This document shows, one piece after another, positions 1 through 64,000 of a stretch of 64,000 bases of DNA. The notes under the pieces are model-generated. The model ran no database searches and was not told where the DNA came from. It worked only from the letters and a program-made list of their open reading frames with translations. Source of the DNA: Pyropia yezoensis (lineage: Eukaryota; Rhodophyta; Bangiophyceae; Bangiales; Bangiaceae); contig CM020620.1 of NCBI GenBank assembly GCA_009829735.1, forward strand, positions 2,235,447-2,299,446, read 5' to 3'. Positions within the stretch are counted from its first letter, which is position 1, and every line of letters starts with the position of its first letter. The translations under genes were made by a program, and so were the position numbers.

Positions 1-723
1 GGGGCCCGGCTGCGAGGGCAGTTCTGAACCATTGTGGGGGGGCAACGCCAGACACCTCCCCATGGGAATGAACGGCGGGCCCCACCACAGAGGTCCCGGA
101 CTGCTGTCGCGCCGGGGGCGACGCCAGCGAACGCTACGAAAGAGGAGTTCAGCGGGGGGGGTTCTGCACGGGTTGGACTCGTCGATGATTGAAATTGACC
201 AACTGCGCCACGAGGCTCGGATGCTCGCTTGTCGTTTTGGTTATTTTTTCAAACTTGGGTTGGTGGTCACAGAAAGTATTTAAGTATGCATTGGGAGAAG
301 TTCAATGGTGCGGGAGGCCCACCAAATGGGGCGCAGTTGCCGCGAATGCGTGGATCTCGGCTGACGAGCGACTGTAGTTAATCAAGGGCAAGCCCCCCGC
401 ACAGCAGACTTGTGTCGGCCGCCCTGCTTGGATCACGGCCAACCAGAACAGCTGCTGAAGCGCACAGCAGATCAACACGCTGTAGCGCTATGGCGCTACA
501 GCGTTATGGCGCCATACGAGAGCTCGTGCTGACGTGGCCTCACGAAGCCCAGTGGACCCTCCTTACAGAAGCCGACCCGTCCGTGGAGGCCGTGACCGCC
601 GGTCTGCACGACTTTTGAAAGTCGCCCGAGAGGTGTTGCCCTCTGATGGTGCGCGGACTAAGTCTGGTGTGTCGCTTGCCCGCCCGTTCCCCCCGCCAGT
701 TGCCCCTGCGGCCGCCGTGCGTC
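1..723. other. Gene-free left edge with clustered palindromes
   Basis: I see no convincing coding sequence upstream of the phosphatase. The only structured element is at 481-515. An 8-bp inverted repeat (TGTAGCGC, 481-488, with GCGCTACA, 493-500) around a 4-nt loop is followed by the perfect 10-bp palindrome ATGGCGCCAT (506-515). This could be 5'-flank regulatory DNA of the phosphatase gene or a trace of a small inverted-repeat element. The function is unknown. Confidence 0.4.
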
Positions 724-2519
724 ATGTCTCCTCCCGCGACGAAGACGACGGCCTTTGTTGCTGCCGCCGCCGTTTGGCCGCAGGTTGGCTATGGCGGCTG
801 CCGCTCGCGCCCGCCCGTCGTCCTACCCCGCCGCGCTCGGTGGGCGGACCTCCCCGGCGGGTGGCGCACGGCCCACAGGGCGACCCGCGTTGGCCTGCCG
901 TCTGCCGCGGGGCGGCATCCGTTGCCGCCGCTGCCGCCACCTGGGGAGCTGCCCACCGCCCGGCCGCCGTCGCCCGCTTGCCGGAAGGACGCGGCTGCGG
1001 CGGCGGCAGAGCCGTCGATCCTGTCTGGGCAGCCGCCGCCGCCAGCTGGGCTGGCGTCGACGCCCACGTCTGTCCGCGCCGGCCAGGTGTGGTACCCCGC
1101 ACCTCGCAGCGGCCGGCTGATTGCTATTGGCGACGTGCACGGGGACGTCTCTGCGCTGGTTGCGGCGCTGCTCGCGGGGGGGCTGCTGACCGAAGATGGC
1201 CACTGGGGCGGGGGCGACGCGGTGCTCGTCCAGACGGGGGACGTGCTGGACCGGTGGGGGGAGGAGCGGGAGGCCCTCTCCCTGCTTTTTCGGCTGCAAG
1301 ACGAGGCGCGCGCGCAGGGGGGGGCTGTCCACTTGCTTGCGGTACGCGCCTTGCGTTTCTGTTTTCAAGTTTTGTCCGTTGGTCTGGTGTGGGGCCGGGG
1401 GGAGTTGCTACAGTGGGCGAAGGTGGAGCTGGGCGTGAAGTGGCAAGAATGGGGTCGTGTGCGACAGCGACTAACCCCCCCGTCCCGCTTGTGGTTTGTT
1501 TTTTGCTTTTCCCTTGGACATACTTGCCGCTACTTCTCGCTTTTACACAGGGGAACCACGAGCTCGAGTGCGTCGCGAGCAATCCCTTGACCTATGCCGG
1601 GCGTGCGCTCAACTTCAAGCAGCCCATGAGCAGTGCGCTGCCCGGGTGGCCCGCCTGGGATGAGGACGGCCTATGGTCAGCCGTTGATGCTCACGCGTCC
1701 TCGTGGCTGACGACGCGGCGGCGGGAGCTGGAGAGGAAGGACGCCATCTGGAGCAGAATGGAGCTGGCTTATATCAGCGGAGAGAGCAAAACTGCCCAGG
1801 AGAAAGCGTACCGGTTGGCCGCCTTCTCCGTCGGCAGCCCGCTGCGGGCACAACTGCTGGAGCGACTGCAGGCCATCATTGTCGTGGGGGACGTGGTGTT
1901 CGTGCACGCCCACGTGAGCGTCGAGATGCTGGACGCCGCGGCGAAGGCCGCCGCCGCCACAGCCGCTGCCGCTGCCGCTGCCATGAATGGGAAGGTCGAC
2001 GTCTGCGGCACGGAGGACGGGCAAGGCAATACGGCCTCCCCCCTTCCGCAGCACCCCAAAACCACGAGCACCTCTGGGGCGGGTGCGACGGCGCTCAACC
2101 GTGCGCTCCACGACACGCTGCGGGGCCAGAAGCCAGACCCTCACCTCTACCGTCTGCTGGACGACGCCCTCTGGCAGCGCGTTTGGTCCGTACCGCGTGG
2201 GGGGCGGGGCGACCCGGGGGGCGTCCTCGACGCCCTGTCCGCGTCGGCGCTCGTCGTTGGCCACACCCCCCAGGAGCGGGGCATCACGGCGCGCCACGGC
2301 GGCCGCGTGTGGTGTGTGGACACGGCCATGAGCCGGGGCATGTTCCAGGGGGGGGTGCCAGAGGTGGTCGAGTTCCGCTACGACGACACTGGCAAGCTGG
2401 CGTCGCCGGGGGGGGTACGGGTGCTCGCGGGGCTTGGCAGCAGGACCGACGACGGGCCTGGGGGGGCGGCAGCGCACGTGGTCGACCTCAACAGCCGGGT
2501 GGTGTGCGACCAGGATTGA
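724..2519 (+). CDS. Shewanella-like PPP-family protein phosphatase, probably plastid-targeted
   Basis: Two exons, 724-1341 and 1551-2519, encode 528 residues. The protein is a metallophosphoesterase of the PPP superfamily, expected to dephosphorylate Ser/Thr or Tyr phosphoproteins using two metals. Motifs in order: GDVHGD (136-141), GDVLDRW (172-178), GNHE (207-210, recreated exactly at the splice junction), VHAHVS (about 324-329), GHTPQ (443-447) and VDTAMSRG. GHTPQ and DT-MS-G are typical of the Shewanella-like (SLP) branch and not of PP1/PP2A. The canonical HGG step reads HAH here, which is unusual. The first 120 or so residues are Ala/Pro/Arg-rich with an early AFV, like a red-algal transit peptide. 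An upstream in-frame ATG at 646 would add 26 residues. I prefer 724 because translation from it starts with the transit-like segment. The family call is secure; location and start are inferred. Confidence 0.85.
1342..1550 (+). other. Intron of the SLP phosphatase gene
   Basis: A 209-nt phase-0 intron begins GTACGC and ends in a pyrimidine-rich stretch followed by CACAG. Removing it joins a chain ending HLLA to GNHE, rebuilding the family signature VHLLxGNHE. Reading through would place an unrelated hydrophobic insert between two catalytic motifs. Confidence 0.85.
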
Positions 2520-5500
2520 GAGCAAGGGGGACGGCGAGAGGGGGGGGGGGTGAGAGGGGGGGGCAGACCTGTGGGGGGAAGGGGGAGACGGTTGGCGAGG
2601 ACTGGCGCCGCGGCAGTGTTGCAGGGAACCCCCACCAGCGCGCCGCCGCTGCTGCTACATTGAAATCCTCTCCTTGCGCGCGGGGGGGGGGCCTGCGGGA
2701 GGGCGTACTGTCACTGGAGATACAGTGTACAAAAAACGCCGGCCCAGCGGTGGTGCCACTCTGCCTGTGTCGGGGGCGTGGCAGCGGGGGCTTGGTGACA
2801 GGGGGCAGCCCGTCGGGGGGCGGCAGTGTCCCCCCCCCCCCCCACGCAGACGGGGGCGTCGTTGAGGGAGCAACCGGCAGCGTCGCATGAAAAGAAAGAA
2901 AAAAGAGACGGGCCGATGGCGGAGGTCGGCGGGTGCCCAGGGGGAGGTGTGTCACGGGCGGTGCCACCGCGAGGGCGGGGGTGGTCGCCCGTCGGTGGCG
3001 GTGACCCCTAGCGGAGAGGGGGGGGGGGGGGGAGCGGGAAGCGCGAGGGCAGTCGCGCGTGCGGCGGCGGATGCCCGGTGGGGCAGCAGCCGCCCCCCCT
3101 CCCCCTCCCGCGGCGGCCGGCCGGCCTCCCCGCCAAACACCAGCACACCTTCCAGGCCAGGAGGGGGGCCTGCCTGCAGGGGCGGGCCCCCCGGGGGTGG
3201 CGGTCGGCGCGCCGTGGGCGCCCTGCACAGCCGCCGCACGCGGGAGTAGAGGGCGGGCGCCCCGGCGGGGCGGTGCGCCACTGGCGGCGGGCGGGAGGAC
3301 GGGGTGGTAAGGGAGCAGCAGCGGTGCGCGAGGAGGAGGGGCGGCGCGGGGGGCGGGGGGGGGGGGGGGGGGGGGAGGGGCGTCGCGCCACGGCGCGGGG
3401 CGGCGGGGCGCGGTGCGGCACGGGCGCGTGGCCCGGCGGGGGGTCGGGGGGTGGGACTGGCGGGGGGGGCACCGGCGGGCGGGGGGGGGTGGCGGCTGGT
3501 CGGGAGAGGGAGGAGCAGGGAGGGGGGCGCGTCGGCAACCTCTGGCCGGTCGTTGGTAGGCAACGCGGCACCGCACCGGGAGGGCGGGCGGGCGAGCGGT
3601 GTGGGGGGGGGTTGGAGCGGGCGGTGGGGGGGAGGGCGGTGGGGGCGGGCGAGGTGCGACGCCGCGGTGGGCCAGCCGCTGGCGGCCGTTGCGGGTGGGC
3701 GGTGGGGTGGCGGGGCTGGCGGCAGAGTGCGGGCGGCCGGGCGGCGGCTTGTAGCGGGCAGCCGGGGCGCTGTGGCCGGCTGGGAGGGGCGGGGCGCCTC
3801 CCCTCACCCTCCCCTCCCCCCACTCCCCCCCCCCGCCCAAGCCCACTCGATAGATGGTGAAGATACAATGGGGGGGGCACCGGCCCATGCTCCTCTGCCC
3901 TCGTCGCGGGGGTGGTGGGGGTCGTCTGCCAACGCACCATGCCGGCGACCAAGGAGGGGCGGGTGGGCAGCGCCGGCCAGACGAGCGGCACCGCCAGGGG
4001 CGTGGAGGCCCAGCTCGTAGGGCGGTAGGTAGGTGTCACCCCGTCCCGGTCGGCGGCGCTGACCAGGCGGCAGAGGCCGAGCGCCCACCCGCGTCCACCC
4101 TGCAATCGACGAGCCGCGGGTGTTTGAGCGGCCCCCGATGCAGCGCATCCATGGGCGTCTGCGTACACGCCTCGGAGGGCTGGAGGGGCCCCGACGAGCA
4201 GGGTGGGGGGGCGGTAGGGAGAGCGCCGCTGGTCGCAGAGGATGAGCACCCGCAGCGCCGCCGCCAGCCGGCCCACCGCCAGCGTCTACCCGTTGAAGGG
4301 GGTCCTGTCAGCGTGCCCGCCGTGTGGGTATACACAATGGGGGAGGACCGCCCAAGAGCGCGTTGACCACCTCCCCGTCGCGGGCACGCGCAGCCAGTGG
4401 TGCCAGACGCCATGCGCGACGCCACCCGCACCAGCCGGTGGGTGGGGGCGACGGGGAGCCCCTCGACGCGGCTCCCGCGCGGCGCCGCCACTGGCCATTA
4501 CAGGCAGCGCCCGCGGGTTGCCCATCGTGTCGTTGACCGCGCCGCCCGCCCACGCAACGCGCCACTCCTCGAGCGTGATGGTCGCTGAGGGGCGCTCGTC
4601 CGCACGCAGGGGGGCGGGGGGGGGGGGGCGTGGTGGCCTGGACCCGTCCACGGGGGGTGGCCGCCGCCATGGTTGGTGGCGACGGCGATCAAAACAGCGG
4701 AGGTTGCGGGGGGGGGCGGGGGGGGGGGGGGGGGGGGAGGGGGGCTGGTTGGGGAACCAACGAAGGAAGGGGAGCGAGCGCTCGACACGAGCAAGGTCAA
4801 GGGGGGAGTGCCAGGTGAGAAAGAGAAACGGAGCTGGGCCCCTGTGCAGGACTGTCGGCCAAGATGGTCCAGCAGAGGTGCCGAGCAGTGACGCCGAGCA
4901 GGTACGCCTAGCGGGGGCGTTGGGCTGAGGTAGTACCGGGCGGCGCGTTATCGCTTTTTGCTCTCGAGCCCGTTGTTGAGACCAGCCCAGCTGGCTGTCG
5001 CGCCGCCAGCCAGGCTGCCGGCCGTCTTCCCGGCCGCCGGCCGCTGCCGGCCGCCGGCGTCCCCCTGAGCGGCGACTGCCAACCGCCCACGCACCCGCCG
5101 CGGCCAGGGCGGCTTTTGTCGGTTGAGGGCACCGGTCGGCGGTCCACTGCGGTCGCGTACCCCCCCCCTTCCCGGTGGCGGCTGCTGCCATCCGCCCGTG
5201 TCCGACCCCCCCCCCCCCCCCCCCCCCCTGCCGCCCGGGTGGCCGGCGCCGTTTGCCTTCGCGTACCACCCGGCGGCGGCAGCTGGCCGTTTGACTCGTG
5301 TCGCAGCACCTTGCCACTGCCCACCTATTCTATCTGTGGTGGGGTTGGTCTGCGAACTACCCCGCGGTGCCGTGTGTGCGACTGTTGTCGCTGGCGCCCC
5401 GACCGTGACGGCCAGCCGTGGCGGGCACTTTTGTGCCGCGCGCCGACGCACCGCCGCCCATGATTGGTGCCGTGCCGACTGGCAGCCACCGCTGCCAAAG

Positions 5501-5873
5501 CGACTATGTACTGTACTGTACCCGCTCAGTGGGGTGCACGGCCTTTTCCCGCCGACCCCGCCCTCCGCGGGGCACCCGCCGCAACTGGCTGGCTGGTTCA
5601 AAAAATTAATGATACAGGACCAAGGCCGAAAAAGAACACCTCTCGCGCGGGGGCGTGCGTGGAAAACGCCGTATATACCCCTACCCCCCGCCACCCCCCA
5701 GCGCACACCCATCGCACGATCTACTTGTCCTTTCTTCTTGGCGGTGGCTCCGTGTAGGGGGGATAGGGCAGCCGTCGGTGGCCCTTCCAGCACCGCCTCC
5801 CGTACCACCTCCCGCCACAGACCACACCCCCACATCCCAGCCAGCGCGCGCGCGGCGGCGGCGGCCACCGCGC
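2520..5873. other. Gene-poor, homopolymer-rich interval; possible decayed coding trace
   Basis: This interval is dominated by G runs on the plus strand, including about 21 G at 3355-3375, a long one near 4718-4738, and a C run at 5203-5227. The many open frames are Arg/Gly/Pro-rich shadows of composition. On the minus strand at about 3857-4600 there are more protein-like pieces in several frames, Leu-rich and less repetitive, broken at G/C runs. These could be remains of a gene with frame-disrupting homopolymers, but I recognise no family. A TATA-like GTATATACC lies at about 5671-5679. Confidence 0.3.
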
Positions 5874-7092
5874 TCACGCGGTGGCCGCCGGGTGGGCCCA
5901 GCGGAGCTGCCGCAGCTGCGCCTGCAGCTCCTCCAGCCCGTCGGCCGTCTCGGGGGCGGCGTCCGTGGCGCCCGCCGGGCGGGACACCATGGCCATCACG
6001 TCGTCATCGTCCTCGGGGGCGACCGACTCTTCGGGGAGGGGCGGCTCCTCGGGGGCGTCATTGGGCACCGTCCCCACCGGCGTCGGCTCGGGGAAGAGGG
6101 GGGGGGGGGCGACGGGCTGCGGCGCGGGTGGCGGCGGGCCGCCGCCACCGCCGCCGCCGCCGGCAGGAGGCGTCACCGGCGCGGGCGCCGGGGCGGTGGG
6201 GACAGGCGTGAACGCCGCCATGGGCGGGAAGAGCGGCGGCTGGTCGCCGCCGCCGCTGCCGCCGCCGCCGTCGCCGCCGTCGTCATCGTCGGCGCCCGTC
6301 AGTGGGGGCTCGTCGACCGCGGGGGGGGGGGCGGGCATGGCAGTCGGCACCGCCACCGGCGGCGGTGGCGCCGTCTCGGGTGCGGGCGCTGGCGCGGGCG
6401 CGGGCGCCGGCGCGGGCGTCGGTGCCGGTGCCGGCGCGGGGGCGCCGGCCGGCGGCACGGGCGCCGGCGGCGGCAGGGTGTCTGGCTCCACGGGAGGCAG
6501 GTCCGGGTCGAGGCTCTCCTCTGGGTCATCCATGCGGTAGGCCATCTCCATGTCTGCCGCGCCGGGGGCGGCGGTGGCGAACCCGGAGGTGGTGTCGGCG
6601 CGGCGAGCCACCGTCGGCAGGGTGGCGGTGGCATCCCAGTGGGCGGCGGTCGTGAGCCTGGAAAGGTGGAGGGCCATCGGGGGAGGGGGGGACGCACGAC
6701 AAGATCCATCGACGAGGAGCACACGGGTGAGGGGCACCAAGGATGGATGCAACCGACAGGTTAGGTGGCGCTCTTGAGCGAGACTCCCAAGAGGCGACAG
6801 CGGTCACCCCCACGGCGGGGCGCTCCCCGCGACGATCCCAACCGCCCCACCTCCGCACGCGCCCCAACAAGAGAACAACCCAGGCCGACGCGTGTGGCCT
6901 CGCGTAGCGGTCTACAGGACAAACTCGCCCCCCCCCCAAACCCCTCCCCACCCCTCGCATCTCCTCTTTGCAAACATACCATTGACTGGCGCCCACGCTG
7001 GGCTCCTCCCTCGACACGGGCGTCGCGGCGACGGCGGTGGCGAGGCCGGCGACCGCGGCCGCCACCACCACCACTCGCCCCAAGACGGCCAT
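5874..7092 (-). CDS. Secreted Pro/Ala-rich acidic protein, function unknown
   Basis: Two exons on the minus strand, 7092-6980 and 6657-5874, give 298 residues. Exon 1 encodes a textbook signal peptide: Met, a short n-region, a hydrophobic Val/Ala core (residues 5-23) and a VAA cleavage context. The donor GTATGT follows CAATG, and the acceptor is a pyrimidine tract plus CAG. The junction makes a Trp codon and keeps one frame. The mature protein has an acidic DDPEE region, a (PA)n stretch, Gly and Pro runs, two Asp-rich patches and a short C-terminal segment that could be helical. There is no catalytic motif. A cell-wall or extracellular-matrix role is plausible from composition but not shown. 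The precise frame-preserving splice and signal peptide argue that it is real. Confidence 0.65.
6658..6979 (-). other. Intron of the secreted Pro-rich gene
   Basis: A 322-nt intron lies on the minus strand, with donor GTATGT (6979 downward) and acceptor TTTCCAG (ending 6658). It splits a Trp codon after the second base. Its removal links the signal-peptide exon to the long Pro-rich exon in one frame. Confidence 0.65.
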
Positions 7093-9861
7093 CTCTCTCG
7101 GCGCTACCGGCCGGTGCGGGGCGTGTGGCGGGTGCGGGAGGGTGGAGAGGGTGCGCGTCGACGCGAATGGGAAAAGCCCGGAAGCGGGGGGGGGGGAGGA
7201 GGGCCAACAGAGCAAAAGTGCCCGCGCGAAGGGGGTGCGGGTGGCAGCGGCACTGCGCAACGTCGGCTGGCAGCACCCCGCCGCTTTTTGTACCACAAGG
7301 GTTGCGGGGTCGGTGGGGGGGGGGGCGAGGCTGGGGGGGTGCGTCGCTGCCGGTGCGCCGACGGGTCTGTTGGCCTTGCAGGCACTGTGCGGGGGGACGT
7401 ACTGTCCAGACGGGGTGGGATGCTGTCCGTCTCGGGCCGTCCCGCTCGCCCCGTCGAGTGGCGCCCGGCGGTGCGCGACGGTTTTTCCCGCTCCCCCCGC
7501 GACCTCTGGTCCCGCGCACACCCTCTGGACGCGCCCCCGCCACGTGCCGCCACAGTAGACGGTTCGTCCGCCCCACACTCCCGCCCCCCAACCCCTTCCC
7601 CCCCGTGCCGCGATGTGTCGCCGACGATGCGTGTGCGCCACCCTGACGCACCGCCCTTCCGCCGACACCACCCGTCAGGGGGGAGTGCCGATGGTGCGCG
7701 GCCTCCCACGCTGGGCGCACACCAGGCCTGCATGGCGGGGTGGGCGGCCCGGTGTAAACGGGGGGGGAGGGGTGGAGGGGGCGGGGAGAGGGGGGCGGTA
7801 CCACCCCGACCCCGTCCGACCGATCCGCGGCCGAACGCCCCCCGCCACCTCCCCAGTCTCGGCGTGTCCCGACTCGCACCGCCGCCCCCCACCACGTCTG
7901 GTCCTTGGACATTTTCAAAAGGGGCAGGAGCGAGGCTGTCGGCACCCAAAAAAAGACCCCCTTCGCACCCCCACGAGCCGGCGGGCGGTGGTGCCCCCGC
8001 TCGCTCACAGGGGCCCCGCTCTGTTTTGCTCTCTCTGCCTCTCGGGTGGGTGCGCCCCGTCCGGCTGTCATCCCGCCGCGTGCACCGACGGGTGCCCGCC
8101 ACCGAGGCAGACGGCCCGGCCTTCCAGCGCCCCGATGGTGCATCGTAGGCTCCCCGCGGGGGGCTCGTTGGCGGCATGGCCCGCCCGGCCGCAGTACGTA
8201 TGTGGTGTGTGTGGGTACATGTATTGTACAGAGGTCGGTACGATGTTACCATAGGGACACGGACACGGGTGACGGCTGCCCGGCTGGAGGGGGAGGGGCG
8301 AGACCAGGGGACCAGGAAGGGAGGCGGCGGCGGCTTTCCAGCCCATTTCGCGCAAGGAGATTGAGGACAAGGACGAGGGGTGTGCGGGGGGGAACAGGCT
8401 CGCCCCCCTTCCCCCCAGGGAGGGGGGCAGCACCCTCCAGCATTGCCAATCTTCACGCGCCGTGCATTGCTCCCAGACCATGCGAACGAGGCGTGAGTGT
8501 GTGGCTGGGCTGCTGTATGGCGGGACTCCTGGCTGCCCTTGACAGTGGTTCCGCTCAGTAAAAAGGGGGGCGGGGGAGGGGGAGGGGGAGTGGTAACCAA
8601 GGGCGGGGAGCGCGGCGGGGGGGGCCTGCAGGGCTGTCAACGTCGTGGCTCAGCGACGCGTCCACGTGGGGGAAGGCAGGCCACCGGCACTGCGGGGTGA
8701 CGCCCGTGTGCGTCTGGCGAACGCGGGCTCTCGGGAAGAGGGAGTGTGCCCGACGTGTGCCCCCGAAGTGGAATACGTAACAGTGCATTGGTTACAAACA
8801 TGCACTGTCGTCCGCGGGGGGGGGGAACGTGACGCCTGACCCGCCACGCCCGCGCTGTTTTGACAGCGCTCTGTGATTGCCAGCGTGGGGGGGCGTCAGC
8901 GCGCGGGGCGTCAGCGCGGGGCCACCGGGGCGCGCGCGGCCCTGTTCGCCCGCCGGGGCTGGCAGGCGAGAGGGGGCCCCCCAGCCGCACCTCTCCCGCT
9001 CTGCTGATTGCGGGGGAATCGATCGATTCTCCTAGAGACTCTGCCCCCCCCCCTCCCCCCCTTTCTCCTACCCGTGAACCCCCCACGATGTAATCTAGAC
9101 TGTGGTATGTCATAGAGTCTGGTAGGGGAGCGGGTGCTGCGAGCGGCGGGGGGGGGGGGGGGGGGACGGCCGCCGCCTCCGCCCGCGAGAGACGGCCGCG
9201 TCTGCAAAGGCGGGCGGGGGGCTCCCCCTCCAGGAGCTCCTGGGGGGTGCCACGCGCCCCCGCCGAGCATGATGGGCAGTCGCAGCGGTGGTCGGGGGGG
9301 CGTGACGTGTGTGGGGTTTGGGAGGGCTCGAGGTGGCCGGCGGGCGTGTGACGCGGGCGGGAGGGAGGGGGGAGAGATCCCAGCCGGTGCAGAAGCAGAC
9401 CGCCACTGGCCGCACTCCACCATGATGGTGCTTCACGCGGCCGTGCGGCCTGCCGTCAAAGGGGGCGGCGGCGGCGGCCCCCCCTCCAACCCGGCACTCC
9501 CCAGCCAGCGCCAGGCCGACACTCCCGCGCGGGTGCGCTCCCGCGCGACGCTCAACGACACGACGCCCCCCTTGCAGTATAGGATGCTCCTGTAACGTAC
9601 ACACTGTGTACTACACACGGTACGACTCGACGCGGTGGGGGGGCACAGCCGCGCCCCCCCTCCCCCATGTTGGGAGAAAACTCGCCGCACATCCGAGGAG
9701 GGCTCCCCGGCGGCTGTGACAAGAAAAAGAAAACCCAGAAAAAGGCCACGCAGGCAAGACAAACCGATGTCTCTATAGTCATGTGCGCCCCCATCAGCAG
9801 ACCCCCGGCTGGTGGGTTGAAAAGATGAACAAGACCCGCTCGCAGCTCCCGACACCCACTG
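7093..9861. other. Gene-free interval between two minus-strand genes
   Basis: I find no supported gene here. The open frames in it are low-complexity and change frame at homopolymers. It should contain the promoter of the secreted protein (upstream of 7092) and the 3' flank of the CPSF6-like gene. A 9-bp inverted repeat, ACAGTGCAT (8780-8788) with ATGCACTGT (8800-8808), forms a compact hairpin with an 11-nt loop. Confidence 0.4.
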
Positions 9862-12103
9862 TCAATGGCGCGCCCGTTCCCGCTCGCGCTCGCGCTCGCG
9901 CTCACGCTCCCGGCCGCGCCCCCGCTCCCGCTCCCTGTCGCGGTCCCTGTCGCGGTCCCGCGGTCGGTCCCGGTCTCGGTCCCGGTTGCGGTTGCGGTCG
10001 CGGTCGCGATCGCGGTCAACGTCGCGGTCGCGGTCGCGGTCGCGGTCACGGTCGCGGTCGCGGTCGCGGTCGCGGTCGCGGTCGCGGTCACGGTCACGGT
10101 CGCGGTGGTGACGGGAGCGGCCGCTGCCGCCCCCCCCTACAGCATCCCCCCCCCTCCGCCACCGCCGTCACGGCCGCCGTCGCCGCCACCCCCCCCTCCA
10201 CCACCTCCCCCGCCACCGTCGCCTGCCTCCCGCCGCGAGCTCCGCGGCGGCCGGCTCCGCTTGCGCGGTGGCGGCTCCCCACCGTCGCCCGACCGGCCGC
10301 TGCGGCCGACGCTGCGACCAACGCTGCGGGAGCGGGAACGCCGGCGGGAGACGCTGCCATTGCCGCCCCCAGTGCCGCCGTTCCCACCGCCACCGCCCGC
10401 GCCACCATTCACAATGATGCTCTCGCCGTTGCCACGAGTGCCACTGACACTGGGGAAACGAAAGAAGAGGGATTCCGGAGCAATCCAAAACCCAAACGCA
10501 ACAGCACAAACAAATACGACAGCAGGCGCGTGAGCTTCGAGTTCGACAACCCAGTCCAGCCCAGCCGAAGCAGAGAAAAAAGATACGCCACCCCTCTTGC
10601 ATCCAAACACCCAAAACAGGACGATATGCTATGTGACAGACCGCGCGGCCCTCACTGGCGAATGCCACCCGCTTGTAAAACCACAATCGTGCCACCGTCC
10701 AACCCAAAACGTACTGGTTGCTGCGCGAGTCCGCCGTAGCTACCACAGGCGGCGCACCGCCAGGCGCCGTCGCCATCATGGCGGGAGGCATTCCCAGCGC
10801 GCTCCCCGGAGCTCCCCCCGATGGAGGCGGCCACCCCACTGGTGGCGCGCCTGGCATTAAAGGCGGGGGCATACCCGCGGGCATGCCCCCAAAGGCGCCA
10901 GCGCCGGCGCCCATGGAGCCTTGCATGCCAGTCGGCATCATCATCCCCTGAGATGTCGTGGGCAGGAGTCACCCAGGCGACGAGCCACGAACACGGAGAA
11001 GGCAACAGAAGGTAAACAAAAATAAACCCAACAAACTGAAAAGCACAATGAGCATTACCATGTGAGTCATTGCGTACAAGCAGCAGTATGCATCGGGAGG
11101 AGCTTGGCCCATCAGCACGACACAGAGCGCCCGTGTCATCCCACCTGGCAAAACAGCAGCAGGCGTCGCCACCCGTCGTAGCTCCCACAGGAACATCACC
11201 ACACCAGTGCCGTAGCGCTCAACGCGCCCTCATAGTGCGCGCCAGTGTCGGCCTCGGCCACCCGCACGCTCATGTGGGCGGCGCTGGTCGCGAAGGCGAC
11301 GGCAGCCCCTCTTCTCCCCCCGCCCTCGCAATTGCCATGCCCCCCCTCTCCCCCCCCGCCGCACCATCCCCACGCAACGAATGTTCCCCCCAGCCAGTCA
11401 CTCCACACAAACGTACCGGAAAGCCAGCTAGCGGCGGCATACCCGGCGCGAAGCCACCTGGCGGAAACGCCCCCCCTCCAGGAAAGCGGGGCTGTCCAAA
11501 AAAGGGGGCAGGTGCGTAGGTGGGCGCTCCCCCGCCCCCCCCGACACCACCAGCGCCCAGGCGACCTCCCCCTCGGGGTGGGAGCCCTCCCCCCACGCCA
11601 CCAAGCCCCGGTGGCGGCGGCGGCATGCCTGGCATATGGTGGGGAAGGGAAGGGCCGCCGCCACCGCCCCCCCGGAAGGGTGGCGGTGGGGGCTGGCCGT
11701 GGGAGGTTGGCGGCGGGCCACCACCTCCGCCGGCGGCCGACGAAGAGGTCGCAGCGGCGGCAGCGGCGCCAGCCGCCGCTGATCGGGACGCAGCAGCCTT
11801 ACGCGACGCCGCCGCCGCCGCGTCTTCAGCGGCAAACGTGTCGGTCGGGTCGGTCAGGCGCGCCGTCACACGGTTGGGCGTGTCCCACGGGGAGGGCTCC
11901 CCGTCGCGGGAGAGGCCCTCGACGGCGGCGGCTGCGTCCTCGGGGTAGTCAAAGGTCACCCGCGCGCGGCCGGTGCTCTTTCCATTGGCGGGGGACGCTT
12001 CAATGGTCACCCCCGAGACGCGGCCGTAGCGGCGGAGGGTGGCCTCGACGGTGGCATCGGTCGTCCACCAGCTCAGGCCGTCGAGGGCGACGACGGTCTT
12101 CAT
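9862..12103 (-). CDS. CPSF6/CFIm68-like pre-mRNA 3'-end processing factor
   Basis: The minus-strand exons are 12103-11417, 10947-10715 and from 10449 downward. Residues about 3-85 form an RRM opening with LDGLSWWTTD. The WWTTD signature is characteristic of CPSF6/CPSF7, the large subunit of cleavage factor Im that helps choose poly(A) sites in the nucleus. A long Pro/Gly-rich region (MPPP, GGG) follows, then Arg-Ser dipeptides and a basic KRSRPPRSSRR patch. Without a frame change the protein ends at a TAG (10137-10139), about 410 residues. One nucleotide of shift in the G8/G9 runs at about 10132-10154 opens a further frame of RD/RE dipeptides, ending with TGA at 9862-9864. That tail is what CPSF6 proteins normally have. 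I therefore extend the feature to 9862 and treat the shift as an assembly error or a mutation. Confidence 0.75.
9866..10110 (+). repeat. Degenerate hexanucleotide repeat coding an Arg-Asp/Arg-Glu tail
   Basis: On the plus strand this is a long series of GCGGTC-type hexamers. Read on the minus strand it gives CGC GAC (Arg-Asp) repeats grading into Arg-Glu near the stop codon at 9864-9862. It matches the alternating-charge C-terminal domain of CPSF6-type proteins. Confidence 0.75.
10947..11417 (-). other. Intron 1 of the CPSF6-like gene (between 11417 and 10947)
   Basis: The phase-0 intron runs on the minus strand from 11416 (donor GTACGT) down to 10948 (acceptor ATCTCAG). It joins ...GFP to GMMMPTG, continuing the Met/Pro/Gly-rich linker. 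Coordinates given are the flanking exon edges. The second intron runs from 10714 (GTACGT) down to 10450 (TTCCCCAG) and makes a His codon across the junction. Confidence 0.65.
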
Positions 12104-12548
12104 GATGAGGAAGAGCGGTGCCGCCGAGAGGAAGGGCGTGGTTGAGAAACGGGAGGGAAGGACGGCCTGCCGGCCACGCGAGCGCGGCCGCGTCACGTGG
12201 CCGTGCCGGTAGACGAGCGCGCCACGCCGAGCACGGCAGCCCGGCGGAGGCGCGTGCCAGGTCACATCGGGAAAGAGAGAGAAGCTGAAGGCAAGGAAAT
12301 CGACCGACACCCTGTGGCACTATCTATCTATTTCGATAGAAAGTACCATCAACTATAATTATTTACCAGGATGTATTTGTTCAACTATCTCGAGGCCCGC
12401 CCCTGGACAGCGATCGACATCGCCTGTTTCGTCCTCAAGACGACGACCCCACCAGTATCTTCATCTCTGTCCTTCGCCTGCCCACCCGGCTCCTCAACGA
12501 CAGGGGCCCAACCCCGCACCGCCAACCCCGCCCCTCGCAGTGCTTACC
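12104..12548. promoter_or_regulatory. Divergent intergenic region between the CPSF6-like and glutaredoxin genes
   Basis: The CPSF6-like gene starts leftward at 12103 and the glutaredoxin rightward at 12549, so these 445 bp must hold both promoters. The centre (12320-12375) is unusually AT-rich for the locus, with TATCTATCTATTTCGATAG and ATAATTATTTA. I see no canonical TATA box at a fixed distance from either start. Confidence 0.5.
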
Positions 12549-13082
12549 ATGGACTCGCGCCCGCCACCGACGCGCACTATGAACGGCTCGATGCGCCGGC
12601 CGCCTGTCAAGCGGCAGCCCGCGTCCGCCCTCCCCGTCGCGCTGGGCGTGACGCTGACACTCCTCGCCGTCGGCGGCGCCGTGGCACTGTGGCGGTCCCA
12701 CGGCGGCGCCGGCCGCAGCGCATCGTCCCCGCTGCCGCCGTCCACCCCTGACGGTCTCGTGACGCATCTCATTGGCGCGCACCCCGTCGTAGTCTTTTCC
12801 AAGACCTACTGCCCCTACTGCCGGAGGGCCAAGGCCACCCTTGCGTCCGCGGCGGGGGCCATCCCGGGCGCGTCGCCGCCCCACATTGTCGAGCTGGACG
12901 AGCGCCCCGACGGGGAGGCGCTGCAGCAGGTGCTCGCCGCTCGCACCGGCCGGCGGACGGTGCCGTCCGTGTGGGTTGGGGGTGTTCCCGTGGGGGGGGG
13001 CGATGAGGTCGCCGCCCTGGACGGTGCGGGAGAGCTGGAGGATCTGCTGCGACGGGCGCAGGTGGGGGGGAAGCGGCGGTAG
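12549..13082 (+). CDS. Membrane-anchored dithiol glutaredoxin (CPYC type)
   Basis: The protein has 177 residues. One hydrophobic segment (about 28-48) after a basic N-terminus suggests a signal anchor. It is followed by a Ser/Pro linker and a glutaredoxin fold of about 105 residues. Key features are the redox motif CPYC (88-91) after VVVFSKTY, the cis-Pro motif TVP (137-139) and the glutathione-binding GGGDE (149-153). It should reduce protein or glutathione mixed disulfides using GSH, probably facing the lumen of a secretory or plastid compartment. I chose the ATG at 12549; the frame extends upstream without another ATG. A single exon, full length for a class I glutaredoxin, ending at TAG. 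Confidence 0.9.
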   Translation: MDSRPPPTRTMNGSMRRPPVKRQPASALPVALGVTLTLLAVGGAVALWRSHGGAGRSASSPLPPSTPDGLVTHLIGAHPVVVFSKTYCPYCRRAKATLASAAGAIPGASPPHIVELDERPDGEALQQVLAARTGRRTVPSVWVGGVPVGGGDEVAALDGAGELEDLLRRAQVGGKRR

Positions 13083-13728
13083 GCTATGCCGCTGCTTGTC
13101 GCAGGCGCTGGGGATTGGGAAGCGGTGTGCACGTGCGCACCCGGGTGGAGGAGGGCGGTGCGGGGGGGAATGCTGGAGGAGTTGGCAGGGTGATGCGCGG
13201 GGAGCGTGTTCCTGTCGCGGAGAAGGGGTGAGGAATGGCCAAGGGCGCGGCTGTCAATGCAAGACAGCCGAGTCTCCGCCACATCTGGGTGGCTCCATCG
13301 GCTTGGTAGGGGAAAAACGGCTGTGGTTTGTCTTTCGCGGCTTTCCCCCGGAGCCGGTGCACCGTTCTTGGTTACTACGCCGGTCACGGCGTCTGTCCTC
13401 GCCGTCCCTCTCCGCAAAGAATAGCAGGCAAGGCGAGCAGCACAAGGCGAGCAACTCAAGGCGAGCAACACAAGGCGAGCATCATGAGCATTCCAAGAAG
13501 TACAAGGCCACGAAACGCGGCGCTTTCCCCGCTCCACTCCCCCCACTTCCCTTCCCCCAAACCCCATACAACACAGAAAACCCCCAAAAAACACAACCCC
13601 GCCACGACAGAGATAAATAACGGCACGAGCGTGCGCTGCTTGCACGACGTGCCCACCTTGGTTCCACTCCCCCCCCCCCCCACCCCCTCCCTCCCAGCTC
13701 CCGTTCCCACGCCCGTATCATCGAGTCG
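13083..13728. other. Intergenic region between convergent glutaredoxin and kinase genes
   Basis: Both neighbouring genes end into this stretch, so it should carry two 3' ends. It holds a 14-bp tandem repeat (separate entry) and a moderately AT-rich tract at 13490-13620. There is no convincing gene. Confidence 0.45.
13430..13485 (+). repeat. Four-copy 14-bp tandem repeat
   Basis: The unit AAGGCGAGCANCNC is present at 13430-13443, 13444-13457, 13458-13471 and, more diverged at the end, 13472-13485. No function is evident. Position suggests the 3' flanking region of the glutaredoxin gene. Confidence 0.85.
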
Positions 13729-15711
13729 TTAATGAGCGGCGTGATGAAAAAGCCCACCCAGCCGACGCTCCGACGGCCGCCGCCACCCGTGGCTGCCGTG
13801 GACGCGCCCCTCGCCTGGATCCTCCACCGCCGCCCCCGACTTGCGAGGCGCAGGTGAGGCAGCTGCGCTCGTTCCGCCGCGGCCCCACCGGTGGGAGGAC
13901 TGCTGAGGGCGCGCCACCGGCCCCTCGTCGACAGGGGTGGGAGTGGCGCTCGTTGACGACGGCGCCGTCGCCGTCGCCGCTGTACCTGGCCGAGACGCCA
14001 CCTTTGCAGGCACGGCCGGCCACATGGCGCCATCCAAAACGTCTCCGCTGGTCAGCGGGGTGCCCAACGTCGACAGCGGCGGCGCCGTCGAGCCCCCATA
14101 CCGCCGGGTAATCCGCCGCGGGCCGCCGCTGGCCGCGGCGGCCCCGGCGACCGTGGCACCCCCCAACGCCGCCGCCGCCGCCGCCGCCGCCGACAGGGGT
14201 GCTCGGTCCGTCGACGGGCAAGGAGACGAGGCCACCCCTCCCCGCGGATGACGCGGTGCCGCAGTTGCCGCCGATGCGGGCGCGTCTGGGTCTGGCGCCG
14301 CCACCACCCCCGCGGGCGCGTCGGGGCGGACGGCGAGCTCGGGGTGGTAGCACGAAATCTCCGCCCACATCCGCACCTTGTGGTCTTCCCGGGTGAGGGG
14401 CTTGGCACCCGCGGCGGCGGCGGCACCTCCCTCGCAGCCTGGCTCGAGGCAGTCGGCCCACCCCTCTGGCCGGTCCGAGTGGCTCACGTCGGCGGGGTCT
14501 GCAAACTCCGCCACGTACGGGTGGGCGAGCGCGGCCGCGGCGGTGAGGCGTTCGGCAGGGTCAAAGCGGAGGAGCGCCAGCATCAGGTCCTTGGCGTCGT
14601 CGGGTACCGCCGCCGCCGCCGCGGGGGTGGCAAACCACCGGTCGATGGGGAGGGGCGGGTGGGCAACGGCGCGGCGCATGTACCAGCGGCTCGTCGAGGA
14701 GCCAGAAGGCGGGGGGGTACCCACCACCCGGCAGATGGCGTCGAGCTGGGTGGTGAGCTTGACCGCCGCCAGCACGCCCTCCCCCTTGCGGTGGGAAAAG
14801 AGGGGGAACCCGGGGGAGTAGAGGGAGAAGAGGAGGACGCCCAGCGACCACAGGTCAATGGCCGAGGTGTACTTTTCCGACGCGCCCGACAGAAAGAGTT
14901 CCGGGGCGCGGTAGCTCTTGGTCACCACCGCCTGCGTTAGGCCCGTATCCTCGCCGGGTGCAATGTACCGGGCGAGGCCGAGATCGCCCAGCATGACGTG
15001 GGCCGACTTGGACAGCAGCACATTCCCCGGCTTGACGTCCCGGTGCGCGACGCCCGCCGAGTGGAGGTACGACACCGCCGAGAGGAGCTGGTAAAAGATG
15101 GCGCGCTTCTGGTGGTCACTCAGGTCCTTTCGCCGGCCCGCCGCGACGCCCGACAGCAGCACCTCGAGGTCCGTATCGAGGAGGGGCATGACCAGGTACA
15201 CGTCCGCCCAGCTCTTGTAGTCGACCGGCGCGTCCACGTCCAAGAGGGGCAGCACGTGCGGGTGCCGCAGGTGCCGCAGAAGCCGCACCTCTCGCAGCAG
15301 GTGCCGCGCGTCGGCGACCGTGTCAAACGCGGCGTGCACCTTTTTGATCGCCACCGGCTGCTTGGTCGCCCGGTCCGTCGCGCGCGCGACAACGCCGTAG
15401 CTGCCCCGCGCGAGGAGCCGCAGGTCCGCGTAGCGGGCCGACACGAGGAAGGGGGTAAAGTCCAGCATCGCCGACCGCTTGACGGGGGTGCTCATGAGGG
15501 CGGCGGCCGCCGCAGACAGGGGCGCGGTGGTCGCTGCTGCTGCCGCCGCCCCCGCCGCCGCCGTCGCGGTCGTGGTCGCGCCATGCGCGGGCGGCGGCGG
15601 GGGGGATGGCCGCCACCGCTCCGTCCATGCGCCCCCGCCACAGCCGCTGGCCGCCATGGAGGACCCCAACCACGCGGCCGACACACCCGCCGCGGTGGCG
15701 GCGTGGGGCAT
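13729..15711 (-). CDS. MAPK-like CMGC Ser/Thr protein kinase
   Basis: Single exon, 660 residues. An Ala-rich N-terminus (1-80) precedes a kinase domain (about 93-400). Visible motifs are the Gly-loop GSYGVV (103-108), VAIKK with catalytic Lys123, Glu141 in the C-helix, HRDVKPGN (223-230), DLG in place of DFG (243-245), and SYRAPE with Glu271. The end of the domain, HPYVAEFADP, is the MAPK/ERK-type C-lobe signature. The activation loop lacks a T-x-Y phosphorylation motif between DLG and the APE region, so activation must differ from classical MAPKs. The last 250 residues are Ala/Ser/Pro-rich and probably disordered. An internal Met at residue 73 is a possible alternative start. The coding frame is open upstream to 16353, but that part is low-complexity and includes a C25 tract. 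Confidence 0.85.
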   Translation of the reverse strand: MPHAATAAGVSAAWLGSSMAASGCGGGAWTERWRPSPPPPPAHGATTTATAAAGAAAAAATTAPLSAAAAALMSTPVKRSAMLDFTPFLVSARYADLRLLARGSYGVVARATDRATKQPVAIKKVHAAFDTVADARHLLREVRLLRHLRHPHVLPLLDVDAPVDYKSWADVYLVMPLLDTDLEVLLSGVAAGRRKDLSDHQKRAIFYQLLSAVSYLHSAGVAHRDVKPGNVLLSKSAHVMLGDLGLARYIAPGEDTGLTQAVVTKSYRAPELFLSGASEKYTSAIDLWSLGVLLFSLYSPGFPLFSHRKGEGVLAAVKLTTQLDAICRVVGTPPPSGSSTSRWYMRRAVAHPPLPIDRWFATPAAAAAVPDDAKDLMLALLRFDPAERLTAAAALAHPYVAEFADPADVSHSDRPEGWADCLEPGCEGGAAAAAGAKPLTREDHKVRMWAEISCYHPELAVRPDAPAGVVAAPDPDAPASAATAAPRHPRGGVASSPCPSTDRAPLSAAAAAAAALGGATVAGAAAASGGPRRITRRYGGSTAPPLSTLGTPLTSGDVLDGAMWPAVPAKVASRPGTAATATAPSSTSATPTPVDEGPVARPQQSSHRWGRGGTSAAASPAPRKSGAAVEDPGEGRVHGSHGWRRPSERRLGGLFHHAAH

Positions 15712-18700
15712 AGCGGGACCGCCGCAAACAATAAGGTAGACGCAGAGAGGGGGGGGGGGGGGGGGGGGGGGGGAAGGGGGTGAGAGATGGCGTGTGAAAG
15801 GAGTGAGGGCGAGGGAGAGCTGGGGCTGGCGGGGAGGAGAGGGGAGCAAGGGCGGGAGCTGGCCAGGGAGTGGGGCGTAGCCACCAAAAACGCCGAGTGC
15901 CAAACCACGCGTTTGAAGCAGGGGGGATGGGGGGGGGGTGGGGGGCGCAGAGCGTGTCTCCCTTCCGTGGCGCGGTCGGCAGTTGTCCCAGCACCCCCCC
16001 CGCCCCCCCCCCCCCCCCCACCCCCCCCCACCTCCTCCGCAGGCACCCCCGCAGAGTACACCGCTGGCAGTGGCGCACGCAACCGGGGAACCGTCCCCAG
16101 CGACCCCCGCGGCCGCCGCACGCAAAGCGGGGTGGCCCAGCCGCCGCGCACGGGCGCTGTCGACGCCCCCCCCCCCTTGGGGCGCCCGCGGCGCGGTGGC
16201 GGCCGCCAAATGTGCGTGTGGTGGCGGCAGCCGGGGCGGCGGCGGCAGCGGCGGCGGCCAACGGCAGCAGTAGGCGTGGCGGCTGGGCACACAGACCGCC
16301 CCCCCCCCCCCCGCCCCCCCCCGCCGGTCGACGGCGCTTGACGAGGCGGCCACGAACAGGGTTGGTTGGGGGGTGGGGGGGTATGAGTGGGCAGAAGGGT
16401 GGGTGGGGGGCAGACGAGAGGCGAGAGGAAAGGGAACTGGGGGAGTGGAGACGAGTGGAGACCGTGACGGGGTGGAGGGCGGGGGGGGGTGGGGGGGGGG
16501 TGGGGGGGGGAATGCGGGTGGCCACGTCGTCGCGTGGTGACGTTCTAGACCGACGCCGGCGGAGGTCCGCCCTCCCCCAAATTGGCCGTGTGCCCACCGC
16601 GGGCTCTGCCGAGGGCGCGTTTTTTTCTTTGCAGGGTGTGACCAGGCCGTATCATATCTGCGTGCGGGGGCCCGCGTGCGGCGGCGGTGGGGGGGGAGTT
16701 TCTTGTCTTAAGGCGAGGACGTCGCCGCCGTCGCCCGTTGCCAGACACACCCCCCCCCCCACCCCACCACACAGCACCCGCTGTGACAGCTGTCGCGCTC
16801 CTTCGCGGCACCTCCTCACCCGCCACTCCCCCCGCGCTCGCATGCACCACTGGCGGGGCAGGACTGGCCGGGGCGGGCGAGTGGCTGACGGCGGCTTGTG
16901 ACCCCTCTCCCCCAACCCCCTGCTCCACCACCGCCCCCCCCCCCCCCCCCCCCCCGCGGGTGGGCCAAGGGACGGCACACGCAAGTCGTGGGCCCGTGGA
17001 TCTTTGGGAGATGCGGCCCCGGCGGGCACGCGTGGCGCCCTGTGCCCAAAACCCTGGAGATTCTCCATGGTGGTCCACTGCAGACGGGGTGGGGTGGGGT
17101 GGGCACTCCCGGGAGTGGGGGCCCGCCGCAGCTCCCTGTATTTCCCCTCGCTCCCCCCCCGCCGCCGATATTTTTCGCCACCCGCCCCCGTCATCGGCGG
17201 GGGCGCCAGACTCGATAGCGCTTGCACCTCGACATGCATATCCCTGCTCCCACCACACCCCGCCGTTCGTCCCCAACGGCACCCGACATTTCATCGCCGG
17301 CTTGCTTCGTACATACAGTCTGTATTGGGTACGGTCTTTCTCTATTGCTGTGACATCCTTTCTTGGGCACGGTGTCTAGTAACCAATGCAGGTCGTCCGA
17401 CCTCTACGGTGCGATCAACGAATGTGTCAGCATTCGATCGTTGTCACCGACCAATCAGAGGTCGGAATCCACTTACAATCCTTGGGCTTACGGTCGCCAC
17501 AAAGGGTGCCCAACAATGGAGAAAGACTGTGTATTGTCTGACTGGATATTGTCACGTCCGTGACAATACTCAGTCACGATCGATCGACTATCCTGGTCTT
17601 ACACGTGGATCTACACTGCGAGAATCGCCGATCGTTGCTAAAAGTAGCAGAGGCCGCAGCAAGTCAGACAGTTCTGTCAGCCGTGCCACAGCCCGGGACA
17701 ATGCCCAATACTGACTGTAGCTAGTGTGTGTCAAATGTCGACCACTCTCGCTGAGATCCAAGGTTCCTACAAGAAAAGCACAACACACGTGCTTGTACAC
17801 TAGAGGAGACCGAGGCGAGCAAGACGTGTGTTTTTTTTTTTCTGAGTGCTTCTGTTCTCTCTGAGCTACGAGCGAGAGAAGCCCAAAGAACTGTAAGTGT
17901 CGCTCCGGGAATGTCGACCAGACCATGAAGCCAATGGAAACACCCGGATCTGCGATCAATCTGGGTCTGCGGCGTATGGTGAGCGAATCAATCATGCTGA
18001 GTGTAGCACGACCACGCACATTGGGCCACCTGGGTGCTATTTGACGCCGTCAGAAATACACTCTGAAGTAGAGAAAAAAGCACAGCGTGGAGGGCGTCGA
18101 CCCCCAGGCGTTGATGCTGGACCAGAAAGTGGACGACGTCTATGTCCATCTGCTGGTGGAAGGTCTCATGCCCAGGTCATGTGAGCTTCTCGTGCTGTTG
18201 GATGCAAGCAGCGGAGCAAAATACATCCTTCAAGAATCGGCCTTCTTGGGGCCGTCAGGCGGGTCCACATTTCCGGCATAGCTGGAGGGAGGGGGGGTGT
18301 GCCAAAAGCGTGAACTGCTTTAGTATGGGCTAAAAGAGAGAGAGCTACAGTCAATCCCCGACCTTGTACCACCCCCGTAAAGGCCCAGGTAAGCCTATAA
18401 CGAAGTGGCCGACAGTCTTCCACAGTCATTCAGAGCAGCGAGAGAGGCGCGGGCGGGTTTCTGGAGCGATTGATTGGCGAGCACGCACCTGGCGTCACGG
18501 TGCCGGCAGCTGTAATGCTTGCCATAGGGGTGGGACATCATCGGGGAATAACTGTACCTGACAAAGACAAAGCAGTGAGAAGCGACTCCACAACAAAAAA
18601 GCCGGCACAGGGACGCCCGACAGGAAGCGCCCATCCCAACAGTGGGAAGGGCGGGGAGTTCAGGGGCGCGGGGCAAGCCGACGGACGCTGCCGAGCCAAG

Positions 18701-18824
18701 CACAGCTCGGGGGCGCCCACCCGGCCTCCTCATATACCGGGGCAGCCCCACCGCGTCGCCGGTCCAACCCCCCCCCTCCCCCCCCCCTCACCCCCCCCAC
18801 TCGCGCGCGTTGCCACCGGCAGGG
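15712..18824. other. Gene-free interval upstream of the kinase; contains an AT-richer island
   Basis: A 25-G run lies at 15749-15773, about 38 nt upstream of the kinase ATG, so the kinase leader would carry a C25 tract. From 15780 to 17220 the DNA is low-complexity G/C-rich. About 17230-18440 is clearly less GC-rich and more complex, with a 9-bp stem palindrome ATTGTCACG/CGTGACAAT (17548-17567). No frame in it is long or recognisable. It may be unique intergenic DNA or an old transposon remnant. Confidence 0.35.
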
Positions 18825-18870
18825 GTGAGTCACTGTCAGAAAGAGACAAATTCAATCAGAAAGTGACAAA
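18825..18870 (+). repeat. Left terminal inverted repeat of the pogo-like element
   Basis: It matches the reverse complement of 20651-20695 over about 45 bp with few mismatches. Confidence 0.85.
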
Positions 18871-18936
18871 CAGGGTGCACGAGATACAACCCGTTGTTCG
18901 CGCTATCTCCCACTTCTTCCGCCCCCAAGCCCCACC

Positions 18937-20684
18937 ATGAAGGCTACTGATGCTGTCCCGCGACTACAAGCTGCCCTCCAACAGCACCCGAGCCTCGATG
19001 CAGCGGTGCAGGCTGTGGCCCTGGACGCGGGCGTTTCTGCGGCCGCGTTAAGACGAGCGTTCTACCGCCACCGCACCGGTGCGGGGCATCGGCACGGCAA
19101 CGCCCTGCTGACGTCTGAGCAGGATGAGGTGCTCTTGGGCGTGGTCCAGGCCGTCTCTGGGAACAACTTCACCCTGTCGTCTGCCCAAATCGCGGACGTC
19201 GTCAAGCGGCGGTGGTCTGTCGACGCCTCTTTGCAGTGGGTGTCTCGCTAGGTGTCCAGCCACCGGCGACAGCTGAGCTGGAGGGCGTGTAAGGCCCTAG
19301 CGGACAAGCGCGCGGGGCCCCAGGTAGTCGAAGACGTTCAGGGCTTCTGCGAGCAGCTGTCCCTGTTCTTAGAGACCCACTCCTTCCAGACCGATGCCGT
19401 GTTTAACTACGATGAGACGCGGGTGGTCATGCGCGGCGGACGGATGACGACCAGGCGCGTCGAGGCGCGTGACAAGGACCGCCCCAACATTACGACGACC
19501 CGCGACAACACTGTGACGCCCTTGTTGACCTTTGTGGCCGCGAGCGGGACCGTGTTCTTCTCTGTGTACGTCCTCAAGGGGCGCTTTGGTGAGGAGGACA
19601 GCGCCGACGTGAAGTTCTCCCTCGAGGAGGCCCCTCAGGCCAGCCGGCGCTCCTGGAGGCGCTTCTACTGCTCGACGGAGACGGGGTACCTCAATGGCGT
19701 CACGTTCCGCAAGGTGATTGAGGATTTCACCTGCAAGTGGGGCGTCCGCAACCCTGGCCGGGAGGCGCTCCTCTTTGGCGACCAGCTTGGGCGCCACAAG
19801 GAGGTGTAGACCATCCAGACGGCCCTGGGCAAGGGTGTGTAGTTGTTCATCCTGGCCTCCAACTCTTCCCACTTCAACGAGCCTCTGGACGAGGTGCCGT
19901 TTGCGTCCTAGAAGAAGGCCACGGTGGGCAAGGGTGAGCAGGATACTATGGACGCTTTATTGACCAATAGCTCTGCCCGGGATGCCCTGCTGTTAGCGTC
20001 GTACACGGCAGAGAGGCTGGCCTTCACCCCGGCCAACACCCAAGGCGCGTTTCTTCGGTGCGCCCTGTGGCCGTTTATCCCGGCCGCCATGACCCGGCGG
20101 TGCCGCGAGGCGGTGTGAATGGAAGCCCCACGTGGGGCCATCCACGAGGAGGCGACCGCCGCGGCTATGGATGTCATCCACACGTCGACCCTTCGCACTG
20201 CTGCAGTGAGCGCGCGGCTGTGCCGCGGTCGCGCGACGGTGGAGCGGAACGTTTTGCACTCGCCTGTCGCGCTCCTTGAGCAGCATGCCGCCAAAGAGGC
20301 CGCTGCGGCCGCCCGCGTGGAACAACGGGTCAAGCGAGGCAAGGAGAAGAGCTAGAAAGGGAGAAGAAGGAAGCTGAACGGGCGAGCAAGGTTGCCGAGA
20401 GGAAGAGCAACACCTGCCGGGCGTGCCAACGAAAAGTACGGCGGACCGGCGCCCGGTGGGCGGGTTGCCCTTGCGGAGTCTACTGGGTGTGCCCCGACTG
20501 CCGCAAGGATGATAATGCTATGGCAGTGCTGGGGGACCACGTGTCTGAGTGTGCTGCCAAAGTGTCGGGGATCCCGGCCAGCTTGGCTGGCAACGGCGGC
20601 TCAGAGAAAGAAAAAGAACAAATGTCTCCATGTCTTTTCCGTCGTACCCGTTGTCACTTTCTGATCAAATTTGTCACTTTCTGA
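18937..20684 (+). pseudogene. pogo-type DDE transposase with C-terminal zinc module, inactivated
   Basis: The reading frame starts at ATG 18937 with a helix-turn-helix-like region (residues 1-105). A DDE domain follows with FNYDETRVV, LLFGDQLGRHK and NSSHFNEPLD, the spacing expected of Tc1/pogo-family DDE_1 transposases that cut and paste DNA. In-frame stops are TAG at 19249, 19807, 19840 and 19909 and TGA at 20116, yet the frame is otherwise intact to about 20340. A single frame change near 20340-20355 then continues into a Lys/Glu-rich helix and a Cys-rich tail (CRACQRK, CPCGVYWVCPDCRK, HVSEC) that looks like a zinc-binding module. All five stops can come from C-to-T or G-to-A transitions. 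It is clearly non-functional as it stands unless stops are read through. Confidence 0.75.
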
Positions 20685-20695
20685 CAGTGACTCAC
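20651..20695 (-). repeat. Right terminal inverted repeat of the pogo-like element
   Basis: Reverse complement of the left repeat. The stop codon of the transposase frame (TGA, 20682-20684) lies inside it. Confidence 0.85.
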
Positions 20696-20874
20696 AGCCG
20701 CTGCGGCGTGCCGCCCGTCCTGGGACGTCCCCCCTGACGGCCCAGCCGATCGTTCGCCTCTGCTTCGCCGCCGACCGCCGCCTGTCCCCCATCGGCCGTG
20801 TGGCCGAATGGCCATTTACCGGTCGTTGCCAGAGATTGCAAAGGGGGTCACTGGTCGACATTTGGCACCTACTA

Positions 20875-21103
20875 CAGTGCGACCCCTCACTTGGCCGCCC
20901 CGCAGTTGTGCCGATCGGCATAACTGAGGGGGGGGTACGCGTGAAGTGGCCCGGCCGGGCGGCTCATATACGGGCGATTGACGGGCGCTGATTGGCTCAT
21001 ACCGTCCAGATCGCTGAAATCCGAACATCCCAGGACAACTGTCGGACACTGGAAGGGGGGCCACCTCCTTGGTCTACCCCAGGGCAAGTGAGGGGTCGCA
21101 CTG
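20875..21103. mobile_element. 229-bp mariner-type MITE
   Basis: Perfect 19-bp terminal inverted repeats (CAGTGCGACCCCTCACTTG at 20875-20893 and its complement at 21085-21103) are flanked on both sides by TA (20873-20874 and 21104-21105). TA duplication and a CAG-type start are hallmarks of Tc1/mariner/pogo non-autonomous elements. The 190-bp interior has no coding capacity. It lies 180 bp beyond the pogo-like element but its termini are different, so another transposase probably moved it. Confidence 0.85.
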
Positions 21104-21105
21104 TA

Positions 21106-22611
21106 AAGCTACCTGTCTATTGGCATTTGCACGGCGAAGGGGCGGGGGGGGGGGGGGGGAGTGGGGGGGTGGGGTTGTTGTCAATGCCCGTCGGCGGCCG
21201 GCGACGTGGCGTCGACGTGGTCGGGGCACCGGCCCCCCCGCGCAACGCCGTCGCCACCCAATGGCGGGCGCGGCCGGGCGGCCGGGCCGGGCGGGCGCCC
21301 CCCCTTACATGCACAGCGCGGGGCGGTCTCGCAGGAGGATGCGCGGCCAACGCTGGCGGGGGTGGAAGAGGTGGCGGCGGAAGAGGACGACCCCACGGCT
21401 CCCGTGCCACATTTACCCGCTGCCGGCGCGCAGCGTCTGGAGTTGATAGAGGCACCCCGCCAGCTGCTGCCACCGCCGTCGCTGCGTGACCAGCCGCCCC
21501 GTCTTGCTGGCGAGATGGGGTGGGGGGCAATCTTCCAACAAATATAGGGGTGGGGATGGGGCCGGGCCTGCAGCCGGCGAGGGGTGGGGAGTGGCCCTCT
21601 GTCGTGGGGGGCCGCGACGGCGTGTCGAGTGGGTGGTGCAGTGCCGAAGGGTTTCCCGCGGCACCTTATTGGCGGGGGTGCCTGGCGGCAGTGAGAGGGG
21701 GGGGGGTGGGGCGTGGCGAAGTGAGGACCATGATGGGGAGGCCGCGTACGTCAACATAAAACACCAGATAGGAGGAAGAGCGAGTAGGGTGAGGGAGGAG
21801 TAAACTCTAGGGAGCGGGGAACCGGAGGAGAAAAAAAACAAGGTCACCAAGTGCCAACGGTGGGAGAGGCGCGTCTGGTTACTTTCCCCGCTTTATGGCC
21901 AGGCGGGGGGGAGGAATGCCGCACGGCGAGGGCAGCTACTTAGGTACCCATCTTCCCGCCCAGCGTGGATGGGGGCGGGGGGGGGGGAAGGCGGGGCGGG
22001 TAGACAATCGTCTTGCAAGCAAGGTCAAAGGAGCTGAGCCGCCGCCGCCCCACCGCCTGCATTGGGCAGCGACGGTCGGCAGCCGGCGGGTGGGCGGGGC
22101 CTATCGCCGGCGGCCAGCGCCACGCCCATGGCACAAGGGGTACCTGCCGGGGGCGGAACATCGCCGGCGGCCAGCGCCACGCCCATATGGCGCGAGGGGT
22201 ACCTGCCGGGGGCGGAACGGAGCGGGATGGGTGGCGGGGGCGCGGGGGGAGTTCGCCAAAGAGAGGCGGCGGGGAGCAGCCGCGGCCCCCCCCTGCGGCC
22301 GCGCCGTGGTGGGGTGGCGGCTGCCGTCGTGTCCCGCACCCCCCCCCCCCCGCGGGCACGCCCGCTCAGCGCCACTACCCCCGCTGCCGAGCCCCGCGTC
22401 GTCGGGCCCGCCTGCCGCGCGGCGACCGGGTGCTACCAGCCGCAGTGTCCCCGTGTGGGGCGCCAAAGGGGCGGGCAGGGGCGGCGCAGTACCCCACCCC
22501 CCTCAAGAGGTAACGGGCGCCCCACACCTACAAGTGGTGTGGTTACCCTGCCCCCCGCCCCCCCGCCCGACACACCGCCCCTGTACCTTCCCCCCTGCTG
22601 CTCCCGCTGCC
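21106..22611. other. Gene-poor GC-rich interval downstream of the carbamoyltransferase
   Basis: I see no full gene. One minus-strand stretch (about 21505-21412) reads as a compact 32-residue segment after a possible acceptor CTCGCCAG and ends in a stop. It could be a terminal exon, but I cannot find its partner exons. A two-copy tandem repeat is listed separately. Confidence 0.3.
22103..22218 (+). repeat. Two-copy tandem repeat of about 58 bp
   Basis: Copies at 22103-22159 and 22160-22218 share ATCGCCGGCGGCCAGCGCC at the start and GGGGTACCTGCCGG later. They differ by a few bases and a 2-bp indel. No function is evident. Confidence 0.85.
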
Positions 22612-25602
22612 CTATCCCCCCCGCTCCGCCACTACCAGCCGCAGGTCCACCAGCCGCCGCACCGCGGCGCGCACGCGCGCGAGCACCCCGCCCTGGTCGC
22701 CCTCCTCCACGACCGCGCCCCGCCGCCCGGCGTCACCGCCATGGCCACCGTCCCCGTCATCAAGGCCCGTGTCGTCATTGCAGTCTTCCTCCTCCTCCTC
22801 CTCCTCCTCATCGTCATCTTCAAACGCGTCGGCGAGGTCAGCCACCTCGAGTCCCTCCCCCCCCCACGACGCTGCCAGCGCCTGGAGGACGAGGAGGTCC
22901 AGCTCGGCCGCCAGCTCCACCGCCGCTGGTGGCGGCGGCGTCTCGGGCACGTAGCCGCCGGCAAGGGTGGGCGGCGGCGGCCGCGGGCCCGTCCGGAGAG
23001 TCACCCGCGACACGGCGCCGGCCGCATCCGTGACGGTCGACGCGGAAAAGGGGACGGTGCCGGGTGCAAGGGCGACCGTGACGGGGCCCCAGGTGGCCCA
23101 ACCGGGCGGCGATGCGCCCCCTCCCGCCGCCCCCCCGGCATCCCCACCACGCCCGCCGTCGACACTGGGCGACGGCGGCGGCGACGGCAGCGCCGACGGG
23201 CGCACCGTCACGCCCACCCGGCCGCCGAGAACAAGCAGGTCCACCCCCCCCCCGGAACCCAGCAGCAGCTCCACCGCGTCTGCCGGCGTTTCCACGAGCG
23301 GCTCCCCCGCCGCGTTGGCCGACGTATTCAGCAGCACCCCCACCCCTGTCCGCGTGGCGGTGGCGCCGAGGAGGGCGTACAGCCCCGGCGCACCCGTTTC
23401 CGGCTCTACCACCTGCACCCGCGCCGTGCCGTCGGCGTGGACGACCGCCGGGAGGCGGGGCGCCCACTCGGGCCGCACCCCCACGCACGCCGACATCCAC
23501 GGGCTGCCGCCGGGGGCAAAGTAGGTGTCCGCGTCGGCGGCGCGGACGGCGGGCGCAAATGGGCGGAACGCCTCCCGCCGCTTGACACGCCCGTTGAGGA
23601 CCCCCCGGGCGGTGGGGGAGGTGGCGGCAGCGAGGAGGGAGCGGGCGCCCAGGGCGCGGGCGCCCAGCTCGGCGGGGCCGTCCACCCACGCCACCACCCC
23701 ACCCGCGGCAAGGACGTCAGCCGCCGCCGCCACCGCCGCGGCGCCGTCGGGGTGGCGGACCGTGGCCACCCACGGGGCGTAGGCGGCAAGCGTCGCGTCG
23801 ACCGCCGCAGGGGGGTAGAGCGCCCCCGTAAACGGCACCAGCCGGGAAGAGGCGGACGGCGGCGACGACGGCGGCGGCGGCGGCGGCGGCGGCACCCCCC
23901 GCGCCGCCGCCCACCGCGCCGCCCCCACCGCCGCGCACCCGAGCGCAATTCCCTCATCCCCCGGCGCGGGCGGGACGGTGACCGTGTCAAAGATGGCGGC
24001 CCGGTGGATGGCGCCGACGAGCGACGAGTTGAGCGCCACCCCCCCCACCAGCACCAGGTGCCCCGCGCCGGGCGCGTCGCCCGCCGCCGCGCGGAGCGAC
24101 CGGAGGAGCGTCAGGGTGATCGCCTCGAGGTCCCGCTGCGCCACGGCCGCGAGCGCCGTGTAGGCCACCCACCGGGCGTCGGAGCAGGGGGCTCCCCCGC
24201 CGGGGGCGCCAGCCCCCGGGGGCACCCGGTGCCACTCGCCCGGGTAGGGGGCGGCCGCCAGGCCGGGCCAGTTGATCTCAAACGCGCCCGCCGTGCCGGG
24301 CGGGGCGGTGAGGTCGCCGCGCATCAGCCACGGCGGCACGCCCCCCGACGCGGCGGGCGGCGCGTCGGCGGCGGGCGCCACCCCGTGGGCGGCCAGCCCC
24401 TGCACCTTGCCACACGCGTTCCAGTCCCCAAAGATGTGGGACGCCACCCGCGAGTAGGCGGCGCCCACCCCGTCGAGCGCCTCAAAGCCGTGGTTGGGGG
24501 CCTCCCCGGGCGCCCGCGCAACCGCCCAGCGCTTCCAAAACCGCGTCAGCGGCAGCCCCGCCGCCCCACCCTGCACCGCCGTCGCCGCTGGCGCCGCCGC
24601 AGACGCCGCCGCCGCGGCGGAGGCCGCGGTGGGGGCAGCGTACAGGTAGGCGCTCTCCGACTCGCGGCACCCATATGGCGCGGCGGCCACGCCCTTGTCG
24701 GCGGGCAGCTCGTGGGCCTCCCCGCCACGGCCCGGTGCCCACGGCAGCTGCAGGTCGTGGAGGTACTCCCCCGGCGGGGCGGCGGCGAAGCCCGCAGCGG
24801 CGGCGGCCATCTCCCGGTACGCCTCGCCCATGCCATCCATGACCACCACCAGCGCCGCGGCGGCGCCACAGCCCCACACCCCCGACGCGGCGTGCGCGAG
24901 GTGGTGGCTCACCTCCGTCTGGGGGAGGCCGGCCCCCCCCGGCCCGCCGCCAAGGACGTTGCCGGGCGCCGCGTAGGCGGCGGGGAGGGTGCCGGTCGCC
25001 ACCCCAAACGCCAGCCGGTCAGTGGCCTCGAGCCCCGCCACCCGCTCGTGGTGGTTGTTGACCACCACTCGCACCACCGCCGCCGCTGCGGCGGCAGCGT
25101 CGGGGAAGTCTGGCAGGTGGGCCAGCGCGTGCGCAACGAGCGACGCGGTGCCCCCGCCGTCGTGCTTACGCCGGCTGTGCCGCTCCTTGGCCGACGCGTA
25201 CAGGAGGGTGGACGTTGCCGCGTCCACCACCGCCACGGAAGTGTCGTGGGAGTACTTGTTGATGCCCACCACCAGCGCCGGGCGGGAAGGGGGGGGAGGG
25301 CGCGCCCCCCTGCCGGCCGCAGCGCGTGCCGCCGCAGCCGCCGCCGCCGGGGGGGGGCGCCGCCCGAGGGGGGGGTGCCGCCGCCGCGGCCGCGGCGGCC
25401 CGCCGACGGGGCTCCCACGGCGCCACCCCGCGGCGCCGTACCAGCTGCCGGTCGTCCACACACAGGCGGCGGCGGCAGTGAGGGGCGCGTCGCCGCGGGC
25501 GACCAGTGCACGGCGGTGCACCCGCGGGGGTGGGGGGGTGGGGGGGGGGTGCCCGCCCAGCGGCCCGCCCGACGAGACCACAAACGCTGCCAGGAGGGAC
25601 AT
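22612..25602 (-). CDS. NodU/CmcH-family O-carbamoyltransferase, probably plastid-targeted
   Basis: Single exon, 996 residues. This family transfers a carbamoyl group from carbamoyl phosphate, through a carbamoyl-adenylate made with ATP, to a hydroxyl of a sugar, antibiotic or other metabolite. N-terminal (Kae1-like) motifs are GINKYSHDTS (113-122), HHLAHAAS (233-240), VVMDGMGE (253-260) and GKVQGLAAHG (398-407), then GGVALNSS and PAPGDEGIALG. The C-terminal domain has ELGARALGARS, REAFRPFAP and GVGVLLNTSANAAGEP. The N-terminus MSLLAAFVV plus about 100 Ala/Pro/Arg-rich residues resembles a red-algal transit peptide. Compared with bacterial members of about 570-600 residues it carries Ala/Gly-rich insertions and an acidic (Asp/Glu)n C-terminal patch. 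The acceptor substrate is unknown and there is no pathway context nearby. Bacterial ancestry is an inference. Confidence 0.85.
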   Translation of the reverse strand: MSLLAAFVVSSGGPLGGHPPPTPPPPRVHRRALVARGDAPLTAAAACVWTTGSWYGAAGWRRGSPVGGPPRPRRRHPPLGRRPPPAAAAAAARAAAGRGARPPPPSRPALVVGINKYSHDTSVAVVDAATSTLLYASAKERHSRRKHDGGGTASLVAHALAHLPDFPDAAAAAAAVVRVVVNNHHERVAGLEATDRLAFGVATGTLPAAYAAPGNVLGGGPGGAGLPQTEVSHHLAHAASGVWGCGAAAALVVVMDGMGEAYREMAAAAAGFAAAPPGEYLHDLQLPWAPGRGGEAHELPADKGVAAAPYGCRESESAYLYAAPTAASAAAAASAAAPAATAVQGGAAGLPLTRFWKRWAVARAPGEAPNHGFEALDGVGAAYSRVASHIFGDWNACGKVQGLAAHGVAPAADAPPAASGGVPPWLMRGDLTAPPGTAGAFEINWPGLAAAPYPGEWHRVPPGAGAPGGGAPCSDARWVAYTALAAVAQRDLEAITLTLLRSLRAAAGDAPGAGHLVLVGGVALNSSLVGAIHRAAIFDTVTVPPAPGDEGIALGCAAVGAARWAAARGVPPPPPPPPSSPPSASSRLVPFTGALYPPAAVDATLAAYAPWVATVRHPDGAAAVAAAADVLAAGGVVAWVDGPAELGARALGARSLLAAATSPTARGVLNGRVKRREAFRPFAPAVRAADADTYFAPGGSPWMSACVGVRPEWAPRLPAVVHADGTARVQVVEPETGAPGLYALLGATATRTGVGVLLNTSANAAGEPLVETPADAVELLLGSGGGVDLLVLGGRVGVTVRPSALPSPPPSPSVDGGRGGDAGGAAGGGASPPGWATWGPVTVALAPGTVPFSASTVTDAAGAVSRVTLRTGPRPPPPTLAGGYVPETPPPPAAVELAAELDLLVLQALAASWGGEGLEVADLADAFEDDDEEEEEEEEDCNDDTGLDDGDGGHGGDAGRRGAVVEEGDQGGVLARVRAAVRRLVDLRLVVAERGG

Positions 25603-26006
25603 GGTGAAAAGGTAAGCAGAGCGGGATGGGGAGGGGGGACCACGGGCGGGTGCGTACCTCAACGACGGCGAGGGAGGGCAAATGGGAGGCAAGGCAAGAG
25701 GGAGGGCAGTGACTGCATCCCCCGCGAAGGGGACAGTGTGGCGGCGGGAGCAGGATCCCGTGCACGGTGATCCCGTGGTGATCCGGGAAGGTCAATTGGG
25801 CCAATACGAGGGAGTTAACGAACAACCCCGTCCATAAAATGATCAGCGAAACTCCTATGTGACGCAGCCACGCTTGTTGTCGCGCTAACGACAATTGATT
25901 GGTCCACGTATTTATAATGTAAAATTGCTCCTGGCCACACGTTGAATCGGTTTGGCTCGGGTGGCATGATGCGGGACTCGTCGGTGGTGTACGGCGCCTC
26001 GTCGGT
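25603..26006. promoter_or_regulatory. Upstream region of the carbamoyltransferase gene
   Basis: These roughly 400 bp separate the carbamoyltransferase start from the hAT transposon. The distal part (25830-25930) is AT-richer, including TATTTATAATGTAAAATTG. It presumably contains the promoter. I cannot identify a specific factor site. Confidence 0.35.
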
Positions 26007-26253
26007 AAGGTTGTCACTTACCGATCGGTACGATTTTCTGTACCGTTTACCGATCGGTATCCCGGGATCCCGATACCGTATCGGTATCTCGGTATAATAA
26101 TTCTTCGGATAATTCTGCTTGACGGCACTCGGCCGGGCTGCCTGCTGTTCCCCAACCAGCGGAACCACGCGGACCGAGGCCCACCCAGGCCCACTCCACC
26201 CCATCCCTTCACCCTCACGCCCATGTTTTCCAATGCACGCCGAACCATACCGT

Positions 26254-29200
26254 TCAATCATCACTCACCACGGCACGCATGTCCACGGCAAACTGCTCCC
26301 CCGTCCTGCTCCCAACCAAGTGACGCAGGGGGAACTTGGCTGCGCGGAAGTTGCGCAACCGCCACACTACCTCTTGCGGATACCCGGCCACGTCAGTAGC
26401 TGGCAATGGGCAGGCAAGCTCGGGTACCGCGAGCACAGAAAAGTCGAAAACCATAAAGGGTGGTGCCTCTCCGCGCGGCTCTTGGGATGTCGCCTCGTCC
26501 GCGTCATTCAAACCCTCCAGGGCGTCAGTCCACCCCTGCAGGATATCAGCTGACGAGGAACCGCCATCGGTGGGTGCGTCCTCGTCGACGCCCACGTCGG
26601 GTGCGGCGGGAGGCGGGGCGGCAGTTGGCTCAGCAGGCAATCGGGCCCGCTCGCTCGCATCGAGCACGCGGTTGCGTGACTTGGAGCTGCCGCCCCGACG
26701 CCTGGTCTGGTCGTATGCAGACTTGACCGCAGTGATCTTGTTGATTGTGGCCAGCCCCATGCGGTTCCTGGCCTTCGTGTGCTGCGCGGCGTACTCCTTG
26801 AAGAGTCGCTCGACGGAGGCGGTCTGCGGCTTGCATCCGAGGAGGAGGGCAAACTTGGCCAGCTCAGGACACGTGCCACCCATCGAGAGAAATTCCCAGA
26901 ACTTCAGCCACGCCCACCCAGCGGCGCGGTACGACTGGTCGCTCGTTGGCGGCGGGGCGCAAGAAAGGCTCCCGATATCGCCAGTCAAAAATTCGAACGT
27001 CTGCTGGACGATGGCGTTGGCTTGCTCGCTCTCGTCCGGGGACCACTTAGCAAAGTAGCCGGCGGAAGCGTTTGCCAAACACGGAGCGGAGAAGAACGAC
27101 ATCGGCGTGGCCCGGCGATCTTGACTGAGAAGCGCCCGGGCTGCGCGCATGTAATGAGGGTGCAGGCAAAATGCCAAAAGGAAAATCACTTGCTCCTCCT
27201 AGGCCCACCGGCGCACCATGTTGTCACACAGACTGGCCCGGCCAGGATGGGTGAGAGCATTGGCCAGGTGCTGATAGAGGCACCCGTAGATCCCGAACGC
27301 GTCGGCCATCGTCGTATCGTCGCGCTCAAGGACAACCGAGGCCTCCGCAATCGGTCGGATGATCGTCTCCGCCGCGGCCAACTCGCTCCAGAAGCTCTCC
27401 GAACCCAATGGCTAAAGGGCGTCGGCAGCCGCGGACCCCAGCTCAACCACCAGACAGCGAAGCGCCCCGCGTACCCGGAGAAGGCTAGCCATGCACATCT
27501 GCAGCGAGCTCCATCTGGTCTCACAAACCGTGAGGATGGCGAGTGAAACACTGTAGATGCGGTTCATTGACGCCCGTGCCTGCGGTAGGAATTTGGCTGA
27601 CGACCGAACAAGGAAGCAGGCCGCAGTGTGGTATAAAACTCGATCCTCTCAGACACGTGTCAGTATCCCTCGGGGGAAAGGGACAGGTAACACAGAAAGG
27701 GGAACTACGAGAATGGTATGCCTGTTGCCTCACGTGCCTGCTCGCAGAGCAAACAGATACGCACGGTAGTGCACACGGGGAAGAGGAAAGCAAACGCGCA
27801 GTTGTCTTTTTCCTGAGGGCGCGGGCCAAGGGCGCCTCGCTGTCCCTCTTAACGTGCATCAGGGGGAGCCTCGGCACGTTGGCCAGGTAGCCCCCCCATA
27901 ACCCCGAGAGGCCCCGACCCGAGTCTAACCTCGTCAGGTCGGGGGCCACTATCACTACTAATTCTATTCCCACTCACTAATCTCACACTCAAATTCTCTC
28001 AAATCAAGTCCCTCACAAGTATGCAAAAACCCATCAGAAATCCCTCTCTCACGTGTGGATAGCGTAGTCCACCGCATCCCAGTGCCGGGCACGGGCCACG
28101 GCCGCCAACCATCACCACACGGCGGGCGTGTTCTGGCACCTGGTGCCCTCTGGTTGTAGTCCCGGGTCGGCGCCAAGTCGGGGCCAGGGATGCTACACGC
28201 AGCCACAGCAGCATCAGCCGTCGCGCGTAGGCTGGAGTCTCGGAGAACGTGCTTCATCAGCAAGTTGACCAGGTGGGCCAAGCAGCGTAGAAAAACCAGA
28301 TGTGGGTACCGCAATGCAAGAATCCGGCGAGCTCGGCCGCACTGTCCGGCGTCATCCGTACAGACGCATCCAATCGGGAAGTCGCTTTCTTGCTCAACCC
28401 CGTCAATCACGAACGCTATCTCGTTAGCCGTGGCGACCCCGTCGTGGACCCCGTCGTGGACGTAGCCCTCCTCCTTGGCGTACAAAACGAAGCGCTACGA
28501 TCCAATTCCGATCACAGCGCCAAGGACGTGGGTACCGTCAGATGTCTTGTAGCCATTAAGCATAAGCGTAGGTTTGGCTGACCCACGAAGGATGGCCTTG
28601 GTCACGCCTCGTGACTGCGTCTTGGCGAGGGCGGAAGCAGTGTCGAGGATTGCACCGCCCAGCTGGCAGCGGCTAGGAAGCCTCGGCACCGCCGATCGAC
28701 AAAGTACACGTACAAGATCGATGAACGCTTCACTTTCCACGAACGAAGACGGCAAGCGCCGATCGGCCACCAAAAGAAGCAGGCGCTTGTCCAGGCCCGC
28801 CGTCTCGGCCGATGACAGATCTCTGATGAAGTAGAACGTCAAGATCGCGTCTGATCTGCGGCGCTTCGGTCCCGGGGCGGCTTGACCTGCCTGCCCGCTT
28901 AGGTAGTTGCGTACCCCTTGAAACTGGGCGCTGCTCAGGCCCAGGCGTCGGCACAAATCTTGCTCCGACTCCTGTGACACAATACTTGCAGGGAGAGGGG
29001 GGGCGGCGTCCGGTGCAGCGTCCGACCGCCGATTCCCGCGCCCGCCGGCGTCAACGTCGAGGATAGAAGCGTCGAGAAACTGACAGGTATTTAGGTGTGG
29101 AGCCATCCTATCCGCCCGACCAGGGAGAGGCGCAGCAGGGGGGACGATCCCAATCTTGGCAATGGCCTCGTCCTCGCCGTTGCAGGCGGCCACAGCCTCC

Positions 29201-29334
29201 CGGTACTTTTCGTTCGCTGCCTCGCACCCAATGCAGTAGGCGACCCAGTACTTCGACGTGCAGCCATCCGCTCGCTTGTAGCGCTCGCCCGTCCGCCGAA
29301 ACGCCTTCCACACGGACATCGTCGTGGCCTGCAT
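26254..29334 (-). pseudogene. hAT transposase with three in-frame TAG codons and a solo-LTR insertion
   Basis: One reading frame runs on the minus strand from ATG 29334 to TGA 26254-26256. It begins with a BED-like Cys-containing region (WVAYCIGC), then a transposase core (CTDDAGQCGRARR, CLAHLVNLL, ETRWSSLQM). It ends in the hAT dimerisation block (ASVERLFKEYA, RNRMGLATINK). Interruptions are TAG at 28497-28495, 27414-27412 and 27201-27199 plus the solo LTR at 27627-28197. The frame on either side of the LTR is exactly preserved, with no indels elsewhere. Inactive cut-and-paste transposase; the residues lost at the TAG sites are probably Gln or Trp. Confidence 0.75.
27627..28197 (-). mobile_element. 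Solo LTR of the element-A family inside the hAT element
   Basis: These 571 bp on the minus strand match the 573-bp LTR of element A, starting TGTAGCATCCCT and ending TATACCACA in the element's orientation. They are flanked by the 5-bp duplication CGCAG (27622-27626 and 28198-28202). Several substitutions separate it from the element-A LTRs, so it is older than that insertion. It formed by LTR-LTR recombination after inserting into the hAT transposase. Confidence 0.9.
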
Positions 29335-30069
29335 CGTCAAGCCAGGGAGGGGGTACGGAAGGTCAGAGGTAGACGAAGGGAACAGTTAAAGGCCGGGCAG
29401 AGGAGTGCGCACGAGGAGACAGGGTGCTCAACGGTATGGGTGGGGAAGGGGGAGGGTGCGCGGCGACCGGCGGTCGGGCGGAGGTCTCCGGACAGGTGCC
29501 GCTTCGATCCGGTGCCAGGCGTCTGCGCCGCAGCCCCAGCTGAGCCAAAGCAAGGCTGCATGGCCAGTGACTGCGACCAGACGTGGCCACGGGGCCAGCT
29601 GGGCTGTGGGGTGGTACGCCAGGCTGTGGGGTGGTACGCCAGGCTGTGGTACCTGATGCGGCGACCAACGTAGGAGGCCTGTTTGCCAGTTGGGGCCAGG
29701 TAAGTCGGCAGTGGGCGGTCTCCAAACATTAAATACATATATCATTACCGTACCGAATCATACCGACATGTGAGCATATAGAAAATACCGTTTACCGATC
29801 GGGATCCCGACCGGTACGGATTTCGTGTACCGACCGAAAATACCAATCTGCCAACCTTGTCGTCGGGGCAGCCTCGTGGTGTGCTCACCGCTTGGGGAGG
29901 CCGGGCGGACTCGCCGGAGTGGGGAGGCAGGAATGCGGTCTCGGGGGGTCGCCCGCCTGTGGCGCCTACAGCTCATACCCGCCCCCTGACGACGCCGGCC
30001 ATCTCCTTCGCACTGCCGCCGGCCCCCGAGACGACGCCGCCCGCGTCGGCGACGACGCGCCCGTCCGAC

Positions 30070-30690
30070 CCCGGGGGGGGCGGCTGCAGCATGGGGGGGG
30101 GCGGCTGCTGCCTGGGCAGGCGGCGCCTGAGGCCAGGCGTGGGGCGGCCGCCGCTGGGCGGGGGGGGGGGCTGCGGCCGAGAGGGCGGCGGCCGCGGCCG
30201 GGGGTACGGAGGCTGCGGCCGGGAAGGGGACGGCCGCTCGGGAGGGGGGAGGGCGTTGCCGCCTGGGGGCCGGGGGCGACCGGCCGCTGCCGGGAAAAGG
30301 GTGGCTATCGCCGGGGCGTAGGGGCCACTGCGGCCGGGGGGGCGGCAGCCGTTGCGGAGCGAGGTGGGCGGCTGCCGCTGGGGGGGCTGCGGATGCGGCC
30401 GGGCGGGGGGCGGCCGCACCCGGAAAGGGGTCTTGTACTGGCTGCTGCGGCGGCGGGGAGCGGGCGGCCGCTGCCGGGGAGCGCGTGCCTGCGGCCAGAA
30501 GGGGGGCGGCTGCGGCCGGGAGGGGGCGTCTGCGGCCGCGGAGGGGGCGGCTGCTGGGGTTTCGGCCAGGGTGGGAGCCCGGCTACTGTCGGGGAGGGGG
30601 CGGCCACGGCCGGGCGGGGGGCAGGCGCCGCTGGCTGGATTGTGCCGCTGCAGCCGGGGGGGGTTCTGCTGCTGCCCAGGGGTTAGTGGC
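30070..30690 (+). repeat. G-rich minisatellite-like tract (GGCTGCGGCCGGG variants)
   Basis: Irregular repeats of a GGCGGCTGCGGCCGGGAGGG-like motif spaced 20-60 bp apart, with many G3-G8 runs on the plus strand. Long Arg/Gly-rich open frames are compositional. The region has high potential for G-quadruplexes. Confidence 0.55.
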
Positions 30691-31072
30691 CGTTTCCGGG
30701 AGTGGGCACTCCGCCCATTGTCGACTAAAGGTCCATTTCATATAGCTATTGCTGTTTTCTCAATTTTGTCCGATCCGGTCAAAGTCAAGATCAAGAGACA
30801 TAATTGGTTTTTCGCGCACAAATGCATATCCTTGGGTAAGTACGTGAAAATCGCCACAGTTTTAGTTGGCAGTCACTCTCAAATCAATCGGGTCTGAAAA
30901 CAAACCATGTCAACGCATCCGGCAATAACGGCCGCGCCGACGAGGCTGGCACATCGCCGACCGACGTCACCACCGTCGTCGGCGGCTCGTCCCCGCGCAT
31001 GCCGCTGACCGCACCAGCATCTGCTGTCTCGGGGTGCGCTGATCAGCTCGTGCCACCCCCGACTCTGGAGAT

Positions 31073-32410
31073 ATGGCGTCCGGCGACGCGGACATGGCGG
31101 GCGTTCCTGCTGGGGCTGCATCAGCAGGTATGTTCCTCCCTGGTTACCGTGCTGTCGGGGTTTTGCCTGGTCGCCGTGCTTGGTGTGGCTCTTTTCGGTT
31201 TGAGAAAGGATCGGGTGCGAGCGCTGTCTCACCATTTGTTTCGATCTCCTCGTGTGCGCTCGTGGTTGATTGTTCATCGTGTGTGTGAATTTTTCTCTAC
31301 GCAGGTGCCGCCCGCGTCCGGCTTTGCGGAGTCTGTCGGCTGCCAGGCCACGATCTGCGGCGCTGCCCGATCGTGACGAGCCCGGACATTTTTTTGCGGC
31401 TGCAACCAGCGCACCTGCGGCAAGTGCACGGCGGCGTGCGGCGTCTGCGACGAGACAGGGCACGCGGCTGACATACTGAAGGAGAAGGTGCGCGCCGGCA
31501 TCGTGCCCAAGTGGGCATGCCCAAAGCACGAGCTGGAGGCCATGCAGACGAGGCTCGCTGTCGATCTCGGGCAGCTCTCCCCGACGCAGCGGACGCAGAA
31601 GGAGGCCACGCGCGGCCACAAGCGCCGGCTTGCTGCCCTCGTCCCGTCCGACGGGGCGCGCTTTCGTGCTCATCTGGACCAATCGGAAGTGGTTGATTTG
31701 ACTGGATTGGGTGGGGCAGCGGCTTCCCCGGCGGTTCGCCTTGCCACTGGCGTTGCCACTGCCCTGCAGGACGAGGGCGTGTCGCGGCCGGCGGCGCGCA
31801 CCCTGGGGGCGTTTGCCGCCGACTCGGCGGGGCGCGCCGCCGGCAGCACCTCCCAAGCAGCCCCGGGTCCATTGGGGACGGTGGACCTGGCCGCCCGGAG
31901 ATCAAGCGTTGTTGCTGCTCTTGAGGAACAGCTCAAGAAGCAGCCGCAGTACTCCGCCGCGACGAGGGGCGCGATGAAGAGGCATCAGAAGGTGGTGGGC
32001 TTGAACGGGGGGGAGGGGGGGGGATCGAAGAGGTGTTGGGGCTGGCCAGTCCGTTCTTTTCCGTGAAGGGGAAGGAGCTGAAGCGCGCGGCGGTGCGATA
32101 CGTCGGCCTTCCGGACGGTTCCGGCGATGCCAGCAAGGTGAAGGAAGCTCTTGGGGCGTTCATTGGGCCGGGAAAGATGTACACGGGAGCGTCCGTCACG
32201 GACAGGACGCTCACCTGCGAGTTTGTCTGTGGCGAGCTGATGACCTGCGCGGCTAACGCGGGCTTGCACGTTCCTGCTGTGCTGGCCTCACTGCGCCAAT
32301 TTGTCGTCGAGATGAGGGCTGGCGACGAGGCCATGAGCCAGTTTTTCAAGGAGCTTGCCGCCCCGGAGCAGCGGTCGCCCGTGGTGGCGGGGCAAGCGTC
32401 TGGCGAGTAA
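31073..32410 (+). pseudogene. Spliced CCHC zinc-knuckle / Cys-rich protein gene, frame broken twice
   Basis: Exon 1 is 31073-31127 and the intron 31128-31304 (GTATGT...CTACGCAG). Exon 2 then encodes a CCHC knuckle with spacing CX2CX4HX4C (CGVCRLPGHDLRRC). A T7 run at 31389-31395 breaks the frame; allowing one base there continues into a second Cys cluster (CGCNQRTCGKC, CGVCDETGH) and a helical region ending in EQLKKQ. A second break lies in the G9 run at about 32012-32020. Beyond it the protein continues to a TAA at 32408-32410. I do not recognise the family. Zinc knuckles followed by helices are common in transposon-encoded nucleic-acid binders. Either a decaying gene or one with two assembly errors. 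Confidence 0.45.
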
Positions 32411-32479
32411 ACGTAGCCCTTTCGCCGAGCTGGGACGATTTCCCCACGACGCCGTCCCACCGCCATTCTTGTGCGCGGC

Positions 32480-33995
32480 GGTGCGGTAATGCTCTGCCTC
32501 TGCGGGGGGGTGGGGGTGCTCGTGGTCGTGGGGGGCGCCGACGGCACCTTTCTTTTTGCCGCCGCCACCACCACCACCACTCCGCCGCGGCGGTGGGGGC
32601 GTCGGCGGTGGCGGCGGCGGCGGCGGCGGCGACCGCCTTTGCCACCGCCTCCACGTCGACCGTCACGAGCGCGTCGGGCGGCTCCCATCCCGGCAGCTCC
32701 AGCGGCGGCGGCGGCGGCGGCGGCTCCGCGCGCACCACCAGCGGCGGCGGCGACGGCGGCCGAGCCGCGGCCACTGCCGCCGCCGCCCGCGCCGCGGCCG
32801 CCGCCGCGGCCGCCGCGTCCGCCGCCACAGCCGCCTCCGCCGCCGCAATCGCCGGCAACGCCGCCGCCGGCGCGCGGCCCCCCCGCCGCCGCCGTCATCG
32901 CGCCGGCGGCAGCAACAGCGAGCCGCGCGGCGGTCGCCGTCGCGGCTGCCACCGCCGCAGCCGCCGCGGCGGAGCGGCCGTGCGCGGCGCAGGCGGCGGC
33001 GACCGCGTCGCGAGCGGCGGCGGCGCAGCCGGTGGCCGCCGCGTAGGCGGCCCGCACCCCAGCGACGGCGGCGGTGTGGGTGGTGGACGCGGCGGCGGCG
33101 GCGGTTGCGGCTGCGGCGGCGGGTCTGCGAGGGAGGCCGGCAGAGTCACCGCGGCACCGCCCCCCCCCCTTCGTCCGTGGCCGGCCCCCCCTCCCCCCCC
33201 GGCAGCCCCAGCGCTGCCGCGTCTGCCCACAGCCCGTCCTCCTGGATGACCCGCGGCGCCCCCCCCCCCCCCATTCCCCCACCTGCCGGCACGCGACGCG
33301 AGCGACCGTCGCGGCGAGGCCGCCGCCGCCCGCAACGACCGCCTCGCGCGCTGCGTCCCGCCCGAGGCGGGCGGCGAGCCAGGCGCAGAGGGCGGCGGCG
33401 CCGTGCAGCGCCGCGACGGTGGCGGCCTCGGCGGCGTCGGCGGCATCGGCGAGGGTGTCGGCTACTCAGGGTGGGGGAGTGGGGGCGGGGCGGGGGGGGG
33501 GCGCCGCCGCCGCCGCCGTCGTCGTCGTTGTTGCCGCCGTCGTCGTCGTTGCCGCCCGCGTGGCCGCCCCGCCACCGGAGGCCGCGCCGCTGCCGCCGCC
33601 GCGGCGACGGGCGACAAGCGAGACCGCCGCGGCAGCGCGGTGCGGGCGCGCTTGCCGCCGCCGCCCGCCTCCGCGGCGGCGGCGGCAACGGCCGGGCGCT
33701 TGCGCCCGACCCCCCCGGCCGCCGCCGCCGCCGGCCGCCGCGGCGGCGGCGGCAGGCCATCGAGCGACGGGGCGCCCACCCCCCCCCCCACCCCCCTTTC
33801 CCCCACCACCTCCCCCGCTGGCACCGCCCTCCCCCCCTCCGCAAGCCAAGGCAGCCGACGCCGCGGGAACAGCTTGTCCGCGACCGGGTCGTACGCACGG
33901 GCGACGACGCAGAGCAGCGACAGCAGAAGCGCCGCGGCTGCAAAGCGCCACGCCGCAGGGCGGGCGGACGGCGCCGCCCGCGCCGCCCGCGCCGC
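32480..33995 (-). pseudogene. Possible Ala-rich protein gene, fragmented at C/G homopolymers
   Basis: On the minus strand several consecutive stretches read as plausible helical Ala-rich protein. They include a hydrophobic signal-like segment (FAAAALLLSLLCVVARA, about 33900-33955) and blocks such as LHGAAALCAWLAARLG and TTHTAAVAGVRAAYAAA. The last clear block is LELPGWEPPDALVTVDV. The stretches change frame exactly at long C/G runs (about C14 near 33257-33272, C10 near 33160-33169, C7 near 32878-32884). No ATG is evident. It may be a real gene obscured by homopolymer errors, or GC-biased noise. Confidence 0.25.
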
Positions 33996-33999
33996 CCCT

Positions 34000-34181
34000 G
34001 CCGTCGCCGCCGCGGCCGGCGGTAGCAGCGGCAGCGGCGGCGGCCCCCAGCCCCGCCGCCGTGGCGGCACCCGCCCCGCCGCCACCGCCGCCACCGATGC
34101 CACCGTCGACGGTGGCGCCGCCGCGGTGGGCGGCGGCGCCGGGGCGGACCCTCCCCCTCCCCCCCCCCAACGCCGCCCCCA
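34000..34181. repeat. GCC-rich minisatellite, left fragment
   Basis: It contains the diagnostic segment CCGTCGACGGTGGCGCCG, also found at 53439-53457, 63117-63140, 63233-63255 and 63708-63730. It was split from its right-hand continuation by insertion of element B, with CCCCA duplicated at 34177-34181 and 53226-53230. Confidence 0.7.
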
Positions 34182-34544
34182 TGTAGCAATATGGGTGGCC
34201 GTATTGTGACCCTAATGTTAGGGCGGCCACTTCTAATCCTTGGCTTTCAATTTGAGAGTCCGTACTGGTCACGGTATCTATAAGTTACGTATGACCAGAG
34301 GGACTTGCATCTTGGGGTGGAGGGTAGTTAGTAGTGTCTCCGAGGGTTTATAACGTGGGGGCCGGCGGCGAATCCACCGCCGGCCAAGACAGAACAACAA
34401 ACCCCTCCCATTTGGGCTCCCATCTTGGTCCCGTGGCTTGTGCTCCAAGGACAGCAACCTTGGCCTCCCGGTGACGTTGGTGCCGATCCCCCTTGGTGAG
34501 TGTTCCCTGAGAGTGGACGTGCGACGGATTCCTATTGTGCTACA
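34182..34544 (+). repeat. Element B 5' LTR
   Basis: 363 bp, with ends TGTAGCA...TGCTACA forming a 7-bp inverted repeat. TATA-like motifs CTATAAG and GTTTATAA occur within it. Confidence 0.93.
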
Positions 34545-34545
34545 T

Positions 34546-34559
34546 TGGTGGAGCAGCAG
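34546..34559 (+). other. Element B primer-binding site
   Basis: TGGTGGAGCAGCAG starts 2 nt after the LTR end. It is complementary to a tRNA 3' end reading CTGCTGCTCCACCA. The same 14-mer follows the 5' LTRs of elements A and C. Confidence 0.8.
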
Positions 34560-34769
34560 AGGACGGGTTTCCGTCACCTTTGTGGTGACGCCGTCTTCGG
34601 CCCTGGCACACGGATAGGGATCCGGTCCTTTTCTTGTACTCGTGGTGTTGCGACCTGATCGATTGTGTTGAGTTTTTACCTTTGACTGTGATCTACTGTT
34701 ACTCTCCCCAATCTACCCCCTCGCTCTCTTATTCGTGGTGATTGTTACGTCGGTTGACTGATTGTGACT

Positions 34770-36953
34770 ATGTCTACCCAAGAGACGGGGAACGTTCAAG
34801 ATGACGGATCGACGTCGACGCCGACCCCGGAGGTGACTACGGGAACCGGGATCGGGAACCCGATCGACAACATTGAGACGCCCATGCTTTCCGGTGCCGG
34901 ATCGACGTTTGGCACGGCTCGGACGGCAGGAGGCGGGGGTCCGCCTCAACTGTCATCGACCGACCTCACTCCGTCGCCTCCTTCACCAGGGGATTCCCTG
35001 ATGGCATCATTGGCCCGCATCGAGGCCCGGTTTTCCGGGCTCGACGCCCGTCAAGATCGGACGGAGGACGCAATGGCAGTGTTGATGTCAACACGCCACA
35101 CGACGGGACCCCGACGTGTTCCTCCCGCACCGGTACGGTTCGAACCGGCCGGACTACTTTCGGAGTCCACCAGGGTCAACCCCGGTGTTGCTACTCCTGG
35201 ACAACCCCCGGACACAATGGGGTATGGATCCGACTCGTTGGCAGAGTTGGAACGGAGTCACACGGAGCGATACGCTCGGAGCACCCGAAGCGGACTCCGC
35301 GGACACGACCCGGCGGATACTTACGCCGGGGGAGAGTGGGTTGTTGGGGGAGGGGGTACCCTCTCACAGTACCCCCCCGACGAAGAAGGCCAGGCAACTC
35401 GGGTTCCCGAGGTGCCGACGCCTGAAGTACCATCTTCAGTGATGGAAGCTATGACCGCGCAGGTAACTGCGAGCCTACTGAAGCGGATGGAGTCCGATGA
35501 GTTTGCTCACCAACTGGCTAAGCGACTGGATACCCAGGAAGCTGACACGGAGATCGTTAACGAGGTCTTCCGGTCGGTTCTTACTCCGGAACGTTATCGT
35601 TTGGAGGACCGATCTACCACCGTATCGGAAGCGATGCGTAATACGTCGCACCGAGCGATTCGCTCTATGCAGACCCTTATGAAGGGAGTCCCTATGTTTG
35701 GGGGCCCCAACGGACGCCCGTTGGCAGTCATCGGCTTCTTGACTAGCTTCAAGGCAGCCGCGGACAAGGCGCTCGTCAACGAGGGGCTGGCCCTGGAGAT
35801 CCTCCCGTTCTTTGTTGATGAACGGGTGCGAGGCATTCTTCGCCAGGCATCCCCGATGCCGGGAATGAGGGTCGCGGCCACCCCCATGGACTACCGTGGG
35901 ATTCTCAAGGAGCTGCTGAGCAGTTACCTCAGTGAGGACAAGTGCGAGGACCACTACCGGGCCCTGCGCACTGCCACCGCCCAGAGCTGGGAGGATGAAG
36001 AGATGTTTGGACGCCGGATCCAAGAGCTCGACTACGAGCTGGGGAAGCTCCTCGGTGAAGGGGAACTACGGGCCATCCTGTTCGCAGGAGTACCCAACTA
36101 CGTGCGGATATCCGCACGGGGAGCCAATACGGCCCGGACGAACTTCAGTCGACTGATGCATATGTGCAAGTCCCTAGGGGACGCCCACCGGGTTCTACAC
36201 CCGGAATGTGCCTTGGCCCCGAAGCCCAAGGGTGAGGGAGGCAAGCTCAGTCTTACCCCGGTACCGAGGCAAGAGAAGGTGGAACGTAAGGCCGCACCAG
36301 TACTGGTGGCGACCTAACATACCCCTACGGGCGAGGATGAACCTCTAGTTGACCAACAGGGCCACCTGTTGCTACCGGCGACGCCGGTGATTGATGAGCA
36401 CGGTACGGTAGCGTACATTGCTCCGGCGGGAACCCAGTTCCAGGTCAGCGAGGGCACGGGACGTCGCGTCCCGTACGTACGGACTACGGGGTACTCCCCG
36501 GTGACGGGTAACCCTCACCAACCCTCGCCAACATGGGCGGTGCGCACGGAGGCACCCCCGCAGATTGCGGGCCAACCCAACCGGTTGGGGGAGTCCATGT
36601 TCCGGTTGACCCAAGGACCCAAGGCCTACCAGGGAGCAGGCACTCGGGCGCCTGAGGGAGGCAACCGCAGCTACGGGGCTACCCCGATGCGAACTCAAGG
36701 GGGGACCGGCACGTCCGGATGTATGTTGTGTGGGGATCCCCAACACTGGGTGTCTTCCTGCCCACTCATCCCCGAGGAGTCTCGGCGGGCAGCGGCGCAA
36801 CGCAAGGCATCCACCGGGGGGTATCCCGCCAGAGCACCCGGACCCGCACCGGGTAGGCAGCCAGCTCCAGGGGGAGTACTGGCCGTCGAGGAGGCACCTC
36901 CTCAGCCGGATGTCCCGGCGGACAGCACCCTACCAAGGGCGGGAAACGAGTAA
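34770..36953 (+). pseudogene. gag: Element B gag, one in-frame stop
   Basis: The structural capsid/nucleocapsid polyprotein of the retrotransposon starts at ATG 34770. A central helical gag domain is followed by a CCHC zinc knuckle, CMLCGDPQHWVSSC, near the C-terminus (about 36720-36765). A TAA at 36315-36317 interrupts the frame between capsid and zinc-knuckle regions; the frame is otherwise open to TAA 36951-36953. It ends AGNE-stop, as do the gags of A and C. The nucleic-acid-binding knuckle would package element RNA. Confidence 0.8.
36941..36947 (+). promoter_or_regulatory. Element B -1 ribosomal frameshift slippery site GGGAAAC
   Basis: Gag codons read GCG GGA AAC GAG TAA, so the heptamer G GGA AAC has the exact X XXY YYZ phasing needed for simultaneous -1 slippage, with the stop one codon later. 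Pol is open in the -1 frame directly from here. A possible CCGGGG/CCCCGG stem lies about 20-60 nt downstream. Confidence 0.8.
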
Positions 36954-37312
36954 TAGGAAGGATAACCGGGGGGCGCTGGGGTAACCCAAGCAAGCCACCC
37001 CGGAGTACCGCGGGGAAAGCCCCACGGAGAGCGCGGTTGAGCCGACGCCGCATCAACCCCCGGGTACACCTTCCGGCCCCGACGACACGACGTCAGGGGA
37101 TTGATGACCAACCACCAAGGCTGGGAGGAGAGGACGGGATGCCCCGTCACGTTGAACCAGCCAAGGGCCCTGTCCAGGATGCCCGAGGAACACCGGATAT
37201 CGGTGTAGGACATGTGCTGTTTACCTTGGAGAACTTCAAGGTATCAGCCACACTGGGGGTTGACCCCCAGTCGACACGATCGTACTACCCTGTACTGGAT
37301 ACAGGGGCTGGA
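36947..37312 (+). pseudogene. pol: Element B pol, N-terminal part to protease DTGAG (split by element A)
   Basis: The -1 frame after the slippery site runs open to the aspartic protease signature VLDTGAG at about 37292-37312. The chain is then cut by element A, inserted in the glycine codon region with duplication of CTGGA. It resumes in frame at 46620. Confidence 0.85.
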
Positions 37313-37885
37313 TGTAGCATCCCTAGCCCCGACTTGGCGCCGACCCGGGACTGCAACCAGAGGGCACCAGGTGCCAGAACACGCCCGCCGTGTGGCGATG
37401 GTTGGCGGCCGTGGCCCGTGCCCGGCACTGGGATGCGGTGGACTACGCTATCCACACGCGAGAGAGGGATTTCTGATGTGTTTTTGCATATTTGTGAGGG
37501 ACTTGATTTGAGAGAATTTGAGTGTGAGATTAGTGAGTGGGAATAGAATTAGTAGTGATAGTGGCCCCCGACCTGACGAGGTTAGACTCGGGTCGGGGCC
37601 ACTCGGGGTTATGGGGGGGGCTACCGGGCCAACGTGCCGGGGTTCCCCCAGATGCACGTTAAGAGGGACAGCGAGGCGCCCTCGGCCCGCGCCCTCAGGG
37701 AAAAAGACAACTGCGCGTTTGCTTTCCTCTTCCCCGTGTGCACTACCGTGCGTATCTGTTTGCCCGGCAAGCAGGCACGTGAGGCAACAGGCATACCATT
37801 CTCGTAGTTCCCCTTTCTGCGTTACCTGTCCCTTTCCCCCGAGGGATATTGACACGTGTCTGAGAGGATCGAGTTTTATACCACA
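37313..37885 (+). repeat. Element A 5' LTR
   Basis: 573 bp, TGTAGCATCCC...TTATACCACA. A diverged solo copy of the same LTR lies in the hAT element. Confidence 0.95.
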
Positions 37886-37889
37886 TATT

Positions 37890-37903
37890 TGGTGGAGCAG
37901 CAG
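37890..37903 (+). other. Element A primer-binding site
   Basis: TGGTGGAGCAGCAG, 4 nt after the LTR. Identical to the sites of B and C. Confidence 0.8.
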
Positions 37904-38094
37904 GGGATTGGAGTGTTTGAGAAGAGACATTTGGGAGCAGCGGTTGCGTTGTTCCTATTCTGTCTTTTTCTGTGGTTTGGGAATTATTTGCACCCGTTCA
38001 CGGGAACCCCATTCCTGGCTCTCCAACCCCTCTCTTGTGGTCTTGCGATCTTTGGACACGCAGGTAACTGGACTGTGGCTGTCAAGAGACCAAC

Positions 38095-39855
38095 ATGGCT
38101 ACCCTCCCTGGCACGACGGTGCCCGAAGGGGTAGACCCCGCGTCCCTTGACGCATCCCTGGTCACCGCGGGGGACGGTGCCCAACCCGGCGTTCTCCCTA
38201 CGGGTGAAGCAGACCTGGGCGTGACATCCGGTAGTGGACTGGAGTCTACAGGCGGCCAAGTACCGCCTGCTCCCGTTCCTCCGGCTGTTCCTCCTGTGGG
38301 AGCCACCCCGGGGTCAACGGCGTTTGAGTCCGCTCGCAGCAGACGTCTCCCTCCTGTCGGTTCTACTCTTCAACCTCCAGGGATAGCCCCTGGTGTGTTC
38401 ACTCCTGGACCCACACATGGCAGCTGGGTGTATACACCTCTTCCTGTGGGCACTAGCAGTGCCAGAGGCACCGCTATGACTGGTTCTACGGGTCTTCCTG
38501 AGACTTCGACTCCTGGGACCGGCCAAGCTTTTCCTCCCCTTGCGTCCTATGGGGCGGGGAGCTCCAAGACCGGTGACCGGAGCAGCCGTAGGCGTCGGCG
38601 TCGTCGCCGCCGCTCTAGCACCAGCGAGACCAGTTCCTCCAGCTCTGAGGAGGGATATGACTGGGATGCATCTCCCGGTCCTACCCGGCGCAGGCTAGTC
38701 GAGTTCGACTTCCCTGCCCACCAAGTGGGAGATGCCACCCTGAACAAGGTCACGTATTGGGGTAACTACCGGCTGGAGAACCAAGACCAAGGTTACACCC
38801 GGAAGATGGCCAAGAAGATGGCATCCCTGAACCGGCGAATGCAGCCGAGCTTTGGGGGGCATCCTAAGTTTTCCGGGAAGAGACCGGCGCTTATCTTTGC
38901 CTTCCTGCGCCGGTTTGTCAAGGCATGCAATGACAACGATGTGTCCGAGGGCAAGGCTCTCTATCTCCTGGTTAACTTCATGACCGGAGAAGCGGAACAG
39001 CGGTTTGCACAGGTTCTACCAGACTCTGCCGGGCACATTGTTGGACGTACCGTCGCGAGTTATCCGGAGGCGGTCAACTGGCTCCTGTCCAACTACGCAG
39101 ACGCGGACTCCCTGCGTAAGGCAGTCGGTAGGCTGAACCGGGCAACCATGGAGAGACAAGAGACTCCAGAGGCGTTCGCCCGTCGTGTCCGGGAGATGAG
39201 CGATGCTTGCGGCAACGTTTACCCTGAGGACAGGCTCAAGATGATCTTCTCGGAGGGGCTTCCTGAATATCTTCAAGTGGATGCGGAGAACTACAACCAG
39301 GAACATCAAGAACATACCTTCCAGCAGTTGATGGCCTATACCCAGGGCAAGCACCGGCAAGCTAAGGCCCTCCAGGCTCCTATGGTATCAACCCCCAAGC
39401 CGTTGTCGCGAGTTCGTCCCGGACCCGACAAGTATAAGGGAGGTGATAACCCTGTACCGGTACTCGCAGTTGGCGAGGCCTCACCCATGGAGTCAAGGAA
39501 CAAGTGGGGCGGCTTCGTTTCTAAGGAGCAACCTTCCCTGGTCGCCCCCAAGCAGATCAGGAACCAGCGGTTCCGGTCTTGCTGGCTGTGCCAGAAGGAG
39601 GATCATATGTCCTACCAGTGCCCGACCATTCCCGAGGATCTCCAGGAGAAACTCAAGCGTCAAGGACTGGTGTTTGCAAAGGCGGTCAACTGGGCTGACC
39701 GGCGGGCACCCTCCAAGATGGACAAGGCACAGGTACATGCCATCCGAGTGGCAACCTTACAGAGCATCACGGAGGCTCTGGCAAGGGAAGCTCCTACGGA
39801 CTTTGACCTGGAGACCGAAACCTCTAAGGACTCCTCGGGGCCGGGAAACGAGTAG
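38095..39855 (+). CDS. gag: Element A gag
   Basis: 586 residues, intact. A Pro/Thr/Ser-rich N-terminus and a basic Arg run with a Ser-rich patch (about 160-185) precede a helical retrotransposon gag domain (about 215-420, including LYLLVNFMTGEAEQRF and ETPEAFARRVREM). The CCHC knuckle CWLCQKEDHMSYQC lies at about 39580-39620. It forms the virus-like particle and binds element RNA. It ends PGNE-TAG with the frameshift heptamer just upstream. ATG 38095 is the first in-frame start after the PBS leader. Confidence 0.9.
   Translation: MATLPGTTVPEGVDPASLDASLVTAGDGAQPGVLPTGEADLGVTSGSGLESTGGQVPPAPVPPAVPPVGATPGSTAFESARSRRLPPVGSTLQPPGIAPGVFTPGPTHGSWVYTPLPVGTSSARGTAMTGSTGLPETSTPGTGQAFPPLASYGAGSSKTGDRSSRRRRRRRRRSSTSETSSSSSEEGYDWDASPGPTRRRLVEFDFPAHQVGDATLNKVTYWGNYRLENQDQGYTRKMAKKMASLNRRMQPSFGGHPKFSGKRPALIFAFLRRFVKACNDNDVSEGKALYLLVNFMTGEAEQRFAQVLPDSAGHIVGRTVASYPEAVNWLLSNYADADSLRKAVGRLNRATMERQETPEAFARRVREMSDACGNVYPEDRLKMIFSEGLPEYLQVDAENYNQEHQEHTFQQLMAYTQGKHRQAKALQAPMVSTPKPLSRVRPGPDKYKGGDNPVPVLAVGEASPMESRNKWGGFVSKEQPSLVAPKQIRNQRFRSCWLCQKEDHMSYQCPTIPEDLQEKLKRQGLVFAKAVNWADRRAPSKMDKAQVHAIRVATLQSITEALAREAPTDFDLETETSKDSSGPGNE
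39843..39849 (+). promoter_or_regulatory. Element A -1 frameshift slippery site GGGAAAC
   Basis: Gag codons CCG GGA AAC GAG TAG place G GGA AAC in perfect slippery phase. The -1 frame is open from here straight into pol with no ATG needed. Confidence 0.8.
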
Positions 39856-42800
39856 GGCAGGCGCTCTCCCCAAGTGTCTTCCCGAATCTCCAACGGCAGG
39901 GTACTTCTACCTGTTCTCCCCTTGCGTGCCGGGAGAAAGGACGGCAGTTACCTGCTCAACCGGTAGCCGCCTGGACACCCTGTTTGTTCAAGGGGACCTT
40001 GCTCGTCCTGCGTAAGGAAAACCTCAAGATTAATGCTCGTATGCGTGTGGGGGATAGCCTCCCCCAAGCTGTTACGCCGGTGGTCGACACGGGAGCCGGA
40101 CCAAGCGTCATCACTGAGAACCTGTTACCTCCGGGCTGGCGTCGACATGCCTGGAGAGCGCCTACCAAGACCCGGATTGTAGACGCATCAGGTCAAACCC
40201 TACGACCGCTTGGCCGTCTTCCCGTCGCCATCTATGTCAACAATGAACCAATGCTTTTTCCCTTTCTAGTAGTCAAGACCTTATCAGTCCCCCTCATCCT
40301 AGGCTGGGACTTCCAGAAGCAGCATGTCAAGAGCATCCTACCCGGAGAAGGAAAGGTGCAGTTCAACCATGGGTTTGTGTCACCAGTGCTGGAGCACCTG
40401 GACACCAAGGTTCGTGTGGCCAAGAACCAGAAGGAACGCATCCCACCCTCTACCTTGACCCTCATCAAACCGGTGCTCCTACCTCCTCGCTCGGAGACCA
40501 AGGTTCAAGTCACGACCCGGACTGCAGGTCAATGCCTGATCTACGGACGCAAGGAATTTCTGGCGAAACACCGATTATACCTAGCCCACGGACACCACAA
40601 GAAGGTGGAGAGGCACACCCCGTTCTCGGTGCTGATCGTCAACGTGAGCCGGAAGCCAATAACCCTCGCCAAGGGCACTCGAGTTGGTACAGCAGAGCCT
40701 TACCGGGGGTCCGCCCGCGCTATGAGCAAGGAAGACCTCTTCAACCTGCAACAAGAGCTGGCATCCAACTTGACGGCCTTAGACGTTTCTCCGGAACAAG
40801 AGCAGGCTGGCCGTACTACTCCGAAGCCCGAACAAGCACCGCCCGGGATGCCGAAGGTCAACCAAGAAAACGTCCCTCTCGACTTGAAGGAGGCACTGGA
40901 GAAGCTTCTCCAGGAACATCGGCACCTGTGGTCCGGAGAGCTGGGCAAGATGGACGCCACCCTACACCGGATTCAACTCAAGCCAGATGCCAAACCAGTG
41001 CACATGCACCCATACCGGGCTGGACCTCATCGCCGGGATGAGATTGAGAAGCAGGTTAACAAGATGCTCAAGATGGATGTTATCGAGCCGTCTGATGGCG
41101 AGTGGGCTTTCCCGGTGGTAGTCGTCCCGAAACCTGGCGGTCACTTCCGTTTCTGCGTTGACTACAGACGCCTGAACGAGATGACAGTCAAGGATGTATA
41201 CCCGATACCCCGGATGGATGATTGCCTCGACTTTCTTGGTGATGCCACCCTCTTCTCGACGCTGGATTGTAATGCCGGTTACTGGCAGATCCCTCTGGCT
41301 GACGAGGACAAGGACAAGACTACCTTCACGTGCCACCTGGGACTATTCCGGTGCAAGCGTCTCCCTTTTGGTCTCACTAATGCTCCGGCAACCTTCCAGA
41401 GAGCCATCGACATCATCCTGTCGGGGCTAAGGTGGAGAACATGTTTGGTCTACCTGGACGACATCATTGTTTTCTCCAAGACCCCAGCGGAACACCTGGA
41501 GCACCTTCGAGAGGTCCTGGCCCTCCTGTCCAAGGCTGGAGTTACCCTCAAGGCCGAGAAGTGCCACCTGTTTGAGACTGAGGTGGAGTACCTGGGGCAC
41601 GTGCTGAGTCCGGGGGAGCTCCGAGTCAATGAGAAGAACATCAAGGCCCTCCGGCATGCACGGCAACCTAAAACCCAGACGGAACTCAAGAGCTTCCTGG
41701 GTATGTGCAACGTCTACCGCCGGTTCGTACGAGACTACGCTCTGATTGCCCGGCCATTGACCAAGCTTACTAGCAAGAAGCTTCCAGCACAACTCCCGGT
41801 GTTCGACGAGAAGCAGACAGCAGCCTTCGAAGAGCTCAAGAAGCGCCTGACCACCACTCCAGTACTGGCGTTACCCAAGCGGGAGGGTCAGTTTGTTCTG
41901 GAGACTGACGCCTGTGGCGTCCAGGTGGGGTGCTCACTACTCCAGCAGCAACCTGATGGGCACTTCCTCCCGATAGGCTACTACAGTCGCGTCTTGACTC
42001 CAGCCGAGAAGAACTATTCGACGACCGAGCGCGAGTGCTTGGCGGTCGTCTGGGCTTGCTTCCTGTTACGTCCATATCTTGAAGGACAAGAGTTCCTCAT
42101 CCGGACGGACCACGCCAGTCTAAGGTGGCTGCTATGCATGGACAGCAGTCAAGGAAGGGTCGCCCGGTGGCGCCTACGCCTTTCGGAGTTCAAGTACAAG
42201 GTGTGCACCAGAGCAGGGAGGGAGCACCACTGCGCCGACACCATGTCCAGGCTGGAGACTCCTGCAGCCGATACCGGTCCTATCCCGGAGGAAATACCTT
42301 GCTTCATCCTCCCGAATGTCGGACGTGGCTGGCACGCTCCCCTGTACGAGACACCTGACGCTCATCAACCGGTAACCATTCACCGGATGCTGGAGGCACA
42401 ATTGACGGACCCTCAATGCTTGGAGCTTCGCCACCAAATGGACCTGAACCGGAACAGTCGCTTCTCCGAGTCTACAGACGGACTCCTGGTACGGGTGTCA
42501 CCCTTCGATGGGGCAACTCAAGTCTACGTACCCCGGAGCCTACGGACTGACATCCTACGCCTGGAGCACTTGTCTCCCCAGGCCGGACATCCTGGTATCA
42601 ATCGGATGTATGCTTCCATGAGACGACATTATTACTGGGAAACCATGGCCAGTGACGTCCATAAGTGCCTGGAGGCTTGTATTTCTTGTGCAAGGAACCG
42701 GTTGTCCCAGAGGATGAAGACTTCTAAGCTACGCCTATTCCCTGCGGCGGAGCCCTTTGCAAGCTTAAGCATGGACATCCTGGGGCCCCTACCTGAGACC

Positions 42801-43943
42801 TCCAGTGGCAACATATACCTGCTCATCATTTGTGACCGGTTCTCCAAGTTCACTCGAGCAATCCCGTTGAGAACCATCACGGCTCTGGATGTCACGTCGG
42901 CCTTCTGCGAGTACTGGATAGCTGCCTACGGCCCTCCAGACTCCGTCTTAACCGACAACGGTCCCCAGTTTGCATCCCTGTTCTTCCAAGGAGTCTGTGA
43001 CCTGATGGGCATCAAGAACTTGTACACCACGACGTACCACCCTCAAACGAACGGCCAGGTGGAACGATTCAACCGGACCCTAGTGGACATGCTACGGCAC
43101 TACGTGGAGGAGCACCAAGAAGACTGGGACGAGCTCCTGGCTGTCCTCACTCTAGCCTACAACTCCCGAGTTCACCGGACAACGGGAGTCGCTCCACTCG
43201 ACTTCGTCACCCCGAGGCGGCTGACCAACTTCTCCCTGGAAAGAATACCGGATGGTCTCCAGCCTGCACTGAAGTCAGGTCCCAAGGCAAAGGATGAGTT
43301 CCTGGAACAACTAAAGCTCCTGCTCCCAAGAGTCAAGGAGTCAATCTCAAAGACCCAGGAGCGATATAAGCGGGACTATGACAAGGGTGTCCGGGAAAAG
43401 AACAAGGAACTGGGTGGTGGCGACTGGGTTTTTGTGGACAACCATAGCAAGACCCGGGGGAAGCTGGACTCTAAGACGGATGGACCTTATGAGATTCTCA
43501 ATACGGATGGCTGGACCTTCCTTCTAGACGTGGATGGCTCTCCGTACCGGGTGAGCAGCGACCATGTCACCCGAGCTCCACCGCCAAGCCAACGGGACTT
43601 GACCCGGCGTAAGCGGACTGCGATACCCTGGCTATCCCAAGAAGAAGGTCGGGAATTTGTCTACGTCAAGTTTGTCGACCATGCCTGGAGAGATGGACGC
43701 CTGTACCTGCGAGTACGCTGGTTCGGTTTCAACCCGGCAGATGATACATGGGAACCCTCAAACCGGCTACCCATCGCGGACGTCTGTGCCTACACGCGAC
43801 GGAACGGGATTGAGGGCACTCCCGTGGCCAGAGCCGGCAAGATTCTGGAGTCGGACACGGAGGAGGACCAAGAGGACGGGGCCAACCAAGACCCTCGGGA
43901 CGAGACGAGCTCACCCGCAACGGATGCGGAACAAGAGGATTGA
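39849..43943 (+). CDS. pol: Element A pol polyprotein (PR-RT-RNase H-IN-chromodomain)
   Basis: Intact -1 frame from the slippery site to TGA 43941-43943, about 1,360 residues. Protease VVDTGAGPS (about 40080). Reverse transcriptase FCVDYRRLN, PFGLTNAPATF and YLDD (about 41451-41462). RNase H ETDACGVQVGC and TTERECLAV. Integrase zinc region (GHPGIN, CISCARN), catalytic D (LSMDILGPLP, about 42770), D (LTDNGPQF) and E (HPQTNGQVERF). The C-terminal chromodomain (YLRVRWFGFNPADDTWEP, about 43705-43755) marks it as a chromovirus that may target modified histones. No upstream ATG exists before the protease, so frameshifting is the most economical expression route. Confidence 0.93.
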   Translation, partial: RVGQALSPSVFPNLQRQGTSTCSPLACREKGRQLPAQPVAAWTPCLFKGTLLVLRKENLKINARMRVGDSLPQAVTPVVDTGAGPSVITENLLPPGWRRHAWRAPTKTRIVDASGQTLRPLGRLPVAIYVNNEPMLFPFLVVKTLSVPLILGWDFQKQHVKSILPGEGKVQFNHGFVSPVLEHLDTKVRVAKNQKERIPPSTLTLIKPVLLPPRSETKVQVTTRTAGQCLIYGRKEFLAKHRLYLAHGHHKKVERHTPFSVLIVNVSRKPITLAKGTRVGTAEPYRGSARAMSKEDLFNLQQELASNLTALDVSPEQEQAGRTTPKPEQAPPGMPKVNQENVPLDLKEALEKLLQEHRHLWSGELGKMDATLHRIQLKPDAKPVHMHPYRAGPHRRDEIEKQVNKMLKMDVIEPSDGEWAFPVVVVPKPGGHFRFCVDYRRLNEMTVKDVYPIPRMDDCLDFLGDATLFSTLDCNAGYWQIPLADEDKDKTTFTCHLGLFRCKRLPFGLTNAPATFQRAIDIILSGLRWRTCLVYLDDIIVFSKTPAEHLEHLREVLALLSKAGVTLKAEKCHLFETEVEYLGHVLSPGELRVNEKNIKALRHARQPKTQTELKSFLGMCNVYRRFVRDYALIARPLTKLTSKKLPAQLPVFDEKQTAAFEELKKRLTTTPVLALPKREGQFVLETDACGVQVGCSLLQQQPDGHFLPIGYYSRVLTPAEKNYSTTERECLAVVWACFLLRPYLEGQEFLIRTDHASLRWLLCMDSSQGRVARWRLRLSEFKYKVCTRAGREHHCADTMSRLETPAADTGPIPEEIPCFILPNVGRGWHAPLYETPDAHQPVTIHRMLEAQLTDPQCLELRHQMDLNRNSRFSESTDGLLVRVSPFDGATQVYVPRSLRTDILRLEHLSPQAGHPGINRMYASMRRHYYWETMASDVHKCLEACISCARNRLSQRMKTSKLRLFPAAEPFASLSMDILGPLPETSSGNIYLLIICDRFSKFTRAIPLRTITALDVTSAFCEYWIAAYGPPDSVLTDNGPQFASLFFQGVCDLMGIKNLYTTTYHPQTNGQVERFNRTLVDMLRHYVEEHQEDWDELLAVLTLAYNSRVHRTTGVAPLDFVTPRRLTNFSLERIPDGLQPALKSGPKAKDEFLEQLKLLLPRVKESISKTQERYKRDYDKGVREKNKELGGGDWVFVDNHSKTRGKLDSKTDGPYEILNTDGWTFLLDVDGSPYRVSSDHVTRAPPPSQRDLTRRKRTAIPWLSQEEGREFVYVKFVDHAWRDGRLYLRVRWFGFNPADDTWEPSNRLPIADVCAYTRRNGIEGTPVARAGKILESDTEEDQEDGANQDPRDETSSPATDAEQED

Positions 43944-44088
43944 GAAGAAGGGAACGGGTATATCAAGGATAACACGCAACGCAAGCATGGAACAATCAAG
44001 GAAAACAAGCACCCGCTCGAGCAACCCTTCTCTCCGCCTCTTCCCTCCTCGCTTCTCCCAAGACCCTCACCCTCCTTGCCTCCAACTA

Positions 44089-46049
44089 CTACTCCCGGCG
44101 CGGACGCTGAGCCGCGGGAGTGTCCTCCGGCGCTGCCTCCGCGGTACGACGGGAACCGGAGGAAGACGGGATGACGTAGTGCGGTGGACGCGGCGCATCC
44201 CGGTATGACGCCATCGGAGTAGTACCAGTAGTTGCCGGTGGCTCCCGCTCATCCAGATATGTCCGTCGGCGCCGCTGGAAGCCCGTGAAGGTCTCTGACC
44301 ACTGCTGGGCCAGGCCATGCCGCGTCAAAGTCGCCAGAAGTTCGCCAACCACCGGGTTGTTCGACATCTGGCCGCCGTCCGCGCAAGCAAACACCCGGTC
44401 GACCACGTCGTTCAAGACGCTGGCGTAAGTACCCAGCACCAGAGAGGACCCGACGCCTTCAACCTGCACCGGAAGACGACCCAGCTGGTCTTCAATCATG
44501 CCGACGTCGTACTGGTCGCATGTTGGACCACCTTGGTTCAGGTACCAGTCAGGCACCCGGAAGCGGGTAAGGCGCAGAGTCGGCGCCGGAATCTCGAACC
44601 GGCCCGAGGATGACACTACCGGACGGTCCACAACGGCCCCCGAGACCGGAGTACCCAACTCCAGCGGAGGCACAGCGCCGCCGGCGTTGGAAGAAGGCGT
44701 CCAGGGTAGAGCGACCGGAGTAATCGGCGACCGCACGGCCACCCCCAGACTCGCCGCAGACAAGCGCGGTGCCGGAGGAGCTTGAAGTACCGGCACAGCA
44801 GGAACAGGGCGCGGACGCGCCGGTGACGGTTCAGGCGAGGCAACCGGGGCGACAGGGGCAACAGGAGGAAGCGGAGCCGCCGCAGACGCCCGACCGACCG
44901 CCGCGGCCCATCCCGACTCCTGCACCGGCGGCCCAACTGGCAGAAGATCAAGGGCGGCCGGAGCAGGAAAGCTACCTAGCTGCGGCCACGCCGGAAGCGG
45001 CGTCGCCAGCTGCACCTTAGCCGGAGAAGACTGGTAGACCACCTGCGCCCAACCGAAGCCATCCCGACGCGGGCGGTTCTGGTCGGCAATCGCGTTCAAG
45101 AAGCTCCGGTCATGCACCGGTTGGCCTTGTCCAGCTTCCAGAACTCCTGATGATTGCAGCTCACGATGAAGTCACGCTGACGCCCGCGTCGCTCCCCCTG
45201 CTCCCGTGCCGGCGACAACTTGGAGTATTTCCGGGTCAAGAAAGGCGGCTCCAGAGCGACCATGCTCGGACGGGGGTCGCAGTTCAAGCTTCCCGACCCC
45301 TTGAGCGCCTCATCCCAGACCTTGAGCGCCCGGTAGACGTACCCTTCCTCCTCCGGCCACCGGAGAACGGACGCGGACACGCGACGCTCGGTCAAGGGTA
45401 GATCCAGTACCAGCGCGAAGGGGAGATCCTCCAGACGAGCAACCCAAGAGGAACCCGAGAAGCTCTGGGAGCGGTCTTGTGCCAGGCGCATCTGGTCCGC
45501 CGTGTGAAGACGTGCCTTGTCCATCTCGGTCAAGACCCCGCGCTGGAGTTCCTTGCGCCAGAGGTCCATGCAATCCTGCTGGCACTGGGCCGCGCCGGCG
45601 TTGCCGACCACCGTGGAGTAACGCCGGGCCGCCAGAGGGTCCTGCCCAAGAAGCATCTCCGGGAGACCCTCCGGGGGGGCCTCGACCGGGTGCATCGCGG
45701 AAGCCGGGGGAACTCGATCCGTCCCCGCCGTGGCGACCGGCGCCGGCACCGACATCCGAGGAACCGGAGGCAGGAGAGGGGCACGACGACCCGAGTTCTC
45801 CTCCGCAACACTCGCCGCCGGAACCACGGGCCCAGCTTGGATCTCGGAACTGGACATACCGTCCAGACTCCGGGGAACGAGAGGGCCAAGGTGAAGGAGC
45901 GGAGGGGGGGGGGCAGAATCGGGGCAGGTGATCGTGACCGGGTGAAGACGCTCGACCTCGGCACCGGTGTGGACGTGCTCGAGGCTGTGCACGGTGGCAC
46001 CTGGTTCGGCCCGAGGACGTGCCGGACTAGGGAGGGAGCTATGTAGCAT
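44089..46049 (-). pseudogene. Element A antisense gene, split into two overlapping frames
   Basis: On the strand opposite pol, one frame runs from ATG 46049 to TGA 45098-45096 and a second (-1 relative to it) overlaps from about 45117 to TGA near 44089. Together they span about 650 residues, close to the 583-residue intact antisense protein of element C. The break is probably a one-base mutation; I see no slippery heptamer at the overlap. The first part has DFIVSCNHQEFWKL, which loosely matches the conserved core of B and C. The second is Pro/Ala-rich with a basic C-terminus. The ATG at 46049 lies within the first 8 bp of the 3' LTR (TGTAGCAT read backwards). Function unknown. Confidence 0.55.
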
Positions 46050-46614
46050 CCCTAGCCCCGACTTGGCGCCGACCCGGGACTGCAACCAGAGGGCACCAGG
46101 TGCCAGAACACGCCCGCCGTGTGGCGATGGTTGGCGGCCGTGGCCCGTGCCCGGCACTGGGATGCGGTGGACTACGCTATCCACACGCGAGAGAGGGATT
46201 TCTGATGTGTTTTTGCATATTTGTGAGGGACTTGATTTGAGAGAATTTGAGTGTGAGATTAGTGAGTGGGAATAGAATTAGTAGTGATAGTGGCCCCCGA
46301 CCTGACGAGGTTAGACTCGGGTCGGGGCCACTCGGGGTTATGGGGGGGGCTACCGGGCCAACGTGCCGGGGTTCCCCCAGATGCACGTTAAGAGGGACAG
46401 CGAGGCGCCCTCGGCCCGCGCCCTCAGGGAAAAAGACAACTGCGCGTTTGCTTTCCTCTTCCCCGTGTGCACTACCGTGCGTATCTGTTTGCCCGGCAAG
46501 CAGGCACGTGAGGCAACAGGCATACCATTCTCGTAGTTCCCCTTTCTGCGTTACCTGTCCCTTTCCCCCGAGGGATATTGACACGTGTCTGAGAGGATCG
46601 AGTTTTATACCACA
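46042..46614 (+). repeat. Element A 3' LTR
   Basis: 573 bp, apparently identical to the 5' LTR. It is preceded by the purine tract GGGAGGGAGCTA and followed by CTGGA. Confidence 0.95.
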
Positions 46615-46619
46615 CTGGA

Positions 46620-49600
46620 CCCAACCTTATCCGGAAGGATACCCTTCCGGACAAGTGGCTTCCGCGAGTCAGAGTGACTCGGGGACCCACCATCAAGGAC
46701 GCGAACGGTCGCCTCATTCGTACGACCGCAGCGATGTCGCTGCGGGTTACCATCGGGGAACTCACCACGGAAGTCGACTTCCTGGTGTGTGAGACCCTAT
46801 CGGTGCCCTGCATACTGGGGTGCACCTTCATCAACGTTCACTTTGACGCAATCCGGCCAGGCCGGAGGACCGTCGAGCTTCAAGAAGCCGACGGGACGAA
46901 GCGAGGACATACGGCTATCGTCAGGGACCTGACGCTACATGGGAGCCACGTTAACGTGGCTGAGGTGTACGCAAGCGTCGAGCCGAAGACACTTCGGTTA
47001 GCCAAGCGAACTCGCTTTGAGCCATTGTCGGAGACTGTCCTCCCGGTTAACTGCGACCTCGCAGGCATCTGCAGAGTCCGGTCCAACCTGCGGACGTACA
47101 AGCGCCATGGGTTGACCATGGCCAACGGTCTCATAGACCTCCCAGCAGGAGGGTCGTCCCTCCTAGTGATGGCGAACTATCGCCGTAAGGCAGTCACCCT
47201 CCCGAGGGGAACTATCATCGGGATCGCCGAGCTCTACGAAGGAGATATCCTTACCCCTGACAAGGAAGGTCAAGTGGAACCAGTTGAGGTGCTGGCGGTC
47301 GCCGAGACCACCGAGCGACAGCAACCCGATGACGGGAAGCCTAGTCGACCATCATTACCGGCGGATATTCCGCCGAAGGACCAAGAAGCACTGAAGGCCC
47401 TGGCCGAGGCTGACCTCGACCACCTTCCCCCTTCGGTAGCCGAAGGGGTACGACGGATGCTAAGAAAGCATGACGTCATGTGGACAGGCGGAGCCTTGGG
47501 TACCATTGGGGCAACCCAACATCGTATAGACCTGGTACCAGGCGCACGACCCGCCCGGTCACAACCGCACCGAGCGGGACCTATGCAACGAGAGATCTTT
47601 GATGGAGAAGTGAAGAGGATGAGCGAAGCGAAGGTGATACGACCTTCGATGTCGGAGTGGGGTGCCCCAGTCGTCATCGTACCGAAGAAGGATCAAACTC
47701 CTCTGTTCTGCATCGATTATCGACGCCTCAACTTGGGGACCAAGAAGGACTCCTATCCTTTACCAAGGATGGATGAATGCATCGACTCCCTGGGGGAAGC
47801 TACGGTGTTTACCACCATCGACTGCAACGCCGGATACTGGCAGATCCCAGTGGCGGACGAGGATATCCCCAAGACGGCATTCGTCTGTCACAGTGGAGTG
47901 TACGAGTTCCTAAGGATGCCCTTCGGATTGTCCAACGCCCCCGCTACTTTCCAGCGGGCTATCGACATTATACTGTCGGGGGTGAAGTGGCGTAACTGCC
48001 TAGTGTACCTCGATGACGTCATCGTCTTCTCGCGTAACATGGATGACCATGTGCAACATGTTGACGAGGTACTCACCCTCTTGAGGAACGCCGGGGTAAC
48101 CCTGCGTCTGAAGAAGTGCGCCTTCTTCCAACAGACGGTCGAGTATCTGGGCCACCAGATAACCCCTGGTAAACTATGGGTACTCGAAGCCAATACCCGG
48201 GCACTCCGGGATGCTCGGTTCCCTAACACCCAGACACAGCTCAAGAGCTTCCTGGGAATGTGCAATGTATACCGACGGTTCGTCAAGGACTTCGCTCGGA
48301 TAGCTAAACCGTTAACGGTTCTTACGAGCAGTACCTTGCCCAAGGTACTCCAAGCCCCTTCGCCTAGCGAAGAGGAGGCATTCGAGTCGCTGAAGCGAGC
48401 CCTACTATCCCCACCCGTCCTTGCGTTACCGCACAGACGGGGGACCTTCGTCATCGATGTCGATGCGTGCGACACCCAAGTGGGATGCACTCTTCTACAG
48501 GGAGAGACGTTGATCGGTTCCGATAACGTTATCCCGGACCTACGTCCGGTAGGGTACTTCAGCCGGACACTCAACCCGGCTGAGCGTAACTATAGTGCCA
48601 CCGAGCGTGAATGCCTCGGAGTTATATGGGCAGTGCAACTGCTCCGTCCATACCTGGAGGGCTCCAGGTTCATCTTGAGGTCCGACCACGAACCCCTACG
48701 ATGGCTCCTCAACCTTGGTGACAAGGATTCCGATAGCCATGGGAGGCTAGCCCGATGGAGGCTGAAGATGGCCGAGCACGACTACCGCACCGTGTATAAG
48801 GCTGGGTCAACCCACCATCTCGGAGACGCATTGTCTCGACTCGACACCCCGAGCGGGGATACCCGCCCGGTGGACGGGGACATCCCGGTGGTGCCGGTCT
48901 GCATGGTCGGTAACGCTACCCAAGGTATGGTTGACCATACCATGGCACACCGAGCATGCCCACTGACCCTCGCGGACTTCCGCGAGGCACAGGCCAATGA
49001 CGACGACTGTAGACGTCATCGCGCTAACCTCCTGGCCGGCACGGCCGGCATCTTCTCCGAGAATGAAGACGGACTCATATACCGGCGGGCACCCGCCGAT
49101 GGACGACATCAAGTCGTGGTCCCCGTGTCCTTACGGCAAGCCGTCATGGAACGAGAACACGAGAACCCTACAGCCGGACACCCGGGGGGTTCACGTATGT
49201 TCGCAGCAATGCGAAGGTTCTTCTACTGGCCAGCAATGGCCGTCGACGTGGTCGACCACGTAAGGGGGTGCCACCCCTGTGCACGTAACCGCATGAGTCT
49301 ACATAGGCAGGCGTCTGTTATGAAGCTATTCCCACCCGATGGGCCCAGCGAGCAAGTCGCTATCGACATACTCGGGCCACTTCCGGTAACGGAAGAAGGA
49401 AACAGGTACATCCTGGTCATGTCTGACCGCTTCACCAAGCTGTCACGAGCGGCAGCCATCCCGAATGATACGGCATACACGATTATGAACGCAGTGGTTG
49501 ACCACTGGATCAGTGCATACGGAGTCATGAAGCAACTCCTCTCCGACAACGGAGCAAACCTTACGTCAGCATTCTGCACTAAGGTCCTGGGCATGTTCGG

Positions 49601-50435
49601 TATCGAACCACGTCGGGCATCCGACTACCACCCGCAAACCAACGGGCAGGTGGAGCGGTTCAACCGCACCATCGTCAAGATGCTACAGTGCTACGTGGCC
49701 GAGCACACGAACACTTGGGACAGGCTTCTGTCCGTACTCACCCTGGCATACAATGCCAGGCCACATCGGAGCACGAACATCGCTCCACTGGAGTGGGTCA
49801 TGCCCTTAGGCGTCGGTAACCTGACGCTGCCGCCAGGCAGGTGCACTCGGTATGATACACCGAAAGGCCGACCGGCCGAACGTATCCACCTAGCTTGGTT
49901 GGCCAAGCTATCGTGGATGATTCCTAAGCTCAAGGGTGCCCTTGACAGAACACAACTTCGATACAAGAAGAACTTCGACGCCCGGCTACGGGTGCGCAAC
50001 GCAACCCTGGTAACAGGTGACTGGGTCTACATCAGACACCAGAAGTTCCGGGGGAACAAGCTCATGCAACCGGTCAAGGGACCGTACCAGATTCTCCACA
50101 GAGATGACCACTCTGTCATCTTACACTCCGATACGGAGATCCAACGCATCAGTGTGAATGATGTCACACCTGCTCCGAAGCCGGAACAGCCTCAGCCGGT
50201 ACCGGCTGGGTTGCTACATGAAGCTCTTACAACCCACCGGTCAGATGACCCGGTGGGACCGGATGGGATTCCATACCAAGTAGAGAGCGTGGTCGGACAC
50301 ACCGACCCGGACCAACCAGGACCCTGGTACGTCAGGGTTATGTGGGTCGGATACGACTCACCCACCTGGGAACAGGCGGCAAATATACCCCGCCAACTCC
50401 TCATGCCTTACATGAGGCGACGACGCCTACTGTAA
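46620..50435 (+). pseudogene. pol: Element B pol, RT-RNase H-integrase-chromodomain part
   Basis: This continues the frame from 37312 after the nested element. Reverse transcriptase shows FCIDYRRLN and YLDD (about 48007-48018). RNase H shows DVDACDTQVGC and ATERECLGV. Integrase has an HHCC-like zinc region (EHENPTAGH, CHPCARN) and a D,D-35-E core (VAIDILGPLP, LLSDNGANL, HPQTNGQVERF). The C-terminus has a short chromodomain-like motif (VRVMWVGYDSPTWEQ, about 50328-50372), the targeting module of chromoviruses. It is open to TAA 50433-50435. Domain order PR-RT-RH-IN defines Ty3/gypsy. It is functional in sequence apart from the element-A split. Confidence 0.92.
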
Positions 50436-50513
50436 CAACCCAACCGACACAGACTTCGGCTGTTGGGGGGTGAGGCTTATACCTACTAAGTAGGGTGTGA
50501 CATGGTTACGGCA

Positions 50514-50601
50514 GACTTAGGTTTCTAAGTCAAATCAGACTTAGGTTTCTAAGTCAAACCAAGCTTAGGTAACTAAGTAGAGTCAAGCTTAGGTAACTAA
50601 G
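50514..50601. terminator. Four tandem hairpins between pol and antisense gene of element B
   Basis: GACTTAG-GTTT-CTAAGTC occurs twice (50514-50531, 50538-50555), then CTTAG-GTAA-CTAAG twice (50564-50577, 50588-50601). Pol ends at 50435 and the antisense gene ends at 50589, inside the last hairpin, so the array sits between two convergent 3' ends. A transcription-termination or RNA-processing role is inferred only from this position. Confidence 0.6.
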
Positions 50602-52283
50602 TAAAACCTGAACCTTAATAAGTTAACTGAAAGGGGAAGGGCTAGCACCCCAGCCCAGTTCACGGCATCGTGAACAGCCAGCAGGGCTTCGAACTCCCGG
50701 GCCAACCCGGTCATGGCGGCTATCAAGTCCATGCCCAACTGCGCGATGTGCCGACGGACACCCGTCGGAAGATGAAACAGGCGCCCCTGCCGGCGGACGG
50801 ACAGCAAGAAGGAGGAAGCCTGCCCGAGGGTAACCTCAAGGGTGAAGGTACCCTGCAACGGGTGGACCGGTCGGGAGGCCAACACACTCCCGAAGTATCG
50901 GAGACAGGAGCCGGTGTCAAACCGGAAAGCAGGGGCGGGTTCCCACCCCTCCTGCCATAGCGGCGGGCGCACGGGGGTGTATACCGGTGCACGACCGTTG
51001 CCGGTCTGCAACGCACACGTTATATCGGTGCGGAACGCATCCGCCATGACACCATGGTTACGTCGCCAGCTCGACGCCGACTTCAACCCCGCCATAGGCG
51101 GGTAGGGAGCCGTCAACGACAGATACGGGGATACCCCCGGGTAGTAATCAAAGTCGGGATACCGACCGGTATCGCCCACCGTCTCCCCAAACGCGACCGG
51201 CTCCGCCGCCGCCGCAATCCCCCGAGCACTAGCCGGGTAGTCAACCTCCCGCGGCAACGCGGGAACAATCAGGTCGCATACCCCGAAGGCGGGGTCGAGG
51301 TAGACCTCACCCCGTCCCACCCGGGTGCGCCAGAGCTGCGCATGCCGGTCGTCCGGCTGACTCAGGATCCAATGGTGTTCCACCCGCACCGCGTTCGGCT
51401 GGTTGACCAGCCGCACCAACTCCCGCTCCCAACTCGGGTCCACCTTGACGCGCCGGGAGGACTCTCCACGGGGAAGCGGCTGGTGGAAGTCCACCCGCAT
51501 CAGCCCATCGGACTCCACTGACTCTTGCACAGTCAGGCCTCGGACCCGAGCCACCAAGTCGAACATCGACATGGCGGGTTGACCCGCCGCCACGGCGATG
51601 CCGCCACCCAACGGGGCAACCCGGGCAGGACCAGGAAGAATCGGGGGCGCCGGGGGATGCCCCACCGGCAGATGAGCAGGTGCCGGAGGTGCACGGGGCC
51701 GAGGAGGAAGAAGAAGGGCGGGCGCCCGCCCGGAGTAACTACCGGAGTCCACTGCCATCGGTGTAGACCCACCTTGACCACCAGACGCCCGCGGCACCGC
51801 GGGCAGAGCAACGCCGCCACCCGAGCCCGACGTGGGCACCTCGGGGGCAGCAGGGGTAGACCCGTCACCCGCAGCCGCGGATGAACCACCCGGGCGGGCA
51901 CCCGCGCCGTCTTGACCCGCTGTCCCGGTCGGGGTGCCACCATAACCACCCGACACGCCGGCGACGCCGTCTTGAGGTTGAGCCGCGCCGGCACCGGCGA
52001 CAGGAGCCATCCGGGCCGCCGGAGGAGTAGGGGTAGACGCAGCAGCTACCCGCGGTTGCCCGCCACCTGACGGAGCCGTCGTGCCGCTGCACACGGACGA
52101 CAAACCGCCTGGAGCACCGTCCGGAGCCACGCGAACGGTCACCCGGTCGTCCTCGTCCTCCCACGAGCTCGCTAAGAATCACTCGGCGGCGGTGGCAGAG
52201 ACGGGAACGTCGTCCACCATCACCTCTTTCTCCTCCTCAAGCAGGGGGTCGTCCTCGCCCCCGGGTACCTGGGGGTCCGACAT
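50589..52283 (-). pseudogene. Element B antisense gene (novel retroelement protein), one in-frame TGA
   Basis: On the strand opposite gag-pol, a frame runs from ATG 52283 to TAA 50591-50589, about 564 residues. It is interrupted once by TGA at 52181-52179. The N-terminal third is acidic, then Gly/Pro/Ala-rich. The C-terminal part is ordered-looking, with VMADAFRTD, LRYFGSV, VRRQGRLFHLP and EALLAVHDAVNW. The last patterns align by eye with the antisense protein of element C (FGSV, VQRRGMLWHLP, EEMLRLHKFIEW) at nearly the same spacing. No known fold or catalytic motif is recognised. Possible roles are an accessory regulator or an RNA-binding or packaging factor; these are guesses. Confidence 0.65.
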
Positions 52284-52850
52284 GATGACCGGGGTAGCAG
52301 GGGCGCCCCGTGCAGAAAAGCCGAGGCCGGCTCGACCCGGTACGAGGAACGCTCGCGCGGACGAGCCAGGAAAGCGCGGGCGCCCGCGCTTATAACCACA
52401 CAGTTCAGCACGAGCGATACGGCAGCGCGGGACGACCCGCGCCAGCCGAGCTACGAGGGCGCTCCACCCAGGCACCTGGACCGGAGCCACGCTCCCCCCA
52501 CACGGGGTAACCAGGGGGGTCACCCCCAACCGCCCCCACGCAACGCGGGCAGTTCCCGCCCCCACTCACTCGTCCACACGAGAGGGGCCCCCCTACCACC
52601 AGGCACCTGGTGGCGGATCCGCTTGCACCACCCCTCGGAAAGGAGGGTCGTGAACAGAACCCGCATCGGGAATTTAACGGTCCGGAAAACGGATCGTGTG
52701 TGTACCACACAAAGGGGGGCACCCCCCTCAGGCAACCTCGAAAAGGGGTGTCTGTCGCGACAGGGCGCAAAGCCCCACCCGACTGGTAAACGGTCACGCG
52801 ACCCACTTACATAACCCGAATGCAACTCGACCCGAGGACGGGCCGAATCT

Positions 52851-52860
52851 AAGGGGGGGA
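52851..52860 (+). other. Element B polypurine tract
   Basis: AAGGGGGGGA immediately precedes the 3' LTR (52863), as required for plus-strand priming. Confidence 0.7.
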
Positions 52861-52862
52861 CA

Positions 52863-53225
52863 TGTAGCAATATGGGTGGCCGTATTGTGACCCTAATGTT
52901 AGGGGGGCTACTTCTAATCCTTGGCTTTCAATTTGAGAGTCCGTACTGGTCACGGTATCTATAAGTTACGTATGACCAGAGGGACTTGCATCTTGGGGTG
53001 GAGGGTAGTTAGTAGTGTCTCCGAGGGTTTATAACGTGGGGGCCGGCGGCGAATCCACCGCCGGCCAAGACAGAACAACAAACCCCTCCCATTTGGGCTC
53101 CCATCTTGGTCCCGTGGCTTGTGCTCCAAGGACAGCAACCTTGGCCTCCCGGTGACGTTGGTGCCGATCCCCCTTGGTGAGTGTTCCCTGAGAGTGGACG
53201 TGCGACGGATTCCTATTGTGCTACA
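52863..53225 (+). repeat. Element B 3' LTR
   Basis: 363 bp, differing from the 5' LTR mainly at two bases about 40-45 nt in. It is followed by target duplication CCCCA (53226-53230). Confidence 0.93.
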
Positions 53226-53557
53226 CCCCACCGCCGCCGCCGCGCCGAAGCCGCCCCTGCCATCGCCGCGGCCGTCACTGCCGCCGCCGCCGCCGTCGCC
53301 GCTGCTGCCGCCACCGCCGAGGCGGCCCCGCGGCGGCGCCTTGCCGCCGCGGCTGGCGGTAGCCGCGGAGGCGACGGCGGCCCCCAGCCCCGCCGCCGCG
53401 GCGGCACCGGCCCCGCCGCCACCGCCGCCACCGCCGCCACCGTCGACGGTGGCGCCGCGGCGAAGGGCGTTGGCGGCGGCGCGGATCCTCCCCCCCCACC
53501 CACCCAACGCTGCCCCCACCGCCGCCGCCGCGCCGAAGCCGCCCCTGTCGTCGCCGC
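53226..53557. repeat. GCC-rich minisatellite, middle fragment
   Basis: 332 bp of the same repeat that flanks elements B and C, including TTGCCGCCGCGGCTGGCGG and CCGTCGACGGTGGCGCCG. It is bounded by the two separate insertions (CCCCA on the left, GCCGC on the right). Confidence 0.8.
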
Positions 53558-54027
53558 TGTGGCAGTATTGACCCCCAGGTAGGGGGGCAACACGTGCCAT
53601 GCAAGGGGCGGCAGGCCACTAGCCTGATCCGTTCCTCCCCCTGCATTTGGGTCCATATTCCCTAAGTTTGGGATAGTTAGCTTAGTAGTAAATCCAACTT
53701 GGATTTGAGGGTTTTCTGCATTTATCGTCTTGAATTTTCGTGTGGCCCGGTGGGCAGGTGCTGGGGTGGGAGATTCTGAGTGGCGAGATTCTGAGTGGAC
53801 CCTGGGGGGATAAGGGGAGGGACAGCGGGGCTTGGCCCTGCGTCCCCGTCCCGACCAAGAAACTGTTGGACCACACACCATCCTCTTGTTTGTCCGTGGG
53901 GGGTTTGCCCCACAACAGGGACAGAGTGTGTGCGACTTGCACTTCTTCCGGTTCCCCCGACACGGGAGGCAGCCCTAGCACACCGCCCCGACTTGGGTGC
54001 CATTGTGTGCTTGTGGTTTTTGCCACA
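53558..54027 (+). repeat. Element C 5' LTR
   Basis: 470 bp with TGTGGCA...TGCCACA inverted ends. A direct GAGATTCTGAGTGG-type repeat lies near the middle (about 53770-53800). Confidence 0.93.
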
Positions 54028-54029
54028 TT

Positions 54030-54043
54030 TGGTGGAGCAGCAG
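54030..54043 (+). other. Element C primer-binding site
   Basis: TGGTGGAGCAGCAG, 2 nt after the LTR end. Identical to A and B. Confidence 0.8.
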
Positions 54044-54146
54044 GGGGCAGAGGTAAACTTTACCTCCGGGTGCACCCGGGTGTAGGGGGCCCTCTGTCTC
54101 AGAGGAACGGTGGTCTTGGACCGTGTCATACGGATCGTCAGCCAAC

Positions 54147-56094
54147 ATGGCTAGCTCGGACCCCCCGTCGTCCGGGGAGTACACGGGTGACGCACGTACT
54201 TCAGTGCCTTTGAATACTGGTGAGACACCGGTGGGTTGACCTGGGGTCGCAGAGGGACTAGAGGTCCCTCAAGCCAGCAGGACTGGAAGTACGGGCGGGC
54301 AACAGGCCACCCCGACTCAGTCGGGAGTTCACTCGGGTGACACTTCTGATGTGGGTGGGCCGAAGTCTGGCCACCGCGTGGTATACTCAACGGGAACGTC
54401 CCAAGGGGTGAGGACTGTCCCCGCGGGTTCCACTCGGGTTGGAGCCAACTTTGGCTTGGAGTCGTCGCCAACTAGGCTTTCGGAGGACGGTGGACCTCCG
54501 TTGGTCGGCGATGGGCTCGCGCCCATGCCCCCGGTTGAGATCCCTGAGGAACGTGGTTACCCCTCAGGTGGACTCCCGGAGGCGGACCGAGACTCAACTG
54601 GAGTCGTCAATCCACTCCTCGCGGAAACTGTCCGTCGGGAGGCGACCAATGTGTTGCGGCAGACTTTGCCGGACCTGGTGGTCACGATGACGAATACTAT
54701 TCTGAATCAGATTGTGGCGAGTTTGCCAGATGGCCTTAATGTCCAGACCGGATTGGGGCTTTCGAGCCCGCAGGCGCAGGGGGAATCCCCCCTTACGCCT
54801 ATCTCTGGTCGCCCCGAAATTGGGGGCGACACCTGTGACTCCCAACGAGGGAGCCACACCATACTCGGTGGGGCGTACGCCCTTCACGGGGGAGTTCCCC
54901 CCGGAAACGCCGGCGGCTACACCAAGCGCGCCGCGCCGGACTACAGGCACTGAGCGTGAACTTACCCCAGTGCCACAGCGGCTGTTCCCTCAACGTGAGG
55001 TGCCGCCCAAGATCCAGGTAGCCAACCCGGTCTACCAGAGGATCTTTGACTGTGAGACCTACGCCCTCCACAACAAGTCGGTGGCGTATGGTCCTGACCA
55101 GGCCCGAGCCATGGGCCGTGCCAAGAAGAATGCACTTCATTCTTTTGGGCACAAAGCGGAGTGGGACGGAACTCCCCCCCTCCGTGTCTTTGAGTTCCTA
55201 CGTCGTTTCACAAAAGCCTGTGACGACAATGCCATAAGTGAAGGCATGGCTTTTTACATGCTACAGGAGTTTACGAAGGGCGACCTACGGACAGAACTTA
55301 TGTCCGTCATGCCCAGCTCCTCAAGTGGAGGCGCTGGGGAGGTGACGTCCTATTTGGAGCTCGTCAACTGGTTGTTGAGAGCCATGGTTGATGAGGCAGC
55401 GTTGGCTTCTCAAGTCGAGGAGTTTACGCAAGCCCATCAGGAAGAGGCGGAGGACGAGTTGTCCTTTGCGGAGCGAGTCCGTAAGCTCAATAATCTTTGT
55501 GGGTTTCTTCATCCACAAGCTGTGGTGAAGAGTCGGTTTGTGGAGGGACTCCATTGGTCAGTCCGGATGGAGACCCGGGAGCATAACACTACCCGGGCGA
55601 CCCTGGCCGAGTTGGCCAGGTTCGCCTATCGCAGAGGCGAGGCCTACCGCAAGTTGCGGGAGGAACAACGCCAGGAGCGTCAGGCCGAGTTGGCCAAGGA
55701 ACGGGAGGAGGCGCGCCAGGCCAGAGAGTTGAGAGAGGCACGCCGAATCCGCAAGGAGAGGGTGGTAGCTGCCGTGGGAACTTCCCAGGGTATCCCTTCG
55801 TCTTCCCCAGTTGGGAAGACCCCTCCCGGACCGGACCATCGGTGTTGGAACTGCAACTCCGATGGTCACTGGGCATATGATTGCCCCAAGTTGAGTAAAC
55901 GCATCCAACAACTTGTTAGGAATGCGAGTAAAAAGTCGGCTACGAACGAAGTACGTTCACGCCGCGAGGGTGGGTCTCGACCGGTCGTCGCGGTCGCCAC
56001 ACCCTCGGCGGAGGAGGCGGACACGTCGTCCTCGGACTCGTCGTCTTCCTCCCCGCCCTCAGATTCGGACGCCAAGTCGGCGGGAAACGAATGA
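54147..56094 (+). pseudogene. gag: Element C gag, with an in-frame TGA and a frame change
   Basis: ATG 54147 opens a Ser/Thr/Gly-rich N-terminus that meets TGA at 54237-54239. The same frame resumes to about 54800, including a helical ETVRREATNVLRQ segment, then the coding sense moves to another frame near 54780-54830 and continues to TGA 56092-56094. That part holds the gag capsid-like region (AFYMLQEFTKGDL, SYLELVNWLLRAM), a long charged helix (EQRQERQAELAKERE) and the CCHC knuckle CWNCNSDGHWAYDC (about 55850-55891). It ends AGNE-stop. Two lesions make this copy defective for gag. Confidence 0.8.
56082..56088 (+). promoter_or_regulatory. Element C -1 frameshift slippery site GGGAAAC
   Basis: Gag codons GCG GGA AAC GAA TGA keep G GGA AAC in slippery phase. 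An ATG overlaps the gag stop as ATGA (56091-56094), so stop-restart could be an alternative. A CCGTTG/CAACGG stem lies just downstream (56096-56101 with 56122-56127). Confidence 0.8.
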
Positions 56095-59000
56095 CCGTTG
56101 GGGCTGGTCGTCCGAAGCTCACAACGGCAGCCTCGGCCAAGTGGGCCAGGAGGACGAACCAACCGTGCCGGATACTGCGGCGACCTAAGGGAGTCCGCCC
56201 ACCTCGGGTAGGACTCCCCAAGAACGTAAACCCACGTCGGGTCATCGCGGTGCTGACGGGTGAGAACTTCCAGGTGGCTGGACGGGTGCAACTTGCCCCC
56301 GGCCGTGCATGCTGTACCCGTATCGTACTTGATACCGGGTCAGGAGCCTCCTTGATACGCAAGTCGCTATTACCAAAGGAGGTGAAGCTCCAACGCTGGA
56401 GGTCCAATGCTGACCATATGATTGACATCAATGGTGGGGTACTTCCCATCGTTGGTGCCGTGACCCTACCAACTAGGTTGGGGACCCATGAGGTCGACGT
56501 GACCTATGGCGTAGTTGAGAATATATCGGTACCCCTGCTTCTGGGTACCCCTTATGTTTTTACACAAGCGCCTTTGATTTGTGGCCCTGAGTACTGGGTC
56601 AAGTTGATGAATGGGGAGACTATCCCCATCCTTGGTAAGGGAAAGTCTGTGGCTCCTGTGACAGTCTCACAGTCGAAGCCTGTTTGCTCTGTGAGGGAAG
56701 GGTTTACTGCTACCCTGCGTTTAGCCCGCAAAGTCACGTTGTCCCCCAACTCGGTGGCGCACGTTGATGTTGTAACTGATTTTACGGGGAACGGGTTGGT
56801 GCACCCTCACCCCCGTCTTGCTCGCAAGCACCAAGTGCATGTTGCCCTTGGCACGATGGACTCCAAAGCCGGAGTCCCGTGGAGGATCCAGGTGATGAAC
56901 CTGAGCCCGACGCCCAAGTACTTCAAGTCGGGAGCCAAGTTCGGCTATATCGACCAACACGAGGGACCGGTAGTAGCGGTCACCCTCAACGCGGGCGCAA
57001 GTAGCGACCCGAGGTCCGGAAAGGAGAAGCATCAAACCAAGTCGGCCGCCTCTCCTCGACCCCATGTGAACATGGAGGGTGTCCCCCCCAGGTTGAGGGT
57101 TCAAGTTGAACGCCTCTTGGACCAATATCACAAGCTGTGGGATGGTCAATTGGGACTCATGAGAGCCACCCAACACCGGATCGAGTTGAAGCCCGGTGCA
57201 CCCCCTATACGCCAACAACCGTATAGGGGAGGACCTCGTTCAAGGGCCCTCGTTAAGGAGCAAGTTGCTCGCATGGAGGCCCTCGATGTGATCGAGGCCA
57301 GCAACGCCGAGTGGGCGAGTCCGGTGGTTATCGTCCCCAAAGTTGATGGGACCCCCCGGTTTTGTATCGACTACCGTAAGCTCAACGAGAGCACGGTGAA
57401 GGACAGTTATCCCCTACCTAGGATGGATGACTGTCTGGACTCTCTGGGGGAGGCAAACGTGTTCTCTACCCTGGACTGTAACGCGGGGTACTGGCAAATT
57501 CCCATTGCCCCGGAGGACAGGCATAAAACTACCTTTACCTGTCACTGTGGTACCTACCAGTGCAAGCGCCTACCGTTTGGTCTGTGTAACGCGCCGGCAA
57601 CCTTCCAGCGCGCTATGGACATGATTCTGGCCGGAGTACGGTGGCAGATCTGTCTTGTGTACCTAGACGATATCATTGTGTTCTCCCGAAGTCCGGAGGA
57701 ACACATTGGCCATCTTGGCCAGGTGTTCAAGCTACTTGCTGACGCCGGTGTGTCACTGAAGGCGAGTAAGTGCCACCTCTTTACTCAAGAGGTGGAGTAC
57801 TTGGGACATGTTGTCCATCCGGGGCGTCTCAGTGTTAACGAGAAGAAATTGAGGGCCATTCGTAAGGCTCAGTACCCCCGGACCCAGACCCAGATGAGGA
57901 GCTTCCTCGGGATGTGTAACGTGTACCGACGTTTCACCAAGGGCTTCGCCAAGGTGGCGAAGCCGTTGAATGAGCTAGTGAGCTCAACGCTACCGAAGAA
58001 CCTGCCTCCCCCAAGTCGGGTGGAGCAGGAATCCTTTGAGACTCTTCGGGACCTTCTGCTGAAGCCCCCCATCTTGGCTATTCCCAGGTTGGGAGGCCAC
58101 TACATCCTGGATGTGGACGCTAGCTACGACCAACTTGGTTGTGTGTTGCTTCAGCAGCAGCCGGACAAGGAGTACTTGCCGGTGGGATACTTTAGTAAGG
58201 GGCTGAACTCGGCCGAGAAGAACTACGGAGTCACCGAGTTGGAAGGACTCGCAGTGGTGTGGGCGGTGACGTCACTTCGTCACTACCTGGAGGGTGAGAA
58301 GTTCCTCATCCGCTGTGACCACCGCGCGTTGCAGTTCATCTTTAAGACGGACTGTACGAACACTCGTCTCAACCGGTGGAGGGTGCGACTGGCACCTTTC
58401 AACTTTGACATTGAGTACCGACCTGGCGGGCAACATGCCCTTGCCGACGGCCTCTCTCGGGTACCTACCGAGGGGCTGGACACTAACCCAGTCGATGAGG
58501 ACATCCCCATCGTGGGGGTAGTCACGCGCTCGGGTCAGGCGTTGAACCCCGAGGCGCCAGGGAACAAGAAGTACTTGCCCCTGTCCCTGGACGAGGTGGT
58601 GAAGGCCCAGGCCGAGGATCCCTTCTGCAAGTCGCAGAGGGATATACTGGATACGGTGGTTGAGACGCGCTTCTTTCTGGGAGACGATGGCCTCCTCATG
58701 AGGAAGGGGGTATTCCAGGGGACCGAACAACTTGTCGTCCCCGCATCCCTCAAGGACAGTATCCTTGAGAGGGAGCACAACGCTCCCACGGGTGGACACC
58801 TGGGGTCTAGTAAACTGTACCAGACCCTGAGGACCAGGTACTACTGGCCGTCCATGGTGGTGGACATCTACAGTTGGGTGGCTGCCTGCACAAGTTGTGC
58901 ACAGAATCGTCTGATGGAACGGCGGCCTAGTACGGCTATGCTATTGTTCCCGGCCAAGGAGCCCTTCGCCGCGTTGGCGATGGACATCTTTGGGCCACTG

Positions 59001-60074
59001 CCCGTGACCGAGGAGGGCAACCAGTACCTCCTGGTCATCTGTGACCGCTTCACGAAACTTACGCGAGCGATCCCACTGGCAGAGATCACGGCCATGTCGG
59101 TCGTGTCAGCCTTCCTAGATCACTGGGTTGCCGCGTATGGCATCCCAGATAGTACACTATCGGACAATGGACCGCAATTTGCGTCTGTACTGTTTCAGGG
59201 AGTGCTGGATATGTTGGGGTTTAAGGCAAACTATGCCACCCCCTACCACCCACAAACTAATGGGCAGGTGGAGCGCTTCAACAAAACTATTGTTAGGCAG
59301 CTACGCCACTATGTGAGTGAGCACGTAAAGACGTGGGACCAATACATTTCTATCCTTACTACTGCCTACAATTCGCAGGTTCACTCATCTACAGGGGAAG
59401 TACCCCTCGCTTTTGTGACCCCCCGTCGCGTGCGGTCTATTGCCGTGCGGCGGTCGCTCCCAACTAGGGAGGATGGTGGCAGTACGCCTACTCCTACTGA
59501 GAGTAAGGCGGAGTTCGCCGCTAGGCTTGAAAACCTCATCCCTAAAGTCAGGGCTGAGATGGACAAAGCACAAAAGCGCTACAAGCGTACCTTTGACAAA
59601 AAGGTGCGCAATGCTAAACATGTCCCCGAGCAGGGTGACTGGGTGCTGGTACACTCGCACACCCCAACTGGGGGTAAGCTGGTATTCCAGACGAAGGGAC
59701 CGTACCAGGTCCTTCGTACTGATGGGCGGCGCTTCACCATCGAAAGTGACGATGGGGTCCGCACAGTGAACGGACAGGACGTGGTCAAAGTTGCACCACC
59801 GCCTGCAGGAGACCCAGCTTGGGCGCGTGCGTTGGAATCGTGGCGCCTCCCCTCACTGCCTGCGGCCAAACAGGGCCCACAGGAGTACGTGTTCGATAAG
59901 TTCATCGACCACGGATGGGATGAAGACACTGACCGCCTCATGTTGAGGGTGCGTTGGTTTGGCTACAAAGCCAAGGATGATACGTGGGAGTATGTGGAGG
60001 ACCTTCCCGCTGAGAAGGTCCGGGCGTACTGTGCCCGGAATGAGATAGACCCTAACAGCCCTCCCTCAACGTGA
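56091..60074 (+). CDS. pol: Element C pol polyprotein (PR-RT-RNase H-IN-chromodomain)
   Basis: Intact, 1,327 residues from the ATG overlapping the gag stop. Protease VLDTGSGAS (about 56328). Reverse transcriptase FCIDYRKLN, PFGLCNAPATF and YLDD (about 57659-57670). RNase H LDVDASYDQLGC and YGVTELEGLAV, with Glu-Leu in place of Glu-Arg seen in A and B. Integrase zinc region (EHNAPTGGH, CTSCAQN) and catalytic D (LAMDIFGPLP), D (LSDNGPQF) and E (HPQTNGQVERF). Chromodomain LRVRWFGYKAKDDTWEY (about 59944-59994). It lies in the -1 frame relative to gag. It copies element RNA into DNA and integrates it; the chromodomain probably guides target choice. Confidence 0.95.
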   Translation: MTVGAGRPKLTTAASAKWARRTNQPCRILRRPKGVRPPRVGLPKNVNPRRVIAVLTGENFQVAGRVQLAPGRACCTRIVLDTGSGASLIRKSLLPKEVKLQRWRSNADHMIDINGGVLPIVGAVTLPTRLGTHEVDVTYGVVENISVPLLLGTPYVFTQAPLICGPEYWVKLMNGETIPILGKGKSVAPVTVSQSKPVCSVREGFTATLRLARKVTLSPNSVAHVDVVTDFTGNGLVHPHPRLARKHQVHVALGTMDSKAGVPWRIQVMNLSPTPKYFKSGAKFGYIDQHEGPVVAVTLNAGASSDPRSGKEKHQTKSAASPRPHVNMEGVPPRLRVQVERLLDQYHKLWDGQLGLMRATQHRIELKPGAPPIRQQPYRGGPRSRALVKEQVARMEALDVIEASNAEWASPVVIVPKVDGTPRFCIDYRKLNESTVKDSYPLPRMDDCLDSLGEANVFSTLDCNAGYWQIPIAPEDRHKTTFTCHCGTYQCKRLPFGLCNAPATFQRAMDMILAGVRWQICLVYLDDIIVFSRSPEEHIGHLGQVFKLLADAGVSLKASKCHLFTQEVEYLGHVVHPGRLSVNEKKLRAIRKAQYPRTQTQMRSFLGMCNVYRRFTKGFAKVAKPLNELVSSTLPKNLPPPSRVEQESFETLRDLLLKPPILAIPRLGGHYILDVDASYDQLGCVLLQQQPDKEYLPVGYFSKGLNSAEKNYGVTELEGLAVVWAVTSLRHYLEGEKFLIRCDHRALQFIFKTDCTNTRLNRWRVRLAPFNFDIEYRPGGQHALADGLSRVPTEGLDTNPVDEDIPIVGVVTRSGQALNPEAPGNKKYLPLSLDEVVKAQAEDPFCKSQRDILDTVVETRFFLGDDGLLMRKGVFQGTEQLVVPASLKDSILEREHNAPTGGHLGSSKLYQTLRTRYYWPSMVVDIYSWVAACTSCAQNRLMERRPSTAMLLFPAKEPFAALAMDIFGPLPVTEEGNQYLLVICDRFTKLTRAIPLAEITAMSVVSAFLDHWVAAYGIPDSTLSDNGPQFASVLFQGVLDMLGFKANYATPYHPQTNGQVERFNKTIVRQLRHYVSEHVKTWDQYISILTTAYNSQVHSSTGEVPLAFVTPRRVRSIAVRRSLPTREDGGSTPTPTESKAEFAARLENLIPKVRAEMDKAQKRYKRTFDKKVRNAKHVPEQGDWVLVHSHTPTGGKLVFQTKGPYQVLRTDGRRFTIESDDGVRTVNGQDVVKVAPPPAGDPAWARALESWRLPSLPAAKQGPQEYVFDKFIDHGWDEDTDRLMLRVRWFGYKAKDDTWEYVEDLPAEKVRAYCARNEIDPNSPPST

Positions 60075-60377
60075 GGGAAGGCCGAGTAACAGTGCCAAGA
60101 GAGTGCTTCAAGTCGAAGTGGTACGCAGAGTGGCTTTTAACTACAGCCCTAACCCTCACACTCTCACAACAAAGGCAGCTGCCAACTAGGCACGCATGCT
60201 AGACTCTCCCACTCCACGGCCCTCGCCCTCACGTGGAGGCGAGCGGCGAGACCCACGCCGATAACGGTCTACACTTGTTGGAGGGGGCGGCGGCTCCAAG
60301 TCGGAACCGTCGCGTCCCTCACGGTCGCGCAAGTGGCGCCGACCGTGGCCACTCTTCTGCCTGGTCTTGCGCGCAAG
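60075..60377. other. Junction between convergent pol and antisense gene of element C
   Basis: About 300 bp separate the pol stop and the antisense stop. Unlike element B, I see no tandem hairpins here. It should hold the 3' ends of both transcripts unless they overlap. Confidence 0.5.
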
Positions 60378-62129
60378 TTAGCGACGCAGACGCTGGACAG
60401 ACTCCGTCTCCGACGGGGTAGAGGACTCCGAAACGGAATAAGACAACTCGTCTTCCGATACGGAAGGAGAGCGCCGCGAGTGTCGGCGACGACGGCGAGG
60501 AGGCGAGTATGCCCGGCTCGCGCGACGTTTGCCACGCCCAAGTGGGGCTGGCTGGGGCATAATAGCCCCAATGCGAGCCAACTCGGCTGTCATAAACTCC
60601 GCCACCGACTCGCAACTCGCGGTCGCCACTGCAGTACGAACGCGCTCCTCAAGTTGAGGAGTCTCGGAACTCTGTAGGGCTGCGGTCGACGCGGCCAACC
60701 AGGAAATGGTGCGCACCAACGTGGTGATCATCATCTCTGAGGTTAGAGGCGTGGGCGGCAACACCAACTTGGGGTATACCGTCAGGAGGGTGGCCCCCAA
60801 GTTGGGGGACACAGGGGTGGAAGACTCCACGGCCACGCTGATCGGGATGTTCCCGTGAGGTTGGAAAGGAACAGGAGGAAGCGGAGGGGCCCGCCGAGGT
60901 GGCGGTACCCGGGTGTAACTGCGACCCCGACTTGGGGCCCCCGCAGTGGGTTGAGTCATATGGTCATCATAGGACGGCACGGCCATAACTATGGGCTTGT
61001 CCGGGGGTGGCGCAGTGTGGCGATCCACCCCCGGGGCATACGGGTAGTCCCCGATGCCCAACCCCTCTCGTAGGACCACACGGCCGTCGTGAAGTTCACG
61101 AGCGACCCACACGAACTGGCGAAGTGCGCCATCGTCCTTGGGCCCACGAGTGGGGCGGCGCAACTTGTGCTCAATGCTCTCCCACTCGATAAACTTATGG
61201 AGCCGGAGCATCTCCTCAAGTAGAGTGAGTTGTCCTGATGAGCACCCCTCAGCAACTAGCTGAGGGGTGAGCTGCTCCAAACCTTGGAGGAGCCGGAGAG
61301 GGAGATGCCAGAGCATCCCCCGCCGCTGAACACAGGACACCCAGGTCGACATGACCTCGAGGAGCCACTGGGTGGCCAACATGGCCCACACCAGGTGATC
61401 AGGGGCAGCCGTCAACATGACGGAGCCGAAGTGGTCAAGCAACCGTGGCAACAACGCCGGGAACCCGTAGGGGACCTCAACTTGAGGCCACCACTCGGGC
61501 TTCTTCGGATAGTACTGCTCCTTACTGGCAGCAGACTGTTGAGGAAACTCAAGTTGAGCCGAGGTGACCAAGTAGGGACCTCGCCGGAAGTCTTTCTCCA
61601 TCCGCACATCAAAGTGATGAGTGTGCGGATCGGCCTCGTGGAGGTACGGTGGGCGAGTTGCCACAGCGTCCCACGTGAAGGTCGGCAAGTCGCCGGGACC
61701 CGGGATAGTTCCCCCGCGGTCCACCATGGCCTTGGCACGCTGAACGTCCTCAACCTCCTCATCGTCCAGGAAGGCAAACTGCTCCGTCCTGAAGCCGGCA
61801 GGGAACCCGACCCTACGGGGATACTTCTCCCGTAGGCGGTCCCATACCCGGCCCATCGCTGCGCCAAGTCGGCCACAGCGAAGAACAGTCAGCCCCTCCT
61901 CATAGAGAGGCCAAGCGGGGTAAAACCACCGCCCCAAGGCCTCACGCGGGACAACTTGTCCCGCCTCCGGGGGAGACCCCGCCGTCAACCCAAAGCCGGG
62001 TGACGCGGGAGTCCCGTCCCCCGGAGCGATCGCGGAGCCCCCGCCGGAAGTCCCGGCGGGTGCTGCCCCGTAGGAGGTGTCCTCCATGCGCTCGTCAAGA
62101 GAGTCCGTCTCCACTCCCGGAGTCGCCAT
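60378..62129 (-). CDS. Element C antisense gene: intact 583-residue novel retroelement protein
   Basis: A complete frame on the strand opposite gag-pol, from ATG 62129 to TAA 60380-60378. The frame is open further upstream but without another ATG. The N-terminus is acidic and Gly/Ser-rich. The middle (about 100-330) is rich in aromatic residues and looks globular (FYPAWPLYEEGL, FRRGPYLVTSAQLEFP, HFGSVMLTAAPDH, VQRRGMLWHLP, EEMLRLHKFIEW). A Pro-rich linker follows, then a basic Arg/Ser tail (SPPRRRRRHSRR) and a Ser/Glu-rich end. The tail resembles an NLS or an RNA-binding RS region. The core matches element B's antisense protein at similar spacing. No known family is recognised. Its 583 codons without a break, in an element whose gag is broken, argue that it is a real gene. 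Confidence 0.75.
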   Translation of the reverse strand: MATPGVETDSLDERMEDTSYGAAPAGTSGGGSAIAPGDGTPASPGFGLTAGSPPEAGQVVPREALGRWFYPAWPLYEEGLTVLRCGRLGAAMGRVWDRLREKYPRRVGFPAGFRTEQFAFLDDEEVEDVQRAKAMVDRGGTIPGPGDLPTFTWDAVATRPPYLHEADPHTHHFDVRMEKDFRRGPYLVTSAQLEFPQQSAASKEQYYPKKPEWWPQVEVPYGFPALLPRLLDHFGSVMLTAAPDHLVWAMLATQWLLEVMSTWVSCVQRRGMLWHLPLRLLQGLEQLTPQLVAEGCSSGQLTLLEEMLRLHKFIEWESIEHKLRRPTRGPKDDGALRQFVWVARELHDGRVVLREGLGIGDYPYAPGVDRHTAPPPDKPIVMAVPSYDDHMTQPTAGAPSRGRSYTRVPPPRRAPPLPPVPFQPHGNIPISVAVESSTPVSPNLGATLLTVYPKLVLPPTPLTSEMMITTLVRTISWLAASTAALQSSETPQLEERVRTAVATASCESVAEFMTAELARIGAIMPQPAPLGRGKRRASRAYSPPRRRRRHSRRSPSVSEDELSYSVSESSTPSETESVQRLRR

Positions 62130-62454
62130 GGCTCTCCCCAAGTTGGGGAGAGACGCTCTGGCTATCGCAGCACGAGACCCGCCTCGAGTTGAGGGGGACT
62201 CGGATCGTGGGTATACGGGTGGCCTCCCCAGCGTGGGGCGGCCCAGTGGAAGGTGAAGGGGAGGTGGTGGTGATGGTGAAGTGTGAACTGAGGAGAGCAA
62301 GCTGCCGAGTGGGCAAGCTTGAGGAGAGGGGCGGTCAATGTGACCGCCTCCGCATCCGTGTTACGTACTCGATGGGGGACAGCAAGTCGCGCCCCCAACG
62401 CCGAGACGTTCGTTTACGCACCCCCTCACAGGGCCGACCGGGTCGGTCGGAACT

Positions 62455-62466
62455 GAGGAGAGGGGA
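62455..62466 (+). other. Element C polypurine tract
   Basis: GAGGAGAGGGGA directly precedes the 3' LTR (62468). Confidence 0.7.
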
Positions 62467-62467
62467 G

Positions 62468-62936
62468 TGTGGCAGTATTGACCCCCAGGTAGGGGGGCAA
62501 CACGTGCCATGCAAGGGGCGGCAGGCCACTAGCCTGATCCGTTCCTCCCCCTGCATTTGGGTCCATATTCCCTAAGTTTGGGATAGTTAGCTTAGTAGTA
62601 AATCCAACTTGGATTTGAGGGTTTTCTGCATTTATCGTCTTGAATTTTCGTGTGGCCCGGTGGGCAGGTGCTGGGGTGGGAGATTCTGAGTGGCGAGATT
62701 CTGAGTGGACCCTGGGGGGATAAGGGGAGGGACAGCGGGGCTTGGCCCTGCGTCCCCGTCCCGACCAAGAAACTGTTGGACCACACACCATCCTCTTGTA
62801 TGTCCGTGGGGGGTTTGCCCCACAACAGGGACAGAGTGTGTGCGACTTGCACTTCTTCCGGTTCCCCCGACACGGGAGGCAGCCCTAGCACACCGCCCCA
62901 ACTTGGGTGCCGTGTGTGCTTGTGGTTTTTGCCACA
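62468..62936 (+). repeat. Element C 3' LTR
   Basis: 469 bp. It differs from the 5' LTR at a T/A change near 62800 and around the GTGCCATTG / GTGCCGTG site near the end. It is followed by GCCGC. Confidence 0.93.
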
Positions 62937-63354
62937 GCCGCGGCCGTCGCTGCCGCCGCCGCCGCTGCCGCCGCCCCCGCTGCTGCCGCCGCCGCCGCGG
63001 CGGCCCCGCGGCGGCGCCTTGCCGCCGCGGCTGGCGGTAGCCGCGGAGGCGGCGGCGGCCCCAAGGCCCGCCGCCTCGGCGGCACCGGCCCCGCCGCCAC
63101 CGCTGCCACCGCCGCCGCTGTCGACGGTGGCGCCGCGGAAGTGGACGGTGGTGGCGGCGCGGAGGCGGCAGCGGCCCCAAGGCCCGCCGCCGCGGCGGCA
63201 CCGGCCCCGCCGCCACCGCCGCCACCGCCGCCAACGTCGACGGTGGCGCCGCGGCGGTGGACGGTGGGGACCCTCCAACCCCCCCCCTCTGACGCCGCCC
63301 CCGCCGCCGCCCTAGCCGCCGCCGCCGCGCCCACGCCGCACCTGCCGTCGTTGC

Positions 63355-63385
<31 letters not shown>

Positions 63386-64000
63386 GCTGCTGCCGCCACC
63401 GCCGCGGCCGCCACGCGGCGGCGCCCTGCCGCCGCGGCCGGCGGCAGCCGCGGCGGCAGCGGCGGCCCCCAGCCCGCCGCGGCGGGGCGCCCCCCCCCCC
63501 CCCCCCCCCCCCGACGCCACCCCCGCTGCCGCCGCCGCGCCGGAGCCGCCCCTGCCGTCGCCGCAGCCGTCGCTGCCGCCGCCCCCGCGGCGGCCCTGCG
63601 GCGGCGCCTTGCCGCCGCGGCTGGCGGTAGCCGCGGAGCCGGCGGCGGCCCCAAGGCCCGCCGTCGCGGCGGCACCGGCCCCGCCGCCACCGCCGCCACC
63701 GCCGCCTCCGTCGACGGTGGCGCCGCGGCGGTGGACGGTGGTGGCGGCGCGGACCCTCCCCCCCCCCCCCACTGACGCCGTGCTCGCCGCCGCCCCCGCC
63801 GCCGACGCCGCACCGACGCCGCCCCTGCCGTCGTTGCCCCCGCAGCTGCCGCCGCCGCCGCCGCTGCCGCTGCTGCCGCCACCGTCGCGACCGCCACGCG
63901 GCGGCGCCTTGCCGCCGCCGCCGGCGGCAGCTGCGGCGGCGGCGGCGGCCCCCAGCCCCGCCGCCGCGGCGGCATCCGCCCCGCCGCCACCGCTGCCACC
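62937..64000. repeat. GCC-rich minisatellite, right fragment reaching the window edge
   Basis: Tandem, degenerate units of roughly 100-480 bp are built from GCCGCC runs. They are punctuated by two landmarks: CCTTGCCGCCGCGGCTGGCG-like (near 63018, 63423, 63607, 63907) and GTCGACGGTGGCGCCGCGG-like (63120, 63236, 63710). A pure C run occurs near 63490-63512. Long Ala/Gly/Arg frames on both strands are a by-product. It is the host DNA into which B and C inserted. Confidence 0.75.

What the first reader, a model, noticed from the sequence alone, without database searches (positions are those of the whole stretch)
50589..62129. A conserved antisense gene carried by three distinct Ty3/gypsy families
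Elements A (44089-46049), B (50589-52283) and C (60378-62129) each carry a 560-650 codon gene on the strand opposite gag-pol, between pol and the 3' LTR. B and C share FGSV, then about 31-33 residues later an R-R/Q-G-x-L-[F/W]-HLP motif, then an E-x-L-x-x-H-x-x-x-x-W motif. A shows a weaker counterpart (FIVSC...FWKL). Conserved coding across diverged elements implies selection. Antisense extra ORFs are known in some plant gypsy elements, but I know of no such protein family and none in red algae. This is the best candidate here for an undescribed system.
Basis: partly seen in the sequence, partly recalled or inferred. Interest (0 to 1): 0.9.

Follow-up and report, generated by a model that had tools for sequence, protein, structure and literature searches.

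The report
Antisense gene in seaweed retrotransposons
Several families of jumping genes in what is probably a red seaweed genome carry, written backwards at their far end, the same kind of extra gene; it bears the marks of natural selection, matches no protein family searched here, and may be a helper for the element that carries it.

Summary
The observation largely holds. Elements A, B and C are complete Ty3/gypsy insertions (A nested in B), each with a gene antisense to gag-pol between pol and the 3' LTR. All three window copies are damaged: A lost about 115 residues, exactly the conserved core; B is frame-shifted; C stops early. Many other copies are open over 720-910 codons; at least 69 (C), 124 (B) and 150 (A) copies were listed. 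B, C and intact A share a roughly 130-residue core. Two more families (D, E) have it, as do 16 database proteins, one named from Pyropia vietnamensis. The frame is under purifying selection (C: omega 0.29, 0.05 for variants shared by copies; pol 3' end 0.43, 0.09). The five reverse transcriptases split off from the one other lineage compared. No significant Pfam, NCBIfam, PDB-sequence or fold match was found, PF04195 (antisense domain of plant Retand elements) included. Best reading: an accessory gene of one element clade, transcribed from near the 3' LTR, encoding a probably nuclear protein that regulates or protects its own element. Coding is well supported; function and transcription are inferred. 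The arrangement is known from plants and fungi; the protein family looks new.

The parts
37312..46614 (+). Element A, complete Ty3/gypsy insertion nested in element B; LTRs 37312-37885 and 46041-46614
   Evidence: LTRs 100% identical over 574 nt; pol 39984-43943 with RVT_1, RNase H, integrase and weak Chromo hits; 5-bp duplication read
44089..46184 (-). Damaged antisense gene of A: frames 45096-46184 and 44089-45117; the conserved core between them is missing in this copy
   Evidence: 4 of the 6 fetched A loci have one long frame
34180..53225 (+). Element B, interrupted by A; LTRs 34180-34544 and 52861-53225; pol frame 46674-50435
50589..52142 (-). Antisense gene of B, open part 50592-52178 stop to stop; frame-shifted near both ends in this copy
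50634..51029 (-). Conserved core of the B antisense protein (FGSV...RRQGRLFHLP...VHDAVNW); ends computed from P0002 residue numbers
53558..62936 (+). Element C; LTRs 53558-54027 and 62468-62936; gag 54712-56094 with CCHC knuckle, pol 56091-60074
60378..62129 (-). Antisense gene of C from ATG 62129, 583 codons; the frame is open from 62360 and runs about 64 codons further at its 3' end in most listed copies
61188..61574 (-). Conserved core of the C antisense protein (stretch matched by intact A)
60075..60377 (.). Interval between the convergent pol and antisense stops of C in this copy; used as control for selection
   Evidence: omega 0.67-1.72 in its three plus-strand frames

Best explanation
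A clade of Ty3/gypsy retrotransposons (possibly chromodomain-bearing) of a probably red-algal genome carries an accessory gene antisense to gag-pol between pol and the 3' LTR. Shown: the frame codes, is kept by purifying selection, and its core is homologous in five families (A-E) whose reverse transcriptases group together against the one other lineage compared; related proteins are in public databases. Follows from the anatomy: it cannot be translated from the gag-pol RNA, spliced or not, so it needs its own transcript running inward from in or near the 3' LTR and converging on pol; a full-length genomic RNA carries its exact complement. Inferred: the protein has variable low-complexity flanks, a helical core and, in C, D and E, a basic Ser/Arg-rich tail; it acts in the nucleus as an element-specific helper that controls or protects the element's own expression (for example against host silencing), as has been proposed for plant antisense ORFs and in the manner of HBZ of HTLV-1. 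About 0.97 for a coding, homologous gene family; about 0.4 for nuclear regulation or anti-silencing rather than another role.
For: Coding: in 30 of 30 fetched C copies (30 of the 69 listed) S 96 / N 70, omega 0.29; variants in two or more copies S 33 / N 4, omega 0.05; pol 3' end of the same copies 0.43 and 0.09; interval between the genes 0.67-1.72; the other two frames on the antisense strand 1.46 and 2.40. A 0.21 (6 copies), B 0.37, its central part 0.17 (8 copies). D sub-families, dN/dS 0.072/0.661, 0.17/1.04, 0.167/1.109 for the three full-length pairs. Listed copies without a stop in the matched part: C 65 of 69, B 121 of 124, A 147 of 150, D 23 of 24 at 97% or more, E 6 of 6.
Homology: B-C 1e-9, A-C 3.6e-7, D-C 2e-7, D-E 1e-11. 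A profile of D, E and database relatives, with no A, B or C in it, hit only the C antisense frame among 1990 frames including reversed window frames (E 2.4e-7). Leave-one-out profiles recover A, B and C.
Placement: pol on the opposite strand in C 30 of 30, B 8 of 8, A 6 of 6 loci; D 1 of 10, no pol being recognised in the other 9 flanks. Of 27 RT places that I picked from the 150, 13 have a D-type core downstream on the opposite strand and 6 an E core; 8 have none in these lists.
Clade: A-E RTs 58-78% identical, separated with support 1.000 from 8 RTs of one other lineage at 38-43% (unrooted).
Databases: P0011 (Pyropia vietnamensis, 47%, 90% coverage) and 15 others.
Protein rather than RNA: 33 of 37 shared variants in C are synonymous.
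Tails: C, D, E, P0014.
Against: No transcript, protein or localisation data. Copies were listed best-score-first by protein search, which lowers N; the pol control and the D sub-families lessen this but do not remove it. D within its 10 top copies gives omega 0.82 on 39 variants, shared variants 0.65; D-E pairs are near saturation with dN/dS 0.5-0.8. The D/E profile does not reach A or B directly, and A and B do not match each other. A conserved C-terminal domain was not recovered by leave-one-out. AlphaFold2 models are poor (mean pLDDT 41 and 39), with no fold match. The tail is weak in A and not evident in B: 11 and 8 K/R in the last 60 residues, against 15 in window C.
Confidence: 0.6

Rival explanations
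1. The protein is a structural or replication part (particle component, RNA-binding chaperone or movement/envelope-like protein) and not a nuclear regulator; antisense placement only gives separate expression.
For: It diverges between A, B and C about as much as gag does (BLASTP: gag 24-28% identity, pol 41-45%; antisense 24-25%), as a partner of gag or of the element's RNA would. RS/Arg tails could bind RNA.
Against: No similarity to gag beyond chance (best E 0.11) and no zinc knuckle or other significant Pfam domain. Envelope-like genes of plant elements are described in sense orientation (PMC7264820).
Confidence: 0.3
2. Antisense RNA is the functional product: its transcript pairs with genomic RNA over about 2 kb and limits copy number or feeds small RNAs; the open frame is secondary.
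For: The convergent layout makes a perfect duplex unavoidable if both strands are transcribed; antisense non-coding transcripts are described for micropia and TART (PMC7264820).
Against: Selection acts on the amino-acid sequence of one frame, and the protein core is kept between families whose DNA no longer aligns in the gene (the window's self-comparison at E <= 1e-10 listed no antisense-gene pair). It may be true in addition, not instead.
Confidence: 0.12
3. A captured host gene or a former separate transposon that rides along in reverse orientation.
For: No similarity to gag; reverse orientation is what an inserted gene could show; the origin is unknown, as in plants.
Against: Shared by five families of one RT group at the same place and strand; no host or transposon homologue seen. 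The genome searches score only the best candidates, so a host homologue is not excluded. This is about origin and does not conflict with a present function.
Confidence: 0.1
4. Chance antisense frame in GC-rich DNA (66% GC).
For: The window has many long frames on both strands (81 of 200 codons or more).
Against: Frame-specific selection, cross-family homology with decoys and shuffles, open frames in many copies.
Confidence: 0.01

Closest known systems
Antisense additional ORFs between pol and 3' LTR (aORF-3R) of plant Ty3/gypsy elements: Grande gene23, RIRE2, Retand; Boty of fungi
   Same: Place, strand, presence in most copies, conservation like other element genes, no known function (PMC7264820 parts 1-2 of 3; PMC11963269 passages, section 11 part 1 and section 12)
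   Different: Different protein by sequence as far as tested: PF04195 gives no match in the proteins or in the genome. The host is probably a red alga; Retand is a non-chromovirus lineage of flowering plants (PMC11963269)
HBZ / APH-2, antisense proteins of HTLV-1/-2
   Same: Antisense protein of a retroelement, nuclear in HTLV (as told in PMC11963269); a works-like comparison only
   Different: No bZIP or other significant Pfam domain found; no link of descent shown. That HBZ is a bZIP protein is recalled, from no call
Envelope-like genes of plant LTR-retrotransposons (Athila, Bagy2)
   Same: Third gene between pol and 3' LTR (PMC7264820)
   Different: Those are in sense orientation; this gene is antisense
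Hypothetical protein MMPV_008440 (P0011) of Pyropia vietnamensis and 15 proteins without a product name
   Same: P0011: 47% identity over 90% of the D protein, E 2e-93
   Different: Genomic context could not be read, so that they lie in retrotransposons is inferred; P0009 and P0020 are 94-95% identical to sub-families of this genome and may come from the same species

Membership tests
[quoted passage not shown]
   A, B, C by LTR and pol coordinates; D and E only by their distance downstream of RT, their LTRs were not located
Antisense aORF-3R class | Opposite strand to gag-pol | tested here: met
   44 of 44 A, B and C loci opposite; 13 D-type and 6 E pairs opposite to an RT; 9 of 10 D loci had no recognisable pol in the flank
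Antisense aORF-3R class | Present in most copies and conserved like other element genes | tested here: inconclusive
   conserved like pol in C and open in nearly all listed copies, but copies were found through this gene itself, so the share of elements that carry it was not measured; 8 of 27 RT places had no core in the lists
Antisense aORF-3R class | Own antisense promoter / transcript (shown for Grande) | not testable with these tools
   no expression data on hand
TRP28 / Transposase_28 (PF04195) antisense proteins of Retand | PF04195 domain | tested here: not met
   no candidate in the genome search; none in hmmscan of A, B, C, P0005, D or D, E
Chromovirus (chromodomain Ty3/gypsy) | RT-RNaseH-integrase order of Ty3/gypsy | tested here: met
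   Pfam hits in that order in A, B, C
Chromovirus (chromodomain Ty3/gypsy) | Chromodomain at integrase C-terminus | tested here: inconclusive
   Chromo at the pol C-terminus in A (5e-4) and C (1e-3), both under Pfam's cut-off; none in B
HBZ-like antisense retroviral protein | bZIP domain (recalled) | tested here: not met
   no bZIP family listed for A, B, C, D, E at E <= 10 (the filters drop most matches above about 0.1)
Envelope-like third gene | Sense orientation | tested here: not met

The most novel reading that the evidence does not exclude
An undescribed family of retrotransposon accessory proteins, written antisense and specific to one Ty3/gypsy clade of bangiophycean red algae, that switches on, exports or shields its own element, for example by countering host silencing. 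It would be a protein-level control circuit evolved independently of plant TRP28 proteins and of HBZ, and a reason why these families reached a hundred or more copies each in a 107-Mb genome.
Probability: 0.35. Interest if true: 0.78.

Novelty: new variant of a known kind. Interest (0 to 1): 0.62.

Why it matters
Antisense genes at this place are described in plants and fungi with no function assigned (PMC7264820, PMC11963269). A separate, probably red-algal, clade with its own antisense protein, with selection and homology measured across several families, would show that the arrangement arose more than once or is very old, and gives a comparative handle (core motif, near-identical copies, close relatives) for finding what such genes do. 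It also matters for annotation: at least one relative sits in a public genome as a 'hypothetical protein'.

Tried and rejected
PF04195 as the same domain: not found by HMM. A common C-terminal domain: the left-out family was never recovered, so I do not claim it. Origin from gag: no similarity beyond chance. Structure: two AlphaFold2 models agree only on a helical core followed by a hairpin, at low confidence; Foldseek gave nothing at E <= 0.001. Relatives by C alone or by the A/B/C profile: one protein only; the D-led profile found 16. Genome searches with A, B and C saturate on their own families; the smaller D family broke through to others. An early selection count mixed strands and a pol control was misaligned by indels (last block); both were redone. 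Whether P0011 also occurs in this genome could not be tested.

Papers: PMC7264820 parts 1-2 of 3; PMC11963269 section 11 (part 1 of 2), section 12 and passages; PMC12477816 and PMC2864245 passages only. All other papers were seen as search listings only.
Full report
WHAT IS THERE. The window lies in a 107.5-Mb genome of 11 contigs, of which C1-C3 hold 43.6, 34.3 and 29.4 Mb. That it is a bangiophycean red alga is inferred from size and the Pyropia relative below, not tested. Three Ty3/gypsy elements stand in a row: B (34180-53225) with A (37312-46614) inserted in it, then C (53558-62936). LTRs are 100%, 99.5% and 99.1% identical; TG...CA ends and 5-bp duplications (CTGGA, CCCCA, GCCGC) can be read in the flanks printed. 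Each pol has reverse transcriptase, RNase H and integrase; chromodomain hits in A and C are below Pfam's cut-off, and B has none.

THE ANTISENSE FRAMES. All lie between pol and the 3' LTR on the minus strand (the A frame also runs into the LTR). None of the three window copies is intact. A lacks about 115 residues that other copies have, and these are the conserved core; B changes frame near both ends; C stops about 64 codons before most listed copies. Elsewhere the frames are long and open: C frames mostly 724 codons, 65 of 69 listed copies without a stop in the match; B commonly 825 or 909, range 468-1021, 121 of 124 over the 323-residue query; A commonly 761-849 but with many shorter ones, 147 of 150 over the 164-residue query. 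A shorter C query returned 150 of 150 without stops in the match. All these lists are lower bounds, best score first. Of the fetched A loci 4 of 6 have one long frame; L048 is split like the window copy (L047).

HOMOLOGY. B and C: E 4e-9 on the window copies, 1e-9 on intact copies; A and C 3.6e-7; A and B not significant, 0.018. Ten downstream regions of other elements were fetched (chosen from the 150 RT matches). One of ten, L062, gave a fourth family, D, by profile (E 0.0057 in the set searched) and by BLASTP to C (2e-7). A genome search with the D core (149 matches listed) returned 24 D copies at 97-100%, a ladder of sub-families and fragments from 87% down to 42%, family E (29%), and then many rows at E 2e-6 to 8e-4; two fetched from these, L074 and L077, are C-type, and several others coincide with C copies. 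D and E align over 307 columns at 27%, E 1.4e-11. A profile of D, E and database relatives hit only the C antisense frame among 1990 frames, reversed window frames included (E 2.4e-7); it did not reach A or B. Leave-one-out core profiles recovered A (0.0018), B (0.0011) and C (4e-14); besides the three families the only match listed at E <= 2 in the three tests was one reversed decoy at 1.8. In 1000 shuffles of the C core none reached the real score against A, B or D; the A and B cores gave no hit to each other.

SELECTION. Counting only real copies: C antisense gene in 30 of 30 fetched copies, S 96 / N 70, omega 0.29; among variants found in at least two copies S 33 / N 4, omega 0.05; 102 of 166 changes at third positions. 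Pol 3' end of the same copies: 0.43 and 0.09. The interval between the genes: 0.77, 1.72 and 0.67 in its three plus-strand frames. The other two antisense-strand frames of the gene: 1.46 and 2.40. One pol-strand frame also shows a low value (0.45), as expected because its third positions coincide. A 0.21 (6 copies), B 0.37 and its central part 0.17 (8 copies), D 0.82 on only 39 variants (10 near-identical copies). Between D sub-families dN/dS is 0.11 to 0.16 for the three full-length pairs, 0.18 to 0.35 for the seven pairs with the partial copies L076 or L081, and 0.5 to 0.8, near saturation, for the five D-E pairs; C against L074 gives 0.031/0.156. Caveat: copies were chosen by protein score, which biases N downwards; the pol comparison and the sub-families speak against this being the whole effect.

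PLACEMENT AND DESCENT. Pol lies on the opposite strand in 30 C, 8 B and 6 A loci of 30, 8 and 6; for the D loci pol was recognised in 1 of 10, and it was opposite. Of 27 RT places that I picked from the 150 and compared with the D/E core places, 15 had a core on the opposite strand: 13 D-type about 4.0 kb and 2 E-type 5.2 kb downstream. One search found six E copies, all open (995-1085 codons); read, all six are opposite to a listed RT, and four of them pair RTs left unpaired before, so 19 of 27 pair and 8 do not. The RTs of A-E are 58-78% identical and are separated with support 1.000 from 8 RTs of one other gypsy lineage at 38-43%; the tree is unrooted and holds no further lineage. The 8 fetched downstream regions without a D or E gene (L053-L060; RTs of 5 of them, L053-L057, are among the 8) showed no core at E < 1; each was only a 2.4-kb stretch, so a gene at another distance could be missed. 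L061 turned out to be an E element, whose core lies mostly beyond the fetched end. As far as sampled, the gene marks one RT group.

DATABASE RELATIVES. C alone and the A/B/C profile found one protein, P0005, 96% identical. The D-led profile found 16, among them P0011, hypothetical protein MMPV_008440 of Pyropia vietnamensis (47%, 90% coverage, E 2e-93), P0014 (41%, 91%) and a EukProt gene model, P0013. Against the D-type loci held here P0009 and P0020 are 94-95% identical and may come from the same species; P0011 is at most 46%. Their genomic context could not be read, and a search of this genome with P0011 did not complete. P0014 shares with D the ending of acidic run plus Arg/Ser tail.

WHAT IT IS NOT. 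No significant Pfam match (best E 0.036, an unrelated family under its cut-off), no NCBIfam match for A-D at E <= 1, no PDB sequence of weight (none; best E 0.11), no PF04195 in the genome search or proteins, no relation to gag. Two structure models are of low confidence and match no fold.

HOW IT MOST LIKELY WORKS. Strand and position force a separate inward transcript (anatomy). The gene is maintained in spreading C copies about as strictly as pol, so it should help its element. It diverges between families about as much as gag and more than pol, which suits a protein tuned to its own element or to a changing host defence (inference). Ser/Arg-rich or basic tails in C, D and E, weak in A and not evident in B, suggest a nucleus- or RNA-directed protein (inference). 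I therefore favour a nuclear helper regulating or protecting the element; a structural role is the main rival.

KNOWN OR NEW. Antisense genes at this place are known in plant elements (Grande, RIRE2, Retand, PvRetro13) and fungal Boty, with unknown function; Grande's product is nuclear and its transcription has its own promoter (PMC7264820, parts 1-2 of 3 read). In Retand, 97% of clusters carry TRP28 (PMC11963269, abstract passage and section 11 part 1). Searches of open-licence PMC papers listed none whose title or abstract start reports such a gene in red algae; of the listed papers I opened four. Subscription papers and preprints are not held, so absence from print is not shown. I file it as a new variant of a known kind: same arrangement, a protein not matched by sequence to the known ones, a new host group if the organism is as inferred.

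Noticed in passing
window 27624-28197: An A-type LTR in reverse orientation (96-97% identical to the A LTRs) without a recognised partner in the window: perhaps a solo LTR.
   Followed up: no
window 53254-53559 and 62930-64000: C is inserted in a GC-rich, GCC-type tandem repeat: its two flanks are similar to each other and to further copies in the array.
   Followed up: partly
window 37886, 34545 and 54028 (just after the 5' LTRs): A, B and C share a primer-binding-site-like stretch (TTGGTGGAGCAGCAG), suggesting one common primer tRNA; the tRNA was not identified.
   Followed up: no
window 13729-16353, minus strand: An 874-codon frame with a clear protein kinase domain (PF00069, 5e-53).
   Followed up: no
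window 26254-27189, minus strand: Weak hAT dimerisation-domain match (0.006, below cut-off); possible DNA-transposon remnant.
   Followed up: no
L048: Another A copy with a split antisense frame beside an open pol end, so damage to this gene recurs in copies.
   Followed up: partly
L061 683-2401, minus strand (family E): The E antisense protein has a long Arg/Ser-rich run reminiscent of SR splicing factors (the likeness is recalled).
   Followed up: no
G000 RT places without a D/E core (8 of 27 compared): These elements look like D/E relatives by RT score, yet no antisense core was listed near them; truncated copies, loss of the gene or a limit of the search were not told apart.
   Followed up: no
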